Below, piece by piece: positions 1 through 64,000 of a stretch of DNA of 64,000 nucleotides. The stretch is from NCBI RefSeq assembly GCF_000759435.1, contig NZ_JRJG01000006.1:1-64000 (forward strand). Direction: 5' to 3'. Origin of the DNA: Hoeflea sp. BAL378. Lineage in GTDB: Bacteria > Pseudomonadota > Alphaproteobacteria > Rhizobiales > Rhizobiaceae. The notes beneath the pieces were generated by a model. That model saw only the letters and a list, made by a program, of their open reading frames with translations. It was not told the origin of the DNA and did not search any database. Each line of letters starts with the position of its first letter. Positions within the stretch are counted from its first letter, which is position 1. Position numbers and translations under genes: made by a program.

Positions 1-1
1 T

Positions 2-2134
2 CCGACCTTCGCCTTCTCGCCCGCCGCCGGCGCGCTGACGGCGGCGTCCGTTGGCACCGCCTATGGCCAGGCGCTCACGGCTTCGGGCGGCACCGCGCCC
101 TATACCTATGCCATCACGGCCGGAACGCTTCCTGCCGGCTTGAGCCTCAACACCTCGACCGGCGCCATCACCGGCACACCGACCACCGGCGGCAATGCCG
201 CCTTCACCATCACCGCCACCGACGCCAACAGCGTCACCGGATCGGCAGCCTATACGCTGGCCGTGGCCCAGCCATCGGTCACGCTGACGTTGTCGCCCGC
301 TTCAGGGGCCTTCCCCACAGCGACAGTCGGCGTTGGCTATCGCCAGTCAGTTGCGACAACGAGCGGCAGTGCGCCTTATGCCTATTCGGCAACAGGGCTG
401 CCGGACGGCCTTTCCATCGACATCAGCACCGGCGCCATCACGGGCACGCCGACAAGGGCGGGAAGCTACACGATCGTCGTGACGGTTAGCGACAGCGCGT
501 CTCCCGCCAACCGTGGCTCCGGCAGCTATACGCTGGCGGTTGGCGCAGCCACATCCATTGTCTTCTCGCCGATTGGCGGAGCCCTCAAGGAAGCCATGGC
601 GGGTGAGGCTTACAGCCAGCCGGTATCGGCGACGGGTGGAACGGGATCGTTGCTCTACAGCCTGGCGTCCGGAAGCCTGCCGAAAGGCATGGTGTTGAAC
701 GTCTCGACCGGTGCGCTCAATGGCCCTCTCGATGCAGGAACGGAAGGTGACTACGCCTTTTCCATCCAGGCGCGTGACAGCATGGGCGCGACCGCCACGG
801 CAAGCTACTCCCTCAAGGTCGCGCGGCGCGCGGTGACTGTGGCCAATCATGTGGTCGATGTTCCCGCAGGCTCCACGCCGAACAATGTGTACCTGAACAG
901 GGAAGCCACCGGAGGTCCGTTCACCGAGGCCGATATCTTTTCCGTCGAGCCACCCGTGGGTGGAACGGCGGCCCTTGTCCAGGGAGAGCTTGCGGACGCG
1001 TCAGCAACGTTCAAGCCGGTCGGCTGGTATTTGAAATTTACTCCTAATCCTGCCTATTCGGGCCAAGTCCGTGTCGGATATCGTCTCGTCAGCGCATTAG
1101 GAGCCTCCAACACGGGCTCGGTCATCTTCAACATCAACCATAATGCGTCGCAGGTTGCGGATGACATTGATGATCTCGTGCATGGCTTTGTGGAATCGCG
1201 CCAGAACATGATCGCTTCCACGATCAACGTGCCGGGACTGATGGAGCGGGCCAGAATGGTCAGCGGAAGGACCCCTGTCACCACCAGAATGTCCCCTTCC
1301 ACCCGGGGCATGACACTCGGCTTCGCCACCAGTCTCGCGCAGTCCCAATCCGCCCGGGACATGGCCGACGGCGTGGCCGGAGCCTATGCGTCACCATTCA
1401 ATATCTGGATAGACGGCGCCTTGCTTGTCCACAACGACAGGGAAACCGACGGCAGCAAATGGGGCAGCTTCGCCATGATCAACATGGGGGCCGATTATCT
1501 GGTGAGCGATCGGGCCCTGTTGGGCTTTTCGGTCCACTATGACCGGATGACCGATCCGACCGATGAGAACGCCACGCTGACCGGCAATGGCTGGCTTGCG
1601 GGTCCCTATACCTCCTTCGAAATCGTCAAGGGTGTGTTCTGGGACACGAGCCTGCTCTATGGCGGGGCCTCAAACACCATCGATACGCAGTTCTGGGATG
1701 GCAATTTTGAGACCCGACGCTGGATGATGGACACGTCCATAAAGGGACAGTGGGTCCTGGACGAAGCGACCGTGGTGACACCGAAGCTCAGGGCCGTCTA
1801 TTTCTCCGAAACCGTCGACGATTACACGGTGAAGAACGGGTCAGGCGATGTGGTCGTTCTCGAAGGGTTTACCTCGGAACAGTTAAGGGTCAGCCTCGGC
1901 GCTGAAATCGCCCGATCCTTTGCGCTGGAAAACGGCTCGACGCTGACGCCGAAGCTTGGTTTTTCCGCAGGCTTCTCCGGCTTGGATGGGGCCGGAATGT
2001 TCGGATCGGTCACAGCTGGCGCGTCGCTGAAAACCATTGAGGACTGGGCAATCGAGGGCAACCTTCTGTTCAACATCGAAGGAGAAGGCGAAAGATCGGT
2101 TGGTGCAAAGGTCGGATTGTCTCGGAGATTTTGA
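2..2134 (+). CDS. Autotransporter C-terminal part with Ig-like (He_PIG) repeats, 5' end outside window
   Basis: The frame is open from the first bases of the window, so this is the C-terminal 710 residues of a longer surface protein. The first ~275 residues are three Ig-like repeats of about 91 residues, with recurring GLPxGLS, TGxITGTP and YTLAV signatures (He_PIG/cadherin-like type). A non-repetitive spacer follows. The last ~270 residues have the alternating pattern of an outer-membrane autotransporter beta-barrel and end in Arg-Arg-Phe; a terminal Phe is typical of outer-membrane barrels. By family knowledge the barrel anchors in the outer membrane and displays the repeats, often for adhesion. 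The signal peptide and most of the passenger lie upstream and cannot be judged. Ligand unknown. Confidence 0.85.
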   Translation, partial: PTFAFSPAAGALTAASVGTAYGQALTASGGTAPYTYAITAGTLPAGLSLNTSTGAITGTPTTGGNAAFTITATDANSVTGSAAYTLAVAQPSVTLTLSPASGAFPTATVGVGYRQSVATTSGSAPYAYSATGLPDGLSIDISTGAITGTPTRAGSYTIVVTVSDSASPANRGSGSYTLAVGAATSIVFSPIGGALKEAMAGEAYSQPVSATGGTGSLLYSLASGSLPKGMVLNVSTGALNGPLDAGTEGDYAFSIQARDSMGATATASYSLKVARRAVTVANHVVDVPAGSTPNNVYLNREATGGPFTEADIFSVEPPVGGTAALVQGELADASATFKPVGWYLKFTPNPAYSGQVRVGYRLVSALGASNTGSVIFNINHNASQVADDIDDLVHGFVESRQNMIASTINVPGLMERARMVSGRTPVTTRMSPSTRGMTLGFATSLAQSQSARDMADGVAGAYASPFNIWIDGALLVHNDRETDGSKWGSFAMINMGADYLVSDRALLGFSVHYDRMTDPTDENATLTGNGWLAGPYTSFEIVKGVFWDTSLLYGGASNTIDTQFWDGNFETRRWMMDTSIKGQWVLDEATVVTPKLRAVYFSETVDDYTVKNGSGDVVVLEGFTSEQLRVSLGAEIARSFALENGSTLTPKLGFSAGFSGLDGAGMFGSVTAGASLKTIEDWAIEGNLLFNIEGEGERSVGAKVGLSRRF
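17..838 (+). repeat. Three tandem Ig-like repeat units in the autotransporter gene
   Basis: Units begin at Ser-Pro codons at about 17, 293 and 566, a period of 273-276 bases (91-92 codons). Each carries an SP-x-x-GA start, an AxxGxxY segment, a GLPxG or SLPKG turn, a TGAI/TGAL turn and a YTLAV or YSLKV end. The first two are more alike than the third. More units probably lie upstream of the window. Confidence 0.75.
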
Positions 2135-2453
2135 CACAAGCCAAGGAAGCAAGGGCCAATAAGTGCTCAAAGTTGTGCTGTTTTTGTACTCACCCGGAGT
2201 GCTCGGGCAAAGTCGGGCGCATTTTGGAGAGGAGGGCAAAGACCGCGACATGCGGTGCGGATAATCCAAAAATCGAGAGATCTCACATTCGGCGTAGCGT
2301 CACTGGTATGGATTTTTTGCCGCTCGCCCCCTTATCGGGCGCTGACGTCAGACACTTCGACAGATCCGAAAATGGATGCCAAGAACTGCGTGATCACAAC
2401 GGATACACCAGATGTTCAGCCCCGAATTCGTCAGCTCGGGCGACAGCGTCCTT
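2135..2453. other. Intergenic, no gene recognised (319 bp)
   Basis: This lies between the stop of the autotransporter gene and the convergent stop of the ornithine-cyclodeaminase-family gene. The short open frames on both strands lack family features and good ribosome binding sites. A weak inverted repeat (CCCGA/TCGGG, ten-base loop) lies near 2422-2441, with no T-tract. I see no supported gene, tRNA or terminator. Confidence 0.5.
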
Positions 2454-3431
2454 CTAGAAATTGACCTTCTGACCGCGGCCTTCGGCCTGAGCCCGGGTCA
2501 GGACGTGGTGGGCGGCGGCAAGGTCCTGAGCGGCGATGCCCAGCGAGCGGTAGATGGTGATCTGGGCGGGGCTGGTGCGGCCGGGGATCTCGCCCGACAG
2601 ATGGGCGCCGATCTCGCCCTTGATCTGATCCGCGCTGAAGCTGCCGGCCTTGATCATGTCGATGATCTCTCCGGCCTGGGCCAGCGTTGAGGGCAGATAA
2701 TCGACCCAGATGGCTCCACGTCTGACCATCTCGTCATCGACTTCGCGCATGGTCGGAATCGAGGAGCCGACGATATTGACATGCGCACCGCTTTTGACCC
2801 ATTCGCCCTTGACGATCGGGGTGGGTGCGGCGGTGACTGTGCAGAGGATGTCGGCACTGGTGATTGCAGCTTGGATGTCGGTACCGTGGTCGATCTTGAG
2901 ATCCGGGTAGAGGCTTGCTGCGCGAGCGGCGAAGGCGGCTGTCTTTTCGGCCGAGCGCCCGGCGACCGACAGGCGGGTGATCTTGCGTATGCAGATCATG
3001 GCGTCGAGGTGATGCTCGGCCTGTTCGCCGGTGCCGATGATTGCCAGGTGTGTGGCTTCCGGCCGCGCCAGCGCGCGGGTGGCCACCGCGCTCGCCGCTG
3101 CGGTGCGGATCGCGGTCAAGAGGCTCGCATCCATCATGGCGACGGCGCCGCCAGTCTCGGCTTCAAACAGCACCATGGCGCCGCGATGCGAGGACAGGCC
3201 GCGCGCCGGGTTGCCGGGAAACAGGCTGATCATCTTGACGCCGAAACAGGCAGGCTTCGCGATGGCGCCGGGCATCAGCCCCATCCGGTTGGCGCCGCCC
3301 ACCGGCGTGACCGAACGCAAGGGCAGGGATGCTTCGCCGCGCGAGACCTGTTGCATCACCGCCTCGACCACCTCGATGGCCTCGTGCATCGGCAAAAGAT
3401 CGGCGACGTCGTCATGGCTGAGGATGATCAT
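2454..3431 (-). CDS. Ornithine cyclodeaminase / mu-crystallin family protein
   Basis: 325 residues, the usual family length. The Rossmann motif GTGEQAEHH is at residues 133-141. VKMIS (Lys66) and TAIRTAA (Arg110) match the conserved substrate-binding Lys and Arg of the family. Members are NAD(P)-dependent ornithine cyclodeaminases, alanine dehydrogenases, or ketimine/imine reductases acting on amino or N-substituted amino acids; the substrate here cannot be read. The start at 3431 is chosen because its ATG overlaps the stop of the upstream hydrolase as ATGA and the protein then begins MIILSHDDV, as in relatives. It is the last gene of a seven-gene operon with a TRAP transporter and an FAD oxidoreductase, which suggests it processes an imported amino-acid-like compound. 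Confidence 0.88.
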   Translation of the reverse strand: MIILSHDDVADLLPMHEAIEVVEAVMQQVSRGEASLPLRSVTPVGGANRMGLMPGAIAKPACFGVKMISLFPGNPARGLSSHRGAMVLFEAETGGAVAMMDASLLTAIRTAAASAVATRALARPEATHLAIIGTGEQAEHHLDAMICIRKITRLSVAGRSAEKTAAFAARAASLYPDLKIDHGTDIQAAITSADILCTVTAAPTPIVKGEWVKSGAHVNIVGSSIPTMREVDDEMVRRGAIWVDYLPSTLAQAGEIIDMIKAGSFSADQIKGEIGAHLSGEIPGRTSPAQITIYRSLGIAAQDLAAAHHVLTRAQAEGRGQKVNF

Positions 3432-4279
3432 AGCGCGCGCTCGTCTCCAGTACCCCAATCTGTCCCGGTCAGGTTCAGGTCCATCACCTGTTCGAGAAGC
3501 CCGATGTAGTCAGCTGGGCGCGCCACATAGGGAAAGTGCCCGCCGGAGAGGAAACGGTAGGCGCAGCCGGGATTGAGCCGCTCGCGCACGGCGGCGCGCA
3601 TCTCGGGCGGGATCAGCGGATCGTCGTCGGCCTCGATGGTGAAAATGTCGCCGCGTGGCAGCGTCACCGGTGGCAGGTCCGGCGCGCTCTTGGTGGCGTT
3701 GAGGCGGTTGCGCAGCTCGGCTTCGGGAATGCGGCCGTTGACCTCGGCCATCAGCAGCGCCACCAGATCGGCCTGGTCGGGATGGGCGGCGGCCCAGGCA
3801 CTCAGGCCCATGCCAAAGCCCGCGCGTAGCTCGGTGATCGGTGCATTCATCAGGTCCAGCGCGTAGGGCATGCGCTGGTCAATTCCCTGAACCGAACAGA
3901 GCGTGTTGGCGCCGATCAGTTTGACCGCCCGAGCGGGGGCGTTGGCGGCAAGGTACTGCGCCAGATATCCGCCGAGCGACGACCCCAGAACCACAGCCCG
4001 CTCGACGCCGAGACGATCGAGCAGGGTCACCAGATCGCCGCTCCAATCGGCGACGCCGCCGGTGCCCGGATAGGTCACGGCGAGAATCCGCACCCGGTCC
4101 TTGAGTGCTTCGATCTGCTGCCAGAAGATGTCGCCGCGCCCCAGCGTGCCGGGGATCAGCAGGAGAGCCGGGCCGGAGCCCACATCAACCAGTCCCCATT
4201 CGCGGCCATTGAGATCAATGCGTTGTTCGGGATGGCGGGCGGCAAAGGCATCGCGGCTCTCGATCAGGGGATTCCTCAT
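3428..4279 (-). CDS. Alpha/beta-fold hydrolase
   Basis: 283 residues. The nucleophile elbow GSSLGG places Ser101 as nucleophile. An Asp in EADDDPLIPP and a His in SGGHFPYVARP complete the expected triad. LLIPGTLG near residue 41 is a likely oxyanion-hole region. No signal peptide, so cytoplasmic. Both ends overlap neighbours by ATGA (start with the M81 gene, stop with the cyclodeaminase-family gene), so translation is probably coupled. The family covers esterases, lactonases, amidases and C-C hydrolases. In this operon it may hydrolyse an ester, lactone or amide intermediate, but the substrate is not known. Confidence 0.88.
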   Translation of the reverse strand: MRNPLIESRDAFAARHPEQRIDLNGREWGLVDVGSGPALLLIPGTLGRGDIFWQQIEALKDRVRILAVTYPGTGGVADWSGDLVTLLDRLGVERAVVLGSSLGGYLAQYLAANAPARAVKLIGANTLCSVQGIDQRMPYALDLMNAPITELRAGFGMGLSAWAAAHPDQADLVALLMAEVNGRIPEAELRNRLNATKSAPDLPPVTLPRGDIFTIEADDDPLIPPEMRAAVRERLNPGCAYRFLSGGHFPYVARPADYIGLLEQVMDLNLTGTDWGTGDERAL

Positions 4280-5727
4280 GCGAAGGGATCCTGTACTGCG
4301 GGCCAGTAGGTGCGGGCGCGTTTGGTGTAGGGGATATTGGCGAAATCCGGCGTGATCGCGCCGGGGCCGGCCACCGGGATGACCTGGGCGGCGATCGGAT
4401 TGAAGCCGGCCTGGTAGTGGTTGGAGGATTTGACGCAGACATAGCGACGCTGCGACAGATCGATCCCCATTTTCTCGAAGGCGTCCGGATGGAAGGTCTG
4501 GCTGCGATTGTCGTTGATGACGATGTCGATGCCGTCGGCCTCGACCCATACCGTCTGGCCCATCGGCGAGGGCAGTTCGCCAAAACGTTGCGTCATCTCG
4601 TCGGCGATGGCGCGCACGGTCACGGTCAGGTCCAGCGGATCGCCTGACATCGGACCGCATTTGCCGCCCAGGCGCAGCTTGAGGGTGGCGCCGATCCCGG
4701 CCTCCTTGCAGATGCGGACCGCGATCGGATCCCAGAAGATGCCGGTGGCGATGCTGCGCATGCCGCGCTCGATCATGGCGCGCAGCAGGAATGTGGCGTC
4801 GGCCGGCGCGCCGCCGCCGGCATTGTCGGACATGTCGGCCAACACCACCGGGCCTTTCGGCGCGGACTCGGCCAGATCGAGCGCCGCCTCGATACCGGGA
4901 ATATCGCGGTGCAACTCGAAGCGCAGGCCATAAAGCGCCCGGCCCAGCCGCTCGGCCTCGGCTGCGGCCTGATCGGCATTGCCGTCGCAGATCGCCAGCG
5001 CGCGCGTGCCGGTGCGCTCGTGGTCGCCCCAGGGGAAGCCATGCGCCAGCGACAGCGACAGGATGCCGTCCTCGGCCTCGCGCGCCGACATGGCGTCGAC
5101 AAAGCCGCGCATCGGCTGCTGCGGCGTCGGCATGGCGATGATCATGCGGCAGTCCCAGTCGCGCATCACCGGCGTGATCTCGCCTTTGGCAGTGCGCTCG
5201 GCCAGCGCAAACAGCTCGCGGGCGCGGTCGGGCACGTCGACATGCGGATATTCCTTGAAGGCGATCAGCAAGGTGGCCTTGGTCAGCATCTGTTCGGTCA
5301 GATGGCAATGGGGATCGAGCAGGCCGCCGATCACCGCGCCGGGCGCGATGGCTCGCGCGCCGGCCATCAGCTCGCCTTCGCAATCATCATAGCCATCGGC
5401 GATCATGGCGCCATGCAGGCCAAACAAGATGACATCCACTTTGCCTGCTGCGCGGAGATCGCTGAGGATCTCGTCGCGGAAGGCTTCGAATTCGGGCTTG
5501 ACTGTGGGGCCGCCGGGTTGGGCTGCCGCACAGAGGGATTCGACCACCTCCCAGCCCTTGGCTTCGGCCATTTCGCGCCAGATATGCAGCGCCGCGTTCC
5601 AGTATTGCAGGGGATGGGCGGTGGCGTCACCGTGGAAGATGCCGCCTTCCACAAAACTGGCGTGCCCGGTGGGCATGGGTGAAAAGGAATTGGTTTCGGT
5701 TGTCAGTCCGGCAATAAACAGTTTCAT
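4276..5727 (-). CDS. M81 family metallopeptidase (MlrC-like)
   Basis: 483 residues, full length for the family. The N-terminal part begins with the diagnostic TTETNSFSP. Likely metal-ligand segments are GLHGAMIADGYDD and GLLDPHCHLTEQM; the C-terminal MlrC-type domain contains DMSDNAGGGAP and FWDPIAV. MlrC from microcystin-degrading sphingomonads hydrolyses the linear tetrapeptide. Most members have no known substrate and occur beside transport genes, as here. The stop overlaps the hydrolase start by ATGA, and the gene begins 9 bases after the stop of dctQ. A role in cleaving an amide or cyclic amide brought in by the TRAP transporter is inference. Confidence 0.85.
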   Translation of the reverse strand: MKLFIAGLTTETNSFSPMPTGHASFVEGGIFHGDATAHPLQYWNAALHIWREMAEAKGWEVVESLCAAAQPGGPTVKPEFEAFRDEILSDLRAAGKVDVILFGLHGAMIADGYDDCEGELMAGARAIAPGAVIGGLLDPHCHLTEQMLTKATLLIAFKEYPHVDVPDRARELFALAERTAKGEITPVMRDWDCRMIIAMPTPQQPMRGFVDAMSAREAEDGILSLSLAHGFPWGDHERTGTRALAICDGNADQAAAEAERLGRALYGLRFELHRDIPGIEAALDLAESAPKGPVVLADMSDNAGGGAPADATFLLRAMIERGMRSIATGIFWDPIAVRICKEAGIGATLKLRLGGKCGPMSGDPLDLTVTVRAIADEMTQRFGELPSPMGQTVWVEADGIDIVINDNRSQTFHPDAFEKMGIDLSQRRYVCVKSSNHYQAGFNPIAAQVIPVAGPGAITPDFANIPYTKRARTYWPAVQDPFA

Positions 5728-5736
5728 GATTGTGTC

Positions 5737-6276
5737 CTAAAATTCAGGGGGCTGCGTATCGGGCACCAGCCCGGAAAAGCGGAGCGCCAGGCGGGCGCTC
5801 AGATGCACAAGGATCAGCAGAAGGGCCAGGGGGACGCAGGCTGTGAACCAGATCATCGACATATCCAGCATCTCGGCCTGGCGCGCGAGCGAGCGTCCCA
5901 GAAAGCCGCGGGCCGGGTCCATGCCGGCATTGAAGACCGAATACCAGAGGATCGGGATCGCAAAGGCCAGCACACCGGTTGCCCGGATCACCGCCAAAGC
6001 CGCGCCCGGGCCGCCGCGGCGGAGGCGCATGGCGGGAAACAGTGTCGGGTCGGTCCCGGCATAGAAGGCGCAGGACGCGCCCAGCATGCCGGTCCAGACC
6101 ATGGCCCGGCGGGCCAGTTCCTCGGTCCAGATCGGCGGCGCTTCGAAGACGTAGCGAGCAATGACCTGCCAACCGGCGGCAAAGACCATGACCAACACGG
6201 CCAGTACCGCCCCCCAGAGGGCGATACTGTTGAGACCGGCGGACAACCGGTTCAGGCGCTGTGCGAAGAGTTGCAT
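5737..6276 (-). CDS. TRAP transporter small permease (DctQ type)
   Basis: 179 residues with four hydrophobic segments and the DctQ-type pattern VIARYVFEAPPIWTEELARR in the first third. It forms the membrane complex with the large DctM permease. The start at 6276 is preferred over an upstream in-frame ATG at 6306 because the latter lies inside dctP; the chosen ATG follows the dctP stop by 5 bases, with a short purine-rich site overlapping that stop. The gene order dctM-dctP-dctQ is unusual, since P-Q-M is the common order. Confidence 0.85.
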   Translation of the reverse strand: MQLFAQRLNRLSAGLNSIALWGAVLAVLVMVFAAGWQVIARYVFEAPPIWTEELARRAMVWTGMLGASCAFYAGTDPTLFPAMRLRRGGPGAALAVIRATGVLAFAIPILWYSVFNAGMDPARGFLGRSLARQAEMLDMSMIWFTACVPLALLLILVHLSARLALRFSGLVPDTQPPEF

Positions 6277-6281
6277 GAAAC

Positions 6282-7259
6282 CTACTTGCTCTTCGCGGTT
6301 TCCCATTCCGCGATCTGTTCCTGGGTCAGGAGGTCAGAATTGTAGGCAGGCGCCGATGCATCGCGGAAGCCGTCGCGAGCCGCCTGATCGAGACGTTCGA
6401 TGGCGACGCCGGCCGCTTCCAGTTTGCCCAGAACCGCATCCTGGGTCTTCAGCCACTCACGGTTGGCCGCGGTTGCGGCTGCGGCTGCAGCGTCGACCGT
6501 GGCGCGATCAGCCTCGCTCAGTCCCTGATACCAGTCTTCCGAGACGATGGTGATACGCAGCGACGGCGAGACCGCGGCGTCGGTGAAGAACTTGAGGAAA
6601 TCGGTGTGCCCGAACAACAGCGGCACGAAAGCCGGGTTCATGTAGCCGTCGGCAACGCCGGTCTGCAGCGCATTGGGGACTTCGGCCCAACTGACGATGG
6701 TGCCCGCCGCACCCCAGGCCTTGTAGAGCTCGATCTGGCTCTCATCGAGCGCCCGCATCCGGAGCCCGGCCATGTCGGTCACTGACTTCACTGGCCGCTT
6801 GGTGTTGAAGATGCCGGTCGCCTGGCCGACATGGTTGAGCGAGAGGACGCGGACGCCGCCCTTGGTGGTGGCTTCGTTGATCCTGGCCAGCATGCCGCCT
6901 TCATTGATGGCGCGATCCACCTCGGCGGCATCGGCGAAGAAATAGGGCAGGCGCAGGCCGTAAATCAGCTTGTCGAGCGAACCGACAATGTTGAGCGGGG
7001 ACAGGGAGACTTCCAGCAGGCCCTGGCTGACCTGGTCGAACAGTTCGTCGTCGCCGCCGATGCTGCCGCGGGCGAATTCCTCGGCCGGCATGCCGTTTTC
7101 ATTCAAATAGGTGCTGAAGGCGTGGGCCCAGACATAGCTGCCGGAGCCTTCCAGGTCAGGCGGGCTGTCGAGCGCGATCTTGATCTGGGCATTGGCCGCG
7201 CCGGCCAGTGTCAGGGCTGCGGCGAACAGGGCGCCGCCCAGGATTTTCGAGTAAGTCAT
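6282..7259 (-). CDS. TRAP transporter solute-binding protein (DctP type)
   Basis: 325 residues with an N-terminal signal peptide (Leu/Ala-rich core ending near Ala-Asn-Ala-Gln, residues 23-26), hence periplasmic. DctP-family features follow, including the TDMAGLRMRALDE segment, in which an Arg normally contacts the substrate carboxylate, and ALQTGVADGYMNP. The ligand is therefore probably an organic acid or zwitterion. It sits between dctM and dctQ. Unlike the other binding-protein genes in this window, it is followed by only 5 bases and no hairpin. Probably controlled by the XRE-cupin regulator at 9847. Confidence 0.88.
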   Translation of the reverse strand: MTYSKILGGALFAAALTLAGAANAQIKIALDSPPDLEGSGSYVWAHAFSTYLNENGMPAEEFARGSIGGDDELFDQVSQGLLEVSLSPLNIVGSLDKLIYGLRLPYFFADAAEVDRAINEGGMLARINEATTKGGVRVLSLNHVGQATGIFNTKRPVKSVTDMAGLRMRALDESQIELYKAWGAAGTIVSWAEVPNALQTGVADGYMNPAFVPLLFGHTDFLKFFTDAAVSPSLRITIVSEDWYQGLSEADRATVDAAAAAATAANREWLKTQDAVLGKLEAAGVAIERLDQAARDGFRDASAPAYNSDLLTQEQIAEWETAKSK

Positions 7260-7310
7260 GTCAGTTCCTCTCCATTATGATTTATGTTCGGGTCTTCTCT
7301 TCATCGAGGC

Positions 7311-8597
7311 TCAGCCTCCACCCAGGCCGAAGGCATGGGGCAAGGCCAGACTGAGGACGGGCATCTGGATCAGCAGCGCCAGCACCGCGATCTGGACCAA
7401 TACAAAAGGAATGACGGCGCGGGCCAGTTTCCAGTAGTTGACGCCGGTGACGGTCGAGACCACCAGCAGGCAGCCGCCCATCGGCGGCGACACCAGCCCG
7501 ATGCAAAGGTTGAAGCACAGCACGATGCCCAGATGCACCGGGTCTGCGCCCTGTTCGAGCGCAACGGGGGCCAGGAGCGGCACCAGAAGCGCCAGCGCCA
7601 CCGGGATGTCGAGCACCATGCCGGCCAACAGAAAGATCGCGTTCATCGCCAGCATGTAGCCGACCGGACCCAGACCCCAGTCCATCACCATGCCGGAAAT
7701 CATCTCGGGAATGCGTTCGAGCGCACCAAGATGCCCGAGCGCCGAGGCGGCGCAGATGATGATGAAGATCGATCCCGACAGCATGGCGGTGCGGCGCAGG
7801 CTATGCAGCACATCGGTGGGTCCGAGCCCGGCATAGAACCATCCGGCTCCAAGTGCGGCGAAAACCGCAACGGCCGCGGCTTCGGTGGGCGTCATCAGCC
7901 CAAAGACGATGCCACCCATAATGATCAACGGCAGGCTGAGGGCGGGGAGCGAATGCAACAGCGTCGGCAGCAGCGGCGGCATGTCGGCTTTCTCGACCCG
8001 GGGATGGTTTTCCCGCATCGCATAGAAGGCATTGAGCACCAGCAGGGCGGCGGCCAGAATGAGGCCCGGCACGATACCGGCCAGAAACAGCGCGGTGACG
8101 GATGTGCCCATCAGCGCGCCGTAGAAGATCAGGATGATCGACGGCGGCACGATCGGCCCGATGATGGAAGACGCCGCGGTAATCGCGCTGGCGTAGGTCA
8201 GCGTGTAGCCGCGCCGGGTCATCTCCGGAACCAAAGTGTTGGACAGGGCAGCGGCATCGGCCACGGCCGAGCCGGAGATTCCGGCAAAGAACACCGATGT
8301 CAGGATGTTGACGTGACCGAGGCCGCCGCGGATGCGGCCGACCAGCGCCATCGACAGGTTGATCAGCGCGCCGGTGATGCCGCCGCGGTTCATCAGTTCT
8401 CCGGCGAGAATGAACAAGGGCATCGCCATCAGCGCGAAAACGTCGATCTTGGAGAAAATCTGTTGCGGCAGAACCGCCAGATAGCGGGCATTATCGGTGG
8501 CGATGAAGGCCAGAACCGCGGCGCCGCCGATCACATAGGCAATCGCCAGCCCGGAAAACAACAGGGCGGCAGCGAAGAGGGCGACGAGCACCATCAT
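7311..8597 (-). CDS. TRAP transporter large permease (DctM type)
   Basis: 428 residues, typical length, with about a dozen hydrophobic helices. DctM signatures include FALMAMPLFILAGELMNRGG, SAVADAAALSNTLVPEM and GPIVPPSI. It is the sodium- or proton-coupled transport subunit in the inner membrane. The start overlaps the stop of the upstream FAD oxidoreductase gene by ATGA, so the oxidoreductase and permease are translationally coupled. A 51-base gap separates it from dctP. Confidence 0.9.
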   Translation of the reverse strand: MMVLVALFAAALLFSGLAIAYVIGGAAVLAFIATDNARYLAVLPQQIFSKIDVFALMAMPLFILAGELMNRGGITGALINLSMALVGRIRGGLGHVNILTSVFFAGISGSAVADAAALSNTLVPEMTRRGYTLTYASAITAASSIIGPIVPPSIILIFYGALMGTSVTALFLAGIVPGLILAAALLVLNAFYAMRENHPRVEKADMPPLLPTLLHSLPALSLPLIIMGGIVFGLMTPTEAAAVAVFAALGAGWFYAGLGPTDVLHSLRRTAMLSGSIFIIICAASALGHLGALERIPEMISGMVMDWGLGPVGYMLAMNAIFLLAGMVLDIPVALALLVPLLAPVALEQGADPVHLGIVLCFNLCIGLVSPPMGGCLLVVSTVTGVNYWKLARAVIPFVLVQIAVLALLIQMPVLSLALPHAFGLGGG

Positions 8598-9727
8598 GCC
8601 GCCACCTGCAGCCGCGCGGGCGACAGGGCGGAAGCAGTCACGCCGAGATCGGCGACATCGGCAGGCAGGTTCCGACCCATAACAAGCGCTGCAGCGCTGC
8701 GTGCCATGGCGGGCGCGCTCTGGATGCCATAGCCGCCCTGGCCGGCCAGCCAGAAAAAACCGGGCGCATCCGCATCAAATCCCGCCACCGGATTGCGATC
8801 GGGCAGAAAGCTGCGAAGGCCCGCCCATTTGTGGTCGATGCGGCGGATCTGCAGGTCAAAGGCGGTTTCAATGCGATCGACGCAGATGGCGATGTCGAGC
8901 TCTTCGGGCTGGGCGTCGCAGGGTTCCGACAGGGTCTCGTCGGCGGGAGAGATCAGGAGCTTGCCGGCGTCGGGCTTGAGATAGAATTGTTCCTCGACAT
9001 CGACGACCATCGGCCAGGATTCCGTCGCCATGCCTGCAGGCGGATCGACCAGAAGCGCAGTGCGCCTGAGCGGGCGCAGCCCCTTGGTGGCGACGCCGGC
9101 CATCTTGGCGATCACATCGGCCCAGGCGCCCGCCGCATTGATGATGATGGGGGCGCTCAAGATCTGGCCCGGGATTTCGACCTGCCAGTCAGACCCGGAG
9201 CGGCTCAGGCCGGTCACCTCGGCCTTTGTGATCAGCGTACCGCCACTGGCACGGAAGCGGCTGAGGTAATGCTGGTGCAGGCCGTGCACCTCGATATCGG
9301 CGGCCGTGGTGTCGAGCAGTCCGGCGCTCGCATAGGTCTCGCGCAGCAGCGGCGAACGGGCGCGCAGGCCTGCGGCATCGAGCGGCTGCACCGTTGCGCC
9401 CAGCGCGATCCGCATCGCCTCGAGCTTGTCTGCCTGATCGCCGCGGGCGATGAACAGCGCGCCACGCGGGCGGAGTAAATTGGCGGGCGGATTGCCCGGT
9501 CCTTGACCGAGAAAGAACTCGTGCGAGGCGCACGACAGCGCCCGGATGACCGGCGGACCATAGGCCTGGGTGTAGAGAGCGGCGGAGCGTCCGGTGGTGT
9601 GGTAGCCGGGCTGGCTCTCTCGTTCCAGCAACGCCATGCGTCCGGCACCGGCCAGTTCGGCTGCGACCGAGGCGCCCGCCATTCCGGCGCCGATGACAAT
9701 CATGTCATAGTCTTGATGCGCGGCCAT
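8594..9727 (-). CDS. FAD-dependent oxidoreductase (DAO/glycine-oxidase-like)
   Basis: 377 residues. The FAD-binding GAGMAG is at residues 13-18, followed by an acidic end of the second strand (LLERE) and a C-terminal GLRSFLPDRNPVAG plus GQGGYGIQ, typical of the D-amino-acid oxidase/dehydrogenase fold. Such enzymes oxidise D-amino acids, sarcosine, glycine or opine-type secondary amines. The start at 9727 is chosen for its AAGGGAAGG site and because an upstream in-frame ATG would add a segment not seen in the family. First gene of the operon, divergent from the XRE-cupin gene. Oxidising an imported N-substituted or D-amino acid would fit the later cyclodeaminase-family gene, but this is inference. 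Confidence 0.88.
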   Translation of the reverse strand: MAAHQDYDMIVIGAGMAGASVAAELAGAGRMALLERESQPGYHTTGRSAALYTQAYGPPVIRALSCASHEFFLGQGPGNPPANLLRPRGALFIARGDQADKLEAMRIALGATVQPLDAAGLRARSPLLRETYASAGLLDTTAADIEVHGLHQHYLSRFRASGGTLITKAEVTGLSRSGSDWQVEIPGQILSAPIIINAAGAWADVIAKMAGVATKGLRPLRRTALLVDPPAGMATESWPMVVDVEEQFYLKPDAGKLLISPADETLSEPCDAQPEELDIAICVDRIETAFDLQIRRIDHKWAGLRSFLPDRNPVAGFDADAPGFFWLAGQGGYGIQSAPAMARSAAALVMGRNLPADVADLGVTASALSPARLQVAA

Positions 9728-9770
9728 GCCTTCCCCTTGAATGTCCAGGTGGAAAGAGGTTAACACCAAT

Positions 9771-9806
9771 TTTCCTTTTGGAAAGAGGCTTATTTCCTAT
9801 TGGAAA
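9771..9806. promoter_or_regulatory. Tandem TTTCC-N4-GGAAA operator candidates
   Basis: Two inverted repeats, TTTCC-TTTT-GGAAA (9771-9784) and TTTCC-TATT-GGAAA (9793-9806), lie 22 bases centre to centre, about two helical turns. They sit in the 119-bp divergent region between the FAD oxidoreductase and XRE-cupin genes. A further GGAAAGAGG half-site lies at 9751. They are the best candidates for binding by the adjacent XRE regulator and for control of both promoters. Confidence 0.6.
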
Positions 9807-9846
9807 ATTTGTGGCACGTATCCGGTTTGTCCCTTAGGGTATCTGC

Positions 9847-10431
9847 ATGAACAAACAGACTGACAACGGCAATCCCAGACTGGACTTCGGCCGCCGGCTG
9901 CGCAAGCTGCGCCTGGACAAGGGCTGGACGCTGGCAGAACTGGCCGAGCGGTCGGGACTGGCGATCTCGACGATCTCCAAGGCCGAGCGCGGCATCATTG
10001 CGCTGACCTATGACCGGCTCGCCATGCTGGCCAAGGCGCTGGAGGTGGATCTGGCGGCGTTTTTCAATGCCGAGGGGCAAAGCTTCGCGCCGGGCAGTTT
10101 CGCGGTCGCCCGCAAGGGCGATTTCAAGATGCAGGAAACCAAGAACTACGTCTATGAAATGCTGTTTCCGGATGTCTGGCACAAGGCGATGAGCCCGATG
10201 ATGGGGTCGCTCAAGGCGCGGGAGCTGGTCGATTTCGAGGAATTCGTGCGCCATCCCGGACAGGAGTTCCTGATCGTGATGGCCGGGCAGGTGACGGTGT
10301 TCGTGGAAAACCGCGATCCGGTGGTGCTCAACCAGGGCGACTGCATCTATTTCGACAGCGCCGTCGGCCACCTCTACGCCTCGGGCAGCGACGAGGATGC
10401 GCGCATATTGGTGGTCTGCGCGCCGGGGTGA
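9847..10431 (+). CDS. XRE-family regulator with C-terminal cupin domain
   Basis: 194 residues. A helix-turn-helix of XRE type spans about residues 13-70 (LRKLRLDKGWTLAELAE, then SGLAISTISKAERG). A cupin sensor domain spans about 115-192, with FLIVMAGQVTVF and LNQGDCIYFDSAVGHLY. Members bind short palindromes and sense small amino-acid- or sugar-derived ligands. It is transcribed away from the TRAP/oxidoreductase operon, and the tandem palindrome at 9771-9806 lies just upstream of it, so it very probably controls that operon and itself. Confidence 0.92.
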   Translation: MNKQTDNGNPRLDFGRRLRKLRLDKGWTLAELAERSGLAISTISKAERGIIALTYDRLAMLAKALEVDLAAFFNAEGQSFAPGSFAVARKGDFKMQETKNYVYEMLFPDVWHKAMSPMMGSLKARELVDFEEFVRHPGQEFLIVMAGQVTVFVENRDPVVLNQGDCIYFDSAVGHLYASGSDEDARILVVCAPG

Positions 10432-10515
10432 ATGGGGTGGCGGCTGGGGTGTGGATTTCGATGAATCGGGCCAGCGTACTCAACACGTAACTGCTGTCCG
10501 TTTGTGGGTAGTGTC

Positions 10516-10668
10516 TCAGTTTGAAAGCAGTTGCGACAGGATGGGAATGACAGCCTCAAAAGCCGGCGATCCCTGTTCGGTCAGTTCGCCGACGGCCTGT
10601 GCCATGCCGTGCATCTTCAGGCTTCGCAGCATGATGACGATAGCGCCGCTCGCTGGATTATGACGCAT
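10516..10668 (-). pseudogene. istB: Truncated IS21-family istB (helper ATPase) remnant
   Basis: An ATG at 10668 with a GGAGGT site 7 bases upstream opens 50 codons. The product contains AIVIMLRSLKMHGMAQAV and AFEAVIPILSQLL, the conserved N-terminus of IS21-family IstB proteins, which are normally about 250 residues. It stops just after SQLLS, so the AAA+ ATPase domain is gone. The ~120 bases upstream of the ATG keep no long istA frame. The element is dead; the break point near 10520 marks a deletion or insertion junction between the XRE/TRAP and IclR/Dpp modules. Confidence 0.75.
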
Positions 10669-10789
10669 GGCGCACCTCCGTAGCCTTCCGCAGGGCGTCT
10701 AGAAAACTCGGGGTTGTTCAGTGGCAGGTCAGGGGCACGTCACGGCGGCCAGCGCGTTTTTCCGCGGGACAACGGAAGACCTATGCGCT

Positions 10790-11551
10790 TCAATCCGGGC
10801 GCAGTTCGCCGCGCAGCGTTTTGGACAGTTGCGCTGCGGTGGAGGTCGTCACCCGGATGATATGTTCCAGATCCGAATCCTGGATCCTGAAGGCGGGGGA
10901 GACCACATGGATTGCCGCGATGGCGGTATTGTCCAGGGCAAAGATGGGAGCTGCGCAGGAAATCTGGTCTTCGCTGATTTCACCTGTGCTCACGCAATAT
11001 CCCTGGCTTCGGATCTTCGCCAGTTCGTTCAGCACCGCGCCCCTGCTTTTCGGAGTTTTGCTGGTGATCGGCGGGATCCTTTGGGGAATGCACCGGTCGA
11101 TGAATTGCGGGGACTGGAACGCCAGTATGCACTTCGGAGAACCGGCATACAGCGGCCGGCGCCGGCCTACCGTCACATTGACACGTAGATCGCGCGACGG
11201 CTCGACCTTGGAGACACAAAGCGCCTCGTAGCCATCAAGCACCCGTAGCAGAACCGTTTCGTTCACGCGTCGGCACAGGTCGTCGAGGGCAGGCCCGGCG
11301 AGCCGGACCAGATCGTTCTGCGAGCTTGCCGTGATTCCCAGAATCAGCATCGCGTCGCCGAGCTTGTAAGCCCCCTTGGCCGAGCGTTGCACAAATCTTT
11401 TCTGTTCCATTGTATGCAACAACCGATAGGCCCTGGACTTGCCCATGTCGGTTTGTTTCGCCAGTTCAGTCACCCCCAAGTCGGGATTGCGTGCCACACT
11501 CATGAGCAGGTCGAACGCCTTGTCGACTGATTCTACTGTATAATTCTGCAT
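10790..11551 (-). CDS. IclR-family transcriptional regulator
   Basis: 253 residues. The N-terminal winged helix (SVDKAFDLLMSV, then GVTELAKQTDMGKSRAYRLLHTM) occupies residues 7-60, and the IclR effector domain the rest. The start at 11551 is chosen because the protein then begins MQNYTVESV next to the helix-turn-helix; an upstream in-frame start would add 57 residues unlike the family. It is divergent from the binding-protein gene of the peptide-type ABC operon, with a 185-bp shared regulatory region, so it is probably that operon's regulator. The effector is unknown. Confidence 0.9.
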   Translation of the reverse strand: MQNYTVESVDKAFDLLMSVARNPDLGVTELAKQTDMGKSRAYRLLHTMEQKRFVQRSAKGAYKLGDAMLILGITASSQNDLVRLAGPALDDLCRRVNETVLLRVLDGYEALCVSKVEPSRDLRVNVTVGRRRPLYAGSPKCILAFQSPQFIDRCIPQRIPPITSKTPKSRGAVLNELAKIRSQGYCVSTGEISEDQISCAAPIFALDNTAIAAIHVVSPAFRIQDSDLEHIIRVTTSTAAQLSKTLRGELRPD

Positions 11552-11591
11552 TTTTTCGCGCCCCCGAAATTTGATTGCAGGCGCGAGTATA

Positions 11592-11616
11592 GCTGTTTTG
11601 TCTGGCGAAACACAGC
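11592..11616. promoter_or_regulatory. Imperfect inverted repeat, candidate IclR operator
   Basis: GCTGTTTTG and CAAACACAGC-like half-sites face each other across about 7 bases in the divergent IclR/dppA region (seven of nine positions symmetric, GCTGT/ACAGC outer arms). A TTGACA hexamer at 11628-11633 lies just downstream toward the ABC operon and could be its -35 element, but no convincing -10 follows. Moderate to low support. Confidence 0.4.
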
Positions 11617-11736
11617 AAAATTCCGGATTGACAGTCTCAAGAACGCCCTTGTTTACTCCGCAGCATCGGAGACCAGCGGACCGATCAAGAGCGACCAGCC
11701 AGGCGCTGGTCCGAACCGACAAGGGAGCAAGAAAAT

Positions 11737-13326
11737 ATGACTACTTATGTGACCCGGCGCAGCTTTCACGCTTCGGTGATGGCGTTGTTGGCCGCCACTG
11801 CCTTCTGCAGCCCGGCCTTTGCCCAGGAGGCGGAGCTAAGGATTGGCATGGCATCGCCGATCACCTCGCTTGATCCGCACGAAGATTCAAATTCGCCCAA
11901 CAACGCGACCAGCCGCCATATCTGGGACAGCCTCATCAACCGCGGCGGCTCTGCGGAAAACAAGCCGCAACTGGCCACAGAGTGGGAAATCGTCGACGAT
12001 ACGCACTGGCGGTTCACTCTGCGCGAAGGCGTGAAATTCCATGACGGTTCAGCCTTTGATGCCGAGGATGTGGTGGCGTCGCTCATCCGCGCGCGGGACA
12101 AGGAAAGTCAGGCCTTTGCGTCCTACACCCGCACCATCAAGTCGGTGACGGCCGAGGATGCGCACACGGTCGTGGTGGAAACCACCGGTCCCGACCCGCT
12201 GATCCTCAACTCGCTCAGCCGGATCCGGATCATCAGCTCGGAATTCGCCGATGCGCCCGTCACCGATTTTGAAAATGGACCCGCTGCGTTCGGTACTGGC
12301 CCGTTCAAGCTCGTGTCCTACAAACCGGGTGACCGCGTGGAACTCGTGCGCAACGAGGAGTACTTCGACGGTCCAGCCGACTGGAGCAAGGTCACGCTGC
12401 GCCAGGTGCCCGATGAAGGCGGTCGCCTGGCGTCGCTGCTGGCCGGCGATCTCGACGTGATCGAGGCGCTTCCCGCCGAAGGCGTTGATCGCGTCGAAGG
12501 CAACAGCAACCTTAAGGTCATTCGCGGCAAGGCAACGCGGATTGTGTATCTCGGAATGGATGTGGCGCGTGATGAGACGCCCTTTGTCACCGCCAAGGAC
12601 GGCTCGCCGCTGGGGGCCAACCCGTTCAAGGACGCCCGCGTGCGCAAGGCCCTCCTGATGGGCATGAACCGCGAGGCGATCGTCGACCGGGTCATGAGCA
12701 AGAACGGCACGGTTGCGCACCAGTTCGTGGCCGAAGGCTTCTTCGGGCATTCCGACGAAGTCGAAGAGGTGCCCTACGACGTTGAGGGCGCCAAGGCGCT
12801 GTTGGCCGAGGCCGGCTATCCCGATGGCTTCGCACTGACCATCCACGGTCCCTCGGGGCGCTACCTCAACGACAGCGAGATCGTGCAGGCTGCCGCTCAG
12901 ATGCTGACCCGCATCGGCATTGACACCAAGGTCGAGGTGCTGCCGTGGTCGGTCTACTCGAGCAAGTATTCGGACGGGGAATATTCGCTCTTCCTCGGTT
13001 CTTGGGGCGTGAACACCGGCGAGGTGTCCAATCCCGCGATCGCCATCGTCGCCGGACGCGATGCCGAAAAGGGCCTTGGCCGCTACAATGGCGGCGGGAT
13101 CGACGTGCCGGAGATCAACGCGCTGATCGAGAAGGCCGCGTCGACCCTCGAAGACGGAGAACGCGAGCAGATCCAGCGCGAGCTGTCGAACCTGATCTTC
13201 AATGAAACCTGGCTGCTGCCGATGCACAATGAAAGCGTCGTGCTGGGAGCAAAGAAGAACATCGACTTCGCGCCGCGTGCCGATACCTACACGCTCGCCT
13301 ACGAGATCCACGACAACACCAAGTAA
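11737..13326 (+). CDS. ABC transporter solute-binding protein, family 5 (DppA/OppA type)
   Basis: 529 residues, normal for the family. The N-terminus carries Thr-Arg-Arg-Ser-Phe followed by a hydrophobic stretch and an Ala-x-Ala site near residue 30, which resembles a Tat signal as well as a Sec signal. Mature-protein signatures include WRFTLREGVKFHDG and FGTGPFKLVSYKPGD (SBP_bac_5). It delivers a peptide or peptide-like ligand to the DppBCDF-type complex encoded downstream. A strong intercistronic hairpin at 13336-13364 follows the stop. The neighbouring gamma-glutamyltransferase gene suggests a gamma-glutamyl or other short peptide ligand, by inference only. Confidence 0.92.
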   Translation: MTTYVTRRSFHASVMALLAATAFCSPAFAQEAELRIGMASPITSLDPHEDSNSPNNATSRHIWDSLINRGGSAENKPQLATEWEIVDDTHWRFTLREGVKFHDGSAFDAEDVVASLIRARDKESQAFASYTRTIKSVTAEDAHTVVVETTGPDPLILNSLSRIRIISSEFADAPVTDFENGPAAFGTGPFKLVSYKPGDRVELVRNEEYFDGPADWSKVTLRQVPDEGGRLASLLAGDLDVIEALPAEGVDRVEGNSNLKVIRGKATRIVYLGMDVARDETPFVTAKDGSPLGANPFKDARVRKALLMGMNREAIVDRVMSKNGTVAHQFVAEGFFGHSDEVEEVPYDVEGAKALLAEAGYPDGFALTIHGPSGRYLNDSEIVQAAAQMLTRIGIDTKVEVLPWSVYSSKYSDGEYSLFLGSWGVNTGEVSNPAIAIVAGRDAEKGLGRYNGGGIDVPEINALIEKAASTLEDGEREQIQRELSNLIFNETWLLPMHNESVVLGAKKNIDFAPRADTYTLAYEIHDNTK

Positions 13327-13335
13327 GATCCGGTT

Positions 13336-13364
13336 GCGGGGGCGGCATGGGATGCCGCCCCCGC
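13336..13364 (+). other. Perfect 13-bp intercistronic hairpin after dppA-type gene
   Basis: GCGGGGGCGGCAT and its exact complement flank a GGG loop, starting 9 bases after the binding-protein stop. No T-tract follows and the operon continues 50 bases later. It is therefore more likely an mRNA-stabilising or attenuating element that raises binding-protein expression above the rest than a full terminator. Confidence 0.75.
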
Positions 13365-13414
13365 TTCCTTGCGCCCAGATCGGCAGCACACCACCCTTCC
13401 TCACAGGAGATTTT

Positions 13415-14266
13415 ATGCAGGACCTTGGATCCGGCGATGGCGCTTCGCGCGCTCGCGCCATCTACGACTACGGCGATACGGCCATATTCGCCTCCACCGA
13501 AGACCCGCGCTTTCACATGCTGCTTTACGTGCCGCCGGCCGCGGCCGAGGGACGCAAGGTGGATCTCCTGGTCGCCATTCACGGCACGGGGCGCACTTCG
13601 GCTGTCGAATTCCGCGATGGATTTGCCGAATTCGGGCTTTACAACGATTGCGCCGTGCTTTGCCCCATCTTTCCGGTCAACGTGCTCGGAGATGGCGAGC
13701 GCTCCGGCTACAAGTTCCTGATCGAGGGCGACATACGCTACGATCAGGTGCTGCTTTCCATGGTCGAGGAAATGGCGCGGAAATACGATCAGGATTGGTC
13801 GAAATTCGCCCTGTTCGGCTATTCCGGCGGAGGCCAGTTCACGAACCGTTTCGCGGTTGTACACCCCGAGAAGCTCTGGGCAGCGAGCATAGGCGCGCCC
13901 GGTACCGTCTCCTTGCTCGACCCCGACCGCGATTGGTGGGTGGGCGTCCGCAATCTTGCCGCGGTGTTCGGAAAGCCCTTCGATGCGGAAGCCCTGAAGA
14001 GCGTGCCCGTGCACATGGTCGTCGGTTCCGCCGACCTGGAAACCTGGGAGATCACGCGCAAGCCCGGCAGCTTCCAGTACATGGAGGGCGCCAATGATGC
14101 GGGCGGAACGCGTCCGGCACGCTTGCACAGACTGAAACAATCGTTCGAGCAGGCGGGGGTCAAGGTTCATCTGGATGAAATCCCGGGCATCTCCCACGAC
14201 CGGATGAAATGCATCGGCCACGTGAAGGCCTTTCTTGCCCGCGTGCTGAAGGAGAAGCGCTCATGA
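13415..14266 (+). CDS. Alpha/beta hydrolase (PHB-depolymerase-like esterase fold)
   Basis: 283 residues. The nucleophile elbow GYSGGG gives Ser137; GSADLE and the ISHD segment near the C-terminus supply the likely Asp and His; LLVAIHGTGR is the oxyanion-hole strand. No signal peptide. The start at 13415 has a CAGGAGA site 6 bases upstream; an open frame extends further up but lies inside dppA. The stop overlaps the ggt start by ATGA. Cytoplasmic hydrolysis of an imported ester or amide is likely; substrate unknown. Confidence 0.85.
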   Translation: MQDLGSGDGASRARAIYDYGDTAIFASTEDPRFHMLLYVPPAAAEGRKVDLLVAIHGTGRTSAVEFRDGFAEFGLYNDCAVLCPIFPVNVLGDGERSGYKFLIEGDIRYDQVLLSMVEEMARKYDQDWSKFALFGYSGGGQFTNRFAVVHPEKLWAASIGAPGTVSLLDPDRDWWVGVRNLAAVFGKPFDAEALKSVPVHMVVGSADLETWEITRKPGSFQYMEGANDAGGTRPARLHRLKQSFEQAGVKVHLDEIPGISHDRMKCIGHVKAFLARVLKEKRS

Positions 14267-15876
14267 ACCGCAACGCGACCATTGTGGCGCCTCAACCCGA
14301 GGCAGTCGAAGCGGGAGCCGCGGTGCTTGAGCGCGGCGGGAACGCAATCGATGCAGCGCTCGCTTGTGCTTTCGTACAGGGGGTGGTCGATCCGCAGATG
14401 TCGGGTATCGGCGGCTTCGGGTCCATGCAGGTCTATATGCCCGGCCGCGGCATCCACGAGATGCTCGAGTTCTACGCGCTTGCGCCCATCGCCTGCACGC
14501 CGGACATGTGGGTCGACAAGCTGGTCGGGCAAAGCCGCGACGGCTTCGGCTTCATCCTCAAGGACAATATCTCGGAGATCGGCTATCTCGCCTGCTGCAC
14601 ACCGGGCTCGCTGAAAGGTTACGAGACCGCTTTGCGCGACTATGGCAGCTGGGATTGGGCGGACCTGATCGCCCCGGCGATCCGTTACGCCGAGGACGGC
14701 TTCATGATCCGGCCGCACATGCATTGGTACTGGACCAAGGACCAGAGCGCGGACGGTCAGAGCAACACGACGGACAAGCTGCGGTATTCGGAAACCGGCA
14801 AGCGCGTCTATTTCCACGAGGACGGCCGGCTGCGCGGCGTGGGCGAGATCCTGCGCAACCCCGATCTCGCCCGCACCCTGAAGCGGGTGGCCGGGAGCGG
14901 ATCGTCGGACATCTTCTACCACGGCGAGATCGCCGAGGAGATCGCTGCCGATTTCGCCGCCCATGGCGGTCTGATCGGGGTGGACGACCTGGCCCAGTAC
15001 GAAGTCACCAAGGCCGCGCCGGTATGGGGCAGCTATCGGGGCTATCGTGTCGCCTCAAGCCCGCCGCCGGGTTCCGGCATGCCGATGATCGAGCTGCTGC
15101 ATATCCTGGAGAACTTCGATCTCGCCGCGCTGAAGCACGGCTCGGTGGATTACGTGCGCACGATGTTCGAGGCGATGAAGCACATGACCATCGACAAGGA
15201 TGCGCATATGGGCGACCCCGCCTATGTGCATGTACCGGTGGACGAGCTGCTGTCGAAAGAGCATGCCGCGGCGATTGCCGAGAGGATCAAGAATGGCGAG
15301 CGGGCGAGTGTCGAGCGGCTCGACCTGTCGCAGCGCGACACCACGCATATTTCGGTGGTCGACAAGGACGGCAACGCCGTGGCGATGACCCATTCGCTGG
15401 GCAGCCCGTCAGGCGCCATCACCGAGGGCCTCGGCTTCATGTACAACGGGCTCATGGGGCGTTTTGATCCGCGGCCGGGCCGTCCGGCCTCGATCGCGCC
15501 GCGCAAACGCCGCGCAAGTTCGGCGGCTCCGACGATCGTGTTCGACGGCGAGACACCCTCGATCGTGATCGGTGCGCCGGGGGGCAGCTATATTGCTCCG
15601 ACCGTTGCGCAGGGGATCGTCAACATCATCGATTTCGGCATGAACATTCAGGCCGCCGTTTCGGCGCCGCGCCTGGTGGGCGTCTCCAACAGCATCGACA
15701 TTTGCAACCGCATCCGACGCTCGGTGTCAGATTCCCTGCGCTCCGAGGGCTATGAGGTGTTGCGTTCGCCCCAGACCTATGCATTTGCCGCTTTGCACGG
15801 TATCCGCATAGAAGACGGGGTCACCTCGGGCGCCGCGGATCCGCAGCGTGACGGCATGGCGATCAGCGTCGACTGA
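14263..15876 (+). CDS. ggt: Gamma-glutamyltransferase family protein
   Basis: 537 residues. The autoprocessing and catalytic motif TTHISVVD begins at Thr360, equivalent to the nucleophilic Thr of E. coli Ggt. MSGIGGFG, SSAAPT and GAPGGSY match conserved binding loops. Active members self-cleave before the Thr into two subunits and transfer or hydrolyse gamma-glutamyl groups. No signal peptide is visible, so unlike E. coli Ggt it is predicted to be cytoplasmic. It lies inside a peptide-type ABC operon and is coupled to the upstream hydrolase by an ATGA overlap. Some family members are acylases or amide hydrolases, so the exact substrate is open. Confidence 0.9.
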   Translation: MNRNATIVAPQPEAVEAGAAVLERGGNAIDAALACAFVQGVVDPQMSGIGGFGSMQVYMPGRGIHEMLEFYALAPIACTPDMWVDKLVGQSRDGFGFILKDNISEIGYLACCTPGSLKGYETALRDYGSWDWADLIAPAIRYAEDGFMIRPHMHWYWTKDQSADGQSNTTDKLRYSETGKRVYFHEDGRLRGVGEILRNPDLARTLKRVAGSGSSDIFYHGEIAEEIAADFAAHGGLIGVDDLAQYEVTKAAPVWGSYRGYRVASSPPPGSGMPMIELLHILENFDLAALKHGSVDYVRTMFEAMKHMTIDKDAHMGDPAYVHVPVDELLSKEHAAAIAERIKNGERASVERLDLSQRDTTHISVVDKDGNAVAMTHSLGSPSGAITEGLGFMYNGLMGRFDPRPGRPASIAPRKRRASSAAPTIVFDGETPSIVIGAPGGSYIAPTVAQGIVNIIDFGMNIQAAVSAPRLVGVSNSIDICNRIRRSVSDSLRSEGYEVLRSPQTYAFAALHGIRIEDGVTSGAADPQRDGMAISVD

Positions 15877-15898
15877 TCGAGCCAGAAAGCAGGCAGCC

Positions 15899-16873
15899 AT
15901 GATAACCTCCCTCATCAGACGTGCGATACAGGCCGGATTCGTGATCTTCGCGATGACGCTGATCGTTTTCATCGGCGTCAATGTCATCGGCAATCCGGTC
16001 GACATCCTGATCAACCCCGACCTGAACCAGGCGGAGCGGCTTCGGGTGGTCGAGAGTCTGGGCCTGGATCGGCCGTTGTGGCAGCAATATCTGAGCTTTC
16101 TGCACGGACTGGCTCAGGGCGATTTCGGCGACAGTTTCGTCTATTCGAAACCGGCGCTCGACGTGATTGTCGAGCGTCTGCCGGCCACACTGGAACTGGC
16201 GCTGTGCGCCATGCTGATCGCCATCGTGGTGGGGTTGCCGCTGGGACTTTATGCCGGCCTCTACCCCAACCGGGTGTCGTCGAAAATCATCATGACGGGC
16301 TCGATCCTCGGCTTCTCGCTGCCGACATTCTGGGTGGGGCTGATGTTCATCCTGCTGTTTGCCGTTCAGCTTGGCTGGCTGCCCTCGAACGGGCGCGGGG
16401 AGACGGAACTGCTGTTCGGGGCGCGCTGGTCGTTCCTGACCGCGGACGGTCTGGCGCATCTTTTCCTGCCGGCGCTCAACCTCGCGCTGTTCAAGACCTC
16501 GCTGATCCTGCGCCTCACGCGCGCCGGCGTCCAGGAGGTCGTGATGCAGGACTATGTGAAGTTTGCCCGCGCCAAGGGGCTGCGGGAGAACAGAATCATC
16601 TTCGTCCACATCCTGAAGAATCTGATGATCCCGGTGGTGACCATCATCGGGCTGGAATTCGGTTCGCTGATCGCATTTTCGGTGGTGACGGAAAGCATCT
16701 TCGGCTGGCCGGGCATGGGCAAGCTGATCATCGACAGCATCAACCTGCTCGATCGGCCGGTGATCGTCGCCTACCTGATGATGATGGTCGTGCTCTTCGT
16801 GTCGCTGAACTTCATCATTGACATCTGCTACACCCTGCTGGACCCGCGCGTCCGGCTAGACGGAAAGGGATAG
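15899..16873 (+). CDS. ABC transporter permease (DppB type)
   Basis: 324 residues with about six transmembrane segments. The N-terminal LIRRAIQAGFVIFAMTLIVF and the NPVDILINPDLN loop are typical of DppB/OppB, and the DYVKFARAKGLRE EAA loop contacts the ATPases. The start at 15899 (MITSLIRR) is preferred over an upstream ATG that would overlap ggt. It follows ggt by 22 bases and precedes the second permease gene by 5. Integral inner-membrane subunit. Confidence 0.9.
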   Translation: MITSLIRRAIQAGFVIFAMTLIVFIGVNVIGNPVDILINPDLNQAERLRVVESLGLDRPLWQQYLSFLHGLAQGDFGDSFVYSKPALDVIVERLPATLELALCAMLIAIVVGLPLGLYAGLYPNRVSSKIIMTGSILGFSLPTFWVGLMFILLFAVQLGWLPSNGRGETELLFGARWSFLTADGLAHLFLPALNLALFKTSLILRLTRAGVQEVVMQDYVKFARAKGLRENRIIFVHILKNLMIPVVTIIGLEFGSLIAFSVVTESIFGWPGMGKLIIDSINLLDRPVIVAYLMMMVVLFVSLNFIIDICYTLLDPRVRLDGKG

Positions 16874-16878
16874 GCGCC

Positions 16879-17826
16879 ATGGACTCCAACTCCGTCCCCG
16901 TTGCCGACCCCCACGGCAACCCGCCAACCGCGGCCGGCTCCGCCGGCGCCAGCGCGTCGCGGTCGATCTGGCCGGCGCTGTTGCGGTTTTTCTCCGCGCC
17001 GGCGGCCGTTGTCGGCGCTCTGGGGCTGTTGATCGTGCTTTTCGTTGCGATTTTCGCACCGTGGCTGTCGCCGCAGAATCCCTTTGACCTGATGCAGCTC
17101 GACATCCTCGACAGCCGTCTGCCGCCTGGTTCCGAGAGCTTCTCCGGCGTGCCCTACATCCTGGGCACGGACGGGCAGGGACGCGATATCCTGTCGGGCA
17201 TCATGTACGGTCTGCGCACCTCGCTCATCGTCGGCCTGGCATCGGCCATCGCTGCGGCTCTGATCGGAACGACTCTCGGGCTGATGGCGGCCTATGTGGG
17301 CGGCCGTACCGAGGGCTTCATGATGCGCCTGGTCGACCTGCAGCTCTCGTTCCCGACGATCTTGATGGCGCTGATGGTGCTCGCCATCCTCGGCAACGGC
17401 GTGACCAACGTGGTGCTGGCGATCATCGTTGCCGAATGGGCGACCTATGCGCGCACGGCCCGCGGTACGGCGCTGGTGGAGCGGGAGAAGGAATATATCG
17501 AGGCGGCGCGCTGCCTCCGCATTCCCGGTCACCGGGTGCTCTTGCGGCATCTTCTGCCCAACTGCCTCGCGCCGATCATCGTGATCGCGACCATGCAGGT
17601 GGCGCGCGCCATCGGGCTCGAGGCGACGCTGTCGTTCCTCGGACTTGGGGCCTCGGTCACGCAGCCCTCGCTGGGGATGCTGATTGCAAATGGCTACCAG
17701 TACCTGCTCTCGGGGCTCTACTGGATCAGCTTCTATCCCGGAATCGCGCTGCTGATCACCATTGTGTCCATCAACCTCGTGGGCGACCGGCTCCGCGATG
17801 TTCTCAACCCGAGGAATGCCCGATGA
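16879..17826 (+). CDS. ABC transporter permease (DppC type)
   Basis: 315 residues. A polar Ala/Pro-rich N-terminus of about 30 residues precedes the first membrane helix. YILGTDGQGRDILSGIMYG and the YIEAARCLRIPGHRVL EAA loop are diagnostic of DppC/OppC. Partner of the upstream DppB-type permease. The stop overlaps the next ATPase start by ATGA. Confidence 0.92.
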   Translation: MDSNSVPVADPHGNPPTAAGSAGASASRSIWPALLRFFSAPAAVVGALGLLIVLFVAIFAPWLSPQNPFDLMQLDILDSRLPPGSESFSGVPYILGTDGQGRDILSGIMYGLRTSLIVGLASAIAAALIGTTLGLMAAYVGGRTEGFMMRLVDLQLSFPTILMALMVLAILGNGVTNVVLAIIVAEWATYARTARGTALVEREKEYIEAARCLRIPGHRVLLRHLLPNCLAPIIVIATMQVARAIGLEATLSFLGLGASVTQPSLGMLIANGYQYLLSGLYWISFYPGIALLITIVSINLVGDRLRDVLNPRNAR

Positions 17827-18797
17827 CCGCGCTGCTCGATGTTCGGAACCTTGTGACGACGTTTCCCGGCGGCGCCGGCACGGGCCTGCGGGCTGTGGAC
17901 GATGTTTCGTTCCAGCTCGCCCGCGGCGAGGTGCTTGGACTGGTTGGCGAAAGCGGGTCCGGAAAGAGCGTCACCGGCTTTTCCATCATGGGTCTGGTTG
18001 ACTGGCCGGGCAAGATCGCCGAGGGGCAGATCATCTTTGACGGTAGCGATCTTGCCAAGGCGAGCGTGGAAACCCGCCGCTCGCTGCGCGGCAGACGGAT
18101 CGCTATGGTGTTCCAGGATCCGATGATGACGCTCAATCCGGTGTTGCGCGTCGGCACCCAGATGACCGAAGCCCTGCACGCTCATGAAAAAATCGGCAAG
18201 GCCGAAGCGCGGGCAAGGGCGCGCGACGCGCTGGGTCTCGTCGGGATGCCCAGCCCCGAAGAACGGCTCGATGCCTATCCACACCAGTTGTCCGGCGGGA
18301 TGCGGCAGCGCGTGGCGATTGCGATCGCCTTCCTGCACCGCCCAGACCTCATCGTCGCCGACGAGCCGACCACCGCGCTCGATGTGACGATTCAGGCGCA
18401 GATCATCTCTGAGTTCCAGAAGTTGACGGAGGATAGTGGCACTGCCGTGATCTGGATCACCCATGACCTTGCGATCGTTTCCGGCCTCGCTGACCGCATC
18501 GCGGTCATGTATGGCGGCCGCATCGTGGAAGCGGGCGGGATTGCCGAGGTGCTGGAGCGCCCGCGCCATCCCTACACCCGGGGCCTGATCCAATCCGTTC
18601 CGTCGGAGAATAGCCGTGGGACGCGGCTGACGCAGATCCCTGGCGTGACGCCGAGCCTGATCAATATGCCGGAGGGTTGCGCCTTCCGCACCCGGTGCGC
18701 GCGCGCCACCGCGGCCTGCGTCCAGCGCCCGGGACGGTTTGGCGATGAGGACAGCTATCATCGCTGCTTCCACCCCCATGAGGAGGCTCTGCGATGA
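17823..18797 (+). CDS. ABC transporter ATP-binding protein (DppD type)
   Basis: 324 residues. Walker A GESGSGKS near residue 44, Walker [13 protein letters not shown], signature [10 protein letters not shown], and the C-terminal oligopeptide-type extension with [15 protein letters not shown], a cysteine cluster found in Dpp/Opp ATPases. Cytoplasmic ATPase paired with the DppF-type protein. Coupled at both ends by ATGA overlaps. Confidence 0.93.
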
Positions 18798-19837
18798 GCA
18801 TGACACAGGAACGCGCTAACGCCGCGGCATACGGCGCCGAACGGCCGTTGCTCGAGTTGCGACAGATTTCGCGGCGCTTTGGCAGCAGTCCAGACCTTGC
18901 TGCGCGGATCGCCATCGCCCTGGGAGCGGCCAAGCCCGCGCCGGTCGTGCACGCGCTTGACCGGGTGGACCTCTCTATCCGCCGCGGCGAGGTCCTTGGC
19001 CTTGTCGGCGAGAGCGGTTGCGGCAAGTCAACTTTGGGGCGAATCGCCGCCGGGATCCTGCAGCCTTCGGAAGGGACGGTCCTGTGGGAGGGCGAGGATC
19101 GCAACGGGTTCCGGGGTCGTCGCCTGCGCGACGCCGACCTCAAGGCGCAGATGATCTTCCAGAACCCCATGGCGGCGCTCAATCCGCGCATGAACGTGGA
19201 GACGCTGGTTGCCGAAGCACCGAAGATCCATGGGCTCATCAAGGGGCCAGTTGGCGAGTATGTCGACGACTACCTGCGCAAGGCGGGGTTCGACCCGACG
19301 ATGAAGCGGCGTCTGCCGCACCAGTTTTCGGGCGGTCAGCGGGCCCGGGTGAACATCGCCCGCGCGCTGGCGGTGCAGCCGGACTTTCTCGTCTGCGACG
19401 AAAGCGTCGCCGCGCTCGATGTCTCGATCCAGGCACAGATCCTCAATCTCTTCATGGACCTGCGGGAACAACTCGACCTGACCTATCTGTTCGTCAGTCA
19501 CGATCTGGGAGTGGTCGAGCACATCTCCGATCGCGTCGCCATCATGTATCTCGGCCGGGTGATCGAGGAAGCGCCGGTCGAGGAAGTGTTCGCCCGGCCG
19601 AACCATCCCTACACCCAGCAGCTTCTGGCCGAGGTGCCGCGCATCCGTCCGGGAAAACGGCGGTTCGCAGCGATGAAAGGCGAGTTGCCAAGTCCGTTGA
19701 ACCCGCCGAAAGGCTGCCACTTTCACCCGCGCTGTCCCTTTGCCTTCGAGCGCTGCAGGACAGAGGCGCCGGCCACGCGCGAGATTGCGCCCGGACACCG
19801 CTCGGCCTGCCACCTCAACGACCAAAGCGCGGCATGA
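18794..19837 (+). CDS. ABC transporter ATP-binding protein (DppF type)
   Basis: 347 residues. Walker A GESGCGKS, signature QFSGGQRARV, Walker B FLVCDESVAALD and the C-terminal cysteine cluster CHFHPRCPFAFERC. The Walker B segment reads DES instead of the usual DEP, with the catalytic Glu kept. Forms the heterodimeric ATPase with the DppD-type protein. ATGA overlaps with both neighbours show tight operon coupling. Confidence 0.92.
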   Translation: MSMTQERANAAAYGAERPLLELRQISRRFGSSPDLAARIAIALGAAKPAPVVHALDRVDLSIRRGEVLGLVGESGCGKSTLGRIAAGILQPSEGTVLWEGEDRNGFRGRRLRDADLKAQMIFQNPMAALNPRMNVETLVAEAPKIHGLIKGPVGEYVDDYLRKAGFDPTMKRRLPHQFSGGQRARVNIARALAVQPDFLVCDESVAALDVSIQAQILNLFMDLREQLDLTYLFVSHDLGVVEHISDRVAIMYLGRVIEEAPVEEVFARPNHPYTQQLLAEVPRIRPGKRRFAAMKGELPSPLNPPKGCHFHPRCPFAFERCRTEAPATREIAPGHRSACHLNDQSAA

Positions 19838-20883
19838 CGGCCCCGGCGGCCGGCGGGATGCGCCCGACCTTCGCGCTGGCGCTGGCGATCGGCGCTTGCG
19901 GCGGAGCGGTGTTCGCCTACACCGGCATGCCGCTGCCATGGATGCTGGGCGCGATGACGGCCACCGGGCTGGCCTCGATCCTGCGGCTGCCTGTGAAAGG
20001 TGAACCGCTTGCGCGCCCGCCGATGTCGGCCGTGCTGGGTGCGATGCTCGGTTCGCAGTTCGGGCCGCATACGCTCGAAAGCGCCGTGCAGTGGTGGCCT
20101 GCCCTCATAGCGCTGGCGTTCTACCTGCTGATCTCGGCCGTGCTGTGCAATCTCTACCTCCGGCGCCTGATGCATCTGGATAGGGCGACAGCGTATTTCT
20201 CGGCCATGCCGGGCGGTCTTGTCGACATGGTGCTGCTGGGCTCCGAGCGAGGCGGGGACGAGCGCACCATTGCGCTGATGCATGCCTCGCGCATCTTTCT
20301 TGTGGTGCTTTGCCTGCCGGCGCTGATGACGTTGCTGACGGGAACCGATACCGGCGGTCTTGGTGCGAAGTGGCGGCCGTTTGCCGACATGGCGCTCATC
20401 GATGTCGGCTATTTCCTCGGAGCCATCGTCGCCGGCGCCGTCATAGGGCGGCTGATACGGCTGCCGGCCCCATATCTGATTGGCCCGATGCTGGTGAGTT
20501 CGGCCCTGCACTGGAGCGGCACGTCGGGTTTCGTGGTCCCGAGCGCCATCATCGCTGCGGCGCAGGTTGTGCTGGGCACGACCGTCGGATGCCGTTTTGC
20601 CGGAACGCAGCCCCGGCGGATCCTGCAAATCCTGATGACATCGGCGGGAAGCACCTTGATCCTGCTCGGTGTCGCGCTGGTCTTTGCCGTGCCGCTGCAG
20701 TTTATCATCGACGTGCCCATCGAGGGCATACTTCTGGCCTTCGCCCCGGGCGGTCTTGCGGAGATGAGCCTCGTTGCGCTGGCGCTCAATGTGGAGGTGT
20801 CCTTCGTGGTGGTCAGCCATATCAGCCGGATCGGAATGGTAGTCCTCGGGGCGGGGCTGATGTACCGCGGCGGCCGTCAGTGA
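19834..20883 (+). CDS. AbrB-family membrane protein (putative transporter/regulator)
   Basis: 349 residues, almost entirely hydrophobic with roughly ten helices in two similar halves. Each half carries an LPWMLGAM or APYLIGPML motif, the hallmark of the AbrB duplication family (PF05145). The databases call this family transcriptional regulators or ammonia-monooxygenase-like; the sequence clearly describes an integral membrane protein. It starts with an ATGA overlap on the dppF-type stop, so it belongs to the same operon. It could be an exporter or a second transporter of the same substrate. Function not known. Confidence 0.8.
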   Translation: MTAPAAGGMRPTFALALAIGACGGAVFAYTGMPLPWMLGAMTATGLASILRLPVKGEPLARPPMSAVLGAMLGSQFGPHTLESAVQWWPALIALAFYLLISAVLCNLYLRRLMHLDRATAYFSAMPGGLVDMVLLGSERGGDERTIALMHASRIFLVVLCLPALMTLLTGTDTGGLGAKWRPFADMALIDVGYFLGAIVAGAVIGRLIRLPAPYLIGPMLVSSALHWSGTSGFVVPSAIIAAAQVVLGTTVGCRFAGTQPRRILQILMTSAGSTLILLGVALVFAVPLQFIIDVPIEGILLAFAPGGLAEMSLVALALNVEVSFVVVSHISRIGMVVLGAGLMYRGGRQ

Positions 20884-20950
20884 AGGGACTCGGAGGGCGC
20901 GCCTCACGCAATGCCGCAAGCGGGCTTATTGCCATAGAAATGGGTTGAAC

Positions 20951-22120
20951 ATGTCGGAGAAGCCAATCATGCCAGAACTTCGTGATGACGCCGAATTGCT
21001 GTCGGCCAAGGTCACGCTCATGCGCGGCGGCACAAGCAAGGGCGTGTTCTTCAATGAGGCCGATCTGCCGCTGGATCGGTTCCAGCGCGAGGCCTTCATC
21101 CTCTCTGCGCTCGGCTCTCCCGATCCGAGGCAGATCGACGGCATCGGCGGCGCCGACATCCTGACCAGCAAGGTGTGCGTGATCGGGCCGGGCCGGGCGT
21201 TCGACGCGGATGTCACCTATGAGTTCATTCAGGTCGGCATCGACAAGCCGACCCTCGGCTATGGCGCGAACTGCGGCAACCTGTCTTCAGCGGTCGGGGC
21301 CTATGCCATCGAGGCCGGTTTCGTGCGGGCGAGCGACCCTGAAACCACGGTGCGGATCTACAATACCAACACGCGGCAAATCCTGACCGCGATCGTCCCC
21401 ACCCTGAATGGCATGCCGCGAGTGCGCGGCAGCTTCGCGATTTCGGGCGTACCGGGCTATGGCGCCGAAGTCAGGATGGATTATTCCCGAACGATTGGCG
21501 CGAGCACCGGGGCGTTGCTGCCCACGGGCAATCTTCGCGACACCCTGTACGTGCCCGAGCTCGGGGAGCATGTCGAGATGTCGATCGTGGACATCGGCAA
21601 GGCAGCCTGCTTCTTCCGCGCCGAGGTTGTCGGAATCAAAGGGACAGAGGGGCCGGCGGGGCTTTCACAGGAGCAGATGAACCGCTTCCTGGCGATCAGA
21701 AAGGTCGCCGCAGTGGCCAGCGGCCTACCCGAAGATTCCAGTTTTCCCTCGGCTGTGGCGGTCATCCCTGCCACTGACTATCAAACGGAGCTCACGAAAG
21801 CGCCAATTCGCGCCGAGGATGTCTCGTTCGTGGCGCGGCAGGTTGCGGGTCCGCCACCAAGCCTGCACAAGGCCTATGCGTCGACCACGGCGATTTGCAC
21901 TGCGGCGGCGGCGGTCTTGCCCGGTACGGTTCTGGCCGGACTTTCGTCGCCGATACACGGCGATGTGGTCAAGATCGGGCACCCGAGCGGCGTCTTCCCG
22001 GTCAGGATCAGCATTGCCGCGGATGGCACGGTGCGCGAAGCAAGCTATTCCCGCACCGCGCGTAAACTGCTCGAAGGTCAGGTGTTCGTGCACCGCCACT
22101 CCCGAGAACAGCCCCTGTAA
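20951..22120 (+). CDS. PrpF/GalD-like isomerase (aconitate or oxalomesaconate type)
   Basis: About 389 residues, matching the PrpF family. The diagnostic N-terminal MRGGTSKGVFF is followed by the ILTSKVC and YGANCGNLSSAVG segments of the diaminopimelate-epimerase-like fold. Known members are 2-methylaconitate cis-trans isomerase (PrpF) and 4-oxalomesaconate tautomerase (GalD); no prpC/D or galB/C neighbours are seen, so the substrate is unclear. Start uncertain: TTG 20945, ATG 20951, or ATG 20969, which has a CGGAGAAG site 9 bases upstream. It lies 67 bases after the AbrB-type gene and is probably the last gene of the Dpp operon. Confidence 0.82.
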   Translation: MSEKPIMPELRDDAELLSAKVTLMRGGTSKGVFFNEADLPLDRFQREAFILSALGSPDPRQIDGIGGADILTSKVCVIGPGRAFDADVTYEFIQVGIDKPTLGYGANCGNLSSAVGAYAIEAGFVRASDPETTVRIYNTNTRQILTAIVPTLNGMPRVRGSFAISGVPGYGAEVRMDYSRTIGASTGALLPTGNLRDTLYVPELGEHVEMSIVDIGKAACFFRAEVVGIKGTEGPAGLSQEQMNRFLAIRKVAAVASGLPEDSSFPSAVAVIPATDYQTELTKAPIRAEDVSFVARQVAGPPPSLHKAYASTTAICTAAAAVLPGTVLAGLSSPIHGDVVKIGHPSGVFPVRISIAADGTVREASYSRTARKLLEGQVFVHRHSREQPL

Positions 22121-22196
22121 GCGCTCCGGGGCTTTAAGTGGAGCCGAATGCCTGTGGACCGCATGCGGCGGCAGCGCCGGATTTCCTTCTTTATCA

Positions 22197-22934
22197 TTAA
22201 TCCTGCGCAGTCGGGCGCACCACGATGCTGCCGATCTCGACGTCACCGGGTTGGTCGATTGCGAAGGCTATCGCGCGCGCGATCGCGTCCGGGGAAATGG
22301 CAAGCTCTTGCTTGCGCTTCAGGATCGCCGCCCTGATGTCCGGATCGGCTATGGCGGCATCCGCGAAGGTCGTGTCGATGAACCCTGGCGATATTTCCGT
22401 CACGCGCAGGTTTGGGCCCGATTCCTGCCGCAGGGCTTCGGTGGCGGTGCGAAGTGCGTTCTTGGTCGCGGCGTAGACGCCCATTGTCGGCACGATCTTG
22501 ATGCCGGCCGTCGAGATAACGTTGACAACGTGCCCGCTGTCCTGGCGACCAAACACCGGCAACGCCGCAGCGATGCCGTACAGCGCGCCCTTCAGATTCA
22601 CGTCGATCATGGCGTCCCAGTCATCGACCTTTACAGCGTCGAAACGCGAGAGCGGACCGATGCCGGCATTGTTGACGATGACATCAAGCCGCCCGAAACG
22701 CTCGCAGGCAAGGTTGACCAGCGCGTCCAGATCCGCGCGTCTGGTGACGTCGATTGCCAGATGGATGGCTTCGCCGCCCGCCGCTTCGATCTCTCCAGCC
22801 ACTGCGGCAATCTCAGCTTCGCTGCGCGCGCCGAGCACAAGCCGCGCGCCGCGCGCGGCAAGATGAAGAGCTGTCGCCCGGCCGATGCCGCGTCCTGCTC
22901 CGGTGATGGCGACGATCTTGTTCTCTATGGTCAT
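22197..22934 (-). CDS. Short-chain dehydrogenase/reductase (SDR)
   Basis: 245 residues, a classical SDR. The TGAGRGIG cofactor motif is at residues 11-18, NNAG at 88-91, and the catalytic triad is Ser141, Tyr154 (YAATK) and Lys158. GARS after the second strand ends in Arg rather than Asp, favouring NADP(H). The start at 22934 is chosen because it gives the standard SDR N-terminus. It is divergent from the AraC gene at 22988 with only 53 bases between, so the AraC protein is its probable regulator. Substrate unknown. Confidence 0.9.
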   Translation of the reverse strand: MTIENKIVAITGAGRGIGRATALHLAARGARLVLGARSEAEIAAVAGEIEAAGGEAIHLAIDVTRRADLDALVNLACERFGRLDVIVNNAGIGPLSRFDAVKVDDWDAMIDVNLKGALYGIAAALPVFGRQDSGHVVNVISTAGIKIVPTMGVYAATKNALRTATEALRQESGPNLRVTEISPGFIDTTFADAAIADPDIRAAILKRKQELAISPDAIARAIAFAIDQPGDVEIGSIVVRPTAQD

Positions 22935-22987
22935 GGTATAGGCTCCGTCTTCTGAGTGAGAAGCTAGACCTATGCGTTGCCAGTCGG

Positions 22988-23926
22988 ATGATCTATGCTG
23001 AGATGGCCATGTCTTTGTCGAGATTCTCCGAAATCGCCCCCGATCCATTCTCCGACGTTCTTGCGGCGCTCGGCGCGCAGAGCGTGCGCGGGACCGGCCT
23101 CGAAGCGGCGGGAGAGTGGGCGCTCGCCTTCGATGGGCGAATGCGGTTGAAGTTCGTCGCCGTCACACGAGGCCGATGCTGGCTTCTGCTTCCGGATTAT
23201 TCGCCGGAAGCGCTTGTGGAAGGCGATGTCGTTCTCCTCAGCAACACGCGCTACACGGTGGCAAGTGACCCGGCGGTCGAACCGATCGACGGCATGCCCC
23301 TCTACGCTTTGCCGGGACACGACATGGTACGCCTTGGCACTGGAGACGAGACGGCCTTGATGGGCGGTGGCAGCGGCTTTGCGGATGGCAGCGCCGCGTT
23401 CGTTCTGGATGCGCTTCCGAGGTTTCTGCGCGTCGACCGGACCTCCTCCACTGCCGAGGTTGTTTCAAAGACGCTGAGATTTCTGAGGACGGAGATCGGT
23501 AGCGCGGAACTAGGTGGTTCCCTCGTCGCCGAGCGGCTGGCCGAAATCCTCGTCGTCGCAGCAGTCCGCGCTTTCGTGGCCACCAGTCCGACAACCAGTA
23601 CAGGCTGGATCACCGCGCTGGCTGACCCGCGAATCGGCAAGGCCCTCAGACTGTTGCACGGCGATGTCGCGCGCAGCTGGACGGTGCCGATGCTGGCGTC
23701 GGCGGTCGGCATGTCGCGCTCGGCCTTCACGCAGCGCTTCGCCGAGCGTGTCGGCCGCCCCCCGCTCGACTACCTCACCCGCTGGCGCATGGTTCTGGCG
23801 CAGCGAAAGCTCAATGCGGGTCAGACCGTCGCGGCAGTTGCCGCCGCAGTGGGCTACAGCTCACAAAGCGCCTTTTCTCATGCCTTCAAACGAACCCTTG
23901 GCCATACACCTCGGTCTGGTGGCTGA
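22988..23926 (+). CDS. AraC-family regulator with N-terminal cupin (AraC_binding/cupin_6 type)
   Basis: 312 residues. The N-terminal ~190 residues form a cupin-like sensor (FDGRMRLKFVAVTRGRCWLLL, then YALPGHDMVRLG). The C-terminal ~100 residues have two helix-turn-helix units (VPMLASAVGMSRSAFTQRF and TVAAVAAAVGYSSQSAFSHAFKR). Start uncertain between 22988 and the in-frame ATG at 23009. Commonly found beside the oxidoreductase it controls, here the divergent SDR. Confidence 0.88.
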   Translation: MIYAEMAMSLSRFSEIAPDPFSDVLAALGAQSVRGTGLEAAGEWALAFDGRMRLKFVAVTRGRCWLLLPDYSPEALVEGDVVLLSNTRYTVASDPAVEPIDGMPLYALPGHDMVRLGTGDETALMGGGSGFADGSAAFVLDALPRFLRVDRTSSTAEVVSKTLRFLRTEIGSAELGGSLVAERLAEILVVAAVRAFVATSPTTSTGWITALADPRIGKALRLLHGDVARSWTVPMLASAVGMSRSAFTQRFAERVGRPPLDYLTRWRMVLAQRKLNAGQTVAAVAAAVGYSSQSAFSHAFKRTLGHTPRSGG

Positions 23927-24018
23927 TAGTTGGAGCGCCGTGCGCTTGTCGGACGCACAAAGGACGGTCTTATTGAATCTGCGCGTCGGCCCGCTGGCTG
24001 GCGCCCCATCCCCAGCAC

Positions 24019-24480
24019 TTAGGTTGGGATGATGATTCCCCGCCGCATGGCCCGTCGCGCAGATTGCGCAGTCTTCTCGGCTACGCGGGCCTGCTCCGCA
24101 AGCGCCGGTCAGTTTTCGATTTGCTTATGCATCTCGCGGATAATGTCTTCGGCCTCCCTACGCTTGAGGCCGCAGAAAGCGCAGATTTGGATTAGATCGG
24201 GCAGCTCGAAATGATCGTGCTTGCCGCTCGGGCTCATCCGGTGCTGCTGAGTCCTGCTCCATCCAGATTGTAGGCGTGGCGGGCGTTGAATGCCGGTGAT
24301 AGTCGCCATTCTCCATGCCGATTCATGAGGAAGGCAGCGTTCTTGACGTGATCGTCCTGGCCTGACGAAGCTGTTGAATGCCGCACAGCGAAACGGTTGC
24401 TCGATGTCGCAGACTGGCAGAGCTTGGCGATGCGAATCGTGGAGGTGCAATAGTCGCTCGACCTCTCCGCGGAACTCACC
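24019..24480 (-). pseudogene. Decayed C-terminal hipA fragment
   Basis: Read on the minus strand in alternating frames, this stretch matches the C-terminal half of HipA kinases: LPVCDIEQPFRCAAFN, then QDDHVKNAAFLMNRHGEW with the catalytic-loop signature, then HRMSPSGKHDHFELPDL, then LKRREAEDIIREMHKQIEN. At least two frameshifts are needed. The codon after IEN is TGA where relatives have Trp (IEN-W-PALAEQARVAE continues in frame to a stop at 24019). The N-terminal kinase half and any hipB partner are missing, so this toxin remnant is inactive. Confidence 0.7.
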
Positions 24481-24484
24481 CGCG

Positions 24485-24760
24485 AGTGGGCAACTCGTCA
24501 TCGCCTTCCATCATCAGGACAGACCGAGGCAGGTCAACATGCAGCTCTGGAATTGGCGCGGACCCGGCCTCATCAATGCCCATGAACGCAATGCCACCGT
24601 CTATGCAAGGGGGGTCAGGGAGGAGATCGGGGCCATTGAAACTGGGCGGCTCGATCCCTTCTTCCTGCTGACGCACATCTATTAGATCGACGAGGTCGGG
24701 GAAGAGCTCGGCGCCAACAAGCCCAAAACTCTCCCGAAAACCGGGGGAACTCGGATCTCA
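24485..24760 (+). pseudogene. Decayed C-terminal fragment of a zinc-type (MDR) alcohol dehydrogenase
   Basis: The plus strand encodes GQLVIAFHHQDRPRQVNMQLWNW, then LINAHERN and ETGRLDPFFLLTHIY, recognisable as the C-terminal third of a medium-chain dehydrogenase-like protein. A TAG interrupts the frame at about 24683, after which IDEVGEELGANKPK continues the family pattern in frame. The Rossmann domain and N-terminus are absent. It abuts the hipA remnant on the opposite strand, so two unrelated broken genes meet near 24480, a recombination scar. Confidence 0.6.
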
Positions 24761-24823
24761 GGTCAGTCGGAACGTGAACTATGCGGCGATTGGAGCTCCC
24801 GGCTCCAGCGGGGAACAATCGTC

Positions 24824-25603
24824 CTAAGTGTACTGCGCCGGTTGCTTTGTCTTGAAGGCGGTAAGGCCCCGGGCCAGGTCTTTGCCTTCCACATGCAGGG
24901 CGAACCGTTCGAGTTCGGCTTCAATCCGGCCTTGACGATCCGGTGAACGCGATCTGCTGCCGGTCAGGAACTTGATGTGGGCGACGGCCTCGGGGCTGCG
25001 GTGGCTGATGTTCCGGGCTATTTCCAGCGCCCGGGCCATCAGCTGTTCTGGAGGGACAACTTCGTTGACCAGGCCCCAGTCCCTGAGCGTTTCCGCTTCG
25101 ACGAGCCTGGCGGTGTAAAACAGGTCGGACGCCCGCGAATGCGATATACGCTCGCCGAGCCGGACGGTGGCGCCGGCGGCCGGCACCACGCCGTAGAGCG
25201 TGTGCCCGTCTCCGATCAGCGCACCCTGAGCGGCCAGGAGAATGTCGCAACAGAGCAGTGTCTCCAGGCCCCCGGCGACGGCCGTGCCGTTGATCGCCGC
25301 GATCACCGGTACCGGCAGGTCCTCGAGGCGTTGCAGCACGCCCATGTTGTAGCGCAGATAGTCGAGCAGTGTCTGTTTGCCGGTGCTGAGCGCCTCTTCG
25401 AATTCGACCAGGTCGCCGCCGGCGGAAAAGGCGCGTCCGGCGCCGGTGAGGATCACCACGCGAAGGCCCGGAAGCGTGGCGAGATGCACCAGCTGGCCGT
25501 CCAGCGACTTCATCATCGCCTGCGACATGGCGTTGAGGCTTTCGGGGCGGTTCAGCGTCAGAACGGCAATGCCGTCCTCGTAGGCGAGCGTGACCGATTC
25601 CAT
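24824..25603 (-). CDS. Enoyl-CoA hydratase/isomerase (crotonase) family protein
   Basis: 259 residues, typical crotonase. The oxyanion-hole segment AFSAGGDL is at 58-64, and GTAVAGGLET contains Glu114, equivalent to the first catalytic Glu of hydratases. At the place of the second catalytic Glu the sequence reads GDGHTLYGVVP with His134, so a plain hydratase mechanism is doubtful; other family reactions (isomerase, hydrolase, retro-Claisen) remain possible. It starts 1 base after the stop of the acyl-CoA synthetase gene and ends the operon. It probably acts on the CoA ester made by that enzyme. Confidence 0.88.
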   Translation of the reverse strand: MESVTLAYEDGIAVLTLNRPESLNAMSQAMMKSLDGQLVHLATLPGLRVVILTGAGRAFSAGGDLVEFEEALSTGKQTLLDYLRYNMGVLQRLEDLPVPVIAAINGTAVAGGLETLLCCDILLAAQGALIGDGHTLYGVVPAAGATVRLGERISHSRASDLFYTARLVEAETLRDWGLVNEVVPPEQLMARALEIARNISHRSPEAVAHIKFLTGSRSRSPDRQGRIEAELERFALHVEGKDLARGLTAFKTKQPAQYT

Positions 25604-25604
25604 C

Positions 25605-27497
25605 CTAAGTGCTCCCCTGGGTCCGTCGTATCTCGTAGGTTTGCGGTAGCGGCTTCAGCGCCGCGTCAAGGGCGCCGGCTTGTTCGGCGGTCGCGCCGGC
25701 AATCGTCACCTCCACGCGCGTTCGCTTCCGCTCATCCAGACGCACATCGGCCTGAACCTCGACGGAGGAGCCGCAAATCCGCTCCGCTTCCAGCCGAACC
25801 TTCTCGGCAATCGCCCTGTCGCGCAACGCCGGCTTGAACAGCTTGCCGACGGCGGTGACCGGCAGGGCATCGATCATGATGATGCTCCTCGGCCAGGCTG
25901 GCCGTTCGTTAACATGGGTTTCCAGATGCTGGCGCAGCGCGGCCATGTCCAGCTCCGCGCCGGCTGTGGCGACCACGAACAGGGCCGGCACCTCGCCGGC
26001 ATACTGGTCCGGCATGCCGACTGCGGCGCTGATCTCGACGCCCTCGAACTGGTTGGCGACGTCCTCGATCGCCGCCGGATCGATATTGTGCCCGCTACGG
26101 ACGATCAGGTCCTTCTCCCGCCCGGTGAGAAACAGCCGCTGGTCCGGCGCGAGATAGCCGACATCGCCGGTGGTGAGCCACCCGTCGGCGTCGAGCGTGC
26201 CGTGATTGTGGGCGGGATCGACATAGCCGGGAAAGACCTGCGGCCCGCGCACCTGGACGATGCCGCTCTCGTTGGGAGCGCAGATTTCGGGCTCGTCGGA
26301 ATGAAGCCGCAGGATCCGGGTCTCGGAAAAGGGCGCGCGAAATCCCACGCTGCCAGCAACCGGAGTCCCGTAACCGGGATTAAAGGCGATGGCTGCCGCC
26401 GTCTCCGTCATCCCATAAGTCTCGTAGAGCCGGATCCCGGTGGTGGCGGTGAACCGCGTGCCGATTGCCTTGGGCAGGACCGCGCCGCCGGTGACGGCCA
26501 TCCGCACGGATGACACGTCCGTGCCAGGTTTCCAGGAATTGGTGACCGCCCCGATGGAGGTGGGTACGCCGCCGACCACGGTCGCCCTGTGGTGGACGAC
26601 GATATCCCAGTAGCGCTCGACAACCGGCGCAAGCCGCATGCCGTAGGGCGAGGGCACGATCACATGACCGCCCGCGGCAATGACCGAAAGGCCGACCGTC
26701 ATGGTTCCGCCGACATGGAAGAACGGGAAGCCGTTGATGACGGTGTCGCCCTCGTCATAGCCGAAAACCTGGGCGAAACCGAAGGCGGCGTGGATGTGGT
26801 TGCCGTGGGTTAGGCGGACCAGTTTCGGCCGTCCGGTGGTGCCGCCGGTGTGAAACAGCGCGCAGATTGCGTCGCGGTCCGAAGTCGCCTCGAAGGCGAG
26901 TGCGTCCCCGTCGCAATTCTGGAGGGCTTCGTCGAGCCGCATGTAGCCGCTCAGGCCTTCGGTGTCGCCGCCGATGACGATGACCTGGCGCAGAGACGGC
27001 ACCGCCTCGAGCGCGCCCAGCGCGTTCGACCAGCACATCTCGTCGACGGCCCTGGCCGGTACGACCAGGATGGTGGCCTGCTCGGCGTCGAGAAGATCGA
27101 AAATCGCGTGGCGGCTGAGAAGATAATTGATCGAACTGGCGGCGCCCGCCACCTGCGCGCCCCAGAGCAACGGCGGCAGTTCGGGAAGCGTCGGCGACAG
27201 GAACGCCGCCACGCCCTTGCCGGGAGCCAGGCCCATTTTGTGGAACAGGTTCGCCGCGCGCGTGACTTGCAACAGCAGGTCGCGGTGGGTGAGAACCGCC
27301 GCCCCACCGTCCGGGTCTTCCGACCGCTGCACCGTCAGCGCCTTCGCGTCGCCGGCGTGAAACGCGGTGGCGCGGAAGAGGTCGTGGATGTTCCTGGCGG
27401 TGACAAGCTCGTCATAGGGGCGGCCTTCGATGGCCACGATGTCCTCGATCGTCCGGACCCGGGCCACGGGCCTCGTGGTCTTGAGTGGCCTCTCCAT
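25605..27497 (-). CDS. Acyl-CoA synthetase (class I adenylate-forming enzyme)
   Basis: 630 residues. The ATP-binding loop HTGGTTGRPK, the YETYGMTET motif, the TGDVGYL hinge-adjacent Asp and the LTGREKDLI motif place it in the AMP-forming acyl-CoA ligase family; the C-terminal VGKLFKP contains the likely catalytic Lys. Family members activate carboxylic acids as acyl-AMP, then acyl-CoA. The start at 27497 overlaps the upstream ATPase stop by one base (TGATG); the longer upstream frame lies inside that gene. In this operon it would activate an acid released after uptake. The acid's identity is not shown. Confidence 0.9.
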   Translation of the reverse strand: MERPLKTTRPVARVRTIEDIVAIEGRPYDELVTARNIHDLFRATAFHAGDAKALTVQRSEDPDGGAAVLTHRDLLLQVTRAANLFHKMGLAPGKGVAAFLSPTLPELPPLLWGAQVAGAASSINYLLSRHAIFDLLDAEQATILVVPARAVDEMCWSNALGALEAVPSLRQVIVIGGDTEGLSGYMRLDEALQNCDGDALAFEATSDRDAICALFHTGGTTGRPKLVRLTHGNHIHAAFGFAQVFGYDEGDTVINGFPFFHVGGTMTVGLSVIAAGGHVIVPSPYGMRLAPVVERYWDIVVHHRATVVGGVPTSIGAVTNSWKPGTDVSSVRMAVTGGAVLPKAIGTRFTATTGIRLYETYGMTETAAAIAFNPGYGTPVAGSVGFRAPFSETRILRLHSDEPEICAPNESGIVQVRGPQVFPGYVDPAHNHGTLDADGWLTTGDVGYLAPDQRLFLTGREKDLIVRSGHNIDPAAIEDVANQFEGVEISAAVGMPDQYAGEVPALFVVATAGAELDMAALRQHLETHVNERPAWPRSIIMIDALPVTAVGKLFKPALRDRAIAEKVRLEAERICGSSVEVQADVRLDERKRTRVEVTIAGATAEQAGALDAALKPLPQTYEIRRTQGST

Positions 27498-28993
27498 CAG
27501 TGCACCGCCGCGTACATGATCGTGTGTTCGTCGGCCTTGCGGCCTTCGAACTCCTCGACGATGCGGCCCTGGCGGCAGACCAGGATGCGATCGGAGATCT
27601 GCAGGATTTCCGGCAGATAGGAGGAGATCACGAGGACCGCGACACCGTCGTCGGCGAGCCGGTTGATGAGCTGGTGGATCTCGGCGATGGCGCCGACGTC
27701 GACCCCGCGCGTGGGTTCGTCGAAGATCACCAGCCTGGGCTTCTGCACCAGCGCCTTGGCCACGACCACCTTCTGCTGGTTGCCGCCCGACAGTTCGATC
27801 ACGCGGGTGTCGTTGTCGAGCGCGCGCACGCTCAGCGCCTCGCTCCAATGTTGGGCGATCGCCTTCATCTCGCGGATGCTGACCGTCCAGGATTTGGTCT
27901 GTCCGCCCGCGAGCGCGCCCAGGTGAATGTTCTCGGCGATCGACATGGTTTCGAAGAAGCCCTCGAGCTTGCGATCCTCGGTGACATAGATGATGCCGTC
28001 GCGCACCGCCGGACGCGGTACCCGGTAGCGCACCGGCCGGCCGAACAGCCGCACCTGGCCGCCGTGGAAGAAGTCGCGCTTCATCACCCCGGCGATCACC
28101 TTGGCGGCTTCCGTGCGGCCCGATCCGATCAGCCCGAACATGCCGGTGATCTGGCCGGCGAAGATCGAGAACGAGGTGTTGCGGACGATGTTGTTCATCG
28201 ACAGGTTCTGCACGCTGAGCACCTTCTCGCCGGCGCGGCGCACCTTGCGTTCAGCGTGCGCGCCGTAGAGTTCGTCCGACAGCGTGCGCCCGACCATGGC
28301 CCGAACGATCTTCTCGCGGTCGAAATTGGCCGTCCGGTCGGTGATCACATGTTCGCCGTCGCGCATCACCGTGAGCCGGTCGGAGATCTGCAGGGCCTCT
28401 TCGAGCGCGTGGCTGATGAAGATGATCGAAACGCCGCGCTTGCGGAGCCGCTCGACCAGCGAGAAGAACTGATGCTTTTCCTCGGGCGTCAGCGTCGCGG
28501 TCGGCTCGTCGAAGATGATGACCCGGGCGTTGTGGTGGACGGCGCGGGCGATCTCGACCATCTGCTTCTGGCCTGCGCCAAGGCTGGAGACGAGCGCCGT
28601 CGGGTCGACGTGGAAGTTCAGCGACTGCAGGAATTGCTGGCCGGCGATGTAGATGCCGCGCAGGCGGTGAAAGTGCTTGTCGTCGGTGAGATAGATGTTC
28701 TGCGCCACGGTCAGCGACGGCACCAGGCTGGTCTCCTGGTAGACCATGGCGATGCCGCGCCTGAGCGCGTCGGACGGCGTCGGCAGATCGACAGTCTTGC
28801 CGTCGAGCAGGATCTCGCCGGCGCTCGGCTGCACCACGCCCGCGAGCATCTTGGTGAGCGTCGACTTGCCGGCGCCGTTTTCGCCCAGCAGCGCGTGCAC
28901 CTCGCCCTCCTCGAGGGTGAAGGTGACATCCTTTACCGCGGGCACGCCGCGATAGGTCTTGGTGCCGTTTCTGAGTTCCAAGAGTACGGTCAT
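27497..28993 (-). CDS. Sugar-type ABC transporter ATP-binding protein (RbsA type)
   Basis: 498 residues with two ATPase halves. The first has Walker A GENGAGKST and signature SLGAGQKQMVE. The second has the degenerate Walker A GLIGSGRTE that is normal for this family, with signature ELSGGNQQKVVVAKAL. One polypeptide serves both permease subunits. The start overlaps the SMP-30 gene stop by ATGA. The company of acyl-CoA genes and propellers suggests the substrate is not a simple sugar. Confidence 0.92.
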   Translation of the reverse strand: MTVLLELRNGTKTYRGVPAVKDVTFTLEEGEVHALLGENGAGKSTLTKMLAGVVQPSAGEILLDGKTVDLPTPSDALRRGIAMVYQETSLVPSLTVAQNIYLTDDKHFHRLRGIYIAGQQFLQSLNFHVDPTALVSSLGAGQKQMVEIARAVHHNARVIIFDEPTATLTPEEKHQFFSLVERLRKRGVSIIFISHALEEALQISDRLTVMRDGEHVITDRTANFDREKIVRAMVGRTLSDELYGAHAERKVRRAGEKVLSVQNLSMNNIVRNTSFSIFAGQITGMFGLIGSGRTEAAKVIAGVMKRDFFHGGQVRLFGRPVRYRVPRPAVRDGIIYVTEDRKLEGFFETMSIAENIHLGALAGGQTKSWTVSIREMKAIAQHWSEALSVRALDNDTRVIELSGGNQQKVVVAKALVQKPRLVIFDEPTRGVDVGAIAEIHQLINRLADDGVAVLVISSYLPEILQISDRILVCRQGRIVEEFEGRKADEHTIMYAAVH

Positions 28994-30084
28994 CGGAGCG
29001 ATCCTTCCTCACCGGTTCCGGCATCGCATGCGACGACGACTCCGTCGCCGCTGGCTGCGATGAAGACGCGGCCCTGATGCTCGGCCATGTCGGTCACGCC
29101 ATGGGTGTCGCCATCGGCGCGGCTGTGCAGGCTGGCTGTGGGCTGGAATCCGCGGTCGAGGCGCACGCAGAGCCCGGCCGATAGAGCCGGCGCCCAGGGC
29201 TTGAGCAGGCCGAGCTGCTTGACGCTGCCGCCCTGCAGCGGTTCGTAGAAGCTGCGCCCGCTGCGCAGGGACGGCGCGATCCAGAAAGGTCTCGGCACCT
29301 CGGCGATCATCCGCGTCTTGTAGGCGCGCTCGCGCAGAACGAATTCGACGAGCTGGCTGCGCGGCGCGAAGATCGCCAGCCATGCGCCGCCGTCTTCGGC
29401 GGGCGCCAACCGGCCCGGATACCCAGGCAGGTCGGAATGGACCGCCACCGGCTCCCCGCCTGTGAGCGGCAGGCGCGCCAGCCTGTGCTTCCAGGCCTCG
29501 CTGAACACGAGGCTGTTCCCGTCCAGCGCCAGTCCGGCCGGCCAGGCAAGCCCATCGGCGAGGCGTCGGCCCTTGCCGCTGTCGCGGTCGATGCGCCAGA
29601 GGCTGCCCGAGGCGTTGCGCTGCATCAGGTCCAGCTGCCAATCCGGCGCAGGATTGGTGGCCGAGCCGTTGGCGAGAAAGATCGCGGTCGGCGAGGTGGC
29701 GATGGCGGTGATGCAGCGCAGGCCTTCGGGAACCCGGTAGCTGCGCCCCTCGGAGGAACCGCCCTCGATGAGGATGTCGCCGGTCTCGAGCACGACCGCG
29801 AGCCCCTCGTCGCCGATGGCCGCGATGCAGGCGATGCGGCCGTCGAATTTGCGCCAGGGCTGCCAGGCGGTGCCATCCGCAAGCCGGTAGAGCGTGGTGC
29901 CGGCTGAGGCAACCGGGGAGCCGAAAAGCACGGCAATTGCATCAACGCCCGGAAGCGGCCAGCGCGTCCTGGCCTCATCGAGCCGCCGGTTCGGCCGCAA
30001 CGCGCCGTCGAGCGCCGGGACGGTGACCGCCGCGTCGCCGCGCCCGGTCAGATTGTCGATGGCTCTCAGAACCGCGCCGATCAT
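28990..30084 (-). CDS. SMP-30/gluconolactonase-like beta-propeller protein
   Basis: 364 residues. Repeated propeller-type strands occur with motifs such as DGLAWPAGLALDGNSLVFSE and LPGYPGRLAPAEDGGAW, which align with strictosidine-synthase/SMP-30 blades. It is a diverged relative of the propeller fused to the permease just upstream. No signal peptide, so cytoplasmic. Family members are Ca2+-dependent lactonases or esterases. The start at 30084 overlaps the fusion gene stop by ATGA and gives MIGAVLRAI; longer upstream frames lie inside the fusion gene. Weaker blade conservation than the fused domain means catalytic activity is uncertain. Confidence 0.78.
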   Translation of the reverse strand: MIGAVLRAIDNLTGRGDAAVTVPALDGALRPNRRLDEARTRWPLPGVDAIAVLFGSPVASAGTTLYRLADGTAWQPWRKFDGRIACIAAIGDEGLAVVLETGDILIEGGSSEGRSYRVPEGLRCITAIATSPTAIFLANGSATNPAPDWQLDLMQRNASGSLWRIDRDSGKGRRLADGLAWPAGLALDGNSLVFSEAWKHRLARLPLTGGEPVAVHSDLPGYPGRLAPAEDGGAWLAIFAPRSQLVEFVLRERAYKTRMIAEVPRPFWIAPSLRSGRSFYEPLQGGSVKQLGLLKPWAPALSAGLCVRLDRGFQPTASLHSRADGDTHGVTDMAEHQGRVFIAASGDGVVVACDAGTGEEGSLR

Positions 30085-32195
30085 GTCCGCCCCCAATAGG
30101 ATTTCGGCCCCGTCCAGCCTGTATCCGCGCCGTCGAGCTTGAGCCGGCCGATGCGGTTGTTGGAAATGCCGCCGATATAGAGATGACCCTTGTGCTCGCG
30201 CATCGAGGTGATCATCGGATGGTTTTCGCCGCCCAGATCCCACATCACGTCGAGAATTTGGCCGGTCTCGTCGAAGCGGACTACGCAACCGGTGTTGATG
30301 TTGGGATAGAGCCATTCGTCGGGCGCGATGCGCCGGGCCATGCGCTTGCGGAAGCCCGGCATGCGCATCGAAAGGTCCACCGAAGGCGTGCGCATGCCCA
30401 CCAGCGCCAGCCAGAAGGTGCCGTCCGACGCCCGGTTGATGTTGTCGGGATAGCCGGGCAGGTTCGGGATCACCGGCTCGACCTTGCCCTTCTTCGGCCC
30501 GGCGAAATAATAGCGGCTGACGCGGCAGGCCCAGGTCTCGGCGAACAGGAACGACTGGCCGTCATGGGTCATGCAGATGCCGTTGGGAAACACCAGGTTC
30601 TTCAGGATCGTCTGCGTGGTGTTGGTATTCGGGTCGTAGCAGATGATGCGACCGTTGCCGCGCGCTTCCAGGCTGTCGACCGGCCATTCGTGCATGTCGT
30701 AGCGCACGGTCGCCTCGCTGAAATAGATCCGCCCGTCGGGCGCGACGTCGAGGTCGTCGGCCAGCCGCAAACGGGAATCGTCGATGATCGTGAACAGCGA
30801 GCGGTTGGTCTCGTCCGTCAGCTTCTCGACCTCGCGGTCCTTCGTCACGCGGTAGAGCCCCATGCCGCCGACGCAGACCAGCAGCGCGCCGTCGGGCGCG
30901 AACGCCATGCCGAGCGGCCGGCCGCCGATATGGGCGTAGATTTCCTGCTCCTTGTAGTCGGGGGCCAGGAAGCGGACGATGTCGCCGGTGCGGTTGCCGG
31001 CGTAGATGTGGTCGTCGTCGTCGAGGATGACGTCCTCGGGTCCGTCGATGGCGCCAAGGCCGATCAGCTCGACCGGGCGCAGCTTGTCGTTGAGCGCATA
31101 GGGCGAGTCTCCTTCGGTCGCAGGCGCCGGCGGCAGCGGCGCGAAGGTGGGCGAGACATAGACATTCGACAACAGCTTGTGGCGGTTCTTGAGCCAGCGC
31201 ACATCGATGGCCACCGCAGCCAACAGCACCAGCCCCAGAAGCAGCGAGTTGGCGCCGCTGCTCACGCCGAGCCGCACCATGGAATTGACCATGATCATCA
31301 CGGTGATCGCGCCAATCAGCGCCTTGACGGCGGAGCCGCGGCCGCCGCCGAGACTGTTGCCGCCAAGCACGGCGGCGGTGAGCGCGGTGATCTCGAGTCC
31401 GATGCCGGTATCGGCGCCCGCTCCGCCGAGCCGCGAGGCGAACAGCAGGCCCGCGAGCGCACACAGCGCCCCGGAGACGACATAGGTGATGCAGACGACC
31501 CGGCGGACCGGAATGCCGACATTGTGGGACGAACGGCGGGATCCGCCGGTGGCGAGAATGTGCCATCCCGCACGGGTGCGGCTGAGAACAAGATGCAGGA
31601 TGGCGGCGATGACAAGGGTCATGAAGACGCTGAACGGCATGCCCAGCAGGAAGCCTTCCCCCAGATAGTACCAGGCGTCGGAATCGATGAAGCCGCCGGC
31701 GATGGCGACCGAATATTTCAGCAGCAGCATGTCGACGATGGCGCGCACGATGATCAGCGTCACCAGGGTCGTCAGGAAGGCGCGCAGCCTGAGGTAGCCG
31801 ACCAGGATACCGTTGACGAGGCCCACCGCCGCGCCGCAGGCGATGGTCGCGGCAATGGCCGCCGGCATGGTCCATTCCGCCACCGACATCAGGGTCAGGG
31901 CCACGATGTTGCCGAGCGCGAAGGTCGAGCCGACGCTCAGGTCGATGCCGCCTGCCACCATCACGATCATCAGCGCCAGCACCAGCAGGCTGAACTCTCC
32001 CCACTGCCTGAGCAGGTTGGCAAGGCTGGATGCGCCGAAGAAATCGGGGATCGCGGAGCCGAACACCGTCACCACCGCCATCAGGATGAGAACCGGAATG
32101 GCGTTGTCGATCCAGCGCTTGGTCAGGATCTCGCCGAGGAGGTGATCGGGCACGGCACGATAGCGCCAGCGCATGAGCGTGTCGGATACGGACAT
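30081..32195 (-). CDS. ABC permease (RbsC type) fused to strictosidine-synthase-like/SMP-30 beta-propeller
   Basis: 704 residues in one uninterrupted frame. Residues 1-340 are a sugar-type permease with about nine helices and the motifs AGGIDLSVGS (82-90) and LGGNSLGGGRGS (277-288). A Pro-rich linker spans ~345-365. Residues ~375-704 form a propeller with GPEDVILDDDDHIYAG, RLADDLDVAPDGRIYFSEA, FPNGICMTHDG and NLPGYPDNI, matching strictosidine-synthase-like/APMAP proteins, which include lactonases and arylesterases. RbsC C-termini normally face the cytoplasm, so the enzyme domain should sit at the exit of the channel. The gene follows the binding-protein gene and overlaps the stand-alone propeller gene. 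Coupled uptake and lactone or ester hydrolysis is my inference. Confidence 0.9.
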   Translation of the reverse strand: MSVSDTLMRWRYRAVPDHLLGEILTKRWIDNAIPVLILMAVVTVFGSAIPDFFGASSLANLLRQWGEFSLLVLALMIVMVAGGIDLSVGSTFALGNIVALTLMSVAEWTMPAAIAATIACGAAVGLVNGILVGYLRLRAFLTTLVTLIIVRAIVDMLLLKYSVAIAGGFIDSDAWYYLGEGFLLGMPFSVFMTLVIAAILHLVLSRTRAGWHILATGGSRRSSHNVGIPVRRVVCITYVVSGALCALAGLLFASRLGGAGADTGIGLEITALTAAVLGGNSLGGGRGSAVKALIGAITVMIMVNSMVRLGVSSGANSLLLGLVLLAAVAIDVRWLKNRHKLLSNVYVSPTFAPLPPAPATEGDSPYALNDKLRPVELIGLGAIDGPEDVILDDDDHIYAGNRTGDIVRFLAPDYKEQEIYAHIGGRPLGMAFAPDGALLVCVGGMGLYRVTKDREVEKLTDETNRSLFTIIDDSRLRLADDLDVAPDGRIYFSEATVRYDMHEWPVDSLEARGNGRIICYDPNTNTTQTILKNLVFPNGICMTHDGQSFLFAETWACRVSRYYFAGPKKGKVEPVIPNLPGYPDNINRASDGTFWLALVGMRTPSVDLSMRMPGFRKRMARRIAPDEWLYPNINTGCVVRFDETGQILDVMWDLGGENHPMITSMREHKGHLYIGGISNNRIGRLKLDGADTGWTGPKSYWGRT

Positions 32196-32222
32196 GGTCG
32201 TTGAATCTTTCGCAAAAGGGAG

Positions 32223-32250
32223 CCGGAACGGGATTTCGGTCCCGTTCCGG
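32223..32250 (-). other. 11-bp intercistronic hairpin after binding-protein gene
   Basis: CCGGAACGGGA and its exact complement flank a six-base loop, lying between the stop of the binding-protein gene (32261) and the start of the fusion permease (32195) on the minus strand. No T-tract. It resembles the other hairpins after binding-protein genes in this window, so differential mRNA stability is the likeliest role. Confidence 0.7.
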
Positions 32251-32260
32251 TGTCGCAGGC

Positions 32261-33256
32261 CTACTGCTGGGACGGCATTTTCCAGCAGGAGCCCGGCTGC
32301 ATGTTGTCCTTGGTCAGGAACTCGAGCTGGGTGAAGAGCGTGGTCTTCATCGAGCCCGGCTCAGCCTTGAGCTGCAGCATCTGCTTGATCATGTTGGCCA
32401 TGTCGCGGGCCTGGCCGGGGACGTTGTAGACCACAACCTCCGAATAGGTGCCGTTTTCGAGCCCGTCGCAGGCCGACTGGTTTCCGCCGCCCTGGGTGAT
32501 CAGGTAGACATCCTTGCCCGATTCCTTGATCGCAGCACCCGTGCCGACATCCATGACGTCCCAGAATCCGGCGATGGCGCACAGGTCCGGATGCTGCTGG
32601 ATCACGGTCGCGGCAATGTTGCGGGCCTTGGTGGCGTCCCAGTCTGCGGCCTGGTTGGACACCAGCTCGATCTCGGGATGCTCGGCCAGGACATCCATGA
32701 TGCCCTTCATCTGGTAGGCGCTGGCCGCGGCCGTCAACACGCCCTGGGTGACGGCGATCTTGCCGCTGCCGCCATTGGCGGGCGAGCATATCTCGACCAG
32801 CCGCTCCGCGATCTGGCCGCCCATGCCGACATAATCGGCGCCGATGAAGGCGTCTGTCGAATAGCTCGAGCGCATATTGACCTGGACGACATAGATGCCG
32901 GCCTCTTCGGCCTTCTTCAGCAGCCGCGCATAGGACTGGACATCCGGATTGTGGACCACCAGCACGTCTGGCTTCTCCGAGATCAGCGACGTGATTGCCT
33001 GGGCTCCCGCGTCGGTGCTCCAGTTGGGATCGCGGATCTCGAACTTGACGCCGAGCGGCTCGAGCGCCTCCTTAAGTCCCGCGGCCCAGCCTTCGGTCAG
33101 GTCGAAGCCCATGGCGACGGGAACATAGGCAACCGTCTTGCCCTTGAAGGCCTCGAAATATTCGGCCCGGGTCGGGTCGTCGATTCCCTGGGCCAGGACA
33201 GCGCCGGCGCTCAGCGCAAAAGTGGCCGCGATCATGCAAGTCTTGATAGGTCTCAT
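32261..33256 (-). CDS. Sugar-type ABC transporter solute-binding protein (RbsB type)
   Basis: 331 residues with a signal peptide ending near Val-Leu-Ala-Gln (residue 23), hence periplasmic. The Peripla_BP_4-type fold is indicated by KTVAYVPVAMG, ISEKPDVLVVHNPD and VQVNMRSSYSTDAFIG. A GGGAGG site lies just before the ATG. It is encoded between the two permease genes. The ligand is not readable from sequence; the operon points to a compound carrying a lactone or ester and a carboxylate rather than a plain sugar. Confidence 0.9.
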   Translation of the reverse strand: MRPIKTCMIAATFALSAGAVLAQGIDDPTRAEYFEAFKGKTVAYVPVAMGFDLTEGWAAGLKEALEPLGVKFEIRDPNWSTDAGAQAITSLISEKPDVLVVHNPDVQSYARLLKKAEEAGIYVVQVNMRSSYSTDAFIGADYVGMGGQIAERLVEICSPANGGSGKIAVTQGVLTAAASAYQMKGIMDVLAEHPEIELVSNQAADWDATKARNIAATVIQQHPDLCAIAGFWDVMDVGTGAAIKESGKDVYLITQGGGNQSACDGLENGTYSEVVVYNVPGQARDMANMIKQMLQLKAEPGSMKTTLFTQLEFLTKDNMQPGSCWKMPSQQ

Positions 33257-33280
33257 GTTTTCCTCCCGATGAGATCTGCT

Positions 33281-34255
33281 TCAGATGTCCCCTTGCTGAG
33301 CGGTCTGCTCGTCGCGGGGGTTGAGGATCGTGTCGATCACGATTGCCGTAAGAAGGATGACGCCCTTGATGACGTTCTGCAGCGTGTACTCGATGTTCAT
33401 GATCGTCATGCCGTTGAGCAGCACGCCGATGAGCAGCGTCCCGACCACGACATTGCGGACATTGCCGCGACCGCCCGACAGTCCGATTCCGCCCAGCACC
33501 ACCACCAGGATGATGTCGTAGACCATGGTGGAATTCGCGACGCGGGTGTTCATGCTGGCGATGGATCCGGCGGTCACCAGGCCCGCGGCAAAGCCGATCA
33601 GCGATGAGATCATGTATTGCAGGACGATGATCGGGCGCGCCGGAATGCCGGTGATGCGGGCCGCGGGAAGGTTGTCGCCGACCGCGCGCAAATAGCGCCC
33701 GTAGGTGGTCCAGCGCAGGAACAGCGTGGCTGCCGCGCAGACCGCGATGAAGGCGAGGATCGGGGCCGGGATGCCGAGCAGCGAGCCTTGCCCGATCCAT
33801 TGCAGGGCCTGGGCGCTCTCGGGCATGTAGATGACGTCGAGGGTGAAGAGGAAGTAGCGGCCGAAACCGTAGATCGCGATCCCCATGGCGAGCGTTGCGA
33901 AGATCGCGGGGATCTCGACATAGGCGATCAGGATGCCGTTGATCATGCCTACGGCGAGGCTGAAAGCGAGGCCGAGCGCGACCGCCTGCGGCAGGCTCAT
34001 GCCGTTGGCGACAAGTTGCAGCGTCCAGGCCACCGAGATGGCCATGAGCGCCACAAGCGACAGGTCTATGCCGCGGCCGATGACGACAAGCCCCATCGCC
34101 ACGCCGAGAATGCCGAGGATCGACACGCTGCGCACGAGGTTGAGCAGATTGTTGGTGGTCAGGAAGCCGGGCAGCATCACGGCGAAGCCGGCGCACAGCA
34201 ACAGTGCCAACCCGAAGACGATCTGTTCCTGGCTCAGGCGCCCGAGACCTTGCAT
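33281..34255 (-). CDS. Sugar-type ABC transporter permease (RbsC type)
   Basis: 324 residues with nine or so hydrophobic helices. GRGIDLSLVALMA and VLGGIGLSGGRGN match the two conserved RbsC loops. The start at 34255 has a GGGAGGAG site 4 bases upstream; an upstream in-frame ATG has none. First gene of the seven-gene operon. It probably pairs with the fused permease as a heterodimer, since only one ATPase gene is present. Confidence 0.9.
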   Translation of the reverse strand: MQGLGRLSQEQIVFGLALLLCAGFAVMLPGFLTTNNLLNLVRSVSILGILGVAMGLVVIGRGIDLSLVALMAISVAWTLQLVANGMSLPQAVALGLAFSLAVGMINGILIAYVEIPAIFATLAMGIAIYGFGRYFLFTLDVIYMPESAQALQWIGQGSLLGIPAPILAFIAVCAAATLFLRWTTYGRYLRAVGDNLPAARITGIPARPIIVLQYMISSLIGFAAGLVTAGSIASMNTRVANSTMVYDIILVVVLGGIGLSGGRGNVRNVVVGTLLIGVLLNGMTIMNIEYTLQNVIKGVILLTAIVIDTILNPRDEQTAQQGDI

Positions 34256-34345
34256 GTTCTCCTCCCACAGAGCATGACCGTCAATCTCCGCAAGAGAAGG
34301 GTCATTTCGGGAGCCTAAATTCATGCAGCTTCAGCCGTCTTTTCT

Positions 34346-34380
34346 CAGAATGCAGGATTTTTGCTTGAGCGTGCATTCTG
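34346..34380. promoter_or_regulatory. 9-bp perfect inverted repeat in the AraC / rbsC-type divergent region
   Basis: CAGAATGCA (34346-34354) and TGCATTCTG (34372-34380) are exact complements, 26 bases apart. They lie 91 bases upstream of the permease start and 136 bases upstream of the AraC gene. A 17-base spacer makes an RNA hairpin less likely than a protein-binding site. Candidate operator for the adjacent AraC regulator. Confidence 0.5.
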
Positions 34381-34515
34381 GCCGCCGCTTGCGGACAGGC
34401 TCGGGCAGCGCTACTCTCCCGCGATTGAAAATGGCTGCACGATCAGGAAAAGGGTGAGAACGGTCGACGGGAGGTCGGCTCCTAAACCCCGTGATCGCTG
34501 GGTGAGGAGGGGGCC

Positions 34516-35466
34516 ATGGAACTTGTCTTTACGACGGACAATCTTGCGCGCGCCAAGCGCTATGCCGCCTGGCAGGCGGCGATCTGCGACTTTTACGTTC
34601 ATGTCGATGTCAGGGCGACGCAGCCCGAGGATTATCGCGGTTTCATCCGCGAGGCCTGTTTCGGCGACGTCGTGCTCACCGACATCCTGCTGTCGGAACA
34701 AAGCATCCGGCGCAACGGCCAGCACATTTCCCGGCTCGACAAGGATTGCTACTACCTGCAACTGATCCATCACGGGCATCTCAATGTGCTGCAGCGCGGG
34801 GAAACCCATTCGTCCAACGCCGCGCGGGGGGCAATTTTCTACGCCACCGAACAATACGAGCTGCAGTGCATCGGCCAGGCCCGATCCTTCTATGTGGAGG
34901 TGCCACGGCTCGCTTTCGCCCGCCGGTTCCCCAATGGCGAGGTCCCCATCACCGGCACACTCAACACGACGCAGGGGCTGGGGCGGATCGCGGCCGAGTT
35001 CTGCTCCATGCTCGCGGCAGAGGCCTCACGTCTCGACGCCGCCATGCGCAGCCAGCTGGGCGAGCAGCTGGTGGATCTGCTGGCTGCGGCCTTGATGGCG
35101 CCTGAGGGAGACATGCCGATGCTCGACGGCTCGGTGCAGAAGGCGCGCCTTCGCTCCGTGCAGCAATGGATCGAGGACCATATCGGCGACCCCGACCTTT
35201 CCCTCGAGCGGGTTGCGGCGGCCAACGGCATGTCGCTGCGATACCTGCACCAGATTTTCCGGCACTGCGACAAGTCGGTGTCGGAGTGGATCTGGGGCCG
35301 GCGGCTTCAGCTTTGCTATGACCGGCTCGCCAAGGGGGAGGGTCCGTCGATCACATCGATAGCCTTCAACTACGGATTCAACAGTTCGGCCCATTTTTCC
35401 ACGGCCTTCCGCCGCAAATATGGAATGTCCCCGCGCGAAATAGTGCGCAGGGATCCGCAGGACTAA
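34516..35466 (+). CDS. AraC-family transcriptional regulator
   Basis: 316 residues. The N-terminal ~200 residues resemble the AraC_binding_2 domain (DFYVHVDVRATQ, DCYYLQLIHHG). The C-terminal ~100 carry two helix-turn-helix motifs (LSLERVAAANGMSLRYLHQIF and SITSIAFNYGFNSSAHFSTAF). A GAGGAGGGGG site precedes the ATG. It is divergent from the permease/propeller operon, so it most likely controls it. The effector is presumably that operon's substrate. Confidence 0.9.
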   Translation: MELVFTTDNLARAKRYAAWQAAICDFYVHVDVRATQPEDYRGFIREACFGDVVLTDILLSEQSIRRNGQHISRLDKDCYYLQLIHHGHLNVLQRGETHSSNAARGAIFYATEQYELQCIGQARSFYVEVPRLAFARRFPNGEVPITGTLNTTQGLGRIAAEFCSMLAAEASRLDAAMRSQLGEQLVDLLAAALMAPEGDMPMLDGSVQKARLRSVQQWIEDHIGDPDLSLERVAAANGMSLRYLHQIFRHCDKSVSEWIWGRRLQLCYDRLAKGEGPSITSIAFNYGFNSSAHFSTAFRRKYGMSPREIVRRDPQD

Positions 35467-35502
35467 GGGGATCAGCCAGGGCACGGAACGATGTGCGACG
35501 GG

Positions 35503-36237
35503 TCAGGACCCTTCGTTGTCCGCTTGGTCCGCAGCATGCTTGTAAAATCGCCTGATCGCCAGATGAGCTGACCGGATATCGAGATTGATGGCCCAGCGCG
35601 CTGCTGCCCGGTCTCTTCGCTCTACGGCCTCGATCGCATCGTCATGGATGCGGAACCCTATGTGGAACAGCCTGTCGAAGAGCTTTGCGTCCTTGCGCGC
35701 GGACGCCACGATCGGCCCGGTCCGGAGCCAGAGCGTGGAAATCAGGTCTAGGAGCTGCGGATAGCCGCCGGCCCGGTAAAGCTCGAAATGGAAAGCCTGG
35801 TTGCCTGCCAGTGCGGCATCGAAATCGCCGACGGCCAGAGCTTCGGCCATGCTGTCATTGTGGCGCTTGAGCGAATCGATCAGTGCCGGGTCCTTCGGCG
35901 CGCTCGCCGCCCGCTCGGCGGCGTAGCCTTCAAGCTGCATGCGAATGCGGATGTAATTCTCGTGATCCGATGCCAGATAGGGCGCGACGCGAAGGGTTCG
36001 CGGCCCGGATTGCTCGATCGCGCGTTCTGCGATCAGCCGGGCGAGCGCCTCGCGCACCGGCATAGCACTGGTGCCGAGCACCTCGGCGAGGGAACGAATC
36101 GAGATTTGTTCGCCGGGAAGGAATTCGCCCCTGAGAAGACCCAGCCGAAGGCTCTGGTAGACACGCTCCTGCACCGTGGACACATCTACCGGGACAAGCG
36201 TGCGCTGACCCTTGTTCATCAATTTGAATGTGTTCAC
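35503..36237 (-). CDS. GntR-family transcriptional regulator (FCD type)
   Basis: 244 residues. The N-terminal winged helix spans about 20-85 (VYQSLRLGLLRGEFLPGEQ, then LAEVLGTSAMPVREALARL). An all-helical FCD effector domain occupies ~95-235. The start is read as GTG at 36237 with a weak GAGG site; an ATG at 36219 is the alternative. Divergent from the Liv-type operon with a palindrome at 36395-36418 in between, so it is its likely regulator. Confidence 0.9.
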   Translation of the reverse strand: MNTFKLMNKGQRTLVPVDVSTVQERVYQSLRLGLLRGEFLPGEQISIRSLAEVLGTSAMPVREALARLIAERAIEQSGPRTLRVAPYLASDHENYIRIRMQLEGYAAERAASAPKDPALIDSLKRHNDSMAEALAVGDFDAALAGNQAFHFELYRAGGYPQLLDLISTLWLRTGPIVASARKDAKLFDRLFHIGFRIHDDAIEAVERRDRAAARWAINLDIRSAHLAIRRFYKHAADQADNEGS

Positions 36238-36394
36238 GTGTCGGGGGCCTCACTGGGCTGCGTCGAAAGTTGACTTGCCTCTGCAGGAGGAGAAGAGGGC
36301 CGCGGACCTGACGCCAACGGCCACGCTGGGGGCGTTGTACGTGCAATCGCCTGGGCAGGCAACGGTTTCGGGCTCTCGTCCTCTTCGCGGTGTA

Positions 36395-36418
36395 TTTGAT
36401 GTGTGATCACATATCAAA
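36395..36418. promoter_or_regulatory. 24-bp near-perfect palindrome with TGTGATCACA core, candidate GntR operator
   Basis: The sequence is symmetric over 24 bases with one mismatched pair; the core TGTGATCACA (36402-36411) is perfect. GntR/FCD regulators commonly bind short palindromes of this kind. It sits 122 bases before the binding-protein start and 158 bases before the gntR start. A TTTACA hexamer at 36423-36428 could be a -35 element, which would make binding repressive; the matching -10 is poor. The rest of the 302-bp gap (36238-36539) holds no gene I can support. Confidence 0.65.
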
Positions 36419-36539
36419 AATCTTTACAGAGTAGAATTCCTGTGTTTAGACTGCCGCCGTGTCCGAGGAGGGCACCGGGAAATGCAAACCACCCGGTCGC
36501 AACGGCACGCATGCAAACATCATCCGGGAGGAGAAGAAC

Positions 36540-37772
36540 TTGAAACGTCTCGCCATGATCGCGGCCACGTCCGCAGCGGCCCTGACCGCGTCCCCGCTTC
36601 ACGCCGAACCCTTGAAGATCGGCATCATCGAAAGCCTGTCGGGCGCACAGACGTCGACGGGCCGTCTTTACGCCAATGCCGTCAAATACGGCGTTGATCG
36701 CATCAACGAAGCCGGTGGCTTCAACGGCGAGCCTGTCGTGGTTACCGAATATGACAATGCCGGCGGAGCGCCCGATGCGGCGGACAAGTTCCGCAATGCC
36801 GTGGCCGACGGCGTCGACATCATTTTCCAGGGCGCTTCGTCGGCCATTGCCGGCCAACTGACCGAGGATGTGCGCAAGCACAATCTGCGCAATCCCGGCG
36901 ACGAGGTGATCTTCATCAACCTCGGCGGCGAGGCGATGGAGCTGACCGGCGAAAAGTGCCAGTTCTACCATTTCCGCTACACGACGACCGCACCGATGCG
37001 CGTGAACGCGCTGGTCGGCGCGATGAAGGAATCCGGTGATCTGGGGACCAAGGTCTATTCCATCAACCAGAACTATTCCTGGGGCCAGGACATGCAGGCC
37101 GCGGCCGCCGCGGCCGCCGCGGACGGCGGCTATACGGTGGTCGATGAAGTCCTGCACGACGTCAACAAGATCCAGGACTTCGCGCCCTTCGTGGCGCGGA
37201 TCAGCTCAGCCGCTCCCGATACGGTGTTCACCGGCAACTGGTCGAACGACCTGCTGCTCCTGATGAAGGCCGCAGGCGACGCAGGCCTGGACGTGACCTT
37301 CGCCACGGCCTTCCTCGACCAGCCCGGCAACATTGCGAACGCCGGCAAGACGGCGATTGGCCATTACATCGCCAACAATTATGACAATGCGGCCACCGAC
37401 GGAAAATTTGCCGAGGACTACAAGACGGCGACCGGGCATTACCCGATCTTCGTGGAAGGCCATTCCGCCTTTGCCCTCGGCGCGCTGCAACAGGCGCTGG
37501 GCACGGTCGATTTCGGCGGCGGCGACATCGACGTGACCAAGATCGCCCTGGCGCTGGAAAACACCACCTATGAAACTCCGCTCGGTCCGGTCTCGGTCCG
37601 CAAGGAAGATCACCAGACGATCCGCCCTGTGGTGGTGTCCAAGGTCGTGGAGAATCCCAAATATCCGGCAGATGAAACCAACATGGGCTTCGAGACCGTC
37701 AAGGTCATTGCCGGCGAGGACGCCATCTATCCGGTGCAGGACAGCTGCAAGATGGAACGCCCCGCAGAGTAA
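36540..37772 (+). CDS. Branched-chain-type ABC transporter solute-binding protein (LivJ/K family)
   Basis: 410 residues if started at TTG 36540, which has a GGGAGGAG site 6 bases upstream and yields a clean signal peptide (MKRLAMIAATSAAA, cut near residue 21). An upstream ATG at 36459 would add an unlikely polar leader. Peripla_BP_6 features include KIGIIESLSGAQTSTG and YSINQNYSWGQDM. Periplasmic receptor for the transporter encoded downstream. The later genes suggest a hydroxy- or keto-acid ligand rather than leucine, as inference. A hairpin follows at 37786-37820. Confidence 0.9.
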   Translation: MKRLAMIAATSAAALTASPLHAEPLKIGIIESLSGAQTSTGRLYANAVKYGVDRINEAGGFNGEPVVVTEYDNAGGAPDAADKFRNAVADGVDIIFQGASSAIAGQLTEDVRKHNLRNPGDEVIFINLGGEAMELTGEKCQFYHFRYTTTAPMRVNALVGAMKESGDLGTKVYSINQNYSWGQDMQAAAAAAAADGGYTVVDEVLHDVNKIQDFAPFVARISSAAPDTVFTGNWSNDLLLLMKAAGDAGLDVTFATAFLDQPGNIANAGKTAIGHYIANNYDNAATDGKFAEDYKTATGHYPIFVEGHSAFALGALQQALGTVDFGGGDIDVTKIALALENTTYETPLGPVSVRKEDHQTIRPVVVSKVVENPKYPADETNMGFETVKVIAGEDAIYPVQDSCKMERPAE

Positions 37773-37785
37773 TCCTCCCAGGACC

Positions 37786-37820
37786 GTGACCCGGTCGGCG
37801 CAAGCCGCCGGCCGGGTCAC
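37786..37820 (+). other. 9-bp intercistronic hairpin after livJ-type gene
   Basis: GTGACCCGG (37786-37794) pairs exactly with CCGGGTCAC (37812-37820), and an inner CGGC-GCAA-GCCG stem can extend it. It starts 13 bases after the binding-protein stop and 26 bases before the permease ATG. No T-tract, so mRNA stabilisation or partial attenuation is likelier than full termination. Confidence 0.7.
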
Positions 37821-37846
37821 CCGTGCCCCATCATCCCGGAAGTCCC

Positions 37847-38788
37847 ATGGAATTTGCGATCATCTCCACGCTCAACGGCGTGACCTACGGCCTGTTGCTG
37901 TTCATGGTCTCCGCCGGCCTCACCCTCATCTTTGGCATGATGGGTGTCCTCAACTTCGCCCACGCGTCGTTCTACATGATGGGCGCCTATGTCGCCTATG
38001 CGGTTTCCTCGGTCTTCGGCTTCTGGGTCGGGATCCTGGTGGCGCCGATCGTCGTCGGCCTCGCCGGCATGGCGGTGGAGCGCTTCCTGCTGCCGCGGGT
38101 CCATGCCCACGGTCATGCCCATGAACTGCTGCTGACCTTCGGCCTGGCGCTGATCATCGAGGAACTGATCAAGATCTTCTTCGGCGATTTTCCGGTGAAC
38201 TATCAGATGCCCGCCGAGCTGCGGTTTTCCGCCTTCGAGGTTTTCGGCGCCACTTACCCGTTCTACCGGCTGTTTATCGGAGCCGTGGCCGTGGTGATGT
38301 TCGCTGCCCTGTGGGTGCTGCTGACGCGGACCCGCACCGGCATCGTGGTGCGCGCCGCCGAGCGGCTTCCAGCCATGGCGGAAGCCCTGGGGCACAACAT
38401 TCCGATTGTCTTCATGTTCGTGTTCGGCACCGGCGCAGCGCTTGCCGGACTGGCAGGGGCGGTGGCGGGAGCGTTCTACCCGACCAACCCGAACATGGCG
38501 CTCGAACTTGGCGTGATAGTGTTCGTGGTTGTCGTCGTCGGCGGGCTCGGCTCTCTCAAGGGATCGTTGCTGGCCTCGCTGATGATCGGGCTCTTCTCCT
38601 CGTTCGCCGTGGGCCTCGACTGGTCTCTCGCCAACCTCCTGGGCGTCGTCGGTCTCGGTGACTGGGCCCGGTCCGTCGGCGGGCTGCTGACCCTGGAGCT
38701 GTCCTCGATCAGCGCAACGATCCCCTTCGCGCTGATGCTGATCGTCCTGCTGGTGCGTCCGGCCGGCCTGATGGGCGAGCGGAACTGA
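37847..38788 (+). CDS. Branched-chain-type ABC transporter permease (LivH family)
   Basis: 313 residues with about eight helices. LNGVTYGLLLFMVSAGLTLIFG and GVLNFAHASFYMMGAY are diagnostic of LivH. The start at 37847 has a GGAAG site and begins MEFAII; an in-frame ATG 24 bases upstream lies in the hairpin region. It is followed after 1 base by the LivM-type gene. Inner-membrane channel subunit. Confidence 0.92.
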   Translation: MEFAIISTLNGVTYGLLLFMVSAGLTLIFGMMGVLNFAHASFYMMGAYVAYAVSSVFGFWVGILVAPIVVGLAGMAVERFLLPRVHAHGHAHELLLTFGLALIIEELIKIFFGDFPVNYQMPAELRFSAFEVFGATYPFYRLFIGAVAVVMFAALWVLLTRTRTGIVVRAAERLPAMAEALGHNIPIVFMFVFGTGAALAGLAGAVAGAFYPTNPNMALELGVIVFVVVVVGGLGSLKGSLLASLMIGLFSSFAVGLDWSLANLLGVVGLGDWARSVGGLLTLELSSISATIPFALMLIVLLVRPAGLMGERN

Positions 38789-38789
38789 G

Positions 38790-40076
38790 ATGATGACCAT
38801 GCGAAACCTTCTCCTTCTCGCAGTCGCGCTGGCCCTGCTCGTCATCGTCCCGCCCTTCCTGGGACTGGGCTGGCAGAACATGCTGGTCAATGTGCTGATC
38901 GCCAGCCTGTTTGCTCTGGCGTTCAACCTGCTGATCGGCCAGGCCGGTCTGCTTTCCTTCGGCCATGCCGCCTATTTCGGGGTGGGCGCCTTCGCCGCGC
39001 TCCATCTCATGCGGGCGATCGAGGGCGGGCTGCCGTTTCCGACTCCGCTCGTGCCCCTGGCCGGCGCCGCGGCCGGCCTGCTCATCGGCCTGATCGCCGG
39101 CTACTTCGCGACCATGCGGTCGGGGGTCTATTTCGCCCTCGTCACTTTGGCGATCGCCGAGCTGTTCCATTCGCTGGCTCCGCAATTGGAAGGGGTCTTC
39201 GGCGGCGAATCCGGCATATCCTCGATGCGGATGCCGTGGAACGGCATCGTCTTCGGCTCGATGCTCGAGGTCTATTACCTGACCCTGGCATGGGTCCTGG
39301 TCTGCGGCTTGGCGTTGTGGGCCTATACCCGCACGCCTTTCGGACGGCTGACGCTGGCGTTGCGGGACAATGAGCAGCGGGTGCGCTTCCTGGGCTACAG
39401 CGCCCATACCGCCAAGGTGATCATCTTCACGGTCTCGGCAATGCTGACCGCGGTGGCCGGCTCGCTGCAGGCGATCTCGATCGAGACCGCGAACTATTCG
39501 CTGTTCGCAAGCAACGTGTCGGCCCAGGTCGTGCTCCAGACCTTCGTCGGCGGATCCACCGTGTTCTTCGGGCCGGTCATCGGGGCTACGGCGTTCACGC
39601 TGTTTTCGTTCCTGGTCTCCGACCTGACCCGCTCCTGGGTGTTCTATCAGGGCCTGATCTTCGTCCTGGTGATGCTCTATGTCCCCACCGGCATCGGCGG
39701 CGTCATCCAGCACCATATCCACAATCGCCGGCAGCTCGACTGGCGGAACATGGCTGGCCACTACGTGCTGGCGTTTGTCGGCGCGTTGCTGCTCACGGCG
39801 GGCGTGGTGTTCCTGACCGAAACCGTCGCGGTGCTGTTCGGCGAGGACTACGCCATGGTTCGGCACAATGCCGAGGGCGGCCTGCCGCCGTTTGAACTCT
39901 TTGGCGCCAGCTGGAATCCAACCGGGCTTCTCACCTGGCTGCTTCCGATCGTTCTTCTGATCGGCGGTGGCGCACTTCTGATCCGCGCCCGACGCAGGAT
40001 CAGCACCATCTGGGATCGCAAGGGCCCGAGCAATGCGACAGCGACAGAACCGCTGCTCGCGGGAGGTGCGAAATGA
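38790..40076 (+). CDS. Branched-chain-type ABC transporter permease (LivM family) with C-terminal extension
   Basis: 428 residues. The first ~310 match LivM (NLLIGQAGLLSFGHAAYFGVGAF at 46-69, and TFVGGSTVFFGPVIGA). The last ~115 residues add two further hydrophobic segments (~323-347 and ~381-400) and a basic tail, beyond the usual ~320-residue LivM end. The extension is in frame and free of low-complexity sequence, so it looks genuine. The stop overlaps the LivG-type start by ATGA. Confidence 0.9.
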   Translation: MMTMRNLLLLAVALALLVIVPPFLGLGWQNMLVNVLIASLFALAFNLLIGQAGLLSFGHAAYFGVGAFAALHLMRAIEGGLPFPTPLVPLAGAAAGLLIGLIAGYFATMRSGVYFALVTLAIAELFHSLAPQLEGVFGGESGISSMRMPWNGIVFGSMLEVYYLTLAWVLVCGLALWAYTRTPFGRLTLALRDNEQRVRFLGYSAHTAKVIIFTVSAMLTAVAGSLQAISIETANYSLFASNVSAQVVLQTFVGGSTVFFGPVIGATAFTLFSFLVSDLTRSWVFYQGLIFVLVMLYVPTGIGGVIQHHIHNRRQLDWRNMAGHYVLAFVGALLLTAGVVFLTETVAVLFGEDYAMVRHNAEGGLPPFELFGASWNPTGLLTWLLPIVLLIGGGALLIRARRRISTIWDRKGPSNATATEPLLAGGAK

Positions 40077-40843
40077 CCGCGACACCGACAACCCAGACGG
40101 CCCTTCGCCTTGCTGCGATCACCATGTCCTTCGGGCCGATCGAGGTGATCAAGGGCGTGAACCTTGATATCCGCGCCGGGGAACGCCACGCCGTGATCGG
40201 TCCCAACGGCGCTGGAAAATCCACGCTTTTCAACCTGATCTCGGGGATGTTCGCGCCGACTTCGGGCGAGATCTTTCTCAACGGCAACAGCATTGCCGGT
40301 CTCTCGCCGCATCTGATCAACCGGGCCGGTCTGGCGCGGTCCTTCCAGATCACCAACATCTTCCACCGCATGAGCGTGTTCGAGAACCTGCGCATCGGCG
40401 TGCTCGCGCGCCATGGGGTGCGCTACGGCCTGTTCCGGCCGGTTGCGGGCATGCGGCAGGTCAATGAGGAGACCGCCGAGGTGCTGGCCCGGGTCGGGCT
40501 CGAGTCGCGCGGGCATGATCTCGCCGGCGACCTCACCTATTCCGAACAGCGGGCGCTCGAGATCGGCATGACGCTGACCACCGGCGCAGAGGTCATTCTC
40601 CTCGACGAGCCGACAGCCGGCATGTCCCGGGAGGAGACCGAAAAGGCCATCGAGCTGATCCGCACGGTCACCGAAGGCAAGACACTGCTGATGGTGGAAC
40701 ACGACATGGGCGTCGTCTTCAGCCTCTGCGACCGGGTCTCGGTGCTGGTCTACGGGGACATCATCGCGACAGACACGCCCGAACGCATCAGCGCCAACCG
40801 GGCGGTCCAGGAAGCCTATCTGGGCGAGGAGGCGGCGTCATGA
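40073..40843 (+). CDS. Branched-chain-type ABC transporter ATP-binding protein (LivG family)
   Basis: 256 residues. Walker A GPNGAGKS at 43-50, Walker B VILLDEPTAGM, and an ABC signature reading LTYSEQRALE instead of the common LSYGEQR. The C-terminal NRAVQEAYLG is typical of LivG. Overlaps both neighbours by ATGA. Partner of the LivF-type ATPase. Confidence 0.92.
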   Translation: MTATPTTQTALRLAAITMSFGPIEVIKGVNLDIRAGERHAVIGPNGAGKSTLFNLISGMFAPTSGEIFLNGNSIAGLSPHLINRAGLARSFQITNIFHRMSVFENLRIGVLARHGVRYGLFRPVAGMRQVNEETAEVLARVGLESRGHDLAGDLTYSEQRALEIGMTLTTGAEVILLDEPTAGMSREETEKAIELIRTVTEGKTLLMVEHDMGVVFSLCDRVSVLVYGDIIATDTPERISANRAVQEAYLGEEAAS

Positions 40844-41550
40844 GCTTGCTCGAGGTCAAGGGGCTTCACGCCCATTACGGTAAGAGCCACATCCTGCACG
40901 GCATCGACATGGAGGTGCCCGAATCCTCCATCGTCTCGCTGCTGGGTCGAAACGGATCGGGCCGTTCGACGCTGCTGAAAGCGATGATGGGCCTGGTGCC
41001 GCCGACATCGGGAACGGTGACGCTGGACAGCCAGCCGCTTGCCGGCCAACGGCCTTACGCGATCTGCCGGCAGGGGATCGGCTATGTTCCGGAGGAACGG
41101 CTGGTGTTTCCCAACCTGACGGTTGACGAGAACATGTCCATGGGGATCCAGAAGGGCGCCCCCGGCGCCCATCACTGGTCTGTCGAGGAAATGTACGACT
41201 ACTTTCCCCGTCTCAGGGAACGGCGCTCCATCCGCGCCGGCTATCTCTCCGGCGGCGAACAGCAGATGCTGACCATCTGCCGCTCGCTGCTCGGCAATCC
41301 GCGGGTGCTGCTGATCGACGAGCCGACCGAGGGGCTGGCCCCGCGGATCGTCGAGGTGGTGATGGAAGTGATCCTCGATATCGGCCGCCGCGGCGTCGCC
41401 GTGGTGCTGGTCGAGCAGAAGCTCACCATCGCCCTCAAGGTGGCCCAGCAGGTCATGGTCATGGGCCATGGCGAACTGGTGTTCCGCGGCACGCCCGCCG
41501 AACTCGACGCCAATCGCGACGTGCGCCGCAACTGGCTCGAGGTGGCATGA
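40840..41550 (+). CDS. Branched-chain-type ABC transporter ATP-binding protein (LivF family) with Arg in Walker A
   Basis: 236 residues, normal LivF length. The Walker A loop is GRNGSGRST (36-44), with Arg42 where the invariant nucleotide-binding Lys is expected. The other motifs look intact: signature LSGGEQQMLTICRSL, Walker B VLLIDEPTEGLAP, and a switch region in VVLVEQK where LivF proteins normally lack a His. If this half cannot hydrolyse ATP, the LivG-type partner would have to drive transport. Coupled to it by ATGA. Confidence 0.9.
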   Translation: MSLLEVKGLHAHYGKSHILHGIDMEVPESSIVSLLGRNGSGRSTLLKAMMGLVPPTSGTVTLDSQPLAGQRPYAICRQGIGYVPEERLVFPNLTVDENMSMGIQKGAPGAHHWSVEEMYDYFPRLRERRSIRAGYLSGGEQQMLTICRSLLGNPRVLLIDEPTEGLAPRIVEVVMEVILDIGRRGVAVVLVEQKLTIALKVAQQVMVMGHGELVFRGTPAELDANRDVRRNWLEVA

Positions 41551-41589
41551 CATGACCTCCCTGCCGAAATCACATGGACTGGACAGACA

Positions 41590-42378
41590 ATGAACATCAT
41601 TGAACGGATGCGGCCGCGTTCCGGCCTGCGGGTGCTGGTGACGGCTGGCGCATCGGGCATCGGCGCCGCCATCGCCCGCGCGTTTCTCGAAGCCGGCGCA
41701 AAAGTGCTGGTCTGCGATATCGACGAGGAGGCCCTGGCCGAATTCGCCGCCTTGCATCCCGATGCAGGGATTCTCAGCGCCGATGTGTCGGACGAGGCGC
41801 AGGTAGGCCGCCTGTTCGATACCGTCCCCGAAGTGCTCGGCGGGCTCGACGTCCTGGTCAACAATGCCGGCATCGCCGGCCCGACCGGATCGATCGACGA
41901 ACTCTCTGTCGAGGACATCCGCCGGACCCTCGACATCGACCTGCTCGGCCAGTTTCTCACGGTGCGCCGCGCAGCGCCCTTGCTGCGCGCCAGCCAGAAC
42001 GGCGTGATCCTCAACATTTCGTCCGTCGCCGGACGCCTGGGCTATGCGCTCCGGACCCCTTACGCCGCGTCCAAATGGGGCATCGTCGGACTGACCCAGA
42101 GCCTCGCCAAGGAGATGGGCCCCGACGGCATTCGCGTCAACGCGATCCTTCCGGGCATCGTGCGCGGCGCCCGCATGGAGGCGGTGATCCGCGACCGCGC
42201 CGAGGCTGCGGGCATGAGCTACCAGGACATGGAGGCGCAATACCTCGCCAATATCTCGCTTCGGCGCATGGTCGATCCCGAAGACATCGCGGCCACGGCC
42301 TTGTTCCTGGCCTCGCCGGGGGGAGCCAACATCTCGGGCCAGGCGATCAGCGTCTGCGGCAATGTCGAGAACATCTGA
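41590..42378 (+). CDS. Short-chain dehydrogenase/reductase (SDR)
   Basis: 262 residues. Cofactor motif TAGASGIG at 18-25, CDID after the second strand (Asp favours NAD), NNAG at 91-94, Ser near 144-145, and Tyr158/Lys162 (YAASK). The C-terminus ISGQAISVCGN is usual for the family. It lies in the Liv-type operon directly before the BKACE gene, so oxidation of a 3-hydroxy acid to the 3-keto acid used by that enzyme is a plausible role. It starts 39 bases after livF. Confidence 0.9.
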   Translation: MNIIERMRPRSGLRVLVTAGASGIGAAIARAFLEAGAKVLVCDIDEEALAEFAALHPDAGILSADVSDEAQVGRLFDTVPEVLGGLDVLVNNAGIAGPTGSIDELSVEDIRRTLDIDLLGQFLTVRRAAPLLRASQNGVILNISSVAGRLGYALRTPYAASKWGIVGLTQSLAKEMGPDGIRVNAILPGIVRGARMEAVIRDRAEAAGMSYQDMEAQYLANISLRRMVDPEDIAATALFLASPGGANISGQAISVCGNVENI

Positions 42379-42398
42379 CAGCAAGGACGGAAGAGAAC

Positions 42399-43334
42399 AT
42401 GGCCAAATCCCCTCGCAAGGTCATCGTCACCTGCGCCATCACCGGCGGTATTCATACCCCGAGCATGTCGCCGCACCTGCCGGTGACCGCCGATGAGATC
42501 GCGGCCCAGGCCATCGAGGCGGCGGAGGCGGGCGCGGCGATCCTTCATCTGCACGCCCGCAATCCCGAGGACGGACGTCCGACGCAGGATCCGGCGGCGT
42601 TTGCGGCCTTCCTGCCGCGCATCAAGCAGGCAAGCGATGCGGTGCTGAACCTGACCACCGGCGGCAGCCCGACAATGACGGTGGAAGAGCGTCTGCAGCC
42701 GGCATTGAAATTTGCTCCCGAGGTCGCCTCGCTCAACATGGGATCGATGAATTTCGGGCTTCACCCGATGCTCGACCGCTATGAGAAGTTCCAGCATGAC
42801 TGGGAACCTGCCTATCTCGAAAAGACCCGCGATACGGTCTTCAAGAACACGTTCAAGGACATCGAGCATATTCTCGAGCATTGCGGCGGCAACGGCACGC
42901 GGTTCGAATTCGAGTGTTACGACACCAGCCACCTCTATACGCTGGCGCATTTTCGCGATCTCGGCCTCGTCGAGGGACCGCTCTTCATCCAGACGGTCTT
43001 CGGCATTCTTGGCGGCATCGGCACCCATCCCGACGACGTCTCGCACATGAAGCGCACGGCCGACCGGTTGTTCGGCGAGGATTACGTGTGGTCGGTGCTG
43101 GGCGCCGGGCGCCACCAGATGCCGATCACCACGATGGCGGCGGCGATGGGCGGCAATGTCCGCGTCGGCCTTGAGGATTCGCTCTGGGACGGACCCGGCA
43201 AGCTGGCGCAAAGCAATGCCGCGCAGGTGCGCAGGATCCGTCAGGTGCTGGAGGGACTCGGTCTCGATGTCGCAACGCCCACGGAAGCGCGCGCGATGCT
43301 GGCGCTGAAGGGCGGAGATCAGGTGAATTTCTGA
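42399..43334 (+). CDS. Beta-keto acid cleavage enzyme (BKACE; 3-keto-5-aminohexanoate cleavage family)
   Basis: 311 residues, the family length. Zinc ligands are expected at His50 and His52 (ILHLHARNPEDGRP) and the Glu of VRVGLEDSLW; TTGGSPTMTVEER is a conserved loop. Members use acetyl-CoA to cleave a beta-keto acid into acetoacetate and a CoA ester; known substrates include 3-keto-5-aminohexanoate and dehydrocarnitine. The start at 42399 has an AGGACGGAAGAG region upstream; longer frames run into the SDR gene. Two dehydrogenase genes nearby (41590 and 44980) could supply its keto acid. Confidence 0.92.
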   Translation: MAKSPRKVIVTCAITGGIHTPSMSPHLPVTADEIAAQAIEAAEAGAAILHLHARNPEDGRPTQDPAAFAAFLPRIKQASDAVLNLTTGGSPTMTVEERLQPALKFAPEVASLNMGSMNFGLHPMLDRYEKFQHDWEPAYLEKTRDTVFKNTFKDIEHILEHCGGNGTRFEFECYDTSHLYTLAHFRDLGLVEGPLFIQTVFGILGGIGTHPDDVSHMKRTADRLFGEDYVWSVLGAGRHQMPITTMAAAMGGNVRVGLEDSLWDGPGKLAQSNAAQVRRIRQVLEGLGLDVATPTEARAMLALKGGDQVNF

Positions 43335-43422
43335 TCCCGGCGGGGATGCAGAACGGATTCCGGTACGCGACGACCGAGGAGGATCGGTCGCGCGCTCCGG
43401 CCAACCCGGGAGGAGAAGGACC

Positions 43423-44868
43423 ATGCAGCATCTATTTCGAAGAGGCGCCATGCTGGCGTTGATCAGCGCCGGCGCCATGATCGGCACGGCGGCCCATGCC
43501 CAGGACAAGTCGGAAGCGGACTGCGCCGCACTGCGCGATACCGTCTTCGAGGCCGGCTTCGTGACCTCGGCGCGGGTCGTTTCCGCCGAGGGGACTGCGC
43601 CGGCCTATTGCGAAGTCCGCGCCACGGCGTTGCCGGCAATTGCCATCGAGGTGCGGCTGCCGCTCTCGGGCTGGAACGGGCAATACTACCAGGTCGGCTG
43701 CGGCGGTTTCTGCGGCAGTCTCGGCGGCCGCAGCGGCTTCGTCAACGCCATGGGGCCGGGGCTCGAGAAGGGCTATGCGACGGCGACCACCGACAGCGGC
43801 CACCACGGGCTCACTGTCATCGATGCGGACTGGGCCGATGGCAATGTCAATGCCGAGCGGGACTGGGGCTGGCGCTCCATCGGCGAGACCAACCGCGTGG
43901 CGCAGCTGATGATCGAGGCGTTCTACGACAAGCCGTCGGACCAGGCGATCTTCCAGGGCTGCTCCACCGGCGGGCGGATGGCCCACATGGCGGCCTTGCG
44001 CTATCCCGAGATGTTCCAGGGCATCATCTCGGGGGCGCCGGCGCTCAATGAAACCGGCCTCGCCGGACCGGGGCTTGCCTGGCAGGTCCAGGCCAATACA
44101 GGTCCCGACGGCGAGCAGATCCTGAAGGCCGACAAGGTGGATCTGATCGCCGAGGAAGTGCTGCGCCAGTGCGACGGCGTCGACGGCAAGGAAGACAAAA
44201 CCATCGACGACCCGCGCGCCTGCACAATCGATCTCAGCACGATCACCTGCGAAGCCGGAGCCGAGGGCAATCAGTGCATTACGCCCGAGGAAAGGGAAGT
44301 GGTGGAGAAATGGCGCAAGTCGCCCGTCGATTCCTCCGGCAAGGTGCTGTTCGTCGGTGGCGTTCCGGAAGGTTCGGAACCGTTCTGGCGTGTTTGGCTG
44401 ACCGGGAATGAGGCCGGATCCCCCGCCCTCAATCCGCTCTTCGCCCAGACCTTCGGCTCCTACATGGCCTATCCGGAAGATCCCGGCCCGGCTTACAAGG
44501 CGACCGAGTTCGACTTCGACAAGGATCCGGCCCGCATGGCGGCGGCCGCCAAGATGTACAATGCCGACGATCCCGACCTCTCCGCCTTCCGCGAGGCGGG
44601 CGGCAAGATGATCGTCTGGCACGGCTGGGCCGATGCGATCGTCCCGCCCTATACCACGGTGGCTTGGCATGAGGCTGCGGCGGAGGCCGCGGGCGGCGCC
44701 GAGGAGCTTGCCAAGAACGTCAAACTCTTCATGATCCCTGGCCTCGACCATTGCGGCATCGCTGCCGGACCGAGCGGAGTAACCCAGGCGGACCTCGATC
44801 CGCTGGGTGCCTTGGAAACATGGATGGCGAGCGACGAAGCGCCGCAGAGCCTGATGGTCGGCAAATAA
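43423..44868 (+). CDS. Tannase/feruloyl esterase family protein, secreted
   Basis: 481 residues with a signal peptide cut near Ala-His-Ala-Gln (residue 27). The nucleophile motif GCSTGGR places Ser181; WHGWADAIVPP and GLDHCG supply the Asp and His. Paired cysteines (for example CGGFCG near residue 88) fit an exported, disulfide-bonded tannase-fold enzyme. A GGGAGGAGAAGG site precedes the ATG. Family members hydrolyse gallate, ferulate, terephthalate-monoester or related esters. As the last gene of the Liv-type operon, it probably frees the acid that the transporter imports. Confidence 0.9.
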   Translation: MQHLFRRGAMLALISAGAMIGTAAHAQDKSEADCAALRDTVFEAGFVTSARVVSAEGTAPAYCEVRATALPAIAIEVRLPLSGWNGQYYQVGCGGFCGSLGGRSGFVNAMGPGLEKGYATATTDSGHHGLTVIDADWADGNVNAERDWGWRSIGETNRVAQLMIEAFYDKPSDQAIFQGCSTGGRMAHMAALRYPEMFQGIISGAPALNETGLAGPGLAWQVQANTGPDGEQILKADKVDLIAEEVLRQCDGVDGKEDKTIDDPRACTIDLSTITCEAGAEGNQCITPEEREVVEKWRKSPVDSSGKVLFVGGVPEGSEPFWRVWLTGNEAGSPALNPLFAQTFGSYMAYPEDPGPAYKATEFDFDKDPARMAAAAKMYNADDPDLSAFREAGGKMIVWHGWADAIVPPYTTVAWHEAAAEAAGGAEELAKNVKLFMIPGLDHCGIAAGPSGVTQADLDPLGALETWMASDEAPQSLMVGK

Positions 44869-44894
44869 GCCAAGCTCAACGCCCGAGAAGACAG

Positions 44895-44924
44895 GGCACG
44901 GCGGCTCCGGTCGCCGTGCCTTTT
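44895..44924 (+). terminator. Rho-independent terminator between convergent genes
   Basis: GGCACGGCG and CGCCGTGCC form a 9-bp stem with an 8-base loop, followed by TTTT at 44921-44924. It is 26 bases after the esterase stop and before the convergent dehydrogenase stop at 44980. It probably ends the Liv-type operon. Confidence 0.7.
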
Positions 44925-44979
44925 CGTGTCGAAGGAGTATCCGCGCAGGCCATCGGAGTTGCTTGCGACGGTGCGCCGT

Positions 44980-45915
44980 TCAGTCCTGCGGTGGCCGCTT
45001 CGCCGCCAGCACCTGCCGCAGACGGATGTCGCGCTCCTTTACGAGCGCGCTCACGGAGCGATCCCCATAGGACTGCTCGACGGCTTCGGTCACGCGCGCC
45101 TGCAGGGCGGCGTCCGGCACCGGCGCCCCGAGCTCCCCCCAGAGCTTGTCCTGCATCGGCGCAAACATGTCCCAAAAACCCTGCATGCCCCGGTCGCCGC
45201 CGGCAAGGCGATAGGTGAGCAGCGGTCCCATCAACGCCCAGCGCGGACCGGGCCCCTCGCTGACGGCGCGATCGATGTCCTCGGCCGAGGCGACACCGGT
45301 CTCCAGTAGATGAACTGCTTCCCTGAAGATCGCTGCCTGCATGCGGTTGGCGATGTGGCCGTAGATCTCCTTGTTGAGCCGAACCGGGACCTTTCCAAGC
45401 TGCGTATAGAATTGTTCGGCCCGGTCCAGGGCCCAGGCTTGCGTGCGCGCGCCGGCGGCCAGTTCGACCAGCGGCACCAGATGCGGCGGGTTGAAGGGAT
45501 GGCCCAGCACCACCCGCTCGGGACGGGCGCAGGCGCTCTGCATGTCGCTCACCGAAATCGCCGAGGAGCTGGAGGCAATCACCACATCCGCGGGCGTGGC
45601 CGCGTCGATGCGGCGCATCAGCTCGATCTTCGCGTCCAGCCGTTCGATCGCGTTCTCCTGAACGAAGCCGGTTTGCGCGCAGGCAGCCTCGAGATCGGCC
45701 GCGAAGCGCAGCGTTCCGCGCTGCCCGCTGGCGAGAACGGATTGGGGCAGGGTAGGCCAGAACCGCTCGACCGCGGCTGTCAATTCGGCTTCCGCACCCT
45801 GACGAATATCGGTGGCGACCACGTCGAGGCCGTGCGCCAGGAAGAGGCAAGTCCAACTGGCGCCGATGATCCCAGTTCCGACCACTGTAACGTTACCGAT
45901 CTCTTCCTTCTGCAT
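44980..45915 (-). CDS. 3-hydroxyacyl-CoA dehydrogenase family protein (lambda-crystallin / carnitine dehydrogenase-like)
   Basis: 311 residues. NAD-binding GTGIIG at 13-18 with Asp at the end of strand 2 (VVATD). ASSSSAISVSDM and the catalytic GHPFNPPHLVPLVE His are typical of the L-3-hydroxyacyl-CoA dehydrogenase fold. Single-domain members of this size include L-carnitine 3-dehydrogenase, L-gulonate dehydrogenase and hydroxyacyl-CoA dehydrogenases. The start at 45915 has an AGGGGG site. It is convergent with the BKACE-containing operon. Carnitine dehydrogenase next to a dehydrocarnitine-cleaving BKACE is a known pairing, but other carnitine genes are absent, so this is only one option. Confidence 0.88.
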   Translation of the reverse strand: MQKEEIGNVTVVGTGIIGASWTCLFLAHGLDVVATDIRQGAEAELTAAVERFWPTLPQSVLASGQRGTLRFAADLEAACAQTGFVQENAIERLDAKIELMRRIDAATPADVVIASSSSAISVSDMQSACARPERVVLGHPFNPPHLVPLVELAAGARTQAWALDRAEQFYTQLGKVPVRLNKEIYGHIANRMQAAIFREAVHLLETGVASAEDIDRAVSEGPGPRWALMGPLLTYRLAGGDRGMQGFWDMFAPMQDKLWGELGAPVPDAALQARVTEAVEQSYGDRSVSALVKERDIRLRQVLAAKRPPQD

Positions 45916-46526
45916 GTGCCGTTCCCCCTGCTGCCGGCCCGGATCAGCGAGGTTGCCTTGCCCAGCCTGCTCCTGCAATCAACTGATTCTTCGATATATA
46001 TTGTTACCACGCAAACCTCCCGCATCGGTCACCATCGCGGGAGCGACCGAGAGTTGTCAATTCGGCAAGGCTGGGGAGCAACCCTCTACAATACAGGCTG
46101 TCAATAACTTGGAGCGGCCTGATGTTTTCCCTCGCGGCAGATATGTTAGGGGATCCATATTCGGCGATTGAGGCGATGGCTCATCTAAGGAGGGCCGCGC
46201 TGAAATGCAGCGCGCGACGTTTCCGTCGGCTGGGGAGAGACGAGACAGGCGGGGCAGGGCTTGATCAACAGAAATATTAGGGCCTTTGCCGGGTTCGGCC
46301 GCAGTCGAGAAGAGACTTTGATGCTTCACCCTTTCACGGAAAGGCGATCCAGGCTCTCCGCAAGCAACAGTACGGCTTTGAAACAGGTCAGCGCGGGCCG
46401 CGGTTCTAAGCCAGGGATCGGCTTCTTCGGCGCGGGATGGATCGGGCCGTCGCGGATGCGCTCCGGGGTCGAAACCGGGACGGCGAACAAAAAATAGGCA
46501 GCCCGGTCGTTCACACGCACAACCTG
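45916..46526. other. Non-coding stretch, no gene recognised (611 bp)
   Basis: It lies between the dehydrogenase start and the stop of matR. Small open frames exist on both strands but none shows a family motif. One exact 7-bp inverted repeat, CTCCCGC/GCGGGAG (46017-46043, 13-base loop), and an AT-rich TATATATTG run at 45995-46003 lie upstream of the dehydrogenase gene and may belong to its promoter region. The rest looks like decayed sequence; I could not identify a source. Confidence 0.5.
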
Positions 46527-47195
46527 TCACCCCGTTTTGAGCGATGCCATTTGCCGGTAACTGACCATGAGGTCGTTGAAGCGTTCGCCCTGGATGGCGA
46601 CATGGAGGCGCAGCGCCAGGGCGGTGGCCTTGGGATCGCCGCGCTGAAGCGCGGCGTAGACGGTGCGGTGCTCCCGCATTGACTGGGGCATGCGTCCACT
46701 GGTGCGCAATTGCATGCGGCGGTAGGGTTTGAGCCGCTTGTGCAGCCGAGCCGCTTCGCGCGCCAGGAATCGGTTTCCGCTAGCATCGTAGAGCAGATGG
46801 TGGAATTTTTCGTTCTCGCGGTAATATTCGTCGAAATCGCCCATCGCGATCGCCGCCTCGCAGGCGTCGATGGTCAGGCCGATGGCAACCATCTGGTCCT
46901 GCGTCACCCGCCGAGCCGCGCGGAACCCGCACATTGCCTCGATCTCGGCCATCACCTCGAACATCTCGACCAGTTCGACAAAGTCCGGATGCCTTATGAA
47001 GGCGCCGCGGCGGGCTTCGAGCGTCAGAAGCCCGGAGGCTGCGAGCGACTGGAACGCCTCGCGGAGCGGCGTCCGCGACACGCCGAACTGTTCGGCAAGC
47101 TTCACCTCGTCCAGCCGTTCGCCATCGGCGAACTCGCCGGTGACGATCATCTGCTCGATACGTTCGCGAACCGAATCTGCAATCCGTGGGCTCAT
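46527..47195 (-). CDS. matR: GntR-family (FCD) regulator of malonate catabolism, MatR-like
   Basis: 222 residues. The winged helix is at about 8-75 (RIEQMIVTGEFADGERLDE, then LAEQFGVSRTPLREAFQSL), and the FCD domain with its usual metal- or ligand-binding residues follows. The start at 47195 gives the expected short leader. It is divergent from a TRAP-matA-matB operon with a perfect TTGTATACAA palindrome between them, closely resembling the TCTTGTA/TACACGA site known for Rhizobium MatR. Malonate or malonyl-CoA is the expected effector. Confidence 0.85.
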   Translation of the reverse strand: MSPRIADSVRERIEQMIVTGEFADGERLDEVKLAEQFGVSRTPLREAFQSLAASGLLTLEARRGAFIRHPDFVELVEMFEVMAEIEAMCGFRAARRVTQDQMVAIGLTIDACEAAIAMGDFDEYYRENEKFHHLLYDASGNRFLAREAARLHKRLKPYRRMQLRTSGRMPQSMREHRTVYAALQRGDPKATALALRLHVAIQGERFNDLMVSYRQMASLKTG

Positions 47196-47240
47196 TGCGG
47201 CATCATCGCCGATCCGCAGAGAAATGCAAATCCAATATTT

Positions 47241-47250
47241 TTGTATACAA
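47241..47250. promoter_or_regulatory. TTGTATACAA palindrome, candidate MatR operator
   Basis: Perfect 10-bp palindrome in the 144-bp divergent region of matR and the TRAP operon, preceded by TT and followed by GGGG. A TTGACA hexamer at 47256-47261, just beside it toward the operon, could be a -35 box, though no clear -10 follows. Core and position match MatR-type sites. Confidence 0.65.
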
Positions 47251-47339
47251 GGGGTTTGACATTGCATTCCAAAGATGGTCCCCTCGATGGGTGCCAGGAC
47301 CGGAGGAGGTTCTGACAAACCATCTTCTGGGAGGTAGAT

Positions 47340-48335
47340 ATGAAACTAGGATTATCTTCGCTTGCGGGCATGCTCGCCGCATCCATCGCACTGACCGGCC
47401 TGGCGCAGGCCGAGACATTGAAGGCGTCGCACCAGTTTCCGGGCGGCAAGGGCGACGCGCGCGACGAAATGGTTCAGCTCTTCGCCAAGGAACTGGCGGC
47501 CGCAAATGTCGGCCTCGATGTTCAGGTCTATCCGGGCCAGTCGCTCTACAAGGCAAAGGAACAGTGGGGGGCGCTGACCAAGGGCCAGCTCGACATCACC
47601 TCGTTCCCGCTCGACTATGCTTCGGGACGGGTGCCGCAGTTTTCGGCCACGCTGATGCCCGGTCTGGTCCGCAACCATGACCGCGCCAAGCGGCTCAATT
47701 CGTCGCCCTTCATGACCGAGATCAAGAAGCTGATCGAGGACAACGGCGCCATCGTCATCGCCGACGCCTGGCTCGGCGGCGCCTTCGCATCGAAAAAGAA
47801 CTGCATTACCTCGCCGGAATCGATCAAGGGCCAGGTCACCCGCGCCGCGGGTCCCGCTTTTGAGCAGATGCTGGTCGGCGCCGGCGCCTCGATTTCCTCG
47901 ATGGCGTCATCCGAGATTTACACCGGCATGCAGACCGGCGTGCTCGACGCGACCAACACCTCGTCGGGCTCTTTCGTCTCCTACCGGCTTTACGAGCAGG
48001 TCACCTGCCTGACCGAGCCGGGCGAGAATTCGCTGTGGTTCATGTACGAGCCGATGCTGATCTCGAAGGAGACCTATGACCGGCTGACGCCGGAACAGCA
48101 GGAAGCCGTGATGGCGGCCGGCAAGAAGGCCGAGGAATATTTCGACAAGGAAGCAGCCGGTCTCGACGACAAGATGGTCGAGACCTTCAAGCAGGCCGGT
48201 GTCGAAGTGGTGTCGATGTCGAAGGAAGACTACGACGCCTGGCTGGCGATCGCCAAGGAGACGGCCTACAAGGAGTTCGCCGAGAAGGTGGACGGTGGCC
48301 AGAAGCTGATCGACGACGCGCTCGCGGTCGAATGA
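47340..48335 (+). CDS. matP: TRAP transporter solute-binding protein, probable malonate receptor
   Basis: 331 residues with a signal peptide ending near Ala-Gln-Ala-Glu (residue 22). DctP-family pattern with KGQVTRAAGPAFEQM near residue 161 (Arg for carboxylate contact) and MQTGVLDATNTSSGSF. First gene of the operon with the small and large TRAP permeases, malonyl-CoA decarboxylase and malonyl-CoA synthetase, so malonate is the likely ligand; a matPQM TRAP system is known in Sinorhizobium. Followed by a hairpin at 48345-48366. Confidence 0.88.
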   Translation: MKLGLSSLAGMLAASIALTGLAQAETLKASHQFPGGKGDARDEMVQLFAKELAAANVGLDVQVYPGQSLYKAKEQWGALTKGQLDITSFPLDYASGRVPQFSATLMPGLVRNHDRAKRLNSSPFMTEIKKLIEDNGAIVIADAWLGGAFASKKNCITSPESIKGQVTRAAGPAFEQMLVGAGASISSMASSEIYTGMQTGVLDATNTSSGSFVSYRLYEQVTCLTEPGENSLWFMYEPMLISKETYDRLTPEQQEAVMAAGKKAEEYFDKEAAGLDDKMVETFKQAGVEVVSMSKEDYDAWLAIAKETAYKEFAEKVDGGQKLIDDALAVE

Positions 48336-48344
48336 TCAGGAGGT

Positions 48345-48366
48345 GAGGGGAGGTCCGCCTCCCCTC
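48345..48366 (+). other. 9-bp intercistronic hairpin after matP
   Basis: GAGGGGAGG and CCTCCCCTC pair around a TCCG loop, starting 9 bases after the matP stop. No T-tract follows and the operon continues at 48412. Same layout as the other binding-protein genes here. Confidence 0.7.
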
Positions 48367-48411
48367 GTCCCCATCAAATCCCGATCCCACCATTTGTTCA
48401 GGACTGACTAG

Positions 48412-48909
48412 ATGAATCGGTTTGTTTCGATGGTCGAAGCGTTGTCGCGACTGTGCGGACTGACGTCGATGCTGCTGATTGCCGCGTCAACCCTCGTCGT
48501 CTCCCAGATGGTATTCATGCGCTATTTCCTTGGCGCCTCCACCATCTGGCAGACAGAGTTCGTGGTCTACGCCATGATCGCCTCCACCTTCATCGGAGCG
48601 CCCTACGTGCTGATGCTCAGGGGACATGTCTCGGTCGATCTTCTGCCCAACATGCTCGGCGGCAATGGCAAGCGTATCCTTGACGTCCTGGCCGCAACTC
48701 TGAGCCTGATGTTCTGCGGCCTGCTCGGCTGGTCCGGCTGGCACTATTTCTACGAAGCGCTGTCGAGGGGCTGGACCACCGATACGGTCTGGGCGCTGCC
48801 GCTTTGGATCCCGCTGCTGCCTTTGCCGCTCGGCATCATCATCCTGTGCCTGCAATATGTCGTTGAGATCCACAAGAACTGGACCGACGCCGGGGAGACC
48901 TCCGCATGA
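48412..48909 (+). CDS. matQ: TRAP transporter small permease (DctQ type)
   Basis: 165 residues with four hydrophobic helices. QMVFMRYFLGASTIWQTEF and the IGAPYVLMLRGHVSVDLLP loop are typical DctQ sequences. The stop overlaps the large permease start by ATGA. Partner of MatM in malonate uptake by context. Confidence 0.87.
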   Translation: MNRFVSMVEALSRLCGLTSMLLIAASTLVVSQMVFMRYFLGASTIWQTEFVVYAMIASTFIGAPYVLMLRGHVSVDLLPNMLGGNGKRILDVLAATLSLMFCGLLGWSGWHYFYEALSRGWTTDTVWALPLWIPLLPLPLGIIILCLQYVVEIHKNWTDAGETSA

Positions 48910-50222
48910 GCCCGCTTGAAATCGGACTTCTTATTCTGGTGGTCCTGATAGCGCTGTTCGCCATCGGTATGCCGATCGCCTTTGCGCTGGGCGCCGTTTC
49001 CATCGGGACATTGTTGCTCATCGACGGGTTCCGGTCGCTCGACATTTTGGGCGAGACCTTCTTTTCGGGTCTCAATTCGTTCACGTTGGTGTCGATCCCG
49101 ATGTTCATCCTGATGGGGGCCGCGGTCTCCAATTCGCCGGCCGGCAAGGACCTCTACGAGGCGCTCGACCGGTGGCTCAACCGGGTTCCCGGGGGGCTTG
49201 TGCTGTCCAACCTCGGCGCCTGCTCGATCTTCTCCGCCCTTTCCGGGTCGTCGCCCGCAACTTGCGCCGCCATCGGCAAGATGGGCATTCCCGAAATGCG
49301 CAAGCGCGGCTACCCCGACGAGATCTCCGCCGGTTCGATCGCCGCCGGCGGCACCCTTGGCATCCTTATTCCGCCGTCGATAACCATGATCGTCTACGGC
49401 ATCTCGACCGAGACCTCGATCGGCCGGCTGTTTCTGGCCGGCGTGATCCCGGGGCTGATGCTGACGGCCATCTTCATGGCTTGGACACTCTATTCCTGCT
49501 GGCGCAGCGGGCTGAAACTGTCGGACGTTACCCAGCACTATTCCCTCCGGCAGAAATTCGAGATCCTGCCGCGGGTGCTGCCGTTCCTGGCTATCGTCGT
49601 CGGCATCCTGTTCGTGCTTTACGGTGGGGTGGCCACGCCATCGGAAGCCGCCGGCGTCGGCGCGCTGTTCTGCCTCGTGCTGGTGATCGTGGTCTACAAG
49701 ATGTTCTCGGCCAGGCCGTTCATCTCGATGTTCCGCGATTCGACGCGGGAATCGGTGATGATCATGATGATCATCGCAGCCTCGGAACTGTTCGCCTTCA
49801 CCCTGTCCTCGACCTTCGTCACCCAGAGCATCGCCGGCTGGATCTCGGATCTCGAGGTCAACCGCTGGGTGCTGATGGCGATCATCAACGTGTTTCTGCT
49901 GATCGCCGGCTTTTTCCTGCCGCCGGTGGCGGTGATCCTGATGACCGCGCCGATCCTGCTGCCGATCATCACCAGTGCCGGCTTCGACCCCTACTGGTTC
50001 GCCGTGATCCTGACCATCAACATGGAAATCGGGCTGATCACCCCGCCAGTGGGGCTTAATCTCTACGTCATCAACTCGATTGCGCCCGACATATCGCTCG
50101 GCACCATCCTGCGCGGCTCGCTGCCCTATGTCCTGTGCATGATCTTCGCTATCGTGCTCTTGTGCATCTTTCCGTCGATCGCCACCTTCCTGCCCGACCT
50201 GGTAATGGGAGGCGCGCTTTGA
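48906..50222 (+). CDS. matM: TRAP transporter large permease (DctM type)
   Basis: 438 residues with about twelve helices. FTLVSIPMFILMGAAVSNS, ALSGSSPATCAAIGKMGIPEM and GGTLGILIPPSITMIVYG are DctM signatures, and PPVGLNLYVI lies near the C-terminus. Coupled to the small permease by ATGA and to matA by a TTGA overlap. Confidence 0.9.
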   Translation: MSPLEIGLLILVVLIALFAIGMPIAFALGAVSIGTLLLIDGFRSLDILGETFFSGLNSFTLVSIPMFILMGAAVSNSPAGKDLYEALDRWLNRVPGGLVLSNLGACSIFSALSGSSPATCAAIGKMGIPEMRKRGYPDEISAGSIAAGGTLGILIPPSITMIVYGISTETSIGRLFLAGVIPGLMLTAIFMAWTLYSCWRSGLKLSDVTQHYSLRQKFEILPRVLPFLAIVVGILFVLYGGVATPSEAAGVGALFCLVLVIVVYKMFSARPFISMFRDSTRESVMIMMIIAASELFAFTLSSTFVTQSIAGWISDLEVNRWVLMAIINVFLLIAGFFLPPVAVILMTAPILLPIITSAGFDPYWFAVILTINMEIGLITPPVGLNLYVINSIAPDISLGTILRGSLPYVLCMIFAIVLLCIFPSIATFLPDLVMGGAL

Positions 50223-51541
50223 ACCGGCCGGGCTTCTTCTACGACCTGCTGTCAACCCTGTTCGAAAGGCCCGGCCTCGCCCGCGTCAAGGGCGACGGCC
50301 GATCGATCTCCGCGCTCTGCGAGGCTCTCATCACCACGTCGAGCGAGGGGGCGTCCTACACCATGGGGCAGCAGATCTTGTCCCGCTTCAGCGAACTCAC
50401 GCCGGAGGCGGAAGTCGAGTTCTTCCACTATCTCACCGAGCAGATGGACATCGACACCGAGCGGTTGCAGGTGTCGATCGCAGAATATCAGAACGACCGG
50501 TCGCCGGAGAACCTCAGCGTGCTGTTGGAGGCCGCCGAGCCCAAGCGACAGGAGCTGTTGCGCCGCATCAACCGGGTTCCCGGCGCCACCGGCGAACTGG
50601 TGAAGATGCGTGCCCGTCTGCTCAAGCTGCTCAAGGACAATCCGGCCTTCGGTCGGACCGACCTGGATTTCCAGCACCTCTTCGGCTCCTGGTTCAACCG
50701 CGGCTTTCTGGTCCCGCGACGAATCCACTGGCAGAGCCCGGCCAACATTCTCGAAAAAATCATCAAGTACGAAGCCGTCCATGCCATTGATGACTGGGAT
50801 GATCTGCGACGTCGGGTCCAGCCTTCCGACCGGCGTTGCTATGCCTTTTTCCACCCCGCCATGCCCGACGATCCGCTGATCTTCGTCGAAGTGGCGCTGG
50901 TCAGGGGCGTGCCGGGTTCGGTTCAGGCGATCCTTGCGGAAAACCGCGAAATCCTGAGTGCCGACACCGCCGACACTGCCGTCTTCTACTCCATATCCAA
51001 CTGCCAGGCGGGGCTGCGCGGCGTGTCCTTCGGCAATTCCCTGATCAAGCAGGTGGTGGAGGATCTGCAAGCAGAACTGAAATCGATCAACACCTTCGTC
51101 ACACTTTCGCCCATTCCCGGCTTCGGACGTTGGCTGCGGCACAGGGTGTCGGAAAAGCCGAATGAAGGCGCTGCCGCCGAGGACCTCGAGAAAGCGATGG
51201 ACACGGGTGATCTTGGCGCACTCAAGGATCAGTCCCAATGGCTGCGCAGGCAGGCCGCGACCTATCTGATCAACCAGAAGGATCCGAAGGGCCTGCCTCT
51301 CGATCCGGTGGCACGGTTCCACCTAAACAATGGGGCGATGGTGCACGACATCCACGCGGGCGCCGATCTTTCCCCCAACGGCCTTCGGCAGTCCTGCGGG
51401 GTGATGGTCAATTATCTCTACAATCTGAAAAAGATCGGGCAATTCCACGAAGGCTTTGCCGAGAACCACACGGTCTTTGCGTCAAGGGACGTGAAATTGC
51501 TGGCCGATGCAGCGGCCACCCAAAGCAACGGCAGGAAATGA
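50219..51541 (+). CDS. matA: Malonyl-CoA decarboxylase
   Basis: 440 residues started at TTG 50219, which overlaps the matM stop (TTGA) and has a GGGAGG site about 7 bases upstream; the first ATG in frame would cut into the conserved N-terminus. The N-terminal helical domain (residues ~1-150) and C-terminal GNAT-like domain match MCD. The conserved RFHLNNGAMVHDIH and ADLSPNGLRQSCGVMVNYLY segments hold the catalytic His and Ser region. Converts malonyl-CoA to acetyl-CoA and CO2 in the cytoplasm. Directly followed by matB. Confidence 0.93.
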   Translation: MNRPGFFYDLLSTLFERPGLARVKGDGRSISALCEALITTSSEGASYTMGQQILSRFSELTPEAEVEFFHYLTEQMDIDTERLQVSIAEYQNDRSPENLSVLLEAAEPKRQELLRRINRVPGATGELVKMRARLLKLLKDNPAFGRTDLDFQHLFGSWFNRGFLVPRRIHWQSPANILEKIIKYEAVHAIDDWDDLRRRVQPSDRRCYAFFHPAMPDDPLIFVEVALVRGVPGSVQAILAENREILSADTADTAVFYSISNCQAGLRGVSFGNSLIKQVVEDLQAELKSINTFVTLSPIPGFGRWLRHRVSEKPNEGAAAEDLEKAMDTGDLGALKDQSQWLRRQAATYLINQKDPKGLPLDPVARFHLNNGAMVHDIHAGADLSPNGLRQSCGVMVNYLYNLKKIGQFHEGFAENHTVFASRDVKLLADAAATQSNGRK

Positions 51542-51543
51542 AC

Positions 51544-53091
51544 ATGGCTGAGAATTATCTCTTTGACGGACTGCTCGGAGACAAGCTGGGATCTTCGCAG
51601 AATAGAAATGCGTTGTTTGCGACCCTGCCGGGGGACGGGCGCCGTTTCACCTATGGTGACGTCGAAGATGTCTCCGGCCGGTTTGCCAACGTTCTCCTCG
51701 GCCTGGGCGTGAGGCCGGGGGACCGGGTCGCAGTACAGGTGCCAAAGTCCATTGAAGCCATCATGCTTTATCTCGCCGTCGTCCGCGCCGGCGCCGTCTT
51801 CCTGCCGCTCAACACCGGTTACACGCCCGCCGAGATCGAATATTTCCTCGGCAACGCCACTCCGCGGATCTTCGTCTGCGATCCGGGCAAGCGCGCCGAC
51901 TATGAGGCGCTGACGGAAAGCCTCGGCATTGGGCTTGAGACAATGGGTGTCTGGCAGGATCACGAAACCAGCGCCGGCTCGATCCCGGATGCCGGACTTG
52001 CCGCGCCGACTGCGTTCGACACCGTGGCTCGCGCAGAGGACGACCTTGCCGCCATCCTCTACACCTCGGGCACCACCGGCCGCTCCAAGGGCGCGATGCT
52101 GACCCACGCCAACCTGCTCTCCAATGCGCAGACGCTGGTCGATGTTTGGCATTTCACCAGCGACGACGTGCTGCTGCACGCGCTGCCGATCTTTCACACC
52201 CACGGCCTCTTCGTCGCCACCAACGTGATCTTAAGCGCCGGCGCATCGCTGATCTTCCTGCCCGGCTTCAGCGCCGAGGCGATCGTTGCCAATATATCCG
52301 ATGCCACCTGCCTGATGGGCGTGCCGACCTTCTACACGCGGCTGCTCGACGAACCGGCCTTCAACCGCGACCTTGTCCGCCACATGCGGCTGTTCGTTTC
52401 CGGCAGCGCACCGCTGCTGGCCGAGACCCATGTGCAGTTCGAAGGGCGAACCGGCCATCGCATCCTCGAGCGCTACGGCATGACCGAAACCAATATGAAT
52501 ACCTCCAACCCGTATGATGGTGAGCGTCGCGCCGGCACGGTCGGCTTTCCGCTGCCCGGGGTGAAGCTGCGCATCGCCGATGCCGAAACCGGCAAGCCGC
52601 TGCCCCAGGGCGAGATCGGCATCATCGAGGTAAAGGGGCCCAACGTCTTTGCCGGCTATTGGGAGATGCCGGAGAAGACGAAGGAGGAGTTCCGCGACGA
52701 CGGCTTCTTCATCACCGGCGATGTTGGCGTCGTCGATGCCGACGGCTATGTCCAGATCGTCGGACGCTCCAAGGACCTGATCATCTCCGGCGGCTACAAT
52801 ATCTATCCCAAGGAACTCGAACTGCTGCTCGACGAGGAGGACGGCGTGCTTGAGTCCGCCGTCATTGGCGTGCCGCATGCCGATTTCGGCGAGGGCGTCG
52901 TCGCCGTGGTGGTCCCCAAACCCGGCGCACGGCTTGATGAAGCGGCGATCCTCGAAAACATCAAGCCCAGGATCGCCCGTTTCAAGCAGCCCAGGCGGGT
53001 GATCGTGGTTGATGAGCTGCCCCGGAACACCATGGGCAAGGTCCAGAAGAACCTCCTCCGGGATGTTTACAAGACATTGCTGGAAAGCTGA
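51544..53091 (+). CDS. matB: Malonyl-CoA synthetase
   Basis: 515 residues from ATG 51544, which has an AGGA site 7 bases upstream; an ATG at 51538 overlaps the matA stop by ATGA and is the alternative. The ATP loop YTSGTTGRSKGAM, LERYGMTETNMNT (the MatB-type motif with Met-Asn instead of aromatic residues), TGDVGVVDADGY, GRSKDLIISGGYNIYPKE and the C-terminal Lys in PRNTMGKVQKN are all present. Activates malonate with ATP and CoA. With MatA it converts imported malonate to acetyl-CoA. Confidence 0.93.
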   Translation: MAENYLFDGLLGDKLGSSQNRNALFATLPGDGRRFTYGDVEDVSGRFANVLLGLGVRPGDRVAVQVPKSIEAIMLYLAVVRAGAVFLPLNTGYTPAEIEYFLGNATPRIFVCDPGKRADYEALTESLGIGLETMGVWQDHETSAGSIPDAGLAAPTAFDTVARAEDDLAAILYTSGTTGRSKGAMLTHANLLSNAQTLVDVWHFTSDDVLLHALPIFHTHGLFVATNVILSAGASLIFLPGFSAEAIVANISDATCLMGVPTFYTRLLDEPAFNRDLVRHMRLFVSGSAPLLAETHVQFEGRTGHRILERYGMTETNMNTSNPYDGERRAGTVGFPLPGVKLRIADAETGKPLPQGEIGIIEVKGPNVFAGYWEMPEKTKEEFRDDGFFITGDVGVVDADGYVQIVGRSKDLIISGGYNIYPKELELLLDEEDGVLESAVIGVPHADFGEGVVAVVVPKPGARLDEAAILENIKPRIARFKQPRRVIVVDELPRNTMGKVQKNLLRDVYKTLLES

Positions 53092-53318
53092 CGTCTGGTG
53101 ACCCATACGTTCCCTTGAAGACAGCGCTATCGCAAATAAGCGAACACGGAGATGACAAGCAACTCGTTCCATCCATCCTTGTTGATTCGACAGCGGTTCA
53201 ATGTCTTGCCCGGATGATGTTGAGGGCGTGTTCTCGCCGATCGGGAGATGTTGCTTGACGCGAATGATGGTCGTTGGAGTCCGCATGCGCCGCGCATAGG
53301 CAAGCGTCGCACCGTTCG

Positions 53319-54071
53319 TCAGGCAGCAAGGCGTTCGAAAATGACCCGATCACGGCCGCGCTCCTTTGCGGAGTAAAGGCACTGATCGGCCACCCGGAAC
53401 AGATCATCGTAAACGGCATGCCCGCTAAACGCCACGCCACCTACGCTCACCGAGAGTGTGTGTGTCCTCGTGGCCGGCGGAAATTCGACTTCGCGGATCT
53501 TGACACGGATGCGTTCGGCCACGACGCCGGCCTGATCGACGCCCGCCTTTGGCAGGAAGACCCCAAATTCCTCGCCACCTATCCGCCCGACAAGATCGCC
53601 CGATCTCAACGAGTTCTGGATCGATCGTGCGATGAGCTGCAGGGCGTCATCCCCCCTTTGGTGACCAAACCGGTCATTGATCGATTTGAAATGGTCAGCG
53701 TCAATGACCAAGAATGCCCCTGCTGATTGCGCTGGCCGCTTGAGAGCCTGTTCGAGATAGGCATCGACCAGCATCTTGAATGCACCGCGATTGAGAACCG
53801 CTGTCAAGCTGTCGGTTGTGGCAGTGATGGCGATATCCCGGTGTGCGATCGACAAGTGCCGCATCTTGTGCAGAAGCAGGAACAGCAGTGGCGCCGCCAA
53901 CACGGTGGGCAGCAGGATGTCGATCAAGAGTGCACGTCTTATCTTGGGCTCCGAAAGATCGGGGAAATTATAGGAGTCGACAAAAACTGCCGCAGCGATG
54001 CAGAACAACGTGCCAATCACGGTCCCGGCGATTACCCTGGCCCTTCCGGTGGCTGAGAAATCGAGCTTCAT
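53319..54071 (-). CDS. Membrane-anchored diguanylate cyclase (GGDEF)
   Basis: 250 residues from the ATG at 54071 (MKLDFSATG); ATG 54104 is an alternative. Two helices (12-31 and 47-67) anchor it in the inner membrane with a short periplasmic loop. The GGDEF domain has an intact active site, GGEEF, at 165-169. The RSGD inhibitory I-site at 156-159, five residues before it, fits product feedback inhibition. Expected to make c-di-GMP. It has no sensor domain beyond the membrane part. Convergent with matB across a 227-bp gap that holds no supported gene. Confidence 0.9.
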   Translation of the reverse strand: MKLDFSATGRARVIAGTVIGTLFCIAAAVFVDSYNFPDLSEPKIRRALLIDILLPTVLAAPLLFLLLHKMRHLSIAHRDIAITATTDSLTAVLNRGAFKMLVDAYLEQALKRPAQSAGAFLVIDADHFKSINDRFGHQRGDDALQLIARSIQNSLRSGDLVGRIGGEEFGVFLPKAGVDQAGVVAERIRVKIREVEFPPATRTHTLSVSVGGVAFSGHAVYDDLFRVADQCLYSAKERGRDRVIFERLAA

Positions 54072-54250
54072 TCTCGCACCCGCTCCTTTGCCTGGAGCCG
54101 TCATTGGCCCCCATTTGCATAGGACCCCCAAAACTATGCAGAGTCCCTAATATTGTAATGATAAATTTAGTGGTCGCTTCTTTTCAAATGCGAAGGTCGG
54201 TGGTCCGTGGAAACGCGACTGCTTTGCCACAATCCCTCCGTGAGGCAAGA

Positions 54251-54781
54251 TCAAGCGGGAACGTAGGCCAACCGGAGCACATCCTCGCCAATCCGTTGAT
54301 GCGACAGCAGGCGGAGCGGCGGCCGGGGGCCGGCGAAATAGGGTGCGCCGTGACCTAGGACGACCGGGTGAAGGTAAATCAGGTACTCGTCGATCAGGCC
54401 GAGGTCGGTGAGGCTTCGCGCCAGATTCGGGCCGGCAATCTCGATCTCCCCGTCGCGCTCGGCCTTGAGCTGGCGAACCGCACCTTCCAGATCATCCTCA
54501 ACAAGCCTTGCATTGGGGCCGACCGATGCCATGGTGCGGGAGACGACCCATTTGGTCTGTTTCCGCCAGGCCGCGGCGAAGGCCGCTCCCTCCGGTTCCC
54601 AGTCGGCATGGTCCTCGTCCCAGTAACGCATGATCTCATACATCTTGCGGCCGTAGATGCTGCCCACCTGTGCCTCGGCCTCGCCAATGAAATGGCGAAA
54701 GAGGGTGGGGTCCGGCTGGAACCTCATGTGGTCGACATAGCCGTCCAGTGACACGTTCATACCGAATACGAGCTTCGCCAT
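54251..54781 (-). CDS. Dihydrofolate reductase-fold protein (RibD C-terminal-like)
   Basis: 176 residues. The N-terminal MAKLVFGMNVSLDGYVD and C-terminal LTDLGLIDEYLIYLHPVVLGHG are characteristic of the RibD_C/YyaP-type dihydrofolate-reductase fold. No deaminase domain. The start at 54781 has a strong GGAGGGAGAAAGG site. It is co-directional with and 29 bases downstream of the YCII gene, a common pair in these bacteria. Substrate unknown. Confidence 0.87.
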   Translation of the reverse strand: MAKLVFGMNVSLDGYVDHMRFQPDPTLFRHFIGEAEAQVGSIYGRKMYEIMRYWDEDHADWEPEGAAFAAAWRKQTKWVVSRTMASVGPNARLVEDDLEGAVRQLKAERDGEIEIAGPNLARSLTDLGLIDEYLIYLHPVVLGHGAPYFAGPRPPLRLLSHQRIGEDVLRLAYVPA

Positions 54782-54810
54782 TTCCTTTCTCCCTCCACAT
54801 TGTTGAACGG

Positions 54811-55134
54811 CTATTTCAGCGGCCAGACTTCGACGACGCCGTGGGCAACGGCGCAGGGGACATGAGACACCTTCTCGATGGCTTCTTCCAGGCTGGCAGC
54901 CTCGATCACCGCGAAACCGGCGACCGGCAGACCGGAGGACATGAATGGGCCGTCGCATGTCTCCACGCCAGCGGCATCCGGATTGCGTACCTGCACCGGC
55001 GCGCCGGCGATGCCGATCAGGGCGCCGTGCGAAACCAGCCTGGCGTCGTGAGCATGGGCGGCGTCCTTGACCGGCTGTGGTGTACGCTCGTAACCGGCCC
55101 GGTCGCCGTATCCGATGGTGATGAATTTCGGCAT
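54811..55134 (-). CDS. YCII-related domain protein
   Basis: 107 residues. The MPKFITIGYGDRAGYERTP start and the central GPF-x-x-x-GLPVAGFAVIEAASLEEA pattern match YCII/DGPF-type proteins, a ferredoxin-like fold related to muconolactone isomerase-like enzymes. GGAAGGAG site 6 bases before the ATG. Often paired with DHFR-fold or sigma-factor genes; the function is not established. Confidence 0.87.
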   Translation of the reverse strand: MPKFITIGYGDRAGYERTPQPVKDAAHAHDARLVSHGALIGIAGAPVQVRNPDAAGVETCDGPFMSSGLPVAGFAVIEAASLEEAIEKVSHVPCAVAHGVVEVWPLK

Positions 55135-55277
55135 GGTGCTCCTTCCTTTCTCTATCTAGCGAGTACGATGTGGGTCGCGACGTCAGTCGCGCCATGCCCG
55201 GTGACGGAGAAGCCAAGCGCTGGCAGGTCTATCCCTGCGAACAGCGTATCGGCAATCAGCTAAGTTTTTGAATTTAT

Positions 55278-55354
55278 TGGCGCACCCGACAGGATTCGAA
55301 CCTGTGACCTCTGCCTTCGGAGGGCAGCACTCTATCCAGCTGAGCTACGGGTGC
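55278..55354 (-). tRNA. tRNA-Arg (anticodon CCG)
   Basis: The minus strand folds as a standard 77-base tRNA: acceptor stem GCACCCG pairing with CGGGTGC; D-arm GCTCAGCTGGATAGAGT; anticodon stem CTGCC/GGCAG with loop CTCCGAA, giving anticodon CCG, which reads CGG; T-arm with GGTTCGAATCC; and an encoded CCA end at 55278-55280. The CGG codon is common in this GC-rich genome. Confidence 0.95.
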
Positions 55355-55690
55355 ATCCGTGGCGCCTGGCGAGGGGGGCGGTGCGGTTGCTGGAACCGGA
55401 AAAAACTCCCGCCGCAAAGCAGCTGACACGCGGTCTTCTAGCCCATCACGGGCGGCGCATCAATGCAATAATCGCAGATCCGTGGTGGCCGGGGGAAGAT
55501 GGCTGTGGGGCCGGTCCTGCCCGGCGCGCGGGCATGTCGCGGCGGCGGCATGCGGACCGGGATGGCGGCCGGAGGACGCGCCTCGCCCACGGCGGACCGG
55601 CGGCCTTGCGTTGACTCGCGGGGCCATTCGGATCGAAGGTGGGCCCGCGGCCCGCGCGCCGATGTGCAGTTTCGCGACCCAGGGCAGTCA
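55355..55690. other. Intergenic, no gene recognised (336 bp)
   Basis: This lies between the tRNA-Arg 5' end and the DUF6880-type gene. The frame of that gene stays open upstream to about 55499, but the extra residues are low in family-like character and Arg/Gly/Pro-rich, as expected of GC-rich non-coding DNA. I see no repeat of the tRNA 3' end and no integrase. Confidence 0.5.
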
Positions 55691-57124
55691 ATGGCATCCA
55701 GAACCACGCTCAATGCAAAGAACCTCGAGACGCTCGGGGCCCGGCGGCTGGCGGAGCTGCTGATCGAGGTCAGCACCGGCAGCGCCGCGAGCAAGCGCCG
55801 GCTGCGGCTCGAACTGGCGGGCGGCCAGGGCAGCCGCGAGCTTGCCGCCGAAGTGCGCAAGCGGCTCGCAAGCATCGCCCGCGCCCGCACCGCCATCAAC
55901 TGGCGCAAGATCCGGGCGTTCCGGAAGGACCTCGACACGCAAAGGACGATCATCGCCGAGACGATCGCCGCCGAAGACCCGGCGGAGGCCTTCGAGCTAA
56001 TCTGGCAGTTCATGGGGCTGGGGGAGCCGGTCTTCGACCGCGCCGAAGACGGCAGCGGCGCCCTGCTCGAGATCTTCCGCCAGGCCTGCGCCGACGCCGC
56101 CAGGATCGCGGGCCTCGCCGGCGTCGCGGCCGATGTGCTGGCCGACCGGGTTTTCGCGGCCGTGCGGGACAGCCGATCGGGCCAATATGACCAGCTCGTC
56201 GCGGCCATGGCCCCGGCGCTCGGCCGCGGCGGACTGGAACAGCTTCAGGCGCTGCTCACCGCGTGGTCGATGGAGCCCGAAGAGAGGCCGGCCGAGGAGG
56301 ATCGCGAGATCCTGGCCTGGGGCAGCGCCGGGCCGATCTATCTCGACGAGATCCATGGCACCCCCCGGGACCTGACCGTCCGCACCGCCCTGCAGGACAT
56401 CGCCGACGCCCTGGGCGACGTTGACGCCTATATCGCGCAGCAGCCCCTGCGCACCCGCAAGACGCCGCTGGTCGCGGCGGAGATCGCCGGCCGCCTGCTG
56501 CAGGCGGGACGGGCGGAGGAGGCTCTCGCGGCGCTCGACGCGGCGGGCCGGGCCGGCGCCGGGGGGGCATTGGAATGGCAACTGGTCCGCGCCGAGGCGC
56601 TCGAAGCGCTCGGGCGCGGCGCGGAGGCGCAGGCCTATCGGTGGGCCTGCTTCGCCAAGTCGCTGAGCGACGAGCACCTGCGCGCCTTTGTGCGCCGGCT
56701 GCCGGATTTCGAGGACATGGAGGCGGAGGAACGGGCCCTGGTCCACGCCCGCGCGTTTCCCGACGTCCATCAGGCGCTCGCCTTCCTCCTGCATTGGCCC
56801 GCGCTCGACGCGGCGGCGCGCCTCGTCATTGACCGTCAGGCCGAGCTCGACGGCAATCTCTATCCCTTGATGACGGCGGCCGCGGAGGCGCTCGAGGAGA
56901 AGCATCCGCTGGCAGCCACCATCGCGCTCCGGTCCATGATCGACTTCACGCTCGCTGCGGTCCGATCAGGCCGCTACCGTCACGCCGCGCGGCACTTTCT
57001 CCACTGCCAGGCGCTGGCGCCGCGCATCGAGGATTTCGGCGCGGCGCGGCCGCATGAAGCCTATGCGGCGCGGCTCAGATCCGCGCACGGCAAGAAACAC
57101 GGGTTCTGGACGGTGCTGGAGTAG
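55691..57124 (+). CDS. DUF6880-type protein of unknown function
   Basis: 477 residues from ATG 55691 (MASRTTLNAKNL). Mainly alpha-helical and repeat-like: TPR-type helical hairpins recur at ~290-400 (AEIAGRLLQAGRAEEALAAL, then LVRAEALEALGRGAEAQAYRW). The C-terminus HGKKHGFWTVLE is conserved in relatives. No signal peptide or membrane helix, so cytoplasmic. Members are common in Rhizobiales with no known function. No operon partner is evident. Confidence 0.8.
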   Translation: MASRTTLNAKNLETLGARRLAELLIEVSTGSAASKRRLRLELAGGQGSRELAAEVRKRLASIARARTAINWRKIRAFRKDLDTQRTIIAETIAAEDPAEAFELIWQFMGLGEPVFDRAEDGSGALLEIFRQACADAARIAGLAGVAADVLADRVFAAVRDSRSGQYDQLVAAMAPALGRGGLEQLQALLTAWSMEPEERPAEEDREILAWGSAGPIYLDEIHGTPRDLTVRTALQDIADALGDVDAYIAQQPLRTRKTPLVAAEIAGRLLQAGRAEEALAALDAAGRAGAGGALEWQLVRAEALEALGRGAEAQAYRWACFAKSLSDEHLRAFVRRLPDFEDMEAEERALVHARAFPDVHQALAFLLHWPALDAAARLVIDRQAELDGNLYPLMTAAAEALEEKHPLAATIALRSMIDFTLAAVRSGRYRHAARHFLHCQALAPRIEDFGAARPHEAYAARLRSAHGKKHGFWTVLE

Positions 57125-57239
57125 GGCGGCCATGCGGCCCCGCCGCCCGCTCCGGCCTGGTGTTCCGCAGCGCGCCTTTAGTCCGCCGGACGGAATCGGC
57201 CACGGTGCCTGTTGCGCCGGATGTTAAAGGAGAAAGACC

Positions 57240-57698
57240 ATGGTTCGTGTCATCGGGATAGATCATCTCGCCATCCGTGTCGGCGACCTCGGGGCGTCCC
57301 GGCATTTCTACGACAGGGTGCTCGGCTTCATGGGGTTCGAACGCGAATGGGAGTTCGGCGAGGTGGTCGGCTGGAACAACGGCGAGACCATGTACTGGAT
57401 CACCCAGGCCGACGCCGAGGGGCGGCGCCACAAGCACCATACCGGCGATGTCGGCCTGCATCACTATGCCTTCGAGCTGGCGGCGCGGGAGGAGGTCGAT
57501 GCGCTTTATGAGTTCCTGCTCGAGCAGAAGGTGGAGATCGCCGATGCCCCGGCGGACTATCCGAGCTACGGGGAGGGCTATTACGCGGTCTATTTCTACG
57601 ATCCCGACGGCCTGAAGCTCGAGGCGATGCATTTCGTCGAAAAGCAGAAGCGGAGGGCGCGGCTGGCCGGCTCCGCGGGCCCGGCCGCTCCGGACTGA
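57240..57698 (+). CDS. VOC-family protein (glyoxalase/dioxygenase fold)
   Basis: 152 residues. IDHLAIRVGDLGASRHFYDRVLGFMGF opens the first beta-alpha-beta-beta-beta unit, VGLHHYAFEL the second, and DPDGLKLEAMHF closes it. Likely metal ligands are the His of IDHLA, the His of LHHYA and the Glu of KLEAM. AAAGGAGAAAGACC precedes the ATG. The fold serves lactoylglutathione lyases, extradiol dioxygenases and resistance proteins; no specific reaction can be assigned. Confidence 0.88.
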   Translation: MVRVIGIDHLAIRVGDLGASRHFYDRVLGFMGFEREWEFGEVVGWNNGETMYWITQADAEGRRHKHHTGDVGLHHYAFELAAREEVDALYEFLLEQKVEIADAPADYPSYGEGYYAVYFYDPDGLKLEAMHFVEKQKRRARLAGSAGPAAPD

Positions 57699-57812
57699 GG
57701 CAGAGATACGCGCGACGACAGGGACGCGGCTTCTGGCGAAGGCCCATGAGACGGCCCGGAAGCCGGGGGATGCGGCGGATCCACGTCACATCCGCAAAGG
57801 GAGGAAAGCGCC

Positions 57813-60479
57813 TCAGGCCGCCCGGCGCCAGCTTTCGTCGCGGACGAAGTCCATCAGCGTGTCCGAGGACATCGGGCGCGCCAGCGCATAGCCCTGGAGC
57901 GTGTCGCAGCCGAGATCGCGCAGGATCACGGCATGGTCCATGGTCTCCACGCCCTCGGCCACCACCTTGATGCCGAGCGACTGGCCGATCTCGATGATGG
58001 AGGCGACCAGGCGGCGCCGGCTTTCGGACTTGACGATCGGCGAGATCAGCTGGCGGTCGATCTTCAGCCGGTCCGGGCGGACCTGGATGAGGCTGACGAT
58101 CGAGGCGAAGCCGGTGCCGAAATCGTCGATGTCGATCTGGATCCCGAGCGACCTCAGCCGCTCGATATTGGCGACGATGGTCTCGTTCTTCTCGTCGAGG
58201 AAGATCGATTCGAGCAGCTCGAAGGACAGGGTCCCGCGTTCGATGGAGAGCCCGTCCAGGCTGCCGAGGAGATCGGCCTCGTAGAGCCTTCCGGCCGACA
58301 CGTTGACCGACATTTTCGGGATGGTGACGCCAGCCGCCTTCCAGCGGGTCGATTGCCACAGCGTCTGCTCGAGGATCGAGCGGTCGATCAGCGGCACGAC
58401 ATTGAGTTCGCCCGCGGTCTTGAGGAAGACGTCGGGCGTGAGCATGCCCTCGGTCGGGTGCTCCCAGCGGGCGAGAGCCTCGACGCCGACGATGTCGAGG
58501 GTGCGGGCGTCGAACTGCGGCTGGAAATAGGGCCGGAATTCCTTGCGCTCGAGGCCGTTGAGAATGTCGTCGGCGACGCGCTTGTTGCGGATGATCTCGG
58601 CCTTCAGCGAGGCGGTGAAGAACTCGAAGCGGTTGCGGCCGTTGCTCTTGGCCCGGTAGAGCGCGATGTCGGCGTCGATCAGCAGGCGCTTGCCGCAATC
58701 GCCCTCCCTGGGATCGGCGGTCGCGATGCCGATGCTCACCCCGAAGCGGCATTCGTGGCTTTCATAGGGGACCGGCTGGCGCATCTGCACGATGATGCGG
58801 CTGGCAAGCGCCGCCAGGTGCTCCTCGCTGGTCTGCGAGGTCGTGGCGATGACGAACTCGTCGCCGCCGATGCGGGCGATGAAATCATCGGCGCGCGTGC
58901 TGGCCTTGAGGACCGATGAGGCATGGACCAGCATCGCGTCTCCCGCGGCATGGCCCAGCGTGTCGTTGATCTGCTTGAACCGGTCGAGGTCGATGTGCAG
59001 CAGCGCGGTCACGCGCCGTCCGGCATGGCCGCTCAGAAGCCGCTCGTCGAGAAACCGCCTGTTGGGCAGGCCGGTGAGGCTGTCATGCAGCGAGTTGCGC
59101 TCCATCTGGGCGCGGGCGTCCTCGAGCTCGCGGTTCCTGAGCTCCGCATTCTGCTTGGAGGCGAGCAGCCTGGTCTTGAGCGCAATGTCGGTGGAGACAT
59201 CCCAGTTGACGCCGACAATGTAGCGCCGGCCGTCGAGATCGTAATGCACCGCGCCGATCGCCCTTATCCACCGGGTGGTGCCGTCGCGGGTCAGGACCCG
59301 GAATTCGGAATTGTAGGCGCCGCCGGTGAGGGTCGCCCGGTGGAACTCCTCCTCGGCCCGCGCCTTGTCGTCGGGATGCAGGGTCGAGGACCAGCAGTCG
59401 ACGCCGCGCCGATCCAGGCTGGCGTCGACGCCGTAAAGTTCGCACATCCGGTCGTCCCAGGTCAGTTCGGACGTGTCCAGATTGAATTCCCACACGCCGA
59501 TCTTCGAGGTGGTCAGCGCCAGCTTGAGCCGGTGCGACAGCCGCTCCATCTCGCTCTGGCGGCGGTTGAGTTCGCGCATGTTGGCCCGGCGCTGGTCGTA
59601 GAGATAGCCGGCGATCGAGATCGGCAGCACGAGCAGCAGCCCGCCGAATAGCACCGCCATGCGGATCTGCCAGGTGTTGGGCGGCGTGTCCGCCCAGCCG
59701 CCCTTGGGCATCGCGGCGATCTTCCAGCTCCCGCTCGGCAGCGCCACGCTGGAGATCAGGGGATGGTTGTCCAGCACCTTGGCGTCCCCGAAGAAGACGG
59801 TGCCGTAGCTGCCGGTGCCGTCCTGCCCGGCAATGGCGATGTCGATGGGGAGGTCAGGGGAGAGCAGCCCGCTCTCGGCATAGAGCCTTTCGACGTCGAT
59901 GACCGCCGAGACAAGCCCCCATAACCGGTCATTGCCGTCTTCGTCTTCGGTGAAAACCGGGAAACGGCTGATGAAGCCCTGGCCGCCCTGCACCAGATTG
60001 ACCGGGCCCGCCAGCACCATTTCGCGCGATCCGACCGCCCGCAGGGCCGCGTCGCGCTGTTTCTCGCTGGTCCGGTAATCGAGGCCGATCGCCCGCTCGT
60101 TTCCCTTGATTGGGTACATCAGCTTGATGACCAGATCCGGAGCGGCGGCAATATTGCGCAGTTGCGAGTGGTGGTCGACCAGGCCGGCGGCAATCCTGCT
60201 GAACCTGTCTTGGTCGATATCCGGCTGCACCTCGATGACTTCGACCAGGCCGCGCACCAACTGGATATTGCTGTTGATGTTGCCTTCCAGTTTCGCCCGC
60301 ACCAGCCCGAGCTGTTCGCTGACCTTGGCGCGGGAACTCTGGTGATGGACGAGGCGGTTCTGCTGTTCGGCGTAGATACCGGCCGTCAGCGTCACCGCAA
60401 GCGCGATCCCGGCTGCGATGACGCTCGGCCGCAGCAGGAAATTGCAATGATGAAGTCCGCGCGATACGTTCATTAACAT
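57813..60479 (-). CDS. CHASE-PAS-GGDEF-EAL c-di-GMP signalling protein
   Basis: 888 residues. A helix at ~17-36 and a second at ~273-292 bracket a periplasmic CHASE domain (QPDIDQDRFSRIAAGL, then VNLVQGGQGFISRFPVF). A PAS domain with PAC-type end covers ~318-435. The GGDEF domain has an intact GGDEF at 538-542 and an I-site RADD at 529-532. The EAL domain has EAL at 667-669, a DDFGTGFAS loop, KIDR and AEGVET, so both synthesis and hydrolysis of c-di-GMP look possible. AGGAATAGTC precedes the ATG. Ligand of the CHASE sensor unknown. Not in an operon. Confidence 0.93.
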   Translation of the reverse strand: MLMNVSRGLHHCNFLLRPSVIAAGIALAVTLTAGIYAEQQNRLVHHQSSRAKVSEQLGLVRAKLEGNINSNIQLVRGLVEVIEVQPDIDQDRFSRIAAGLVDHHSQLRNIAAAPDLVIKLMYPIKGNERAIGLDYRTSEKQRDAALRAVGSREMVLAGPVNLVQGGQGFISRFPVFTEDEDGNDRLWGLVSAVIDVERLYAESGLLSPDLPIDIAIAGQDGTGSYGTVFFGDAKVLDNHPLISSVALPSGSWKIAAMPKGGWADTPPNTWQIRMAVLFGGLLLVLPISIAGYLYDQRRANMRELNRRQSEMERLSHRLKLALTTSKIGVWEFNLDTSELTWDDRMCELYGVDASLDRRGVDCWSSTLHPDDKARAEEEFHRATLTGGAYNSEFRVLTRDGTTRWIRAIGAVHYDLDGRRYIVGVNWDVSTDIALKTRLLASKQNAELRNRELEDARAQMERNSLHDSLTGLPNRRFLDERLLSGHAGRRVTALLHIDLDRFKQINDTLGHAAGDAMLVHASSVLKASTRADDFIARIGGDEFVIATTSQTSEEHLAALASRIIVQMRQPVPYESHECRFGVSIGIATADPREGDCGKRLLIDADIALYRAKSNGRNRFEFFTASLKAEIIRNKRVADDILNGLERKEFRPYFQPQFDARTLDIVGVEALARWEHPTEGMLTPDVFLKTAGELNVVPLIDRSILEQTLWQSTRWKAAGVTIPKMSVNVSAGRLYEADLLGSLDGLSIERGTLSFELLESIFLDEKNETIVANIERLRSLGIQIDIDDFGTGFASIVSLIQVRPDRLKIDRQLISPIVKSESRRRLVASIIEIGQSLGIKVVAEGVETMDHAVILRDLGCDTLQGYALARPMSSDTLMDFVRDESWRRAA

Positions 60480-60865
60480 GACTATTCCTGCGAGATCGCG
60501 CCGTCTCGAACGGCTGTCCGGTCGAGGTCACAATCTCAGTTCAGACCCAGTCTAGATCCAAAATGCAAAAAAAGGGCTAAAGCTGTCGTGCGGCCGCGAT
60601 TCCCGGTCCGGTTGCCTCGTTATGGGGCAGGCGCAGGGACCCGGTTGCGGGAAACGGGACGGCCTGATGCACTGCCCGCCAGGGCGTTTCGGACCGGCCA
60701 AGCGGCCGAAAGCCCATGACAAACCGTTTGGCAGGTGCTTAAATGGCCCTGCCGCTTGGCCCGCGGTTCGTCAAAGGAGGCGGAACGGGCGCAACGGCAT
60801 GTGAGAGGGTTTGTCGCGAGCCAGCATGTAAGCGCTTGCATTTTATAGGTTTCTGGGAGGAAAAC
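60480..60865. other. Divergent regulatory region (386 bp) before tctC
   Basis: It separates the GGDEF-EAL gene and tctC. It holds a GGCAGG/CCTGCC inverted repeat around 60731-60752 and a LacI-type palindrome at 60827-60840 close to tctC. No coding region is supported. A GGGAGG ribosome site at 60855-60860 serves tctC. Confidence 0.5.
60827..60840. promoter_or_regulatory. LacI-type operator candidate TGTAAGCGCTTGCA
   Basis: A 14-bp palindrome with AAGCGCTT core and one mismatched pair, 26 bases before the tctC ATG. It fits the general LacI/GalR-family consensus (TGnAAnCGnTTnCA) with the central CG step these proteins kink. A repressor bound here would block transcription of tctCAB. No LacI gene lies in the window, so the regulator would be encoded beyond the right edge or elsewhere. 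Confidence 0.6.
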
Positions 60866-61822
60866 ATGTTTTATCTGAAAACCGCCAAGTCATTGGTGAT
60901 TGCATCCGCGGTGTCGATCGTCGCGGCGACCAGCGCTCTGGCATTTCCGGACAAATCGGTCGAATACATCATTCCGTTCGGCCCGGGAGGCGAATCCGAT
61001 ATTTCCGCCCGCTTCCAGCAGCCCTATTTCAAGGACAAGTTCGGCCAGGACCTGGTGGTCTCCTACAAGCCCGGCGGCGGCGGCGCGGTCGGCTGGGCCC
61101 AGCTCAATTCCATGGCGAGCGACGGCCACACCATCATGGGCATCAACCTGCCGCATATCGTCATCCAGCCCGCAGAGAAGGATGTCGGCTACACCACCGA
61201 GGACATCCACACCTTCTACATGTTCCATTACACCCCGGATGCGATCGTGGTGACGGCCGACAGCCCCTACAAGACGCTCGATGATCTGATCGCCGACGCC
61301 AAGGCCAATCCCGGCGCGGTGACGATGGCGGGCTCCGGCAAGGCCACCGCCAACCATCTGGCGCAGATCCGCTTCGACAAGCTGGCCGGCATCAAGACCA
61401 CCTATGTCCCGTTCAAGGGCACCGGCGCCTCGACCACCGCCACGCTCGGCAACCAGGTCAAGGCCCAGTGGGGCTACACCACGGTGGGCGCGGCCCAGGG
61501 CGACGCGGTGCGCATGCTGGCGGTCGCCATGGAGGAACGCCACCCGCTGTTCCCCGACGTGCCCACCTTCAAGGAACTCGGCTACGAGATGGTCGGCGGC
61601 GCCTATCGCGGCATGGCCGTGCCGAAGGACACGCCGGCGGAAACCGTCCAGCGCCTGTCGGACATGTTCGGCGAGATCAACGCCGACGAGGCCTTCCGCA
61701 AGCAGATGCTCGATGGCGGCTTCGCGCTTCTCGACGTCGGCATCGACGGCATGGACGCGTTCATGGCGGCCCGCAAGGCCGAATATATCGAAGCGGCGAC
61801 CGACGCCGGCCTGCTCAACTGA
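60866..61822 (+). CDS. tctC: Tripartite tricarboxylate transporter substrate-binding protein (TctC)
   Basis: 318 residues with a signal peptide ending near Ala-Leu-Ala-Phe (residue 26). VEYIIPFGPGGESDISARF near the mature N-terminus, MAGSGKATANHLAQ and VPFKGTGASTTATLGNQVKAQW are standard TctC/Bug features; two loops bind a carboxylate through water. GGGAGG site before ATG 60866. The ligand is a carboxylic acid of unknown identity. A hairpin at 61836-61858 follows. Confidence 0.9.
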   Translation: MFYLKTAKSLVIASAVSIVAATSALAFPDKSVEYIIPFGPGGESDISARFQQPYFKDKFGQDLVVSYKPGGGGAVGWAQLNSMASDGHTIMGINLPHIVIQPAEKDVGYTTEDIHTFYMFHYTPDAIVVTADSPYKTLDDLIADAKANPGAVTMAGSGKATANHLAQIRFDKLAGIKTTYVPFKGTGASTTATLGNQVKAQWGYTTVGAAQGDAVRMLAVAMEERHPLFPDVPTFKELGYEMVGGAYRGMAVPKDTPAETVQRLSDMFGEINADEAFRKQMLDGGFALLDVGIDGMDAFMAARKAEYIEAATDAGLLN

Positions 61823-61835
61823 TCCATCCGCTGTG

Positions 61836-61858
61836 CGCCCGGGCTTTTCGCCCGGGCG
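61836..61858 (+). other. 9-bp intercistronic hairpin after tctC
   Basis: CGCCCGGGC and GCCCGGGCG pair around TTTTC, starting 13 bases after the tctC stop and about 100 bases before tctA. Only short T runs are present and they are in the loop. Likely an mRNA stability or attenuation element as after the other binding-protein genes. Confidence 0.7.
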
Positions 61859-61955
61859 TCCCATTCGCGCCGTGTGAAGCACGCTGCATCGCGGCCGGCG
61901 ATCCGCCGCCCGCGGGATGGCTGACCTTCGCCTCCATCTGACTGGACAAGCCGCT

Positions 61956-63470
61956 ATGGATTTTGAACATCTGGCCAATGCGCTGACGCTGACCAATCTG
62001 GCGCTGGCGCTGTTCGGCGTCGTGGCCGGCACCATCATCGGCTCGATCCCGGGCCTGTCTGCCACCATGGCGGTGGCGGTGCTGGTGCCGATCACCTTTT
62101 CGATGGAACCGGCCTCCGCGCTGATCCTGCTCGGCGCCATCTACACCGGCGCCATCTATGGCGGCGCCTATTCCGCCATCCTGCTCAACACGCCGGGCAC
62201 GCCCTCGGCGATTGCCACCACCTTCGACGGCTATCCGATGGCCAAGCGCGGCGACGGCGATCTCGCCGTGGCGATCGCCTGCTATGCCAGCGTCTTCGGC
62301 GGGCTGGTGGGAGCGCTGGCGCTGCTCTTGCTGGCGCCGCCGCTGTCGTCGGTGGCGCTCGCCTTCGGGCCGGTGGAATATCTGTGGCTCTCGGTCTTCG
62401 GCCTGTCGCTGATCGCCTCGCTGTCGACCGGCAACGTGCTCAAGGGCCTGGCTGGCGGCGCCTTCGGCCTGCTTCTGTCCTGCGTCGGCGTGGCGGAGAT
62501 CTCCGCCGACATACGCCTCACCTTCGGCTCCTCCACCATGATCGGCGGCATCGAGGTGGTCGGCGCGCTGATCGGGCTCTACTGCATCCCGGTGCTCATC
62601 GACATGGTGGCGACCCCCGAGCGCCATCTCAAGGTCGAGGAGGGCGGGCGCGCGGTGCGCTTCCGCGAGGGCGCGGCGATCGCCTGGAAATCGCGGTTCA
62701 ACCTCTTGCGCTCCTCGATCATCGGCACGGTGATCGGCATCCTGCCGGGCGCGGGCGGGTCCGTGGCGGGGCTCGTCGCCTATTCCGAGGCCAAGCGCAC
62801 CGCCAGGCCCGGCCAGAAATTCGGCGAGGGCGAGCCCGACGGCGTCATGGCCACGGAAGCCGCCAACAACGCCACCGTCGGCGGCGGCTTCATCCCGACG
62901 CTGGTGCTGGGCATCCCCGGCACGCCGCCCGACGCGGTCATTCTCGGCGCGCTCTTGGTGCAGGGGGTGCGCACCGGCCCGACGCTGTTCGAGGGCGGCG
63001 GATCGATCGTCTACACCTTCGTCTTCGGCCTGTTCATCGCCACCATCCTGATGCTGCCCACCGGGCTCCTGATCGGCCGCTACGCCTACAAGACCATCGT
63101 TACCATCCCCAAGACCATCCTCGTTCCGGCGGTGGGCTTCATGACCATCATCGGCACCTTCGCCATCCGCAACTCGATCTCCGATGTCATGATCATGATC
63201 GTGCTCGGCACGGTCGGCTGGGTTCTGTCCCGCTTCGGCTTCGCCGCCTCGCCGATCGTGCTCGGCCTCATTCTCGGGCCGATCGCCGAGCAGGGCTTCG
63301 TCCAGGCCTGGATCATCGGCGACGCCACCGGCAATCTGGCCGGCATGTTCTTCGGACGGCCGATTTCGCTGGCGATCATCGCCTTCACCATCCTCTCGCT
63401 CGTCTACCCGGTCATCCAGGGCCGCAGGGCCAGACGGCTCATCAAGACCGAGGCCGGCGCCAATGACTGA
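61956..63470 (+). CDS. tctA: Tripartite tricarboxylate transporter large permease (TctA)
   Basis: 504 residues with about eleven helices. Diagnostic loops are ILLNTPGTPSAIATTFDGYP, GILPGAGGSVAGLVAYSEAKR and TLVLGIPGTPPDAVILGALL. The start at 61956 (MDFEHLANAL) is preferred to an upstream ATG at 61917 that adds an unlikely leader. It overlaps tctB by 8 bases. The inner-membrane transport subunit. Confidence 0.92.
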   Translation: MDFEHLANALTLTNLALALFGVVAGTIIGSIPGLSATMAVAVLVPITFSMEPASALILLGAIYTGAIYGGAYSAILLNTPGTPSAIATTFDGYPMAKRGDGDLAVAIACYASVFGGLVGALALLLLAPPLSSVALAFGPVEYLWLSVFGLSLIASLSTGNVLKGLAGGAFGLLLSCVGVAEISADIRLTFGSSTMIGGIEVVGALIGLYCIPVLIDMVATPERHLKVEEGGRAVRFREGAAIAWKSRFNLLRSSIIGTVIGILPGAGGSVAGLVAYSEAKRTARPGQKFGEGEPDGVMATEAANNATVGGGFIPTLVLGIPGTPPDAVILGALLVQGVRTGPTLFEGGGSIVYTFVFGLFIATILMLPTGLLIGRYAYKTIVTIPKTILVPAVGFMTIIGTFAIRNSISDVMIMIVLGTVGWVLSRFGFAASPIVLGLILGPIAEQGFVQAWIIGDATGNLAGMFFGRPISLAIIAFTILSLVYPVIQGRRARRLIKTEAGAND

Positions 63471-63921
63471 CACTTCATCGAAATCCGCGCCGAAGGACAT
63501 CGGCACCTTGCTCATCGCCAGCCTGTTCATCGGCCTGGGACTGGTGACGCTGCAGGATGTGAGCACCTATTCCGACACCGATTCGGTGGTGTTTCCCACC
63601 ACCGTCGCCTATGCGCTGATCGGCTGTTCGGCGATGGTCATCCTCGCCTCCTGGCTCAGGCCCAACCCGGACAACGGCTTTGGCGGCGGCGACTGGTGGC
63701 GGCGGATCCTGCTGGTCGCCAGCATGATCGCCGGCTGCCTGGTCATGCCGCTTGCGGGCTTCCTGCCCGCCACCGCGATCGCCTTCGCGGGCGGGCTCAT
63801 CGCCGCGCGCCACGAGGGCTGGGATCTGAAGAGCGCATTCGTCTTCGCGCTCTCCGGCATCTTCATCATGGCCGCCTTCTACGCCCTGTTCCGCTATCCG
63901 CTCGGCGTGCCCTTGCCCTGA
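63463..63921 (+). CDS. tctB: Tripartite tricarboxylate transporter small permease (TctB)
   Basis: 152 residues with four hydrophobic segments in the TctB layout: helix 1 at ~13-30, helix 2 at ~44-62, and two C-terminal helices covering LLVASMIAGCLVMPLAGFLPA and the FALSGIFIMAAFYALFRYPLGVPLP end typical of the family. It begins 8 bases before the tctA stop. The order C-A-B is a variant of the common C-B-A. Confidence 0.88.
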   Translation: MTDTSSKSAPKDIGTLLIASLFIGLGLVTLQDVSTYSDTDSVVFPTTVAYALIGCSAMVILASWLRPNPDNGFGGGDWWRRILLVASMIAGCLVMPLAGFLPATAIAFAGGLIAARHEGWDLKSAFVFALSGIFIMAAFYALFRYPLGVPLP

Positions 63922-63929
63922 GGCAGGCG

Positions 63930-64000
63930 CTATTTCACGTGCTTGCGCCAGTCGTGCTCTTCGCTGAAGCCGAGCATTTCGCGGATCTTGCGGTTGGAAT
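63930..64000 (-). CDS. NAD-dependent epimerase/dehydratase-type protein, C-terminal end only
   Basis: The last 22 codons before a TAG read SNRKIREMLGFSEEHDWRKHVK on the minus strand. This matches the C-terminus of NAD(P)-dependent sugar epimerase/uronate-dehydrogenase-type SDRs, where a short helix is followed by a DWR(K)Y/H element. The rest lies beyond the right edge. It is convergent with tctB with 8 bases between stops. A uronate or sugar-acid pathway would fit a TctCAB transporter, but the fragment is too short to prove it. Confidence 0.55.
   Translation of the reverse strand, partial: SNRKIREMLGFSEEHDWRKHVK

Follow-up and report, generated by a model that had tools for sequence, protein, structure and literature searches.

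The analysed window, a 64,000-nucleotide stretch of contig NZ_JRJG01000006.1 from Hoeflea sp. BAL378, contains on its minus strand a five-gene cassette coding for a putative ABC importer. The first gene (33281..34324) codes for permease 1, an unfused protein of the RbsC/AraH type (PF02653, 6.4e-28). It is followed by a periplasmic substrate-binding protein (32261..33256; Peripla_BP_4, PF13407, 5.9e-45), whose N-terminus looks like a signal peptide by eye. The third gene (30081..32195) codes for a 704-residue protein in which an RbsC-type permease is joined to a strictosidine-synthase-like (SSL) propeller, predicted to be six-bladed. The fourth (28990..30084) codes for a second, free propeller of 364 aa, whose ATG overlaps the stop codon of the fusion (ATGA), and the fifth (27497..28993) for an RbsA/AraG-type ATPase with two ABC stretches (PF00005), although the AraG and RbsA models scored below cut-off.

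Two further minus-strand genes follow the cassette. The first (25605..27497) codes for an AMP-binding acyl-CoA synthetase (PF00501, 3.2e-55, searched as 25605-27488; PRK07529, 541 bits against a cut-off of 632) and the second (24824..25603) for a protein of the enoyl-CoA hydratase/isomerase family (PF00378, 9.1e-52). Relatives of this ligase and hydratase were found together in 18 of 96 fetched loci, and both genes were considered clade-specific cargo and not part of the core cassette. On the opposite strand, an AraC-family regulator (34516..35466; FeaR-like, below cut-off) is the probable regulator of the operon, with relatives in 21 of 96 loci, L042-L058 among them.

To check if the fusion was real, the minus-strand frame 30081-32195 was translated, yielding 704 residues plus a stop without interruption. 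Pfam searches detected, all above the curated cut-off, BPD_transp_2 (PF02653) at residues 58-327 (3.3e-36; 125.2 bits, cut-off 26.8), SSL_N at 365-409 (1.7e-14), SGL (PF08450) at 414-600 (1.1e-15; 58.4 bits, cut-off 26.3) and Str_synth at 480-566 (7e-23), the latter with a higher score (81.0) than SGL. An AlphaFold2 model showed long helices to about residue 346 and propeller strands from residue 376, with a mean pLDDT of 83.1 and a pTM of 0.61, so that domain orientation is not fixed. The best PDB matches by Foldseek were strictosidine synthases, TGW6, paraoxonase-1 and DFPase. The protein was divided into a permease half (31158..32195, residues 1-346), a linker (31071..31157, residues 347-375), of which Y346 and P349 are invariant in both alignments made (27 and 63 rows), and the propeller (30084..31070, residues 376-704).

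To determine if the fusion was conserved, 297 genomes of the order were searched. A match at E<=1e-60 was found in 36 of them, and 44 of the 48 matches ran through essentially the whole query in one open frame, none with an internal stop. Of the other four, three are cut by contig ends and one is a separate 377 aa permease. In a sample of 337 genomes of the class, 10 of 10 propellers at 52-100% identity lie in frames of 713-759 aa, 14 of 14 at 34-39% identity are stand-alone proteins (358-412 aa), and the two remaining rows (31%) are second propellers beside a fused one. The fusion was not seen split at 50% identity or more, and it was also found in complete plasmids. This conservation excludes chance and assembly error. 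Therefore, the original prediction of one uninterrupted frame joining both domains was confirmed, with the right coordinates and length; the strand, which it did not state, is minus.

The surroundings of the fusion were then compared in the fetched loci. The 79 genome loci are the best 80 of at least 565 relatives by similarity, and some of them are nearly identical (L060-L063); of 16 plasmid hits 10 were opened, and seven regions were chosen by hand, three of them because they hold HMG-CoA reductase. Where enough flanking DNA was present, permease 1 was found upstream in 91 of 91 cassettes, the binding protein in 96 of 96, a second propeller without the metal-ligand positions in 94 of 94 and the ATPase in 90 of 90, and the whole unit was complete in 82 of 82.

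Residues at the metal-ligand positions of the superfamily were counted in rows of over 250 aa only, that is, in 101 fused and 96 second propellers, the window included in both. In the fused propeller these positions are E387 (31035-31037), D480 (30756-30758), N538 (30582-30584) and D584/N585 (30441-30446). E387 was present in 101 of 101 rows, D480 in 98 with N480 in the other 3, N538 in 101, D584 in 99 and N585 in 101. Therefore, the four positions are kept in 99 of 101 rows if D584 is counted, the exceptions being two Acidisoma loci (L077 and L085), or in 101 of 101 if N585 is the fourth ligand. The latter is suggested by the alignment with TGW6 (8kg3), the best PDB match by sequence, in which E387, D480, N538 and N585 map onto Glu-59, Asn-167, Asn-226 and Asn-272 (residues named in PMC10958001). 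In contrast, 0 of 96 second propellers keep all four positions, with R at the place of N585 in 89 of 96. The second propeller of the window scored 20.4 bits with Str_synth, below the cut-off of 25, but its AlphaFold2 model (pLDDT 89.7, pTM 0.88) matched strictosidine synthase by Foldseek. One row (L078), in which the second propeller was read in a wrong frame, was left out of the structure alignment.

To predict on which side of the membrane the fused propeller lies, the helices of the model were assigned by us to ten spans and the charges of the connecting segments were counted. The mean K+R of the presumed inner segments was 4.29, 0.00, 1.95, 3.48, 1.00 and 4.94, against 0.00-0.14 for the presumed outer ones, so both ends of the permease half, and with its C-terminus the propeller, are predicted to be cytoplasmic. 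A periplasmic propeller was rejected on this basis. In addition, the second propeller of the window has no strongly hydrophobic N-terminus (best 17-residue mean of 1.48 in its first 80 residues), whereas 19 of 20 stand-alone bacterial relatives examined start with a hydrophobic segment (1.69-3.02), the other one being L147 (0.93), whose start is uncertain.

The cassette was compared with its closest known systems. With the RbsABC and AraFGH importers of the CUT2 type it shares the permease family, the double-ABC ATPase and the Peripla_BP_4 binding protein, but it has two different permease genes, one of them fused to a propeller, plus a free second propeller, and the NCBIfam sugar-transporter models listed all scored below cut-off; the neighbouring genes also argue against a sugar in many loci. 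The LsrCD autoinducer-2 importer has two different PF02653 permeases and is not known to carry a propeller, and its LsrC and LsrD models matched only weakly (112.5 and 104.5 bits against cut-offs of 388 and 500). Unfused relatives of the permease, 43% and 41% identical to that of the window, were found in two genomes (G220 and G921) between a binding protein and an RbsA-type ATPase, in the same order and without a propeller in the stretch read; in G921 the permease is instead fused to the ATPase (846 aa). Therefore, the propellers look like an addition to a working importer.

Regarding the propeller, the SSL proteins of the N6P superfamily share with it the fold, the Str_synth and SSL_N domains and the ligand positions, but it differs from them in being fused to a permease and predicted cytoplasmic, and from TGW6 in having D at the place of Asn-167 in 98 of 101 rows. 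Strictosidine synthase shares the propeller fold, but T663 stands at the place of its catalytic glutamate (Glu309) in both printed alignments, which are weak there, and T was found in 100 of 101 rows, with a gap in the other, so strictosidine synthase activity was rejected. Paraoxonase-1, DFPase, Drp35 and the beta-propeller lactonase RPA3624 share the fold, with marginal sequence similarity for DFPase and Drp35 (E 0.001-0.008 in a weak profile match), and are not known to be fused to a transporter; a literature search for RPA3624 gave nothing of use.

A lead on the substrate came from HMG-CoA reductase, found in 9 of 96 loci, with HMG-CoA lyase relatives in 8 of those 9. Both enzymes belong to the mevalonate catabolism of Pseudomonas mevalonii, although literature searches on mevalonate transport did not reveal how mevalonate enters this organism. 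The reductase of locus L059 passes the degradative model TIGR00532 (428 bits, cut-off 260) and matches 1qax with 671 bits. A reductase-linked copy of the fusion is present in Shinella sp. HZN7. In the order sample three genomes hold both the fusion and HMG-CoA reductase, and in 3 of 3 one of the genome's fusion copies lies under 5 kb from the reductase. In a quick tree, from which two fusion rows cut by contig ends (L083 and L116) and L121 (whose extrapolated start ran over an upstream stop, the annotated start lying inside) were left out, the linked fusions need at least three changes, and a single clade was rejected (p-AU 9.9e-96). In contrast, 33 of 36 genomes with HMG-CoA reductase in the order sample have no match to the fusion, and each of the three with both has two further fusion copies away from the reductase. 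Of six further carriers two have the reductase, one about 15 kb away on the same contig and one about 257 kb away. The window's genome has no HMG-CoA reductase match, so the mevalonate lead does not transfer to it. As the neighbouring enzymes differ between clades, one shared substrate for all cassettes was rejected as unlikely, although these neighbour counts stand without a background rate.

The reading that we favour, with a probability of about 0.5, is that of an RbsABC/CUT2-like ABC importer in which the second permease carries a hydrolase at its cytoplasmic exit. In this view, the binding protein would deliver a small lactone or ester, the permease pair driven by the RbsA-type ATPase would move it in, and the fused propeller, with a divalent metal held by E387, D480, N538 and D584/N585, would hydrolyse it to the open acid, which could not flow back and would enter CoA-linked catabolism. 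The second propeller would be a structural or regulatory partner, perhaps docking on the fused propeller or on permease 1. In the copies linked to HMG-CoA reductase the substrate is probably mevalonate or mevalonolactone, although mevalonate itself needs no hydrolase, whereas in the window an unidentified acid would be activated by the ligase and processed by the hydratase; ferulate-type or anhydromevalonate chemistry was considered for these two enzymes as conjecture only. Most SSL proteins appear to keep four metal ligands and are more likely hydrolytic (PMC4215206), and TGW6 is described as an IAA-glucose hydrolase, although it had no calcium in the crystal (PMC10958001) and no activity is known for any fused propeller. 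The analysis itself shows the fusion, the cassette, the conservation and loss of the ligand positions and the linkage to HMG-CoA reductase in some copies; the fold and topology are predicted, whereas metal-dependent hydrolysis, the identity of the substrate, the pairing of the propellers, the trapping of the product and the coupling of uptake to hydrolysis are inferred.

The original interpretation, uptake coupled to immediate hydrolysis by a lactonase-like domain at the channel exit, was therefore only partly supported. None of the findings named beforehand as grounds to discard it was encountered, namely homologues always split at residue ~345-370, a frameshift in the assembly or the loss of all propeller metal ligands, and the predicted cytoplasmic C-terminus agrees with it. 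However, the propeller belongs to the SSL branch rather than to plain SMP-30, and both the second propeller and the fixed five-gene cassette had been missed. Group translocation remains a hypothesis. In its boldest form, which we consider doubtful, the lactone or ester bond would be broken by a hydrolase built into one permease as the substrate leaves the channel, with a catalytically dead twin propeller as an obligatory subunit, making uptake one-way by chemistry as well as by ATP.

If the fused propeller is an enzyme, this would be an ABC importer family in which transport and the first catabolic step share one polypeptide, a design that our literature searches for such a fusion or for enzyme-ABC fusions did not turn up. 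It gives a concrete candidate for bacterial mevalonate or mevalonolactone uptake, and a natural pair of putatively live and dead propellers to study why pseudo-enzymes are kept. It also exposes a naming problem, as automatic database names show either the transporter or the enzyme half, so that the family is hidden.

Among the alternatives, the one that survives best, although unlikely, is that the fused propeller and its partner act as a gate that binds the internal product, or a metal, and switches the importer off, as C-terminal regulatory domains do in some other ABC importers. The conserved second propeller fits a sensing or clamp pair, and the propeller would lie on the ATPase side if the topology is right, but a pure sensor would not be expected to keep the metal-ligand set in 99 of 101 rows while neighbouring pathways change. 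Less likely still is a metabolic scaffold, in which a hydrolase or binding module tethered to the membrane would hand substrate to soluble CoA-ligases or transferases without coupling to uptake. Relatives of the sampled CoA-ligases, CoA-transferase or acyl-CoA dehydrogenases lie in 52 of 96 loci, again without a background rate, but those genes are not constant while the fusion is, and tethering for an outside partner would allow split versions, which were not seen at 50% identity or more. Detoxification of reactive lactones, esters or organophosphates at the membrane, with the importer taking up something else, is improbable; the fold matches paraoxonase-1, DFPase and Drp35, and the superfamily holds esterases, lactonases and phosphotriesterases (PMC4215206), but the neighbours that recur are catabolic, such as HMG-CoA reductase plus lyase. 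Two genes joined by a sequencing error is refuted by the conservation described above.

The surroundings of the stand-alone relatives were also inspected, and 0 of 14 lay beside ABC genes within the fetched flanks of up to 1.5 kb. Two long open frames that might have been other fusions were followed: one (L181) is an ordinary stand-alone propeller of 354 aa, whereas the other (L177) proved, on reading further, to be a permease fused to its ATPase, without propeller.

To check if the frame at 30081-32195 encoded a single protein, its minus strand was translated, giving 704 residues without interruption. Pfam searches detected a full BPD_transp_2 permease domain (residues 58-327) followed by SSL_N (365-409), SGL (414-600) and Str_synth (480-566), all of them above their cut-offs. 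The AlphaFold2 model has long helices to about residue 346 and propeller strands from residue 376 on (mean pLDDT 83.1, pTM 0.61), and a Foldseek search placed the predicted propeller with strictosidine synthases and TGW6, and then with paraoxonase-1, DFPase, Drp35 and the lactonase RPA3624.

To determine if this fusion was conserved, its relatives were searched in several genome samples. Among 297 genomes of the order, 36 had a match at E<=1e-60, and 44 of the 48 matches were full length, none with an internal stop; of the remaining four, three were cut by contig ends and one was a separate permease. Of 93 long matches in the best genome loci and the plasmid loci, 92 were read without a stop, the exception being locus L121, in which the stop lies upstream of the annotated start. 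In a class sample of 337 genomes, the search with the propeller split cleanly, as 10 of 10 rows at 52-100% identity lay in frames of 713-759 aa, whereas 14 of 14 at 34-39% were stand-alone proteins and 2 rows at 31% were second propellers. In 398 genomes of the phylum, 18 had a match, 11 of them with the full fusion, all in the window's class, 6 with a propeller only and 1 with a permease only. Named carriers include Hoeflea, Mesorhizobium, Bradyrhizobium, Sulfitobacter, Variovorax, Paraburkholderia, Alcanivorax and, on plasmids, Shinella, Salipiger, Celeribacter and Pantoea. Among 72,556 plasmid records, 16 were hits, 15 of them covering at least 80% of the query. The nearest named record was a Hoeflea MAG at 95% identity. 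Therefore, this is a conserved protein family, although record annotations give only one half of the protein: for the 16 plasmid hits, the listed name was SMP-30/gluconolactonase/LRE family protein in 10, an RbsC or ABC permease name in 2, and none in 4. No paper describing the fusion was found in searches of an open literature library on the fusion or enzyme-ABC fusions, mevalonate uptake, strictosidine-synthase-like proteins, RPA3624 and TGW6, although most subscription papers lay outside its scope and absence from print is thus not shown.

The fusion is part of a five-gene cassette. Upstream of it lie the genes for permease 1 (33281-34324) and a binding protein (32261-33256), whereas downstream a second propeller gene (28990-30084), overlapping by ATGA, is followed by the ATPase gene (27497-28993). 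Across 101 cassettes in 96 loci, and counting only those with enough flanking DNA, permease 1 was found in 91 of 91, the binding protein in 96 of 96, the second propeller in 94 of 94, the ATPase in 90 of 90, and all four around the fusion in 82 of 82. As these loci were chosen for similarity to the fusion (the 79 best genome loci, 10 of 16 plasmid hits and 7 regions picked by hand) and are not independent, these counts show how strict the cassette is among fusion carriers, not how common it is. An in-frame ATGA overlap of the fusion and the second propeller was seen in 70 of 97 cases. Repeated cassettes were also detected in loci L073, L042, L047 and L084, three in a row in a Dongia MAG locus and two (some cut by the locus end) in the other three loci. 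In addition, the window's genome holds a second, distant copy of the cassette with all five genes (locus L168, G000:C36:15000-32688), whose fusion is 44% identical.

Relatives without propellers were also found. The permease-only hit of the order sample (genome G220, 43% identity) lies between a binding-protein gene and an RbsA-type ATPase gene, with no propeller between them. In the phylum sample, genome G921 (41% identity) has a binding protein and then, without a propeller, a single 846 aa frame in which the permease is joined to its own double ATPase (locus L186, G921:C14:675000-680000, positions 1433-3973, minus strand). So the importer type can presumably work without propellers, and the two propellers look like an addition between permease and ATPase, although this rests on two genomes.

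To analyse if the propellers could be active, the putative metal-ligand positions were compared among the cassettes. In the fused propeller, E387 was kept in 101 of 101 rows, position 480 was D in 98 and N in 3, N538 was kept in 101, D584 in 99 and N585 in 101. The two exceptions at position 584 belong to Acidisoma (loci L077 and L085), in which D584 is A or S while the other ligand positions are kept, making them natural test cases for that residue. The authors of the TGW6 study found no calcium in this protein and noted that calcium-binding relatives have at least two acidic residues there (PMC10958001); the fused propellers have D at position 480 in addition to E387 in 98 of 101 rows. In contrast, none of the 96 rows of the second propeller kept all four ligands, the place of N585 being R in 89, position 480 T in 81 and that of E387 D in 82. 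This protein is still predicted to fold as a propeller (pLDDT 89.7, pTM 0.88, with support from Foldseek) and has its own conserved positions. A review of the superfamily states that the huge majority of strictosidine-synthase-like sequences other than the proven synthases appear to keep four metal ligands and are more likely hydrolases (PMC4215206). The catalytic glutamate of the synthase is replaced by T663 in two alignments, both of them weak. On sequence evidence, one propeller thus looks alive and the other dead.

To predict on which side of the membrane the fused propeller lies, the helices of the model were assigned by us to ten spans and positive charges were counted over 63 sequences. 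Mean K+R counts were 4.29, 0.00, 1.95, 3.48, 1.00 and 4.94 for the presumed inner segments and 0.00-0.14 for the presumed outer ones. Therefore, both ends are predicted to be cytoplasmic. By contrast, 19 of 20 stand-alone strictosidine-synthase-like relatives (loci L137-L150 and L178-L183) begin with a hydrophobic segment, although starts were chosen mechanically and that of the exception, L147, is uncertain. So fusion appears to have put a normally exported or anchored propeller on the other side of the membrane, at the channel exit, a step that is a prediction.

As a lead to the putative substrate, the neighbouring genes were compared. A relative of HMG-CoA reductase lies in the fetched neighbourhood in 9 of 96 loci (L059, L079, L086, L088, L091, L124, L165, L166 and L167), with an HMG-CoA lyase relative in 8 of these 9, whereas two more loci, L073 and L094, have the lyase alone. 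As L165-L167 were fetched because of the reductase, the unforced count is 6 of 89. The L059 reductase passes the degradative model TIGR00532 and matches 1qax with 671 bits, and the copy of Shinella HZN7 is annotated as degradative reductase; the L073 lyase passes NF004283 and matches 1ydn. In the order sample, 36 genomes have the reductase and 36 a match to the fusion, and 3 have both (G105, G087 and G224), each with three fusion copies, and in all three one copy lies under 5 kb from the reductase. Among six further carriers, two have the reductase, about 15 kb and about 257 kb away. On the fusion tree, the linked copies need three changes if L073, whose upstream side is cut, is left uncounted, and four if not, and holding them as one clade is rejected on the quick tree. 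Mevalonate, which closes to mevalonolactone, is thus a plausible substrate for those copies.

Other clades lie beside different genes. Alcohol and aldehyde dehydrogenases are both present in 12 of 96 loci, in some with CoA-transferase and a dehydratase-type gene, whereas other cassettes lie beside 2-oxoacid dehydrogenase E1/E2, or beside 3-hydroxyisobutyrate-dehydrogenase-like and MmgE/PrpD genes. In loci L065, L066, L068, L071, L078, L093, L111 and L122, the cassette is next to alcohol and aldehyde dehydrogenases, several with CoA-transferase, FAS1-type dehydratase or MmgE/PrpD genes, which looks like a branched C5-acid pathway. In loci L100, L107, L115 and L130, it is near 2-oxoacid-dehydrogenase E1/E2 genes and short-chain dehydrogenases (clusters 5, 31 and 32), hinting at a hydroxy- or keto-acid substrate. 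The window's own clade has an AMP-dependent acyl-CoA ligase, an enoyl-CoA hydratase and an AraC-type regulator, and its genome has no HMG-CoA reductase match. The common theme, small acids that enter CoA metabolism, is an inference made without a background rate.

In the most likely model, an ABC importer would deliver a lactone or ester to a hydrolase built into its second permease, hydrolysis would give an acid that is trapped and passed to CoA activation, and the dead propeller would be a structural or regulatory partner. Whereas the fusion, the cassette and the pattern of ligand conservation are read directly from the sequences, catalysis, the substrate and the role of the second propeller are inferred. 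We give a probability of about 0.5 to the hydrolysis of the transported compound, whereas a true coupling of uptake and hydrolysis, as proposed in the original prediction, is considered less likely. The main alternative is that both propellers form a regulatory pair.

Elsewhere in the window, on the plus strand, a branched-chain-amino-acid-type ABC transporter (36459-39680; binding protein at 36459, PF02653 matches at 37868 and 38877) lies beyond a GntR-type regulator at 35503-36237. A protein that looks by eye like the PrpF isomerase family is encoded at 20945-22120 (plus strand), in a plus-strand run with peptide-type ABC transporter genes (about 11737-19837, also by eye).
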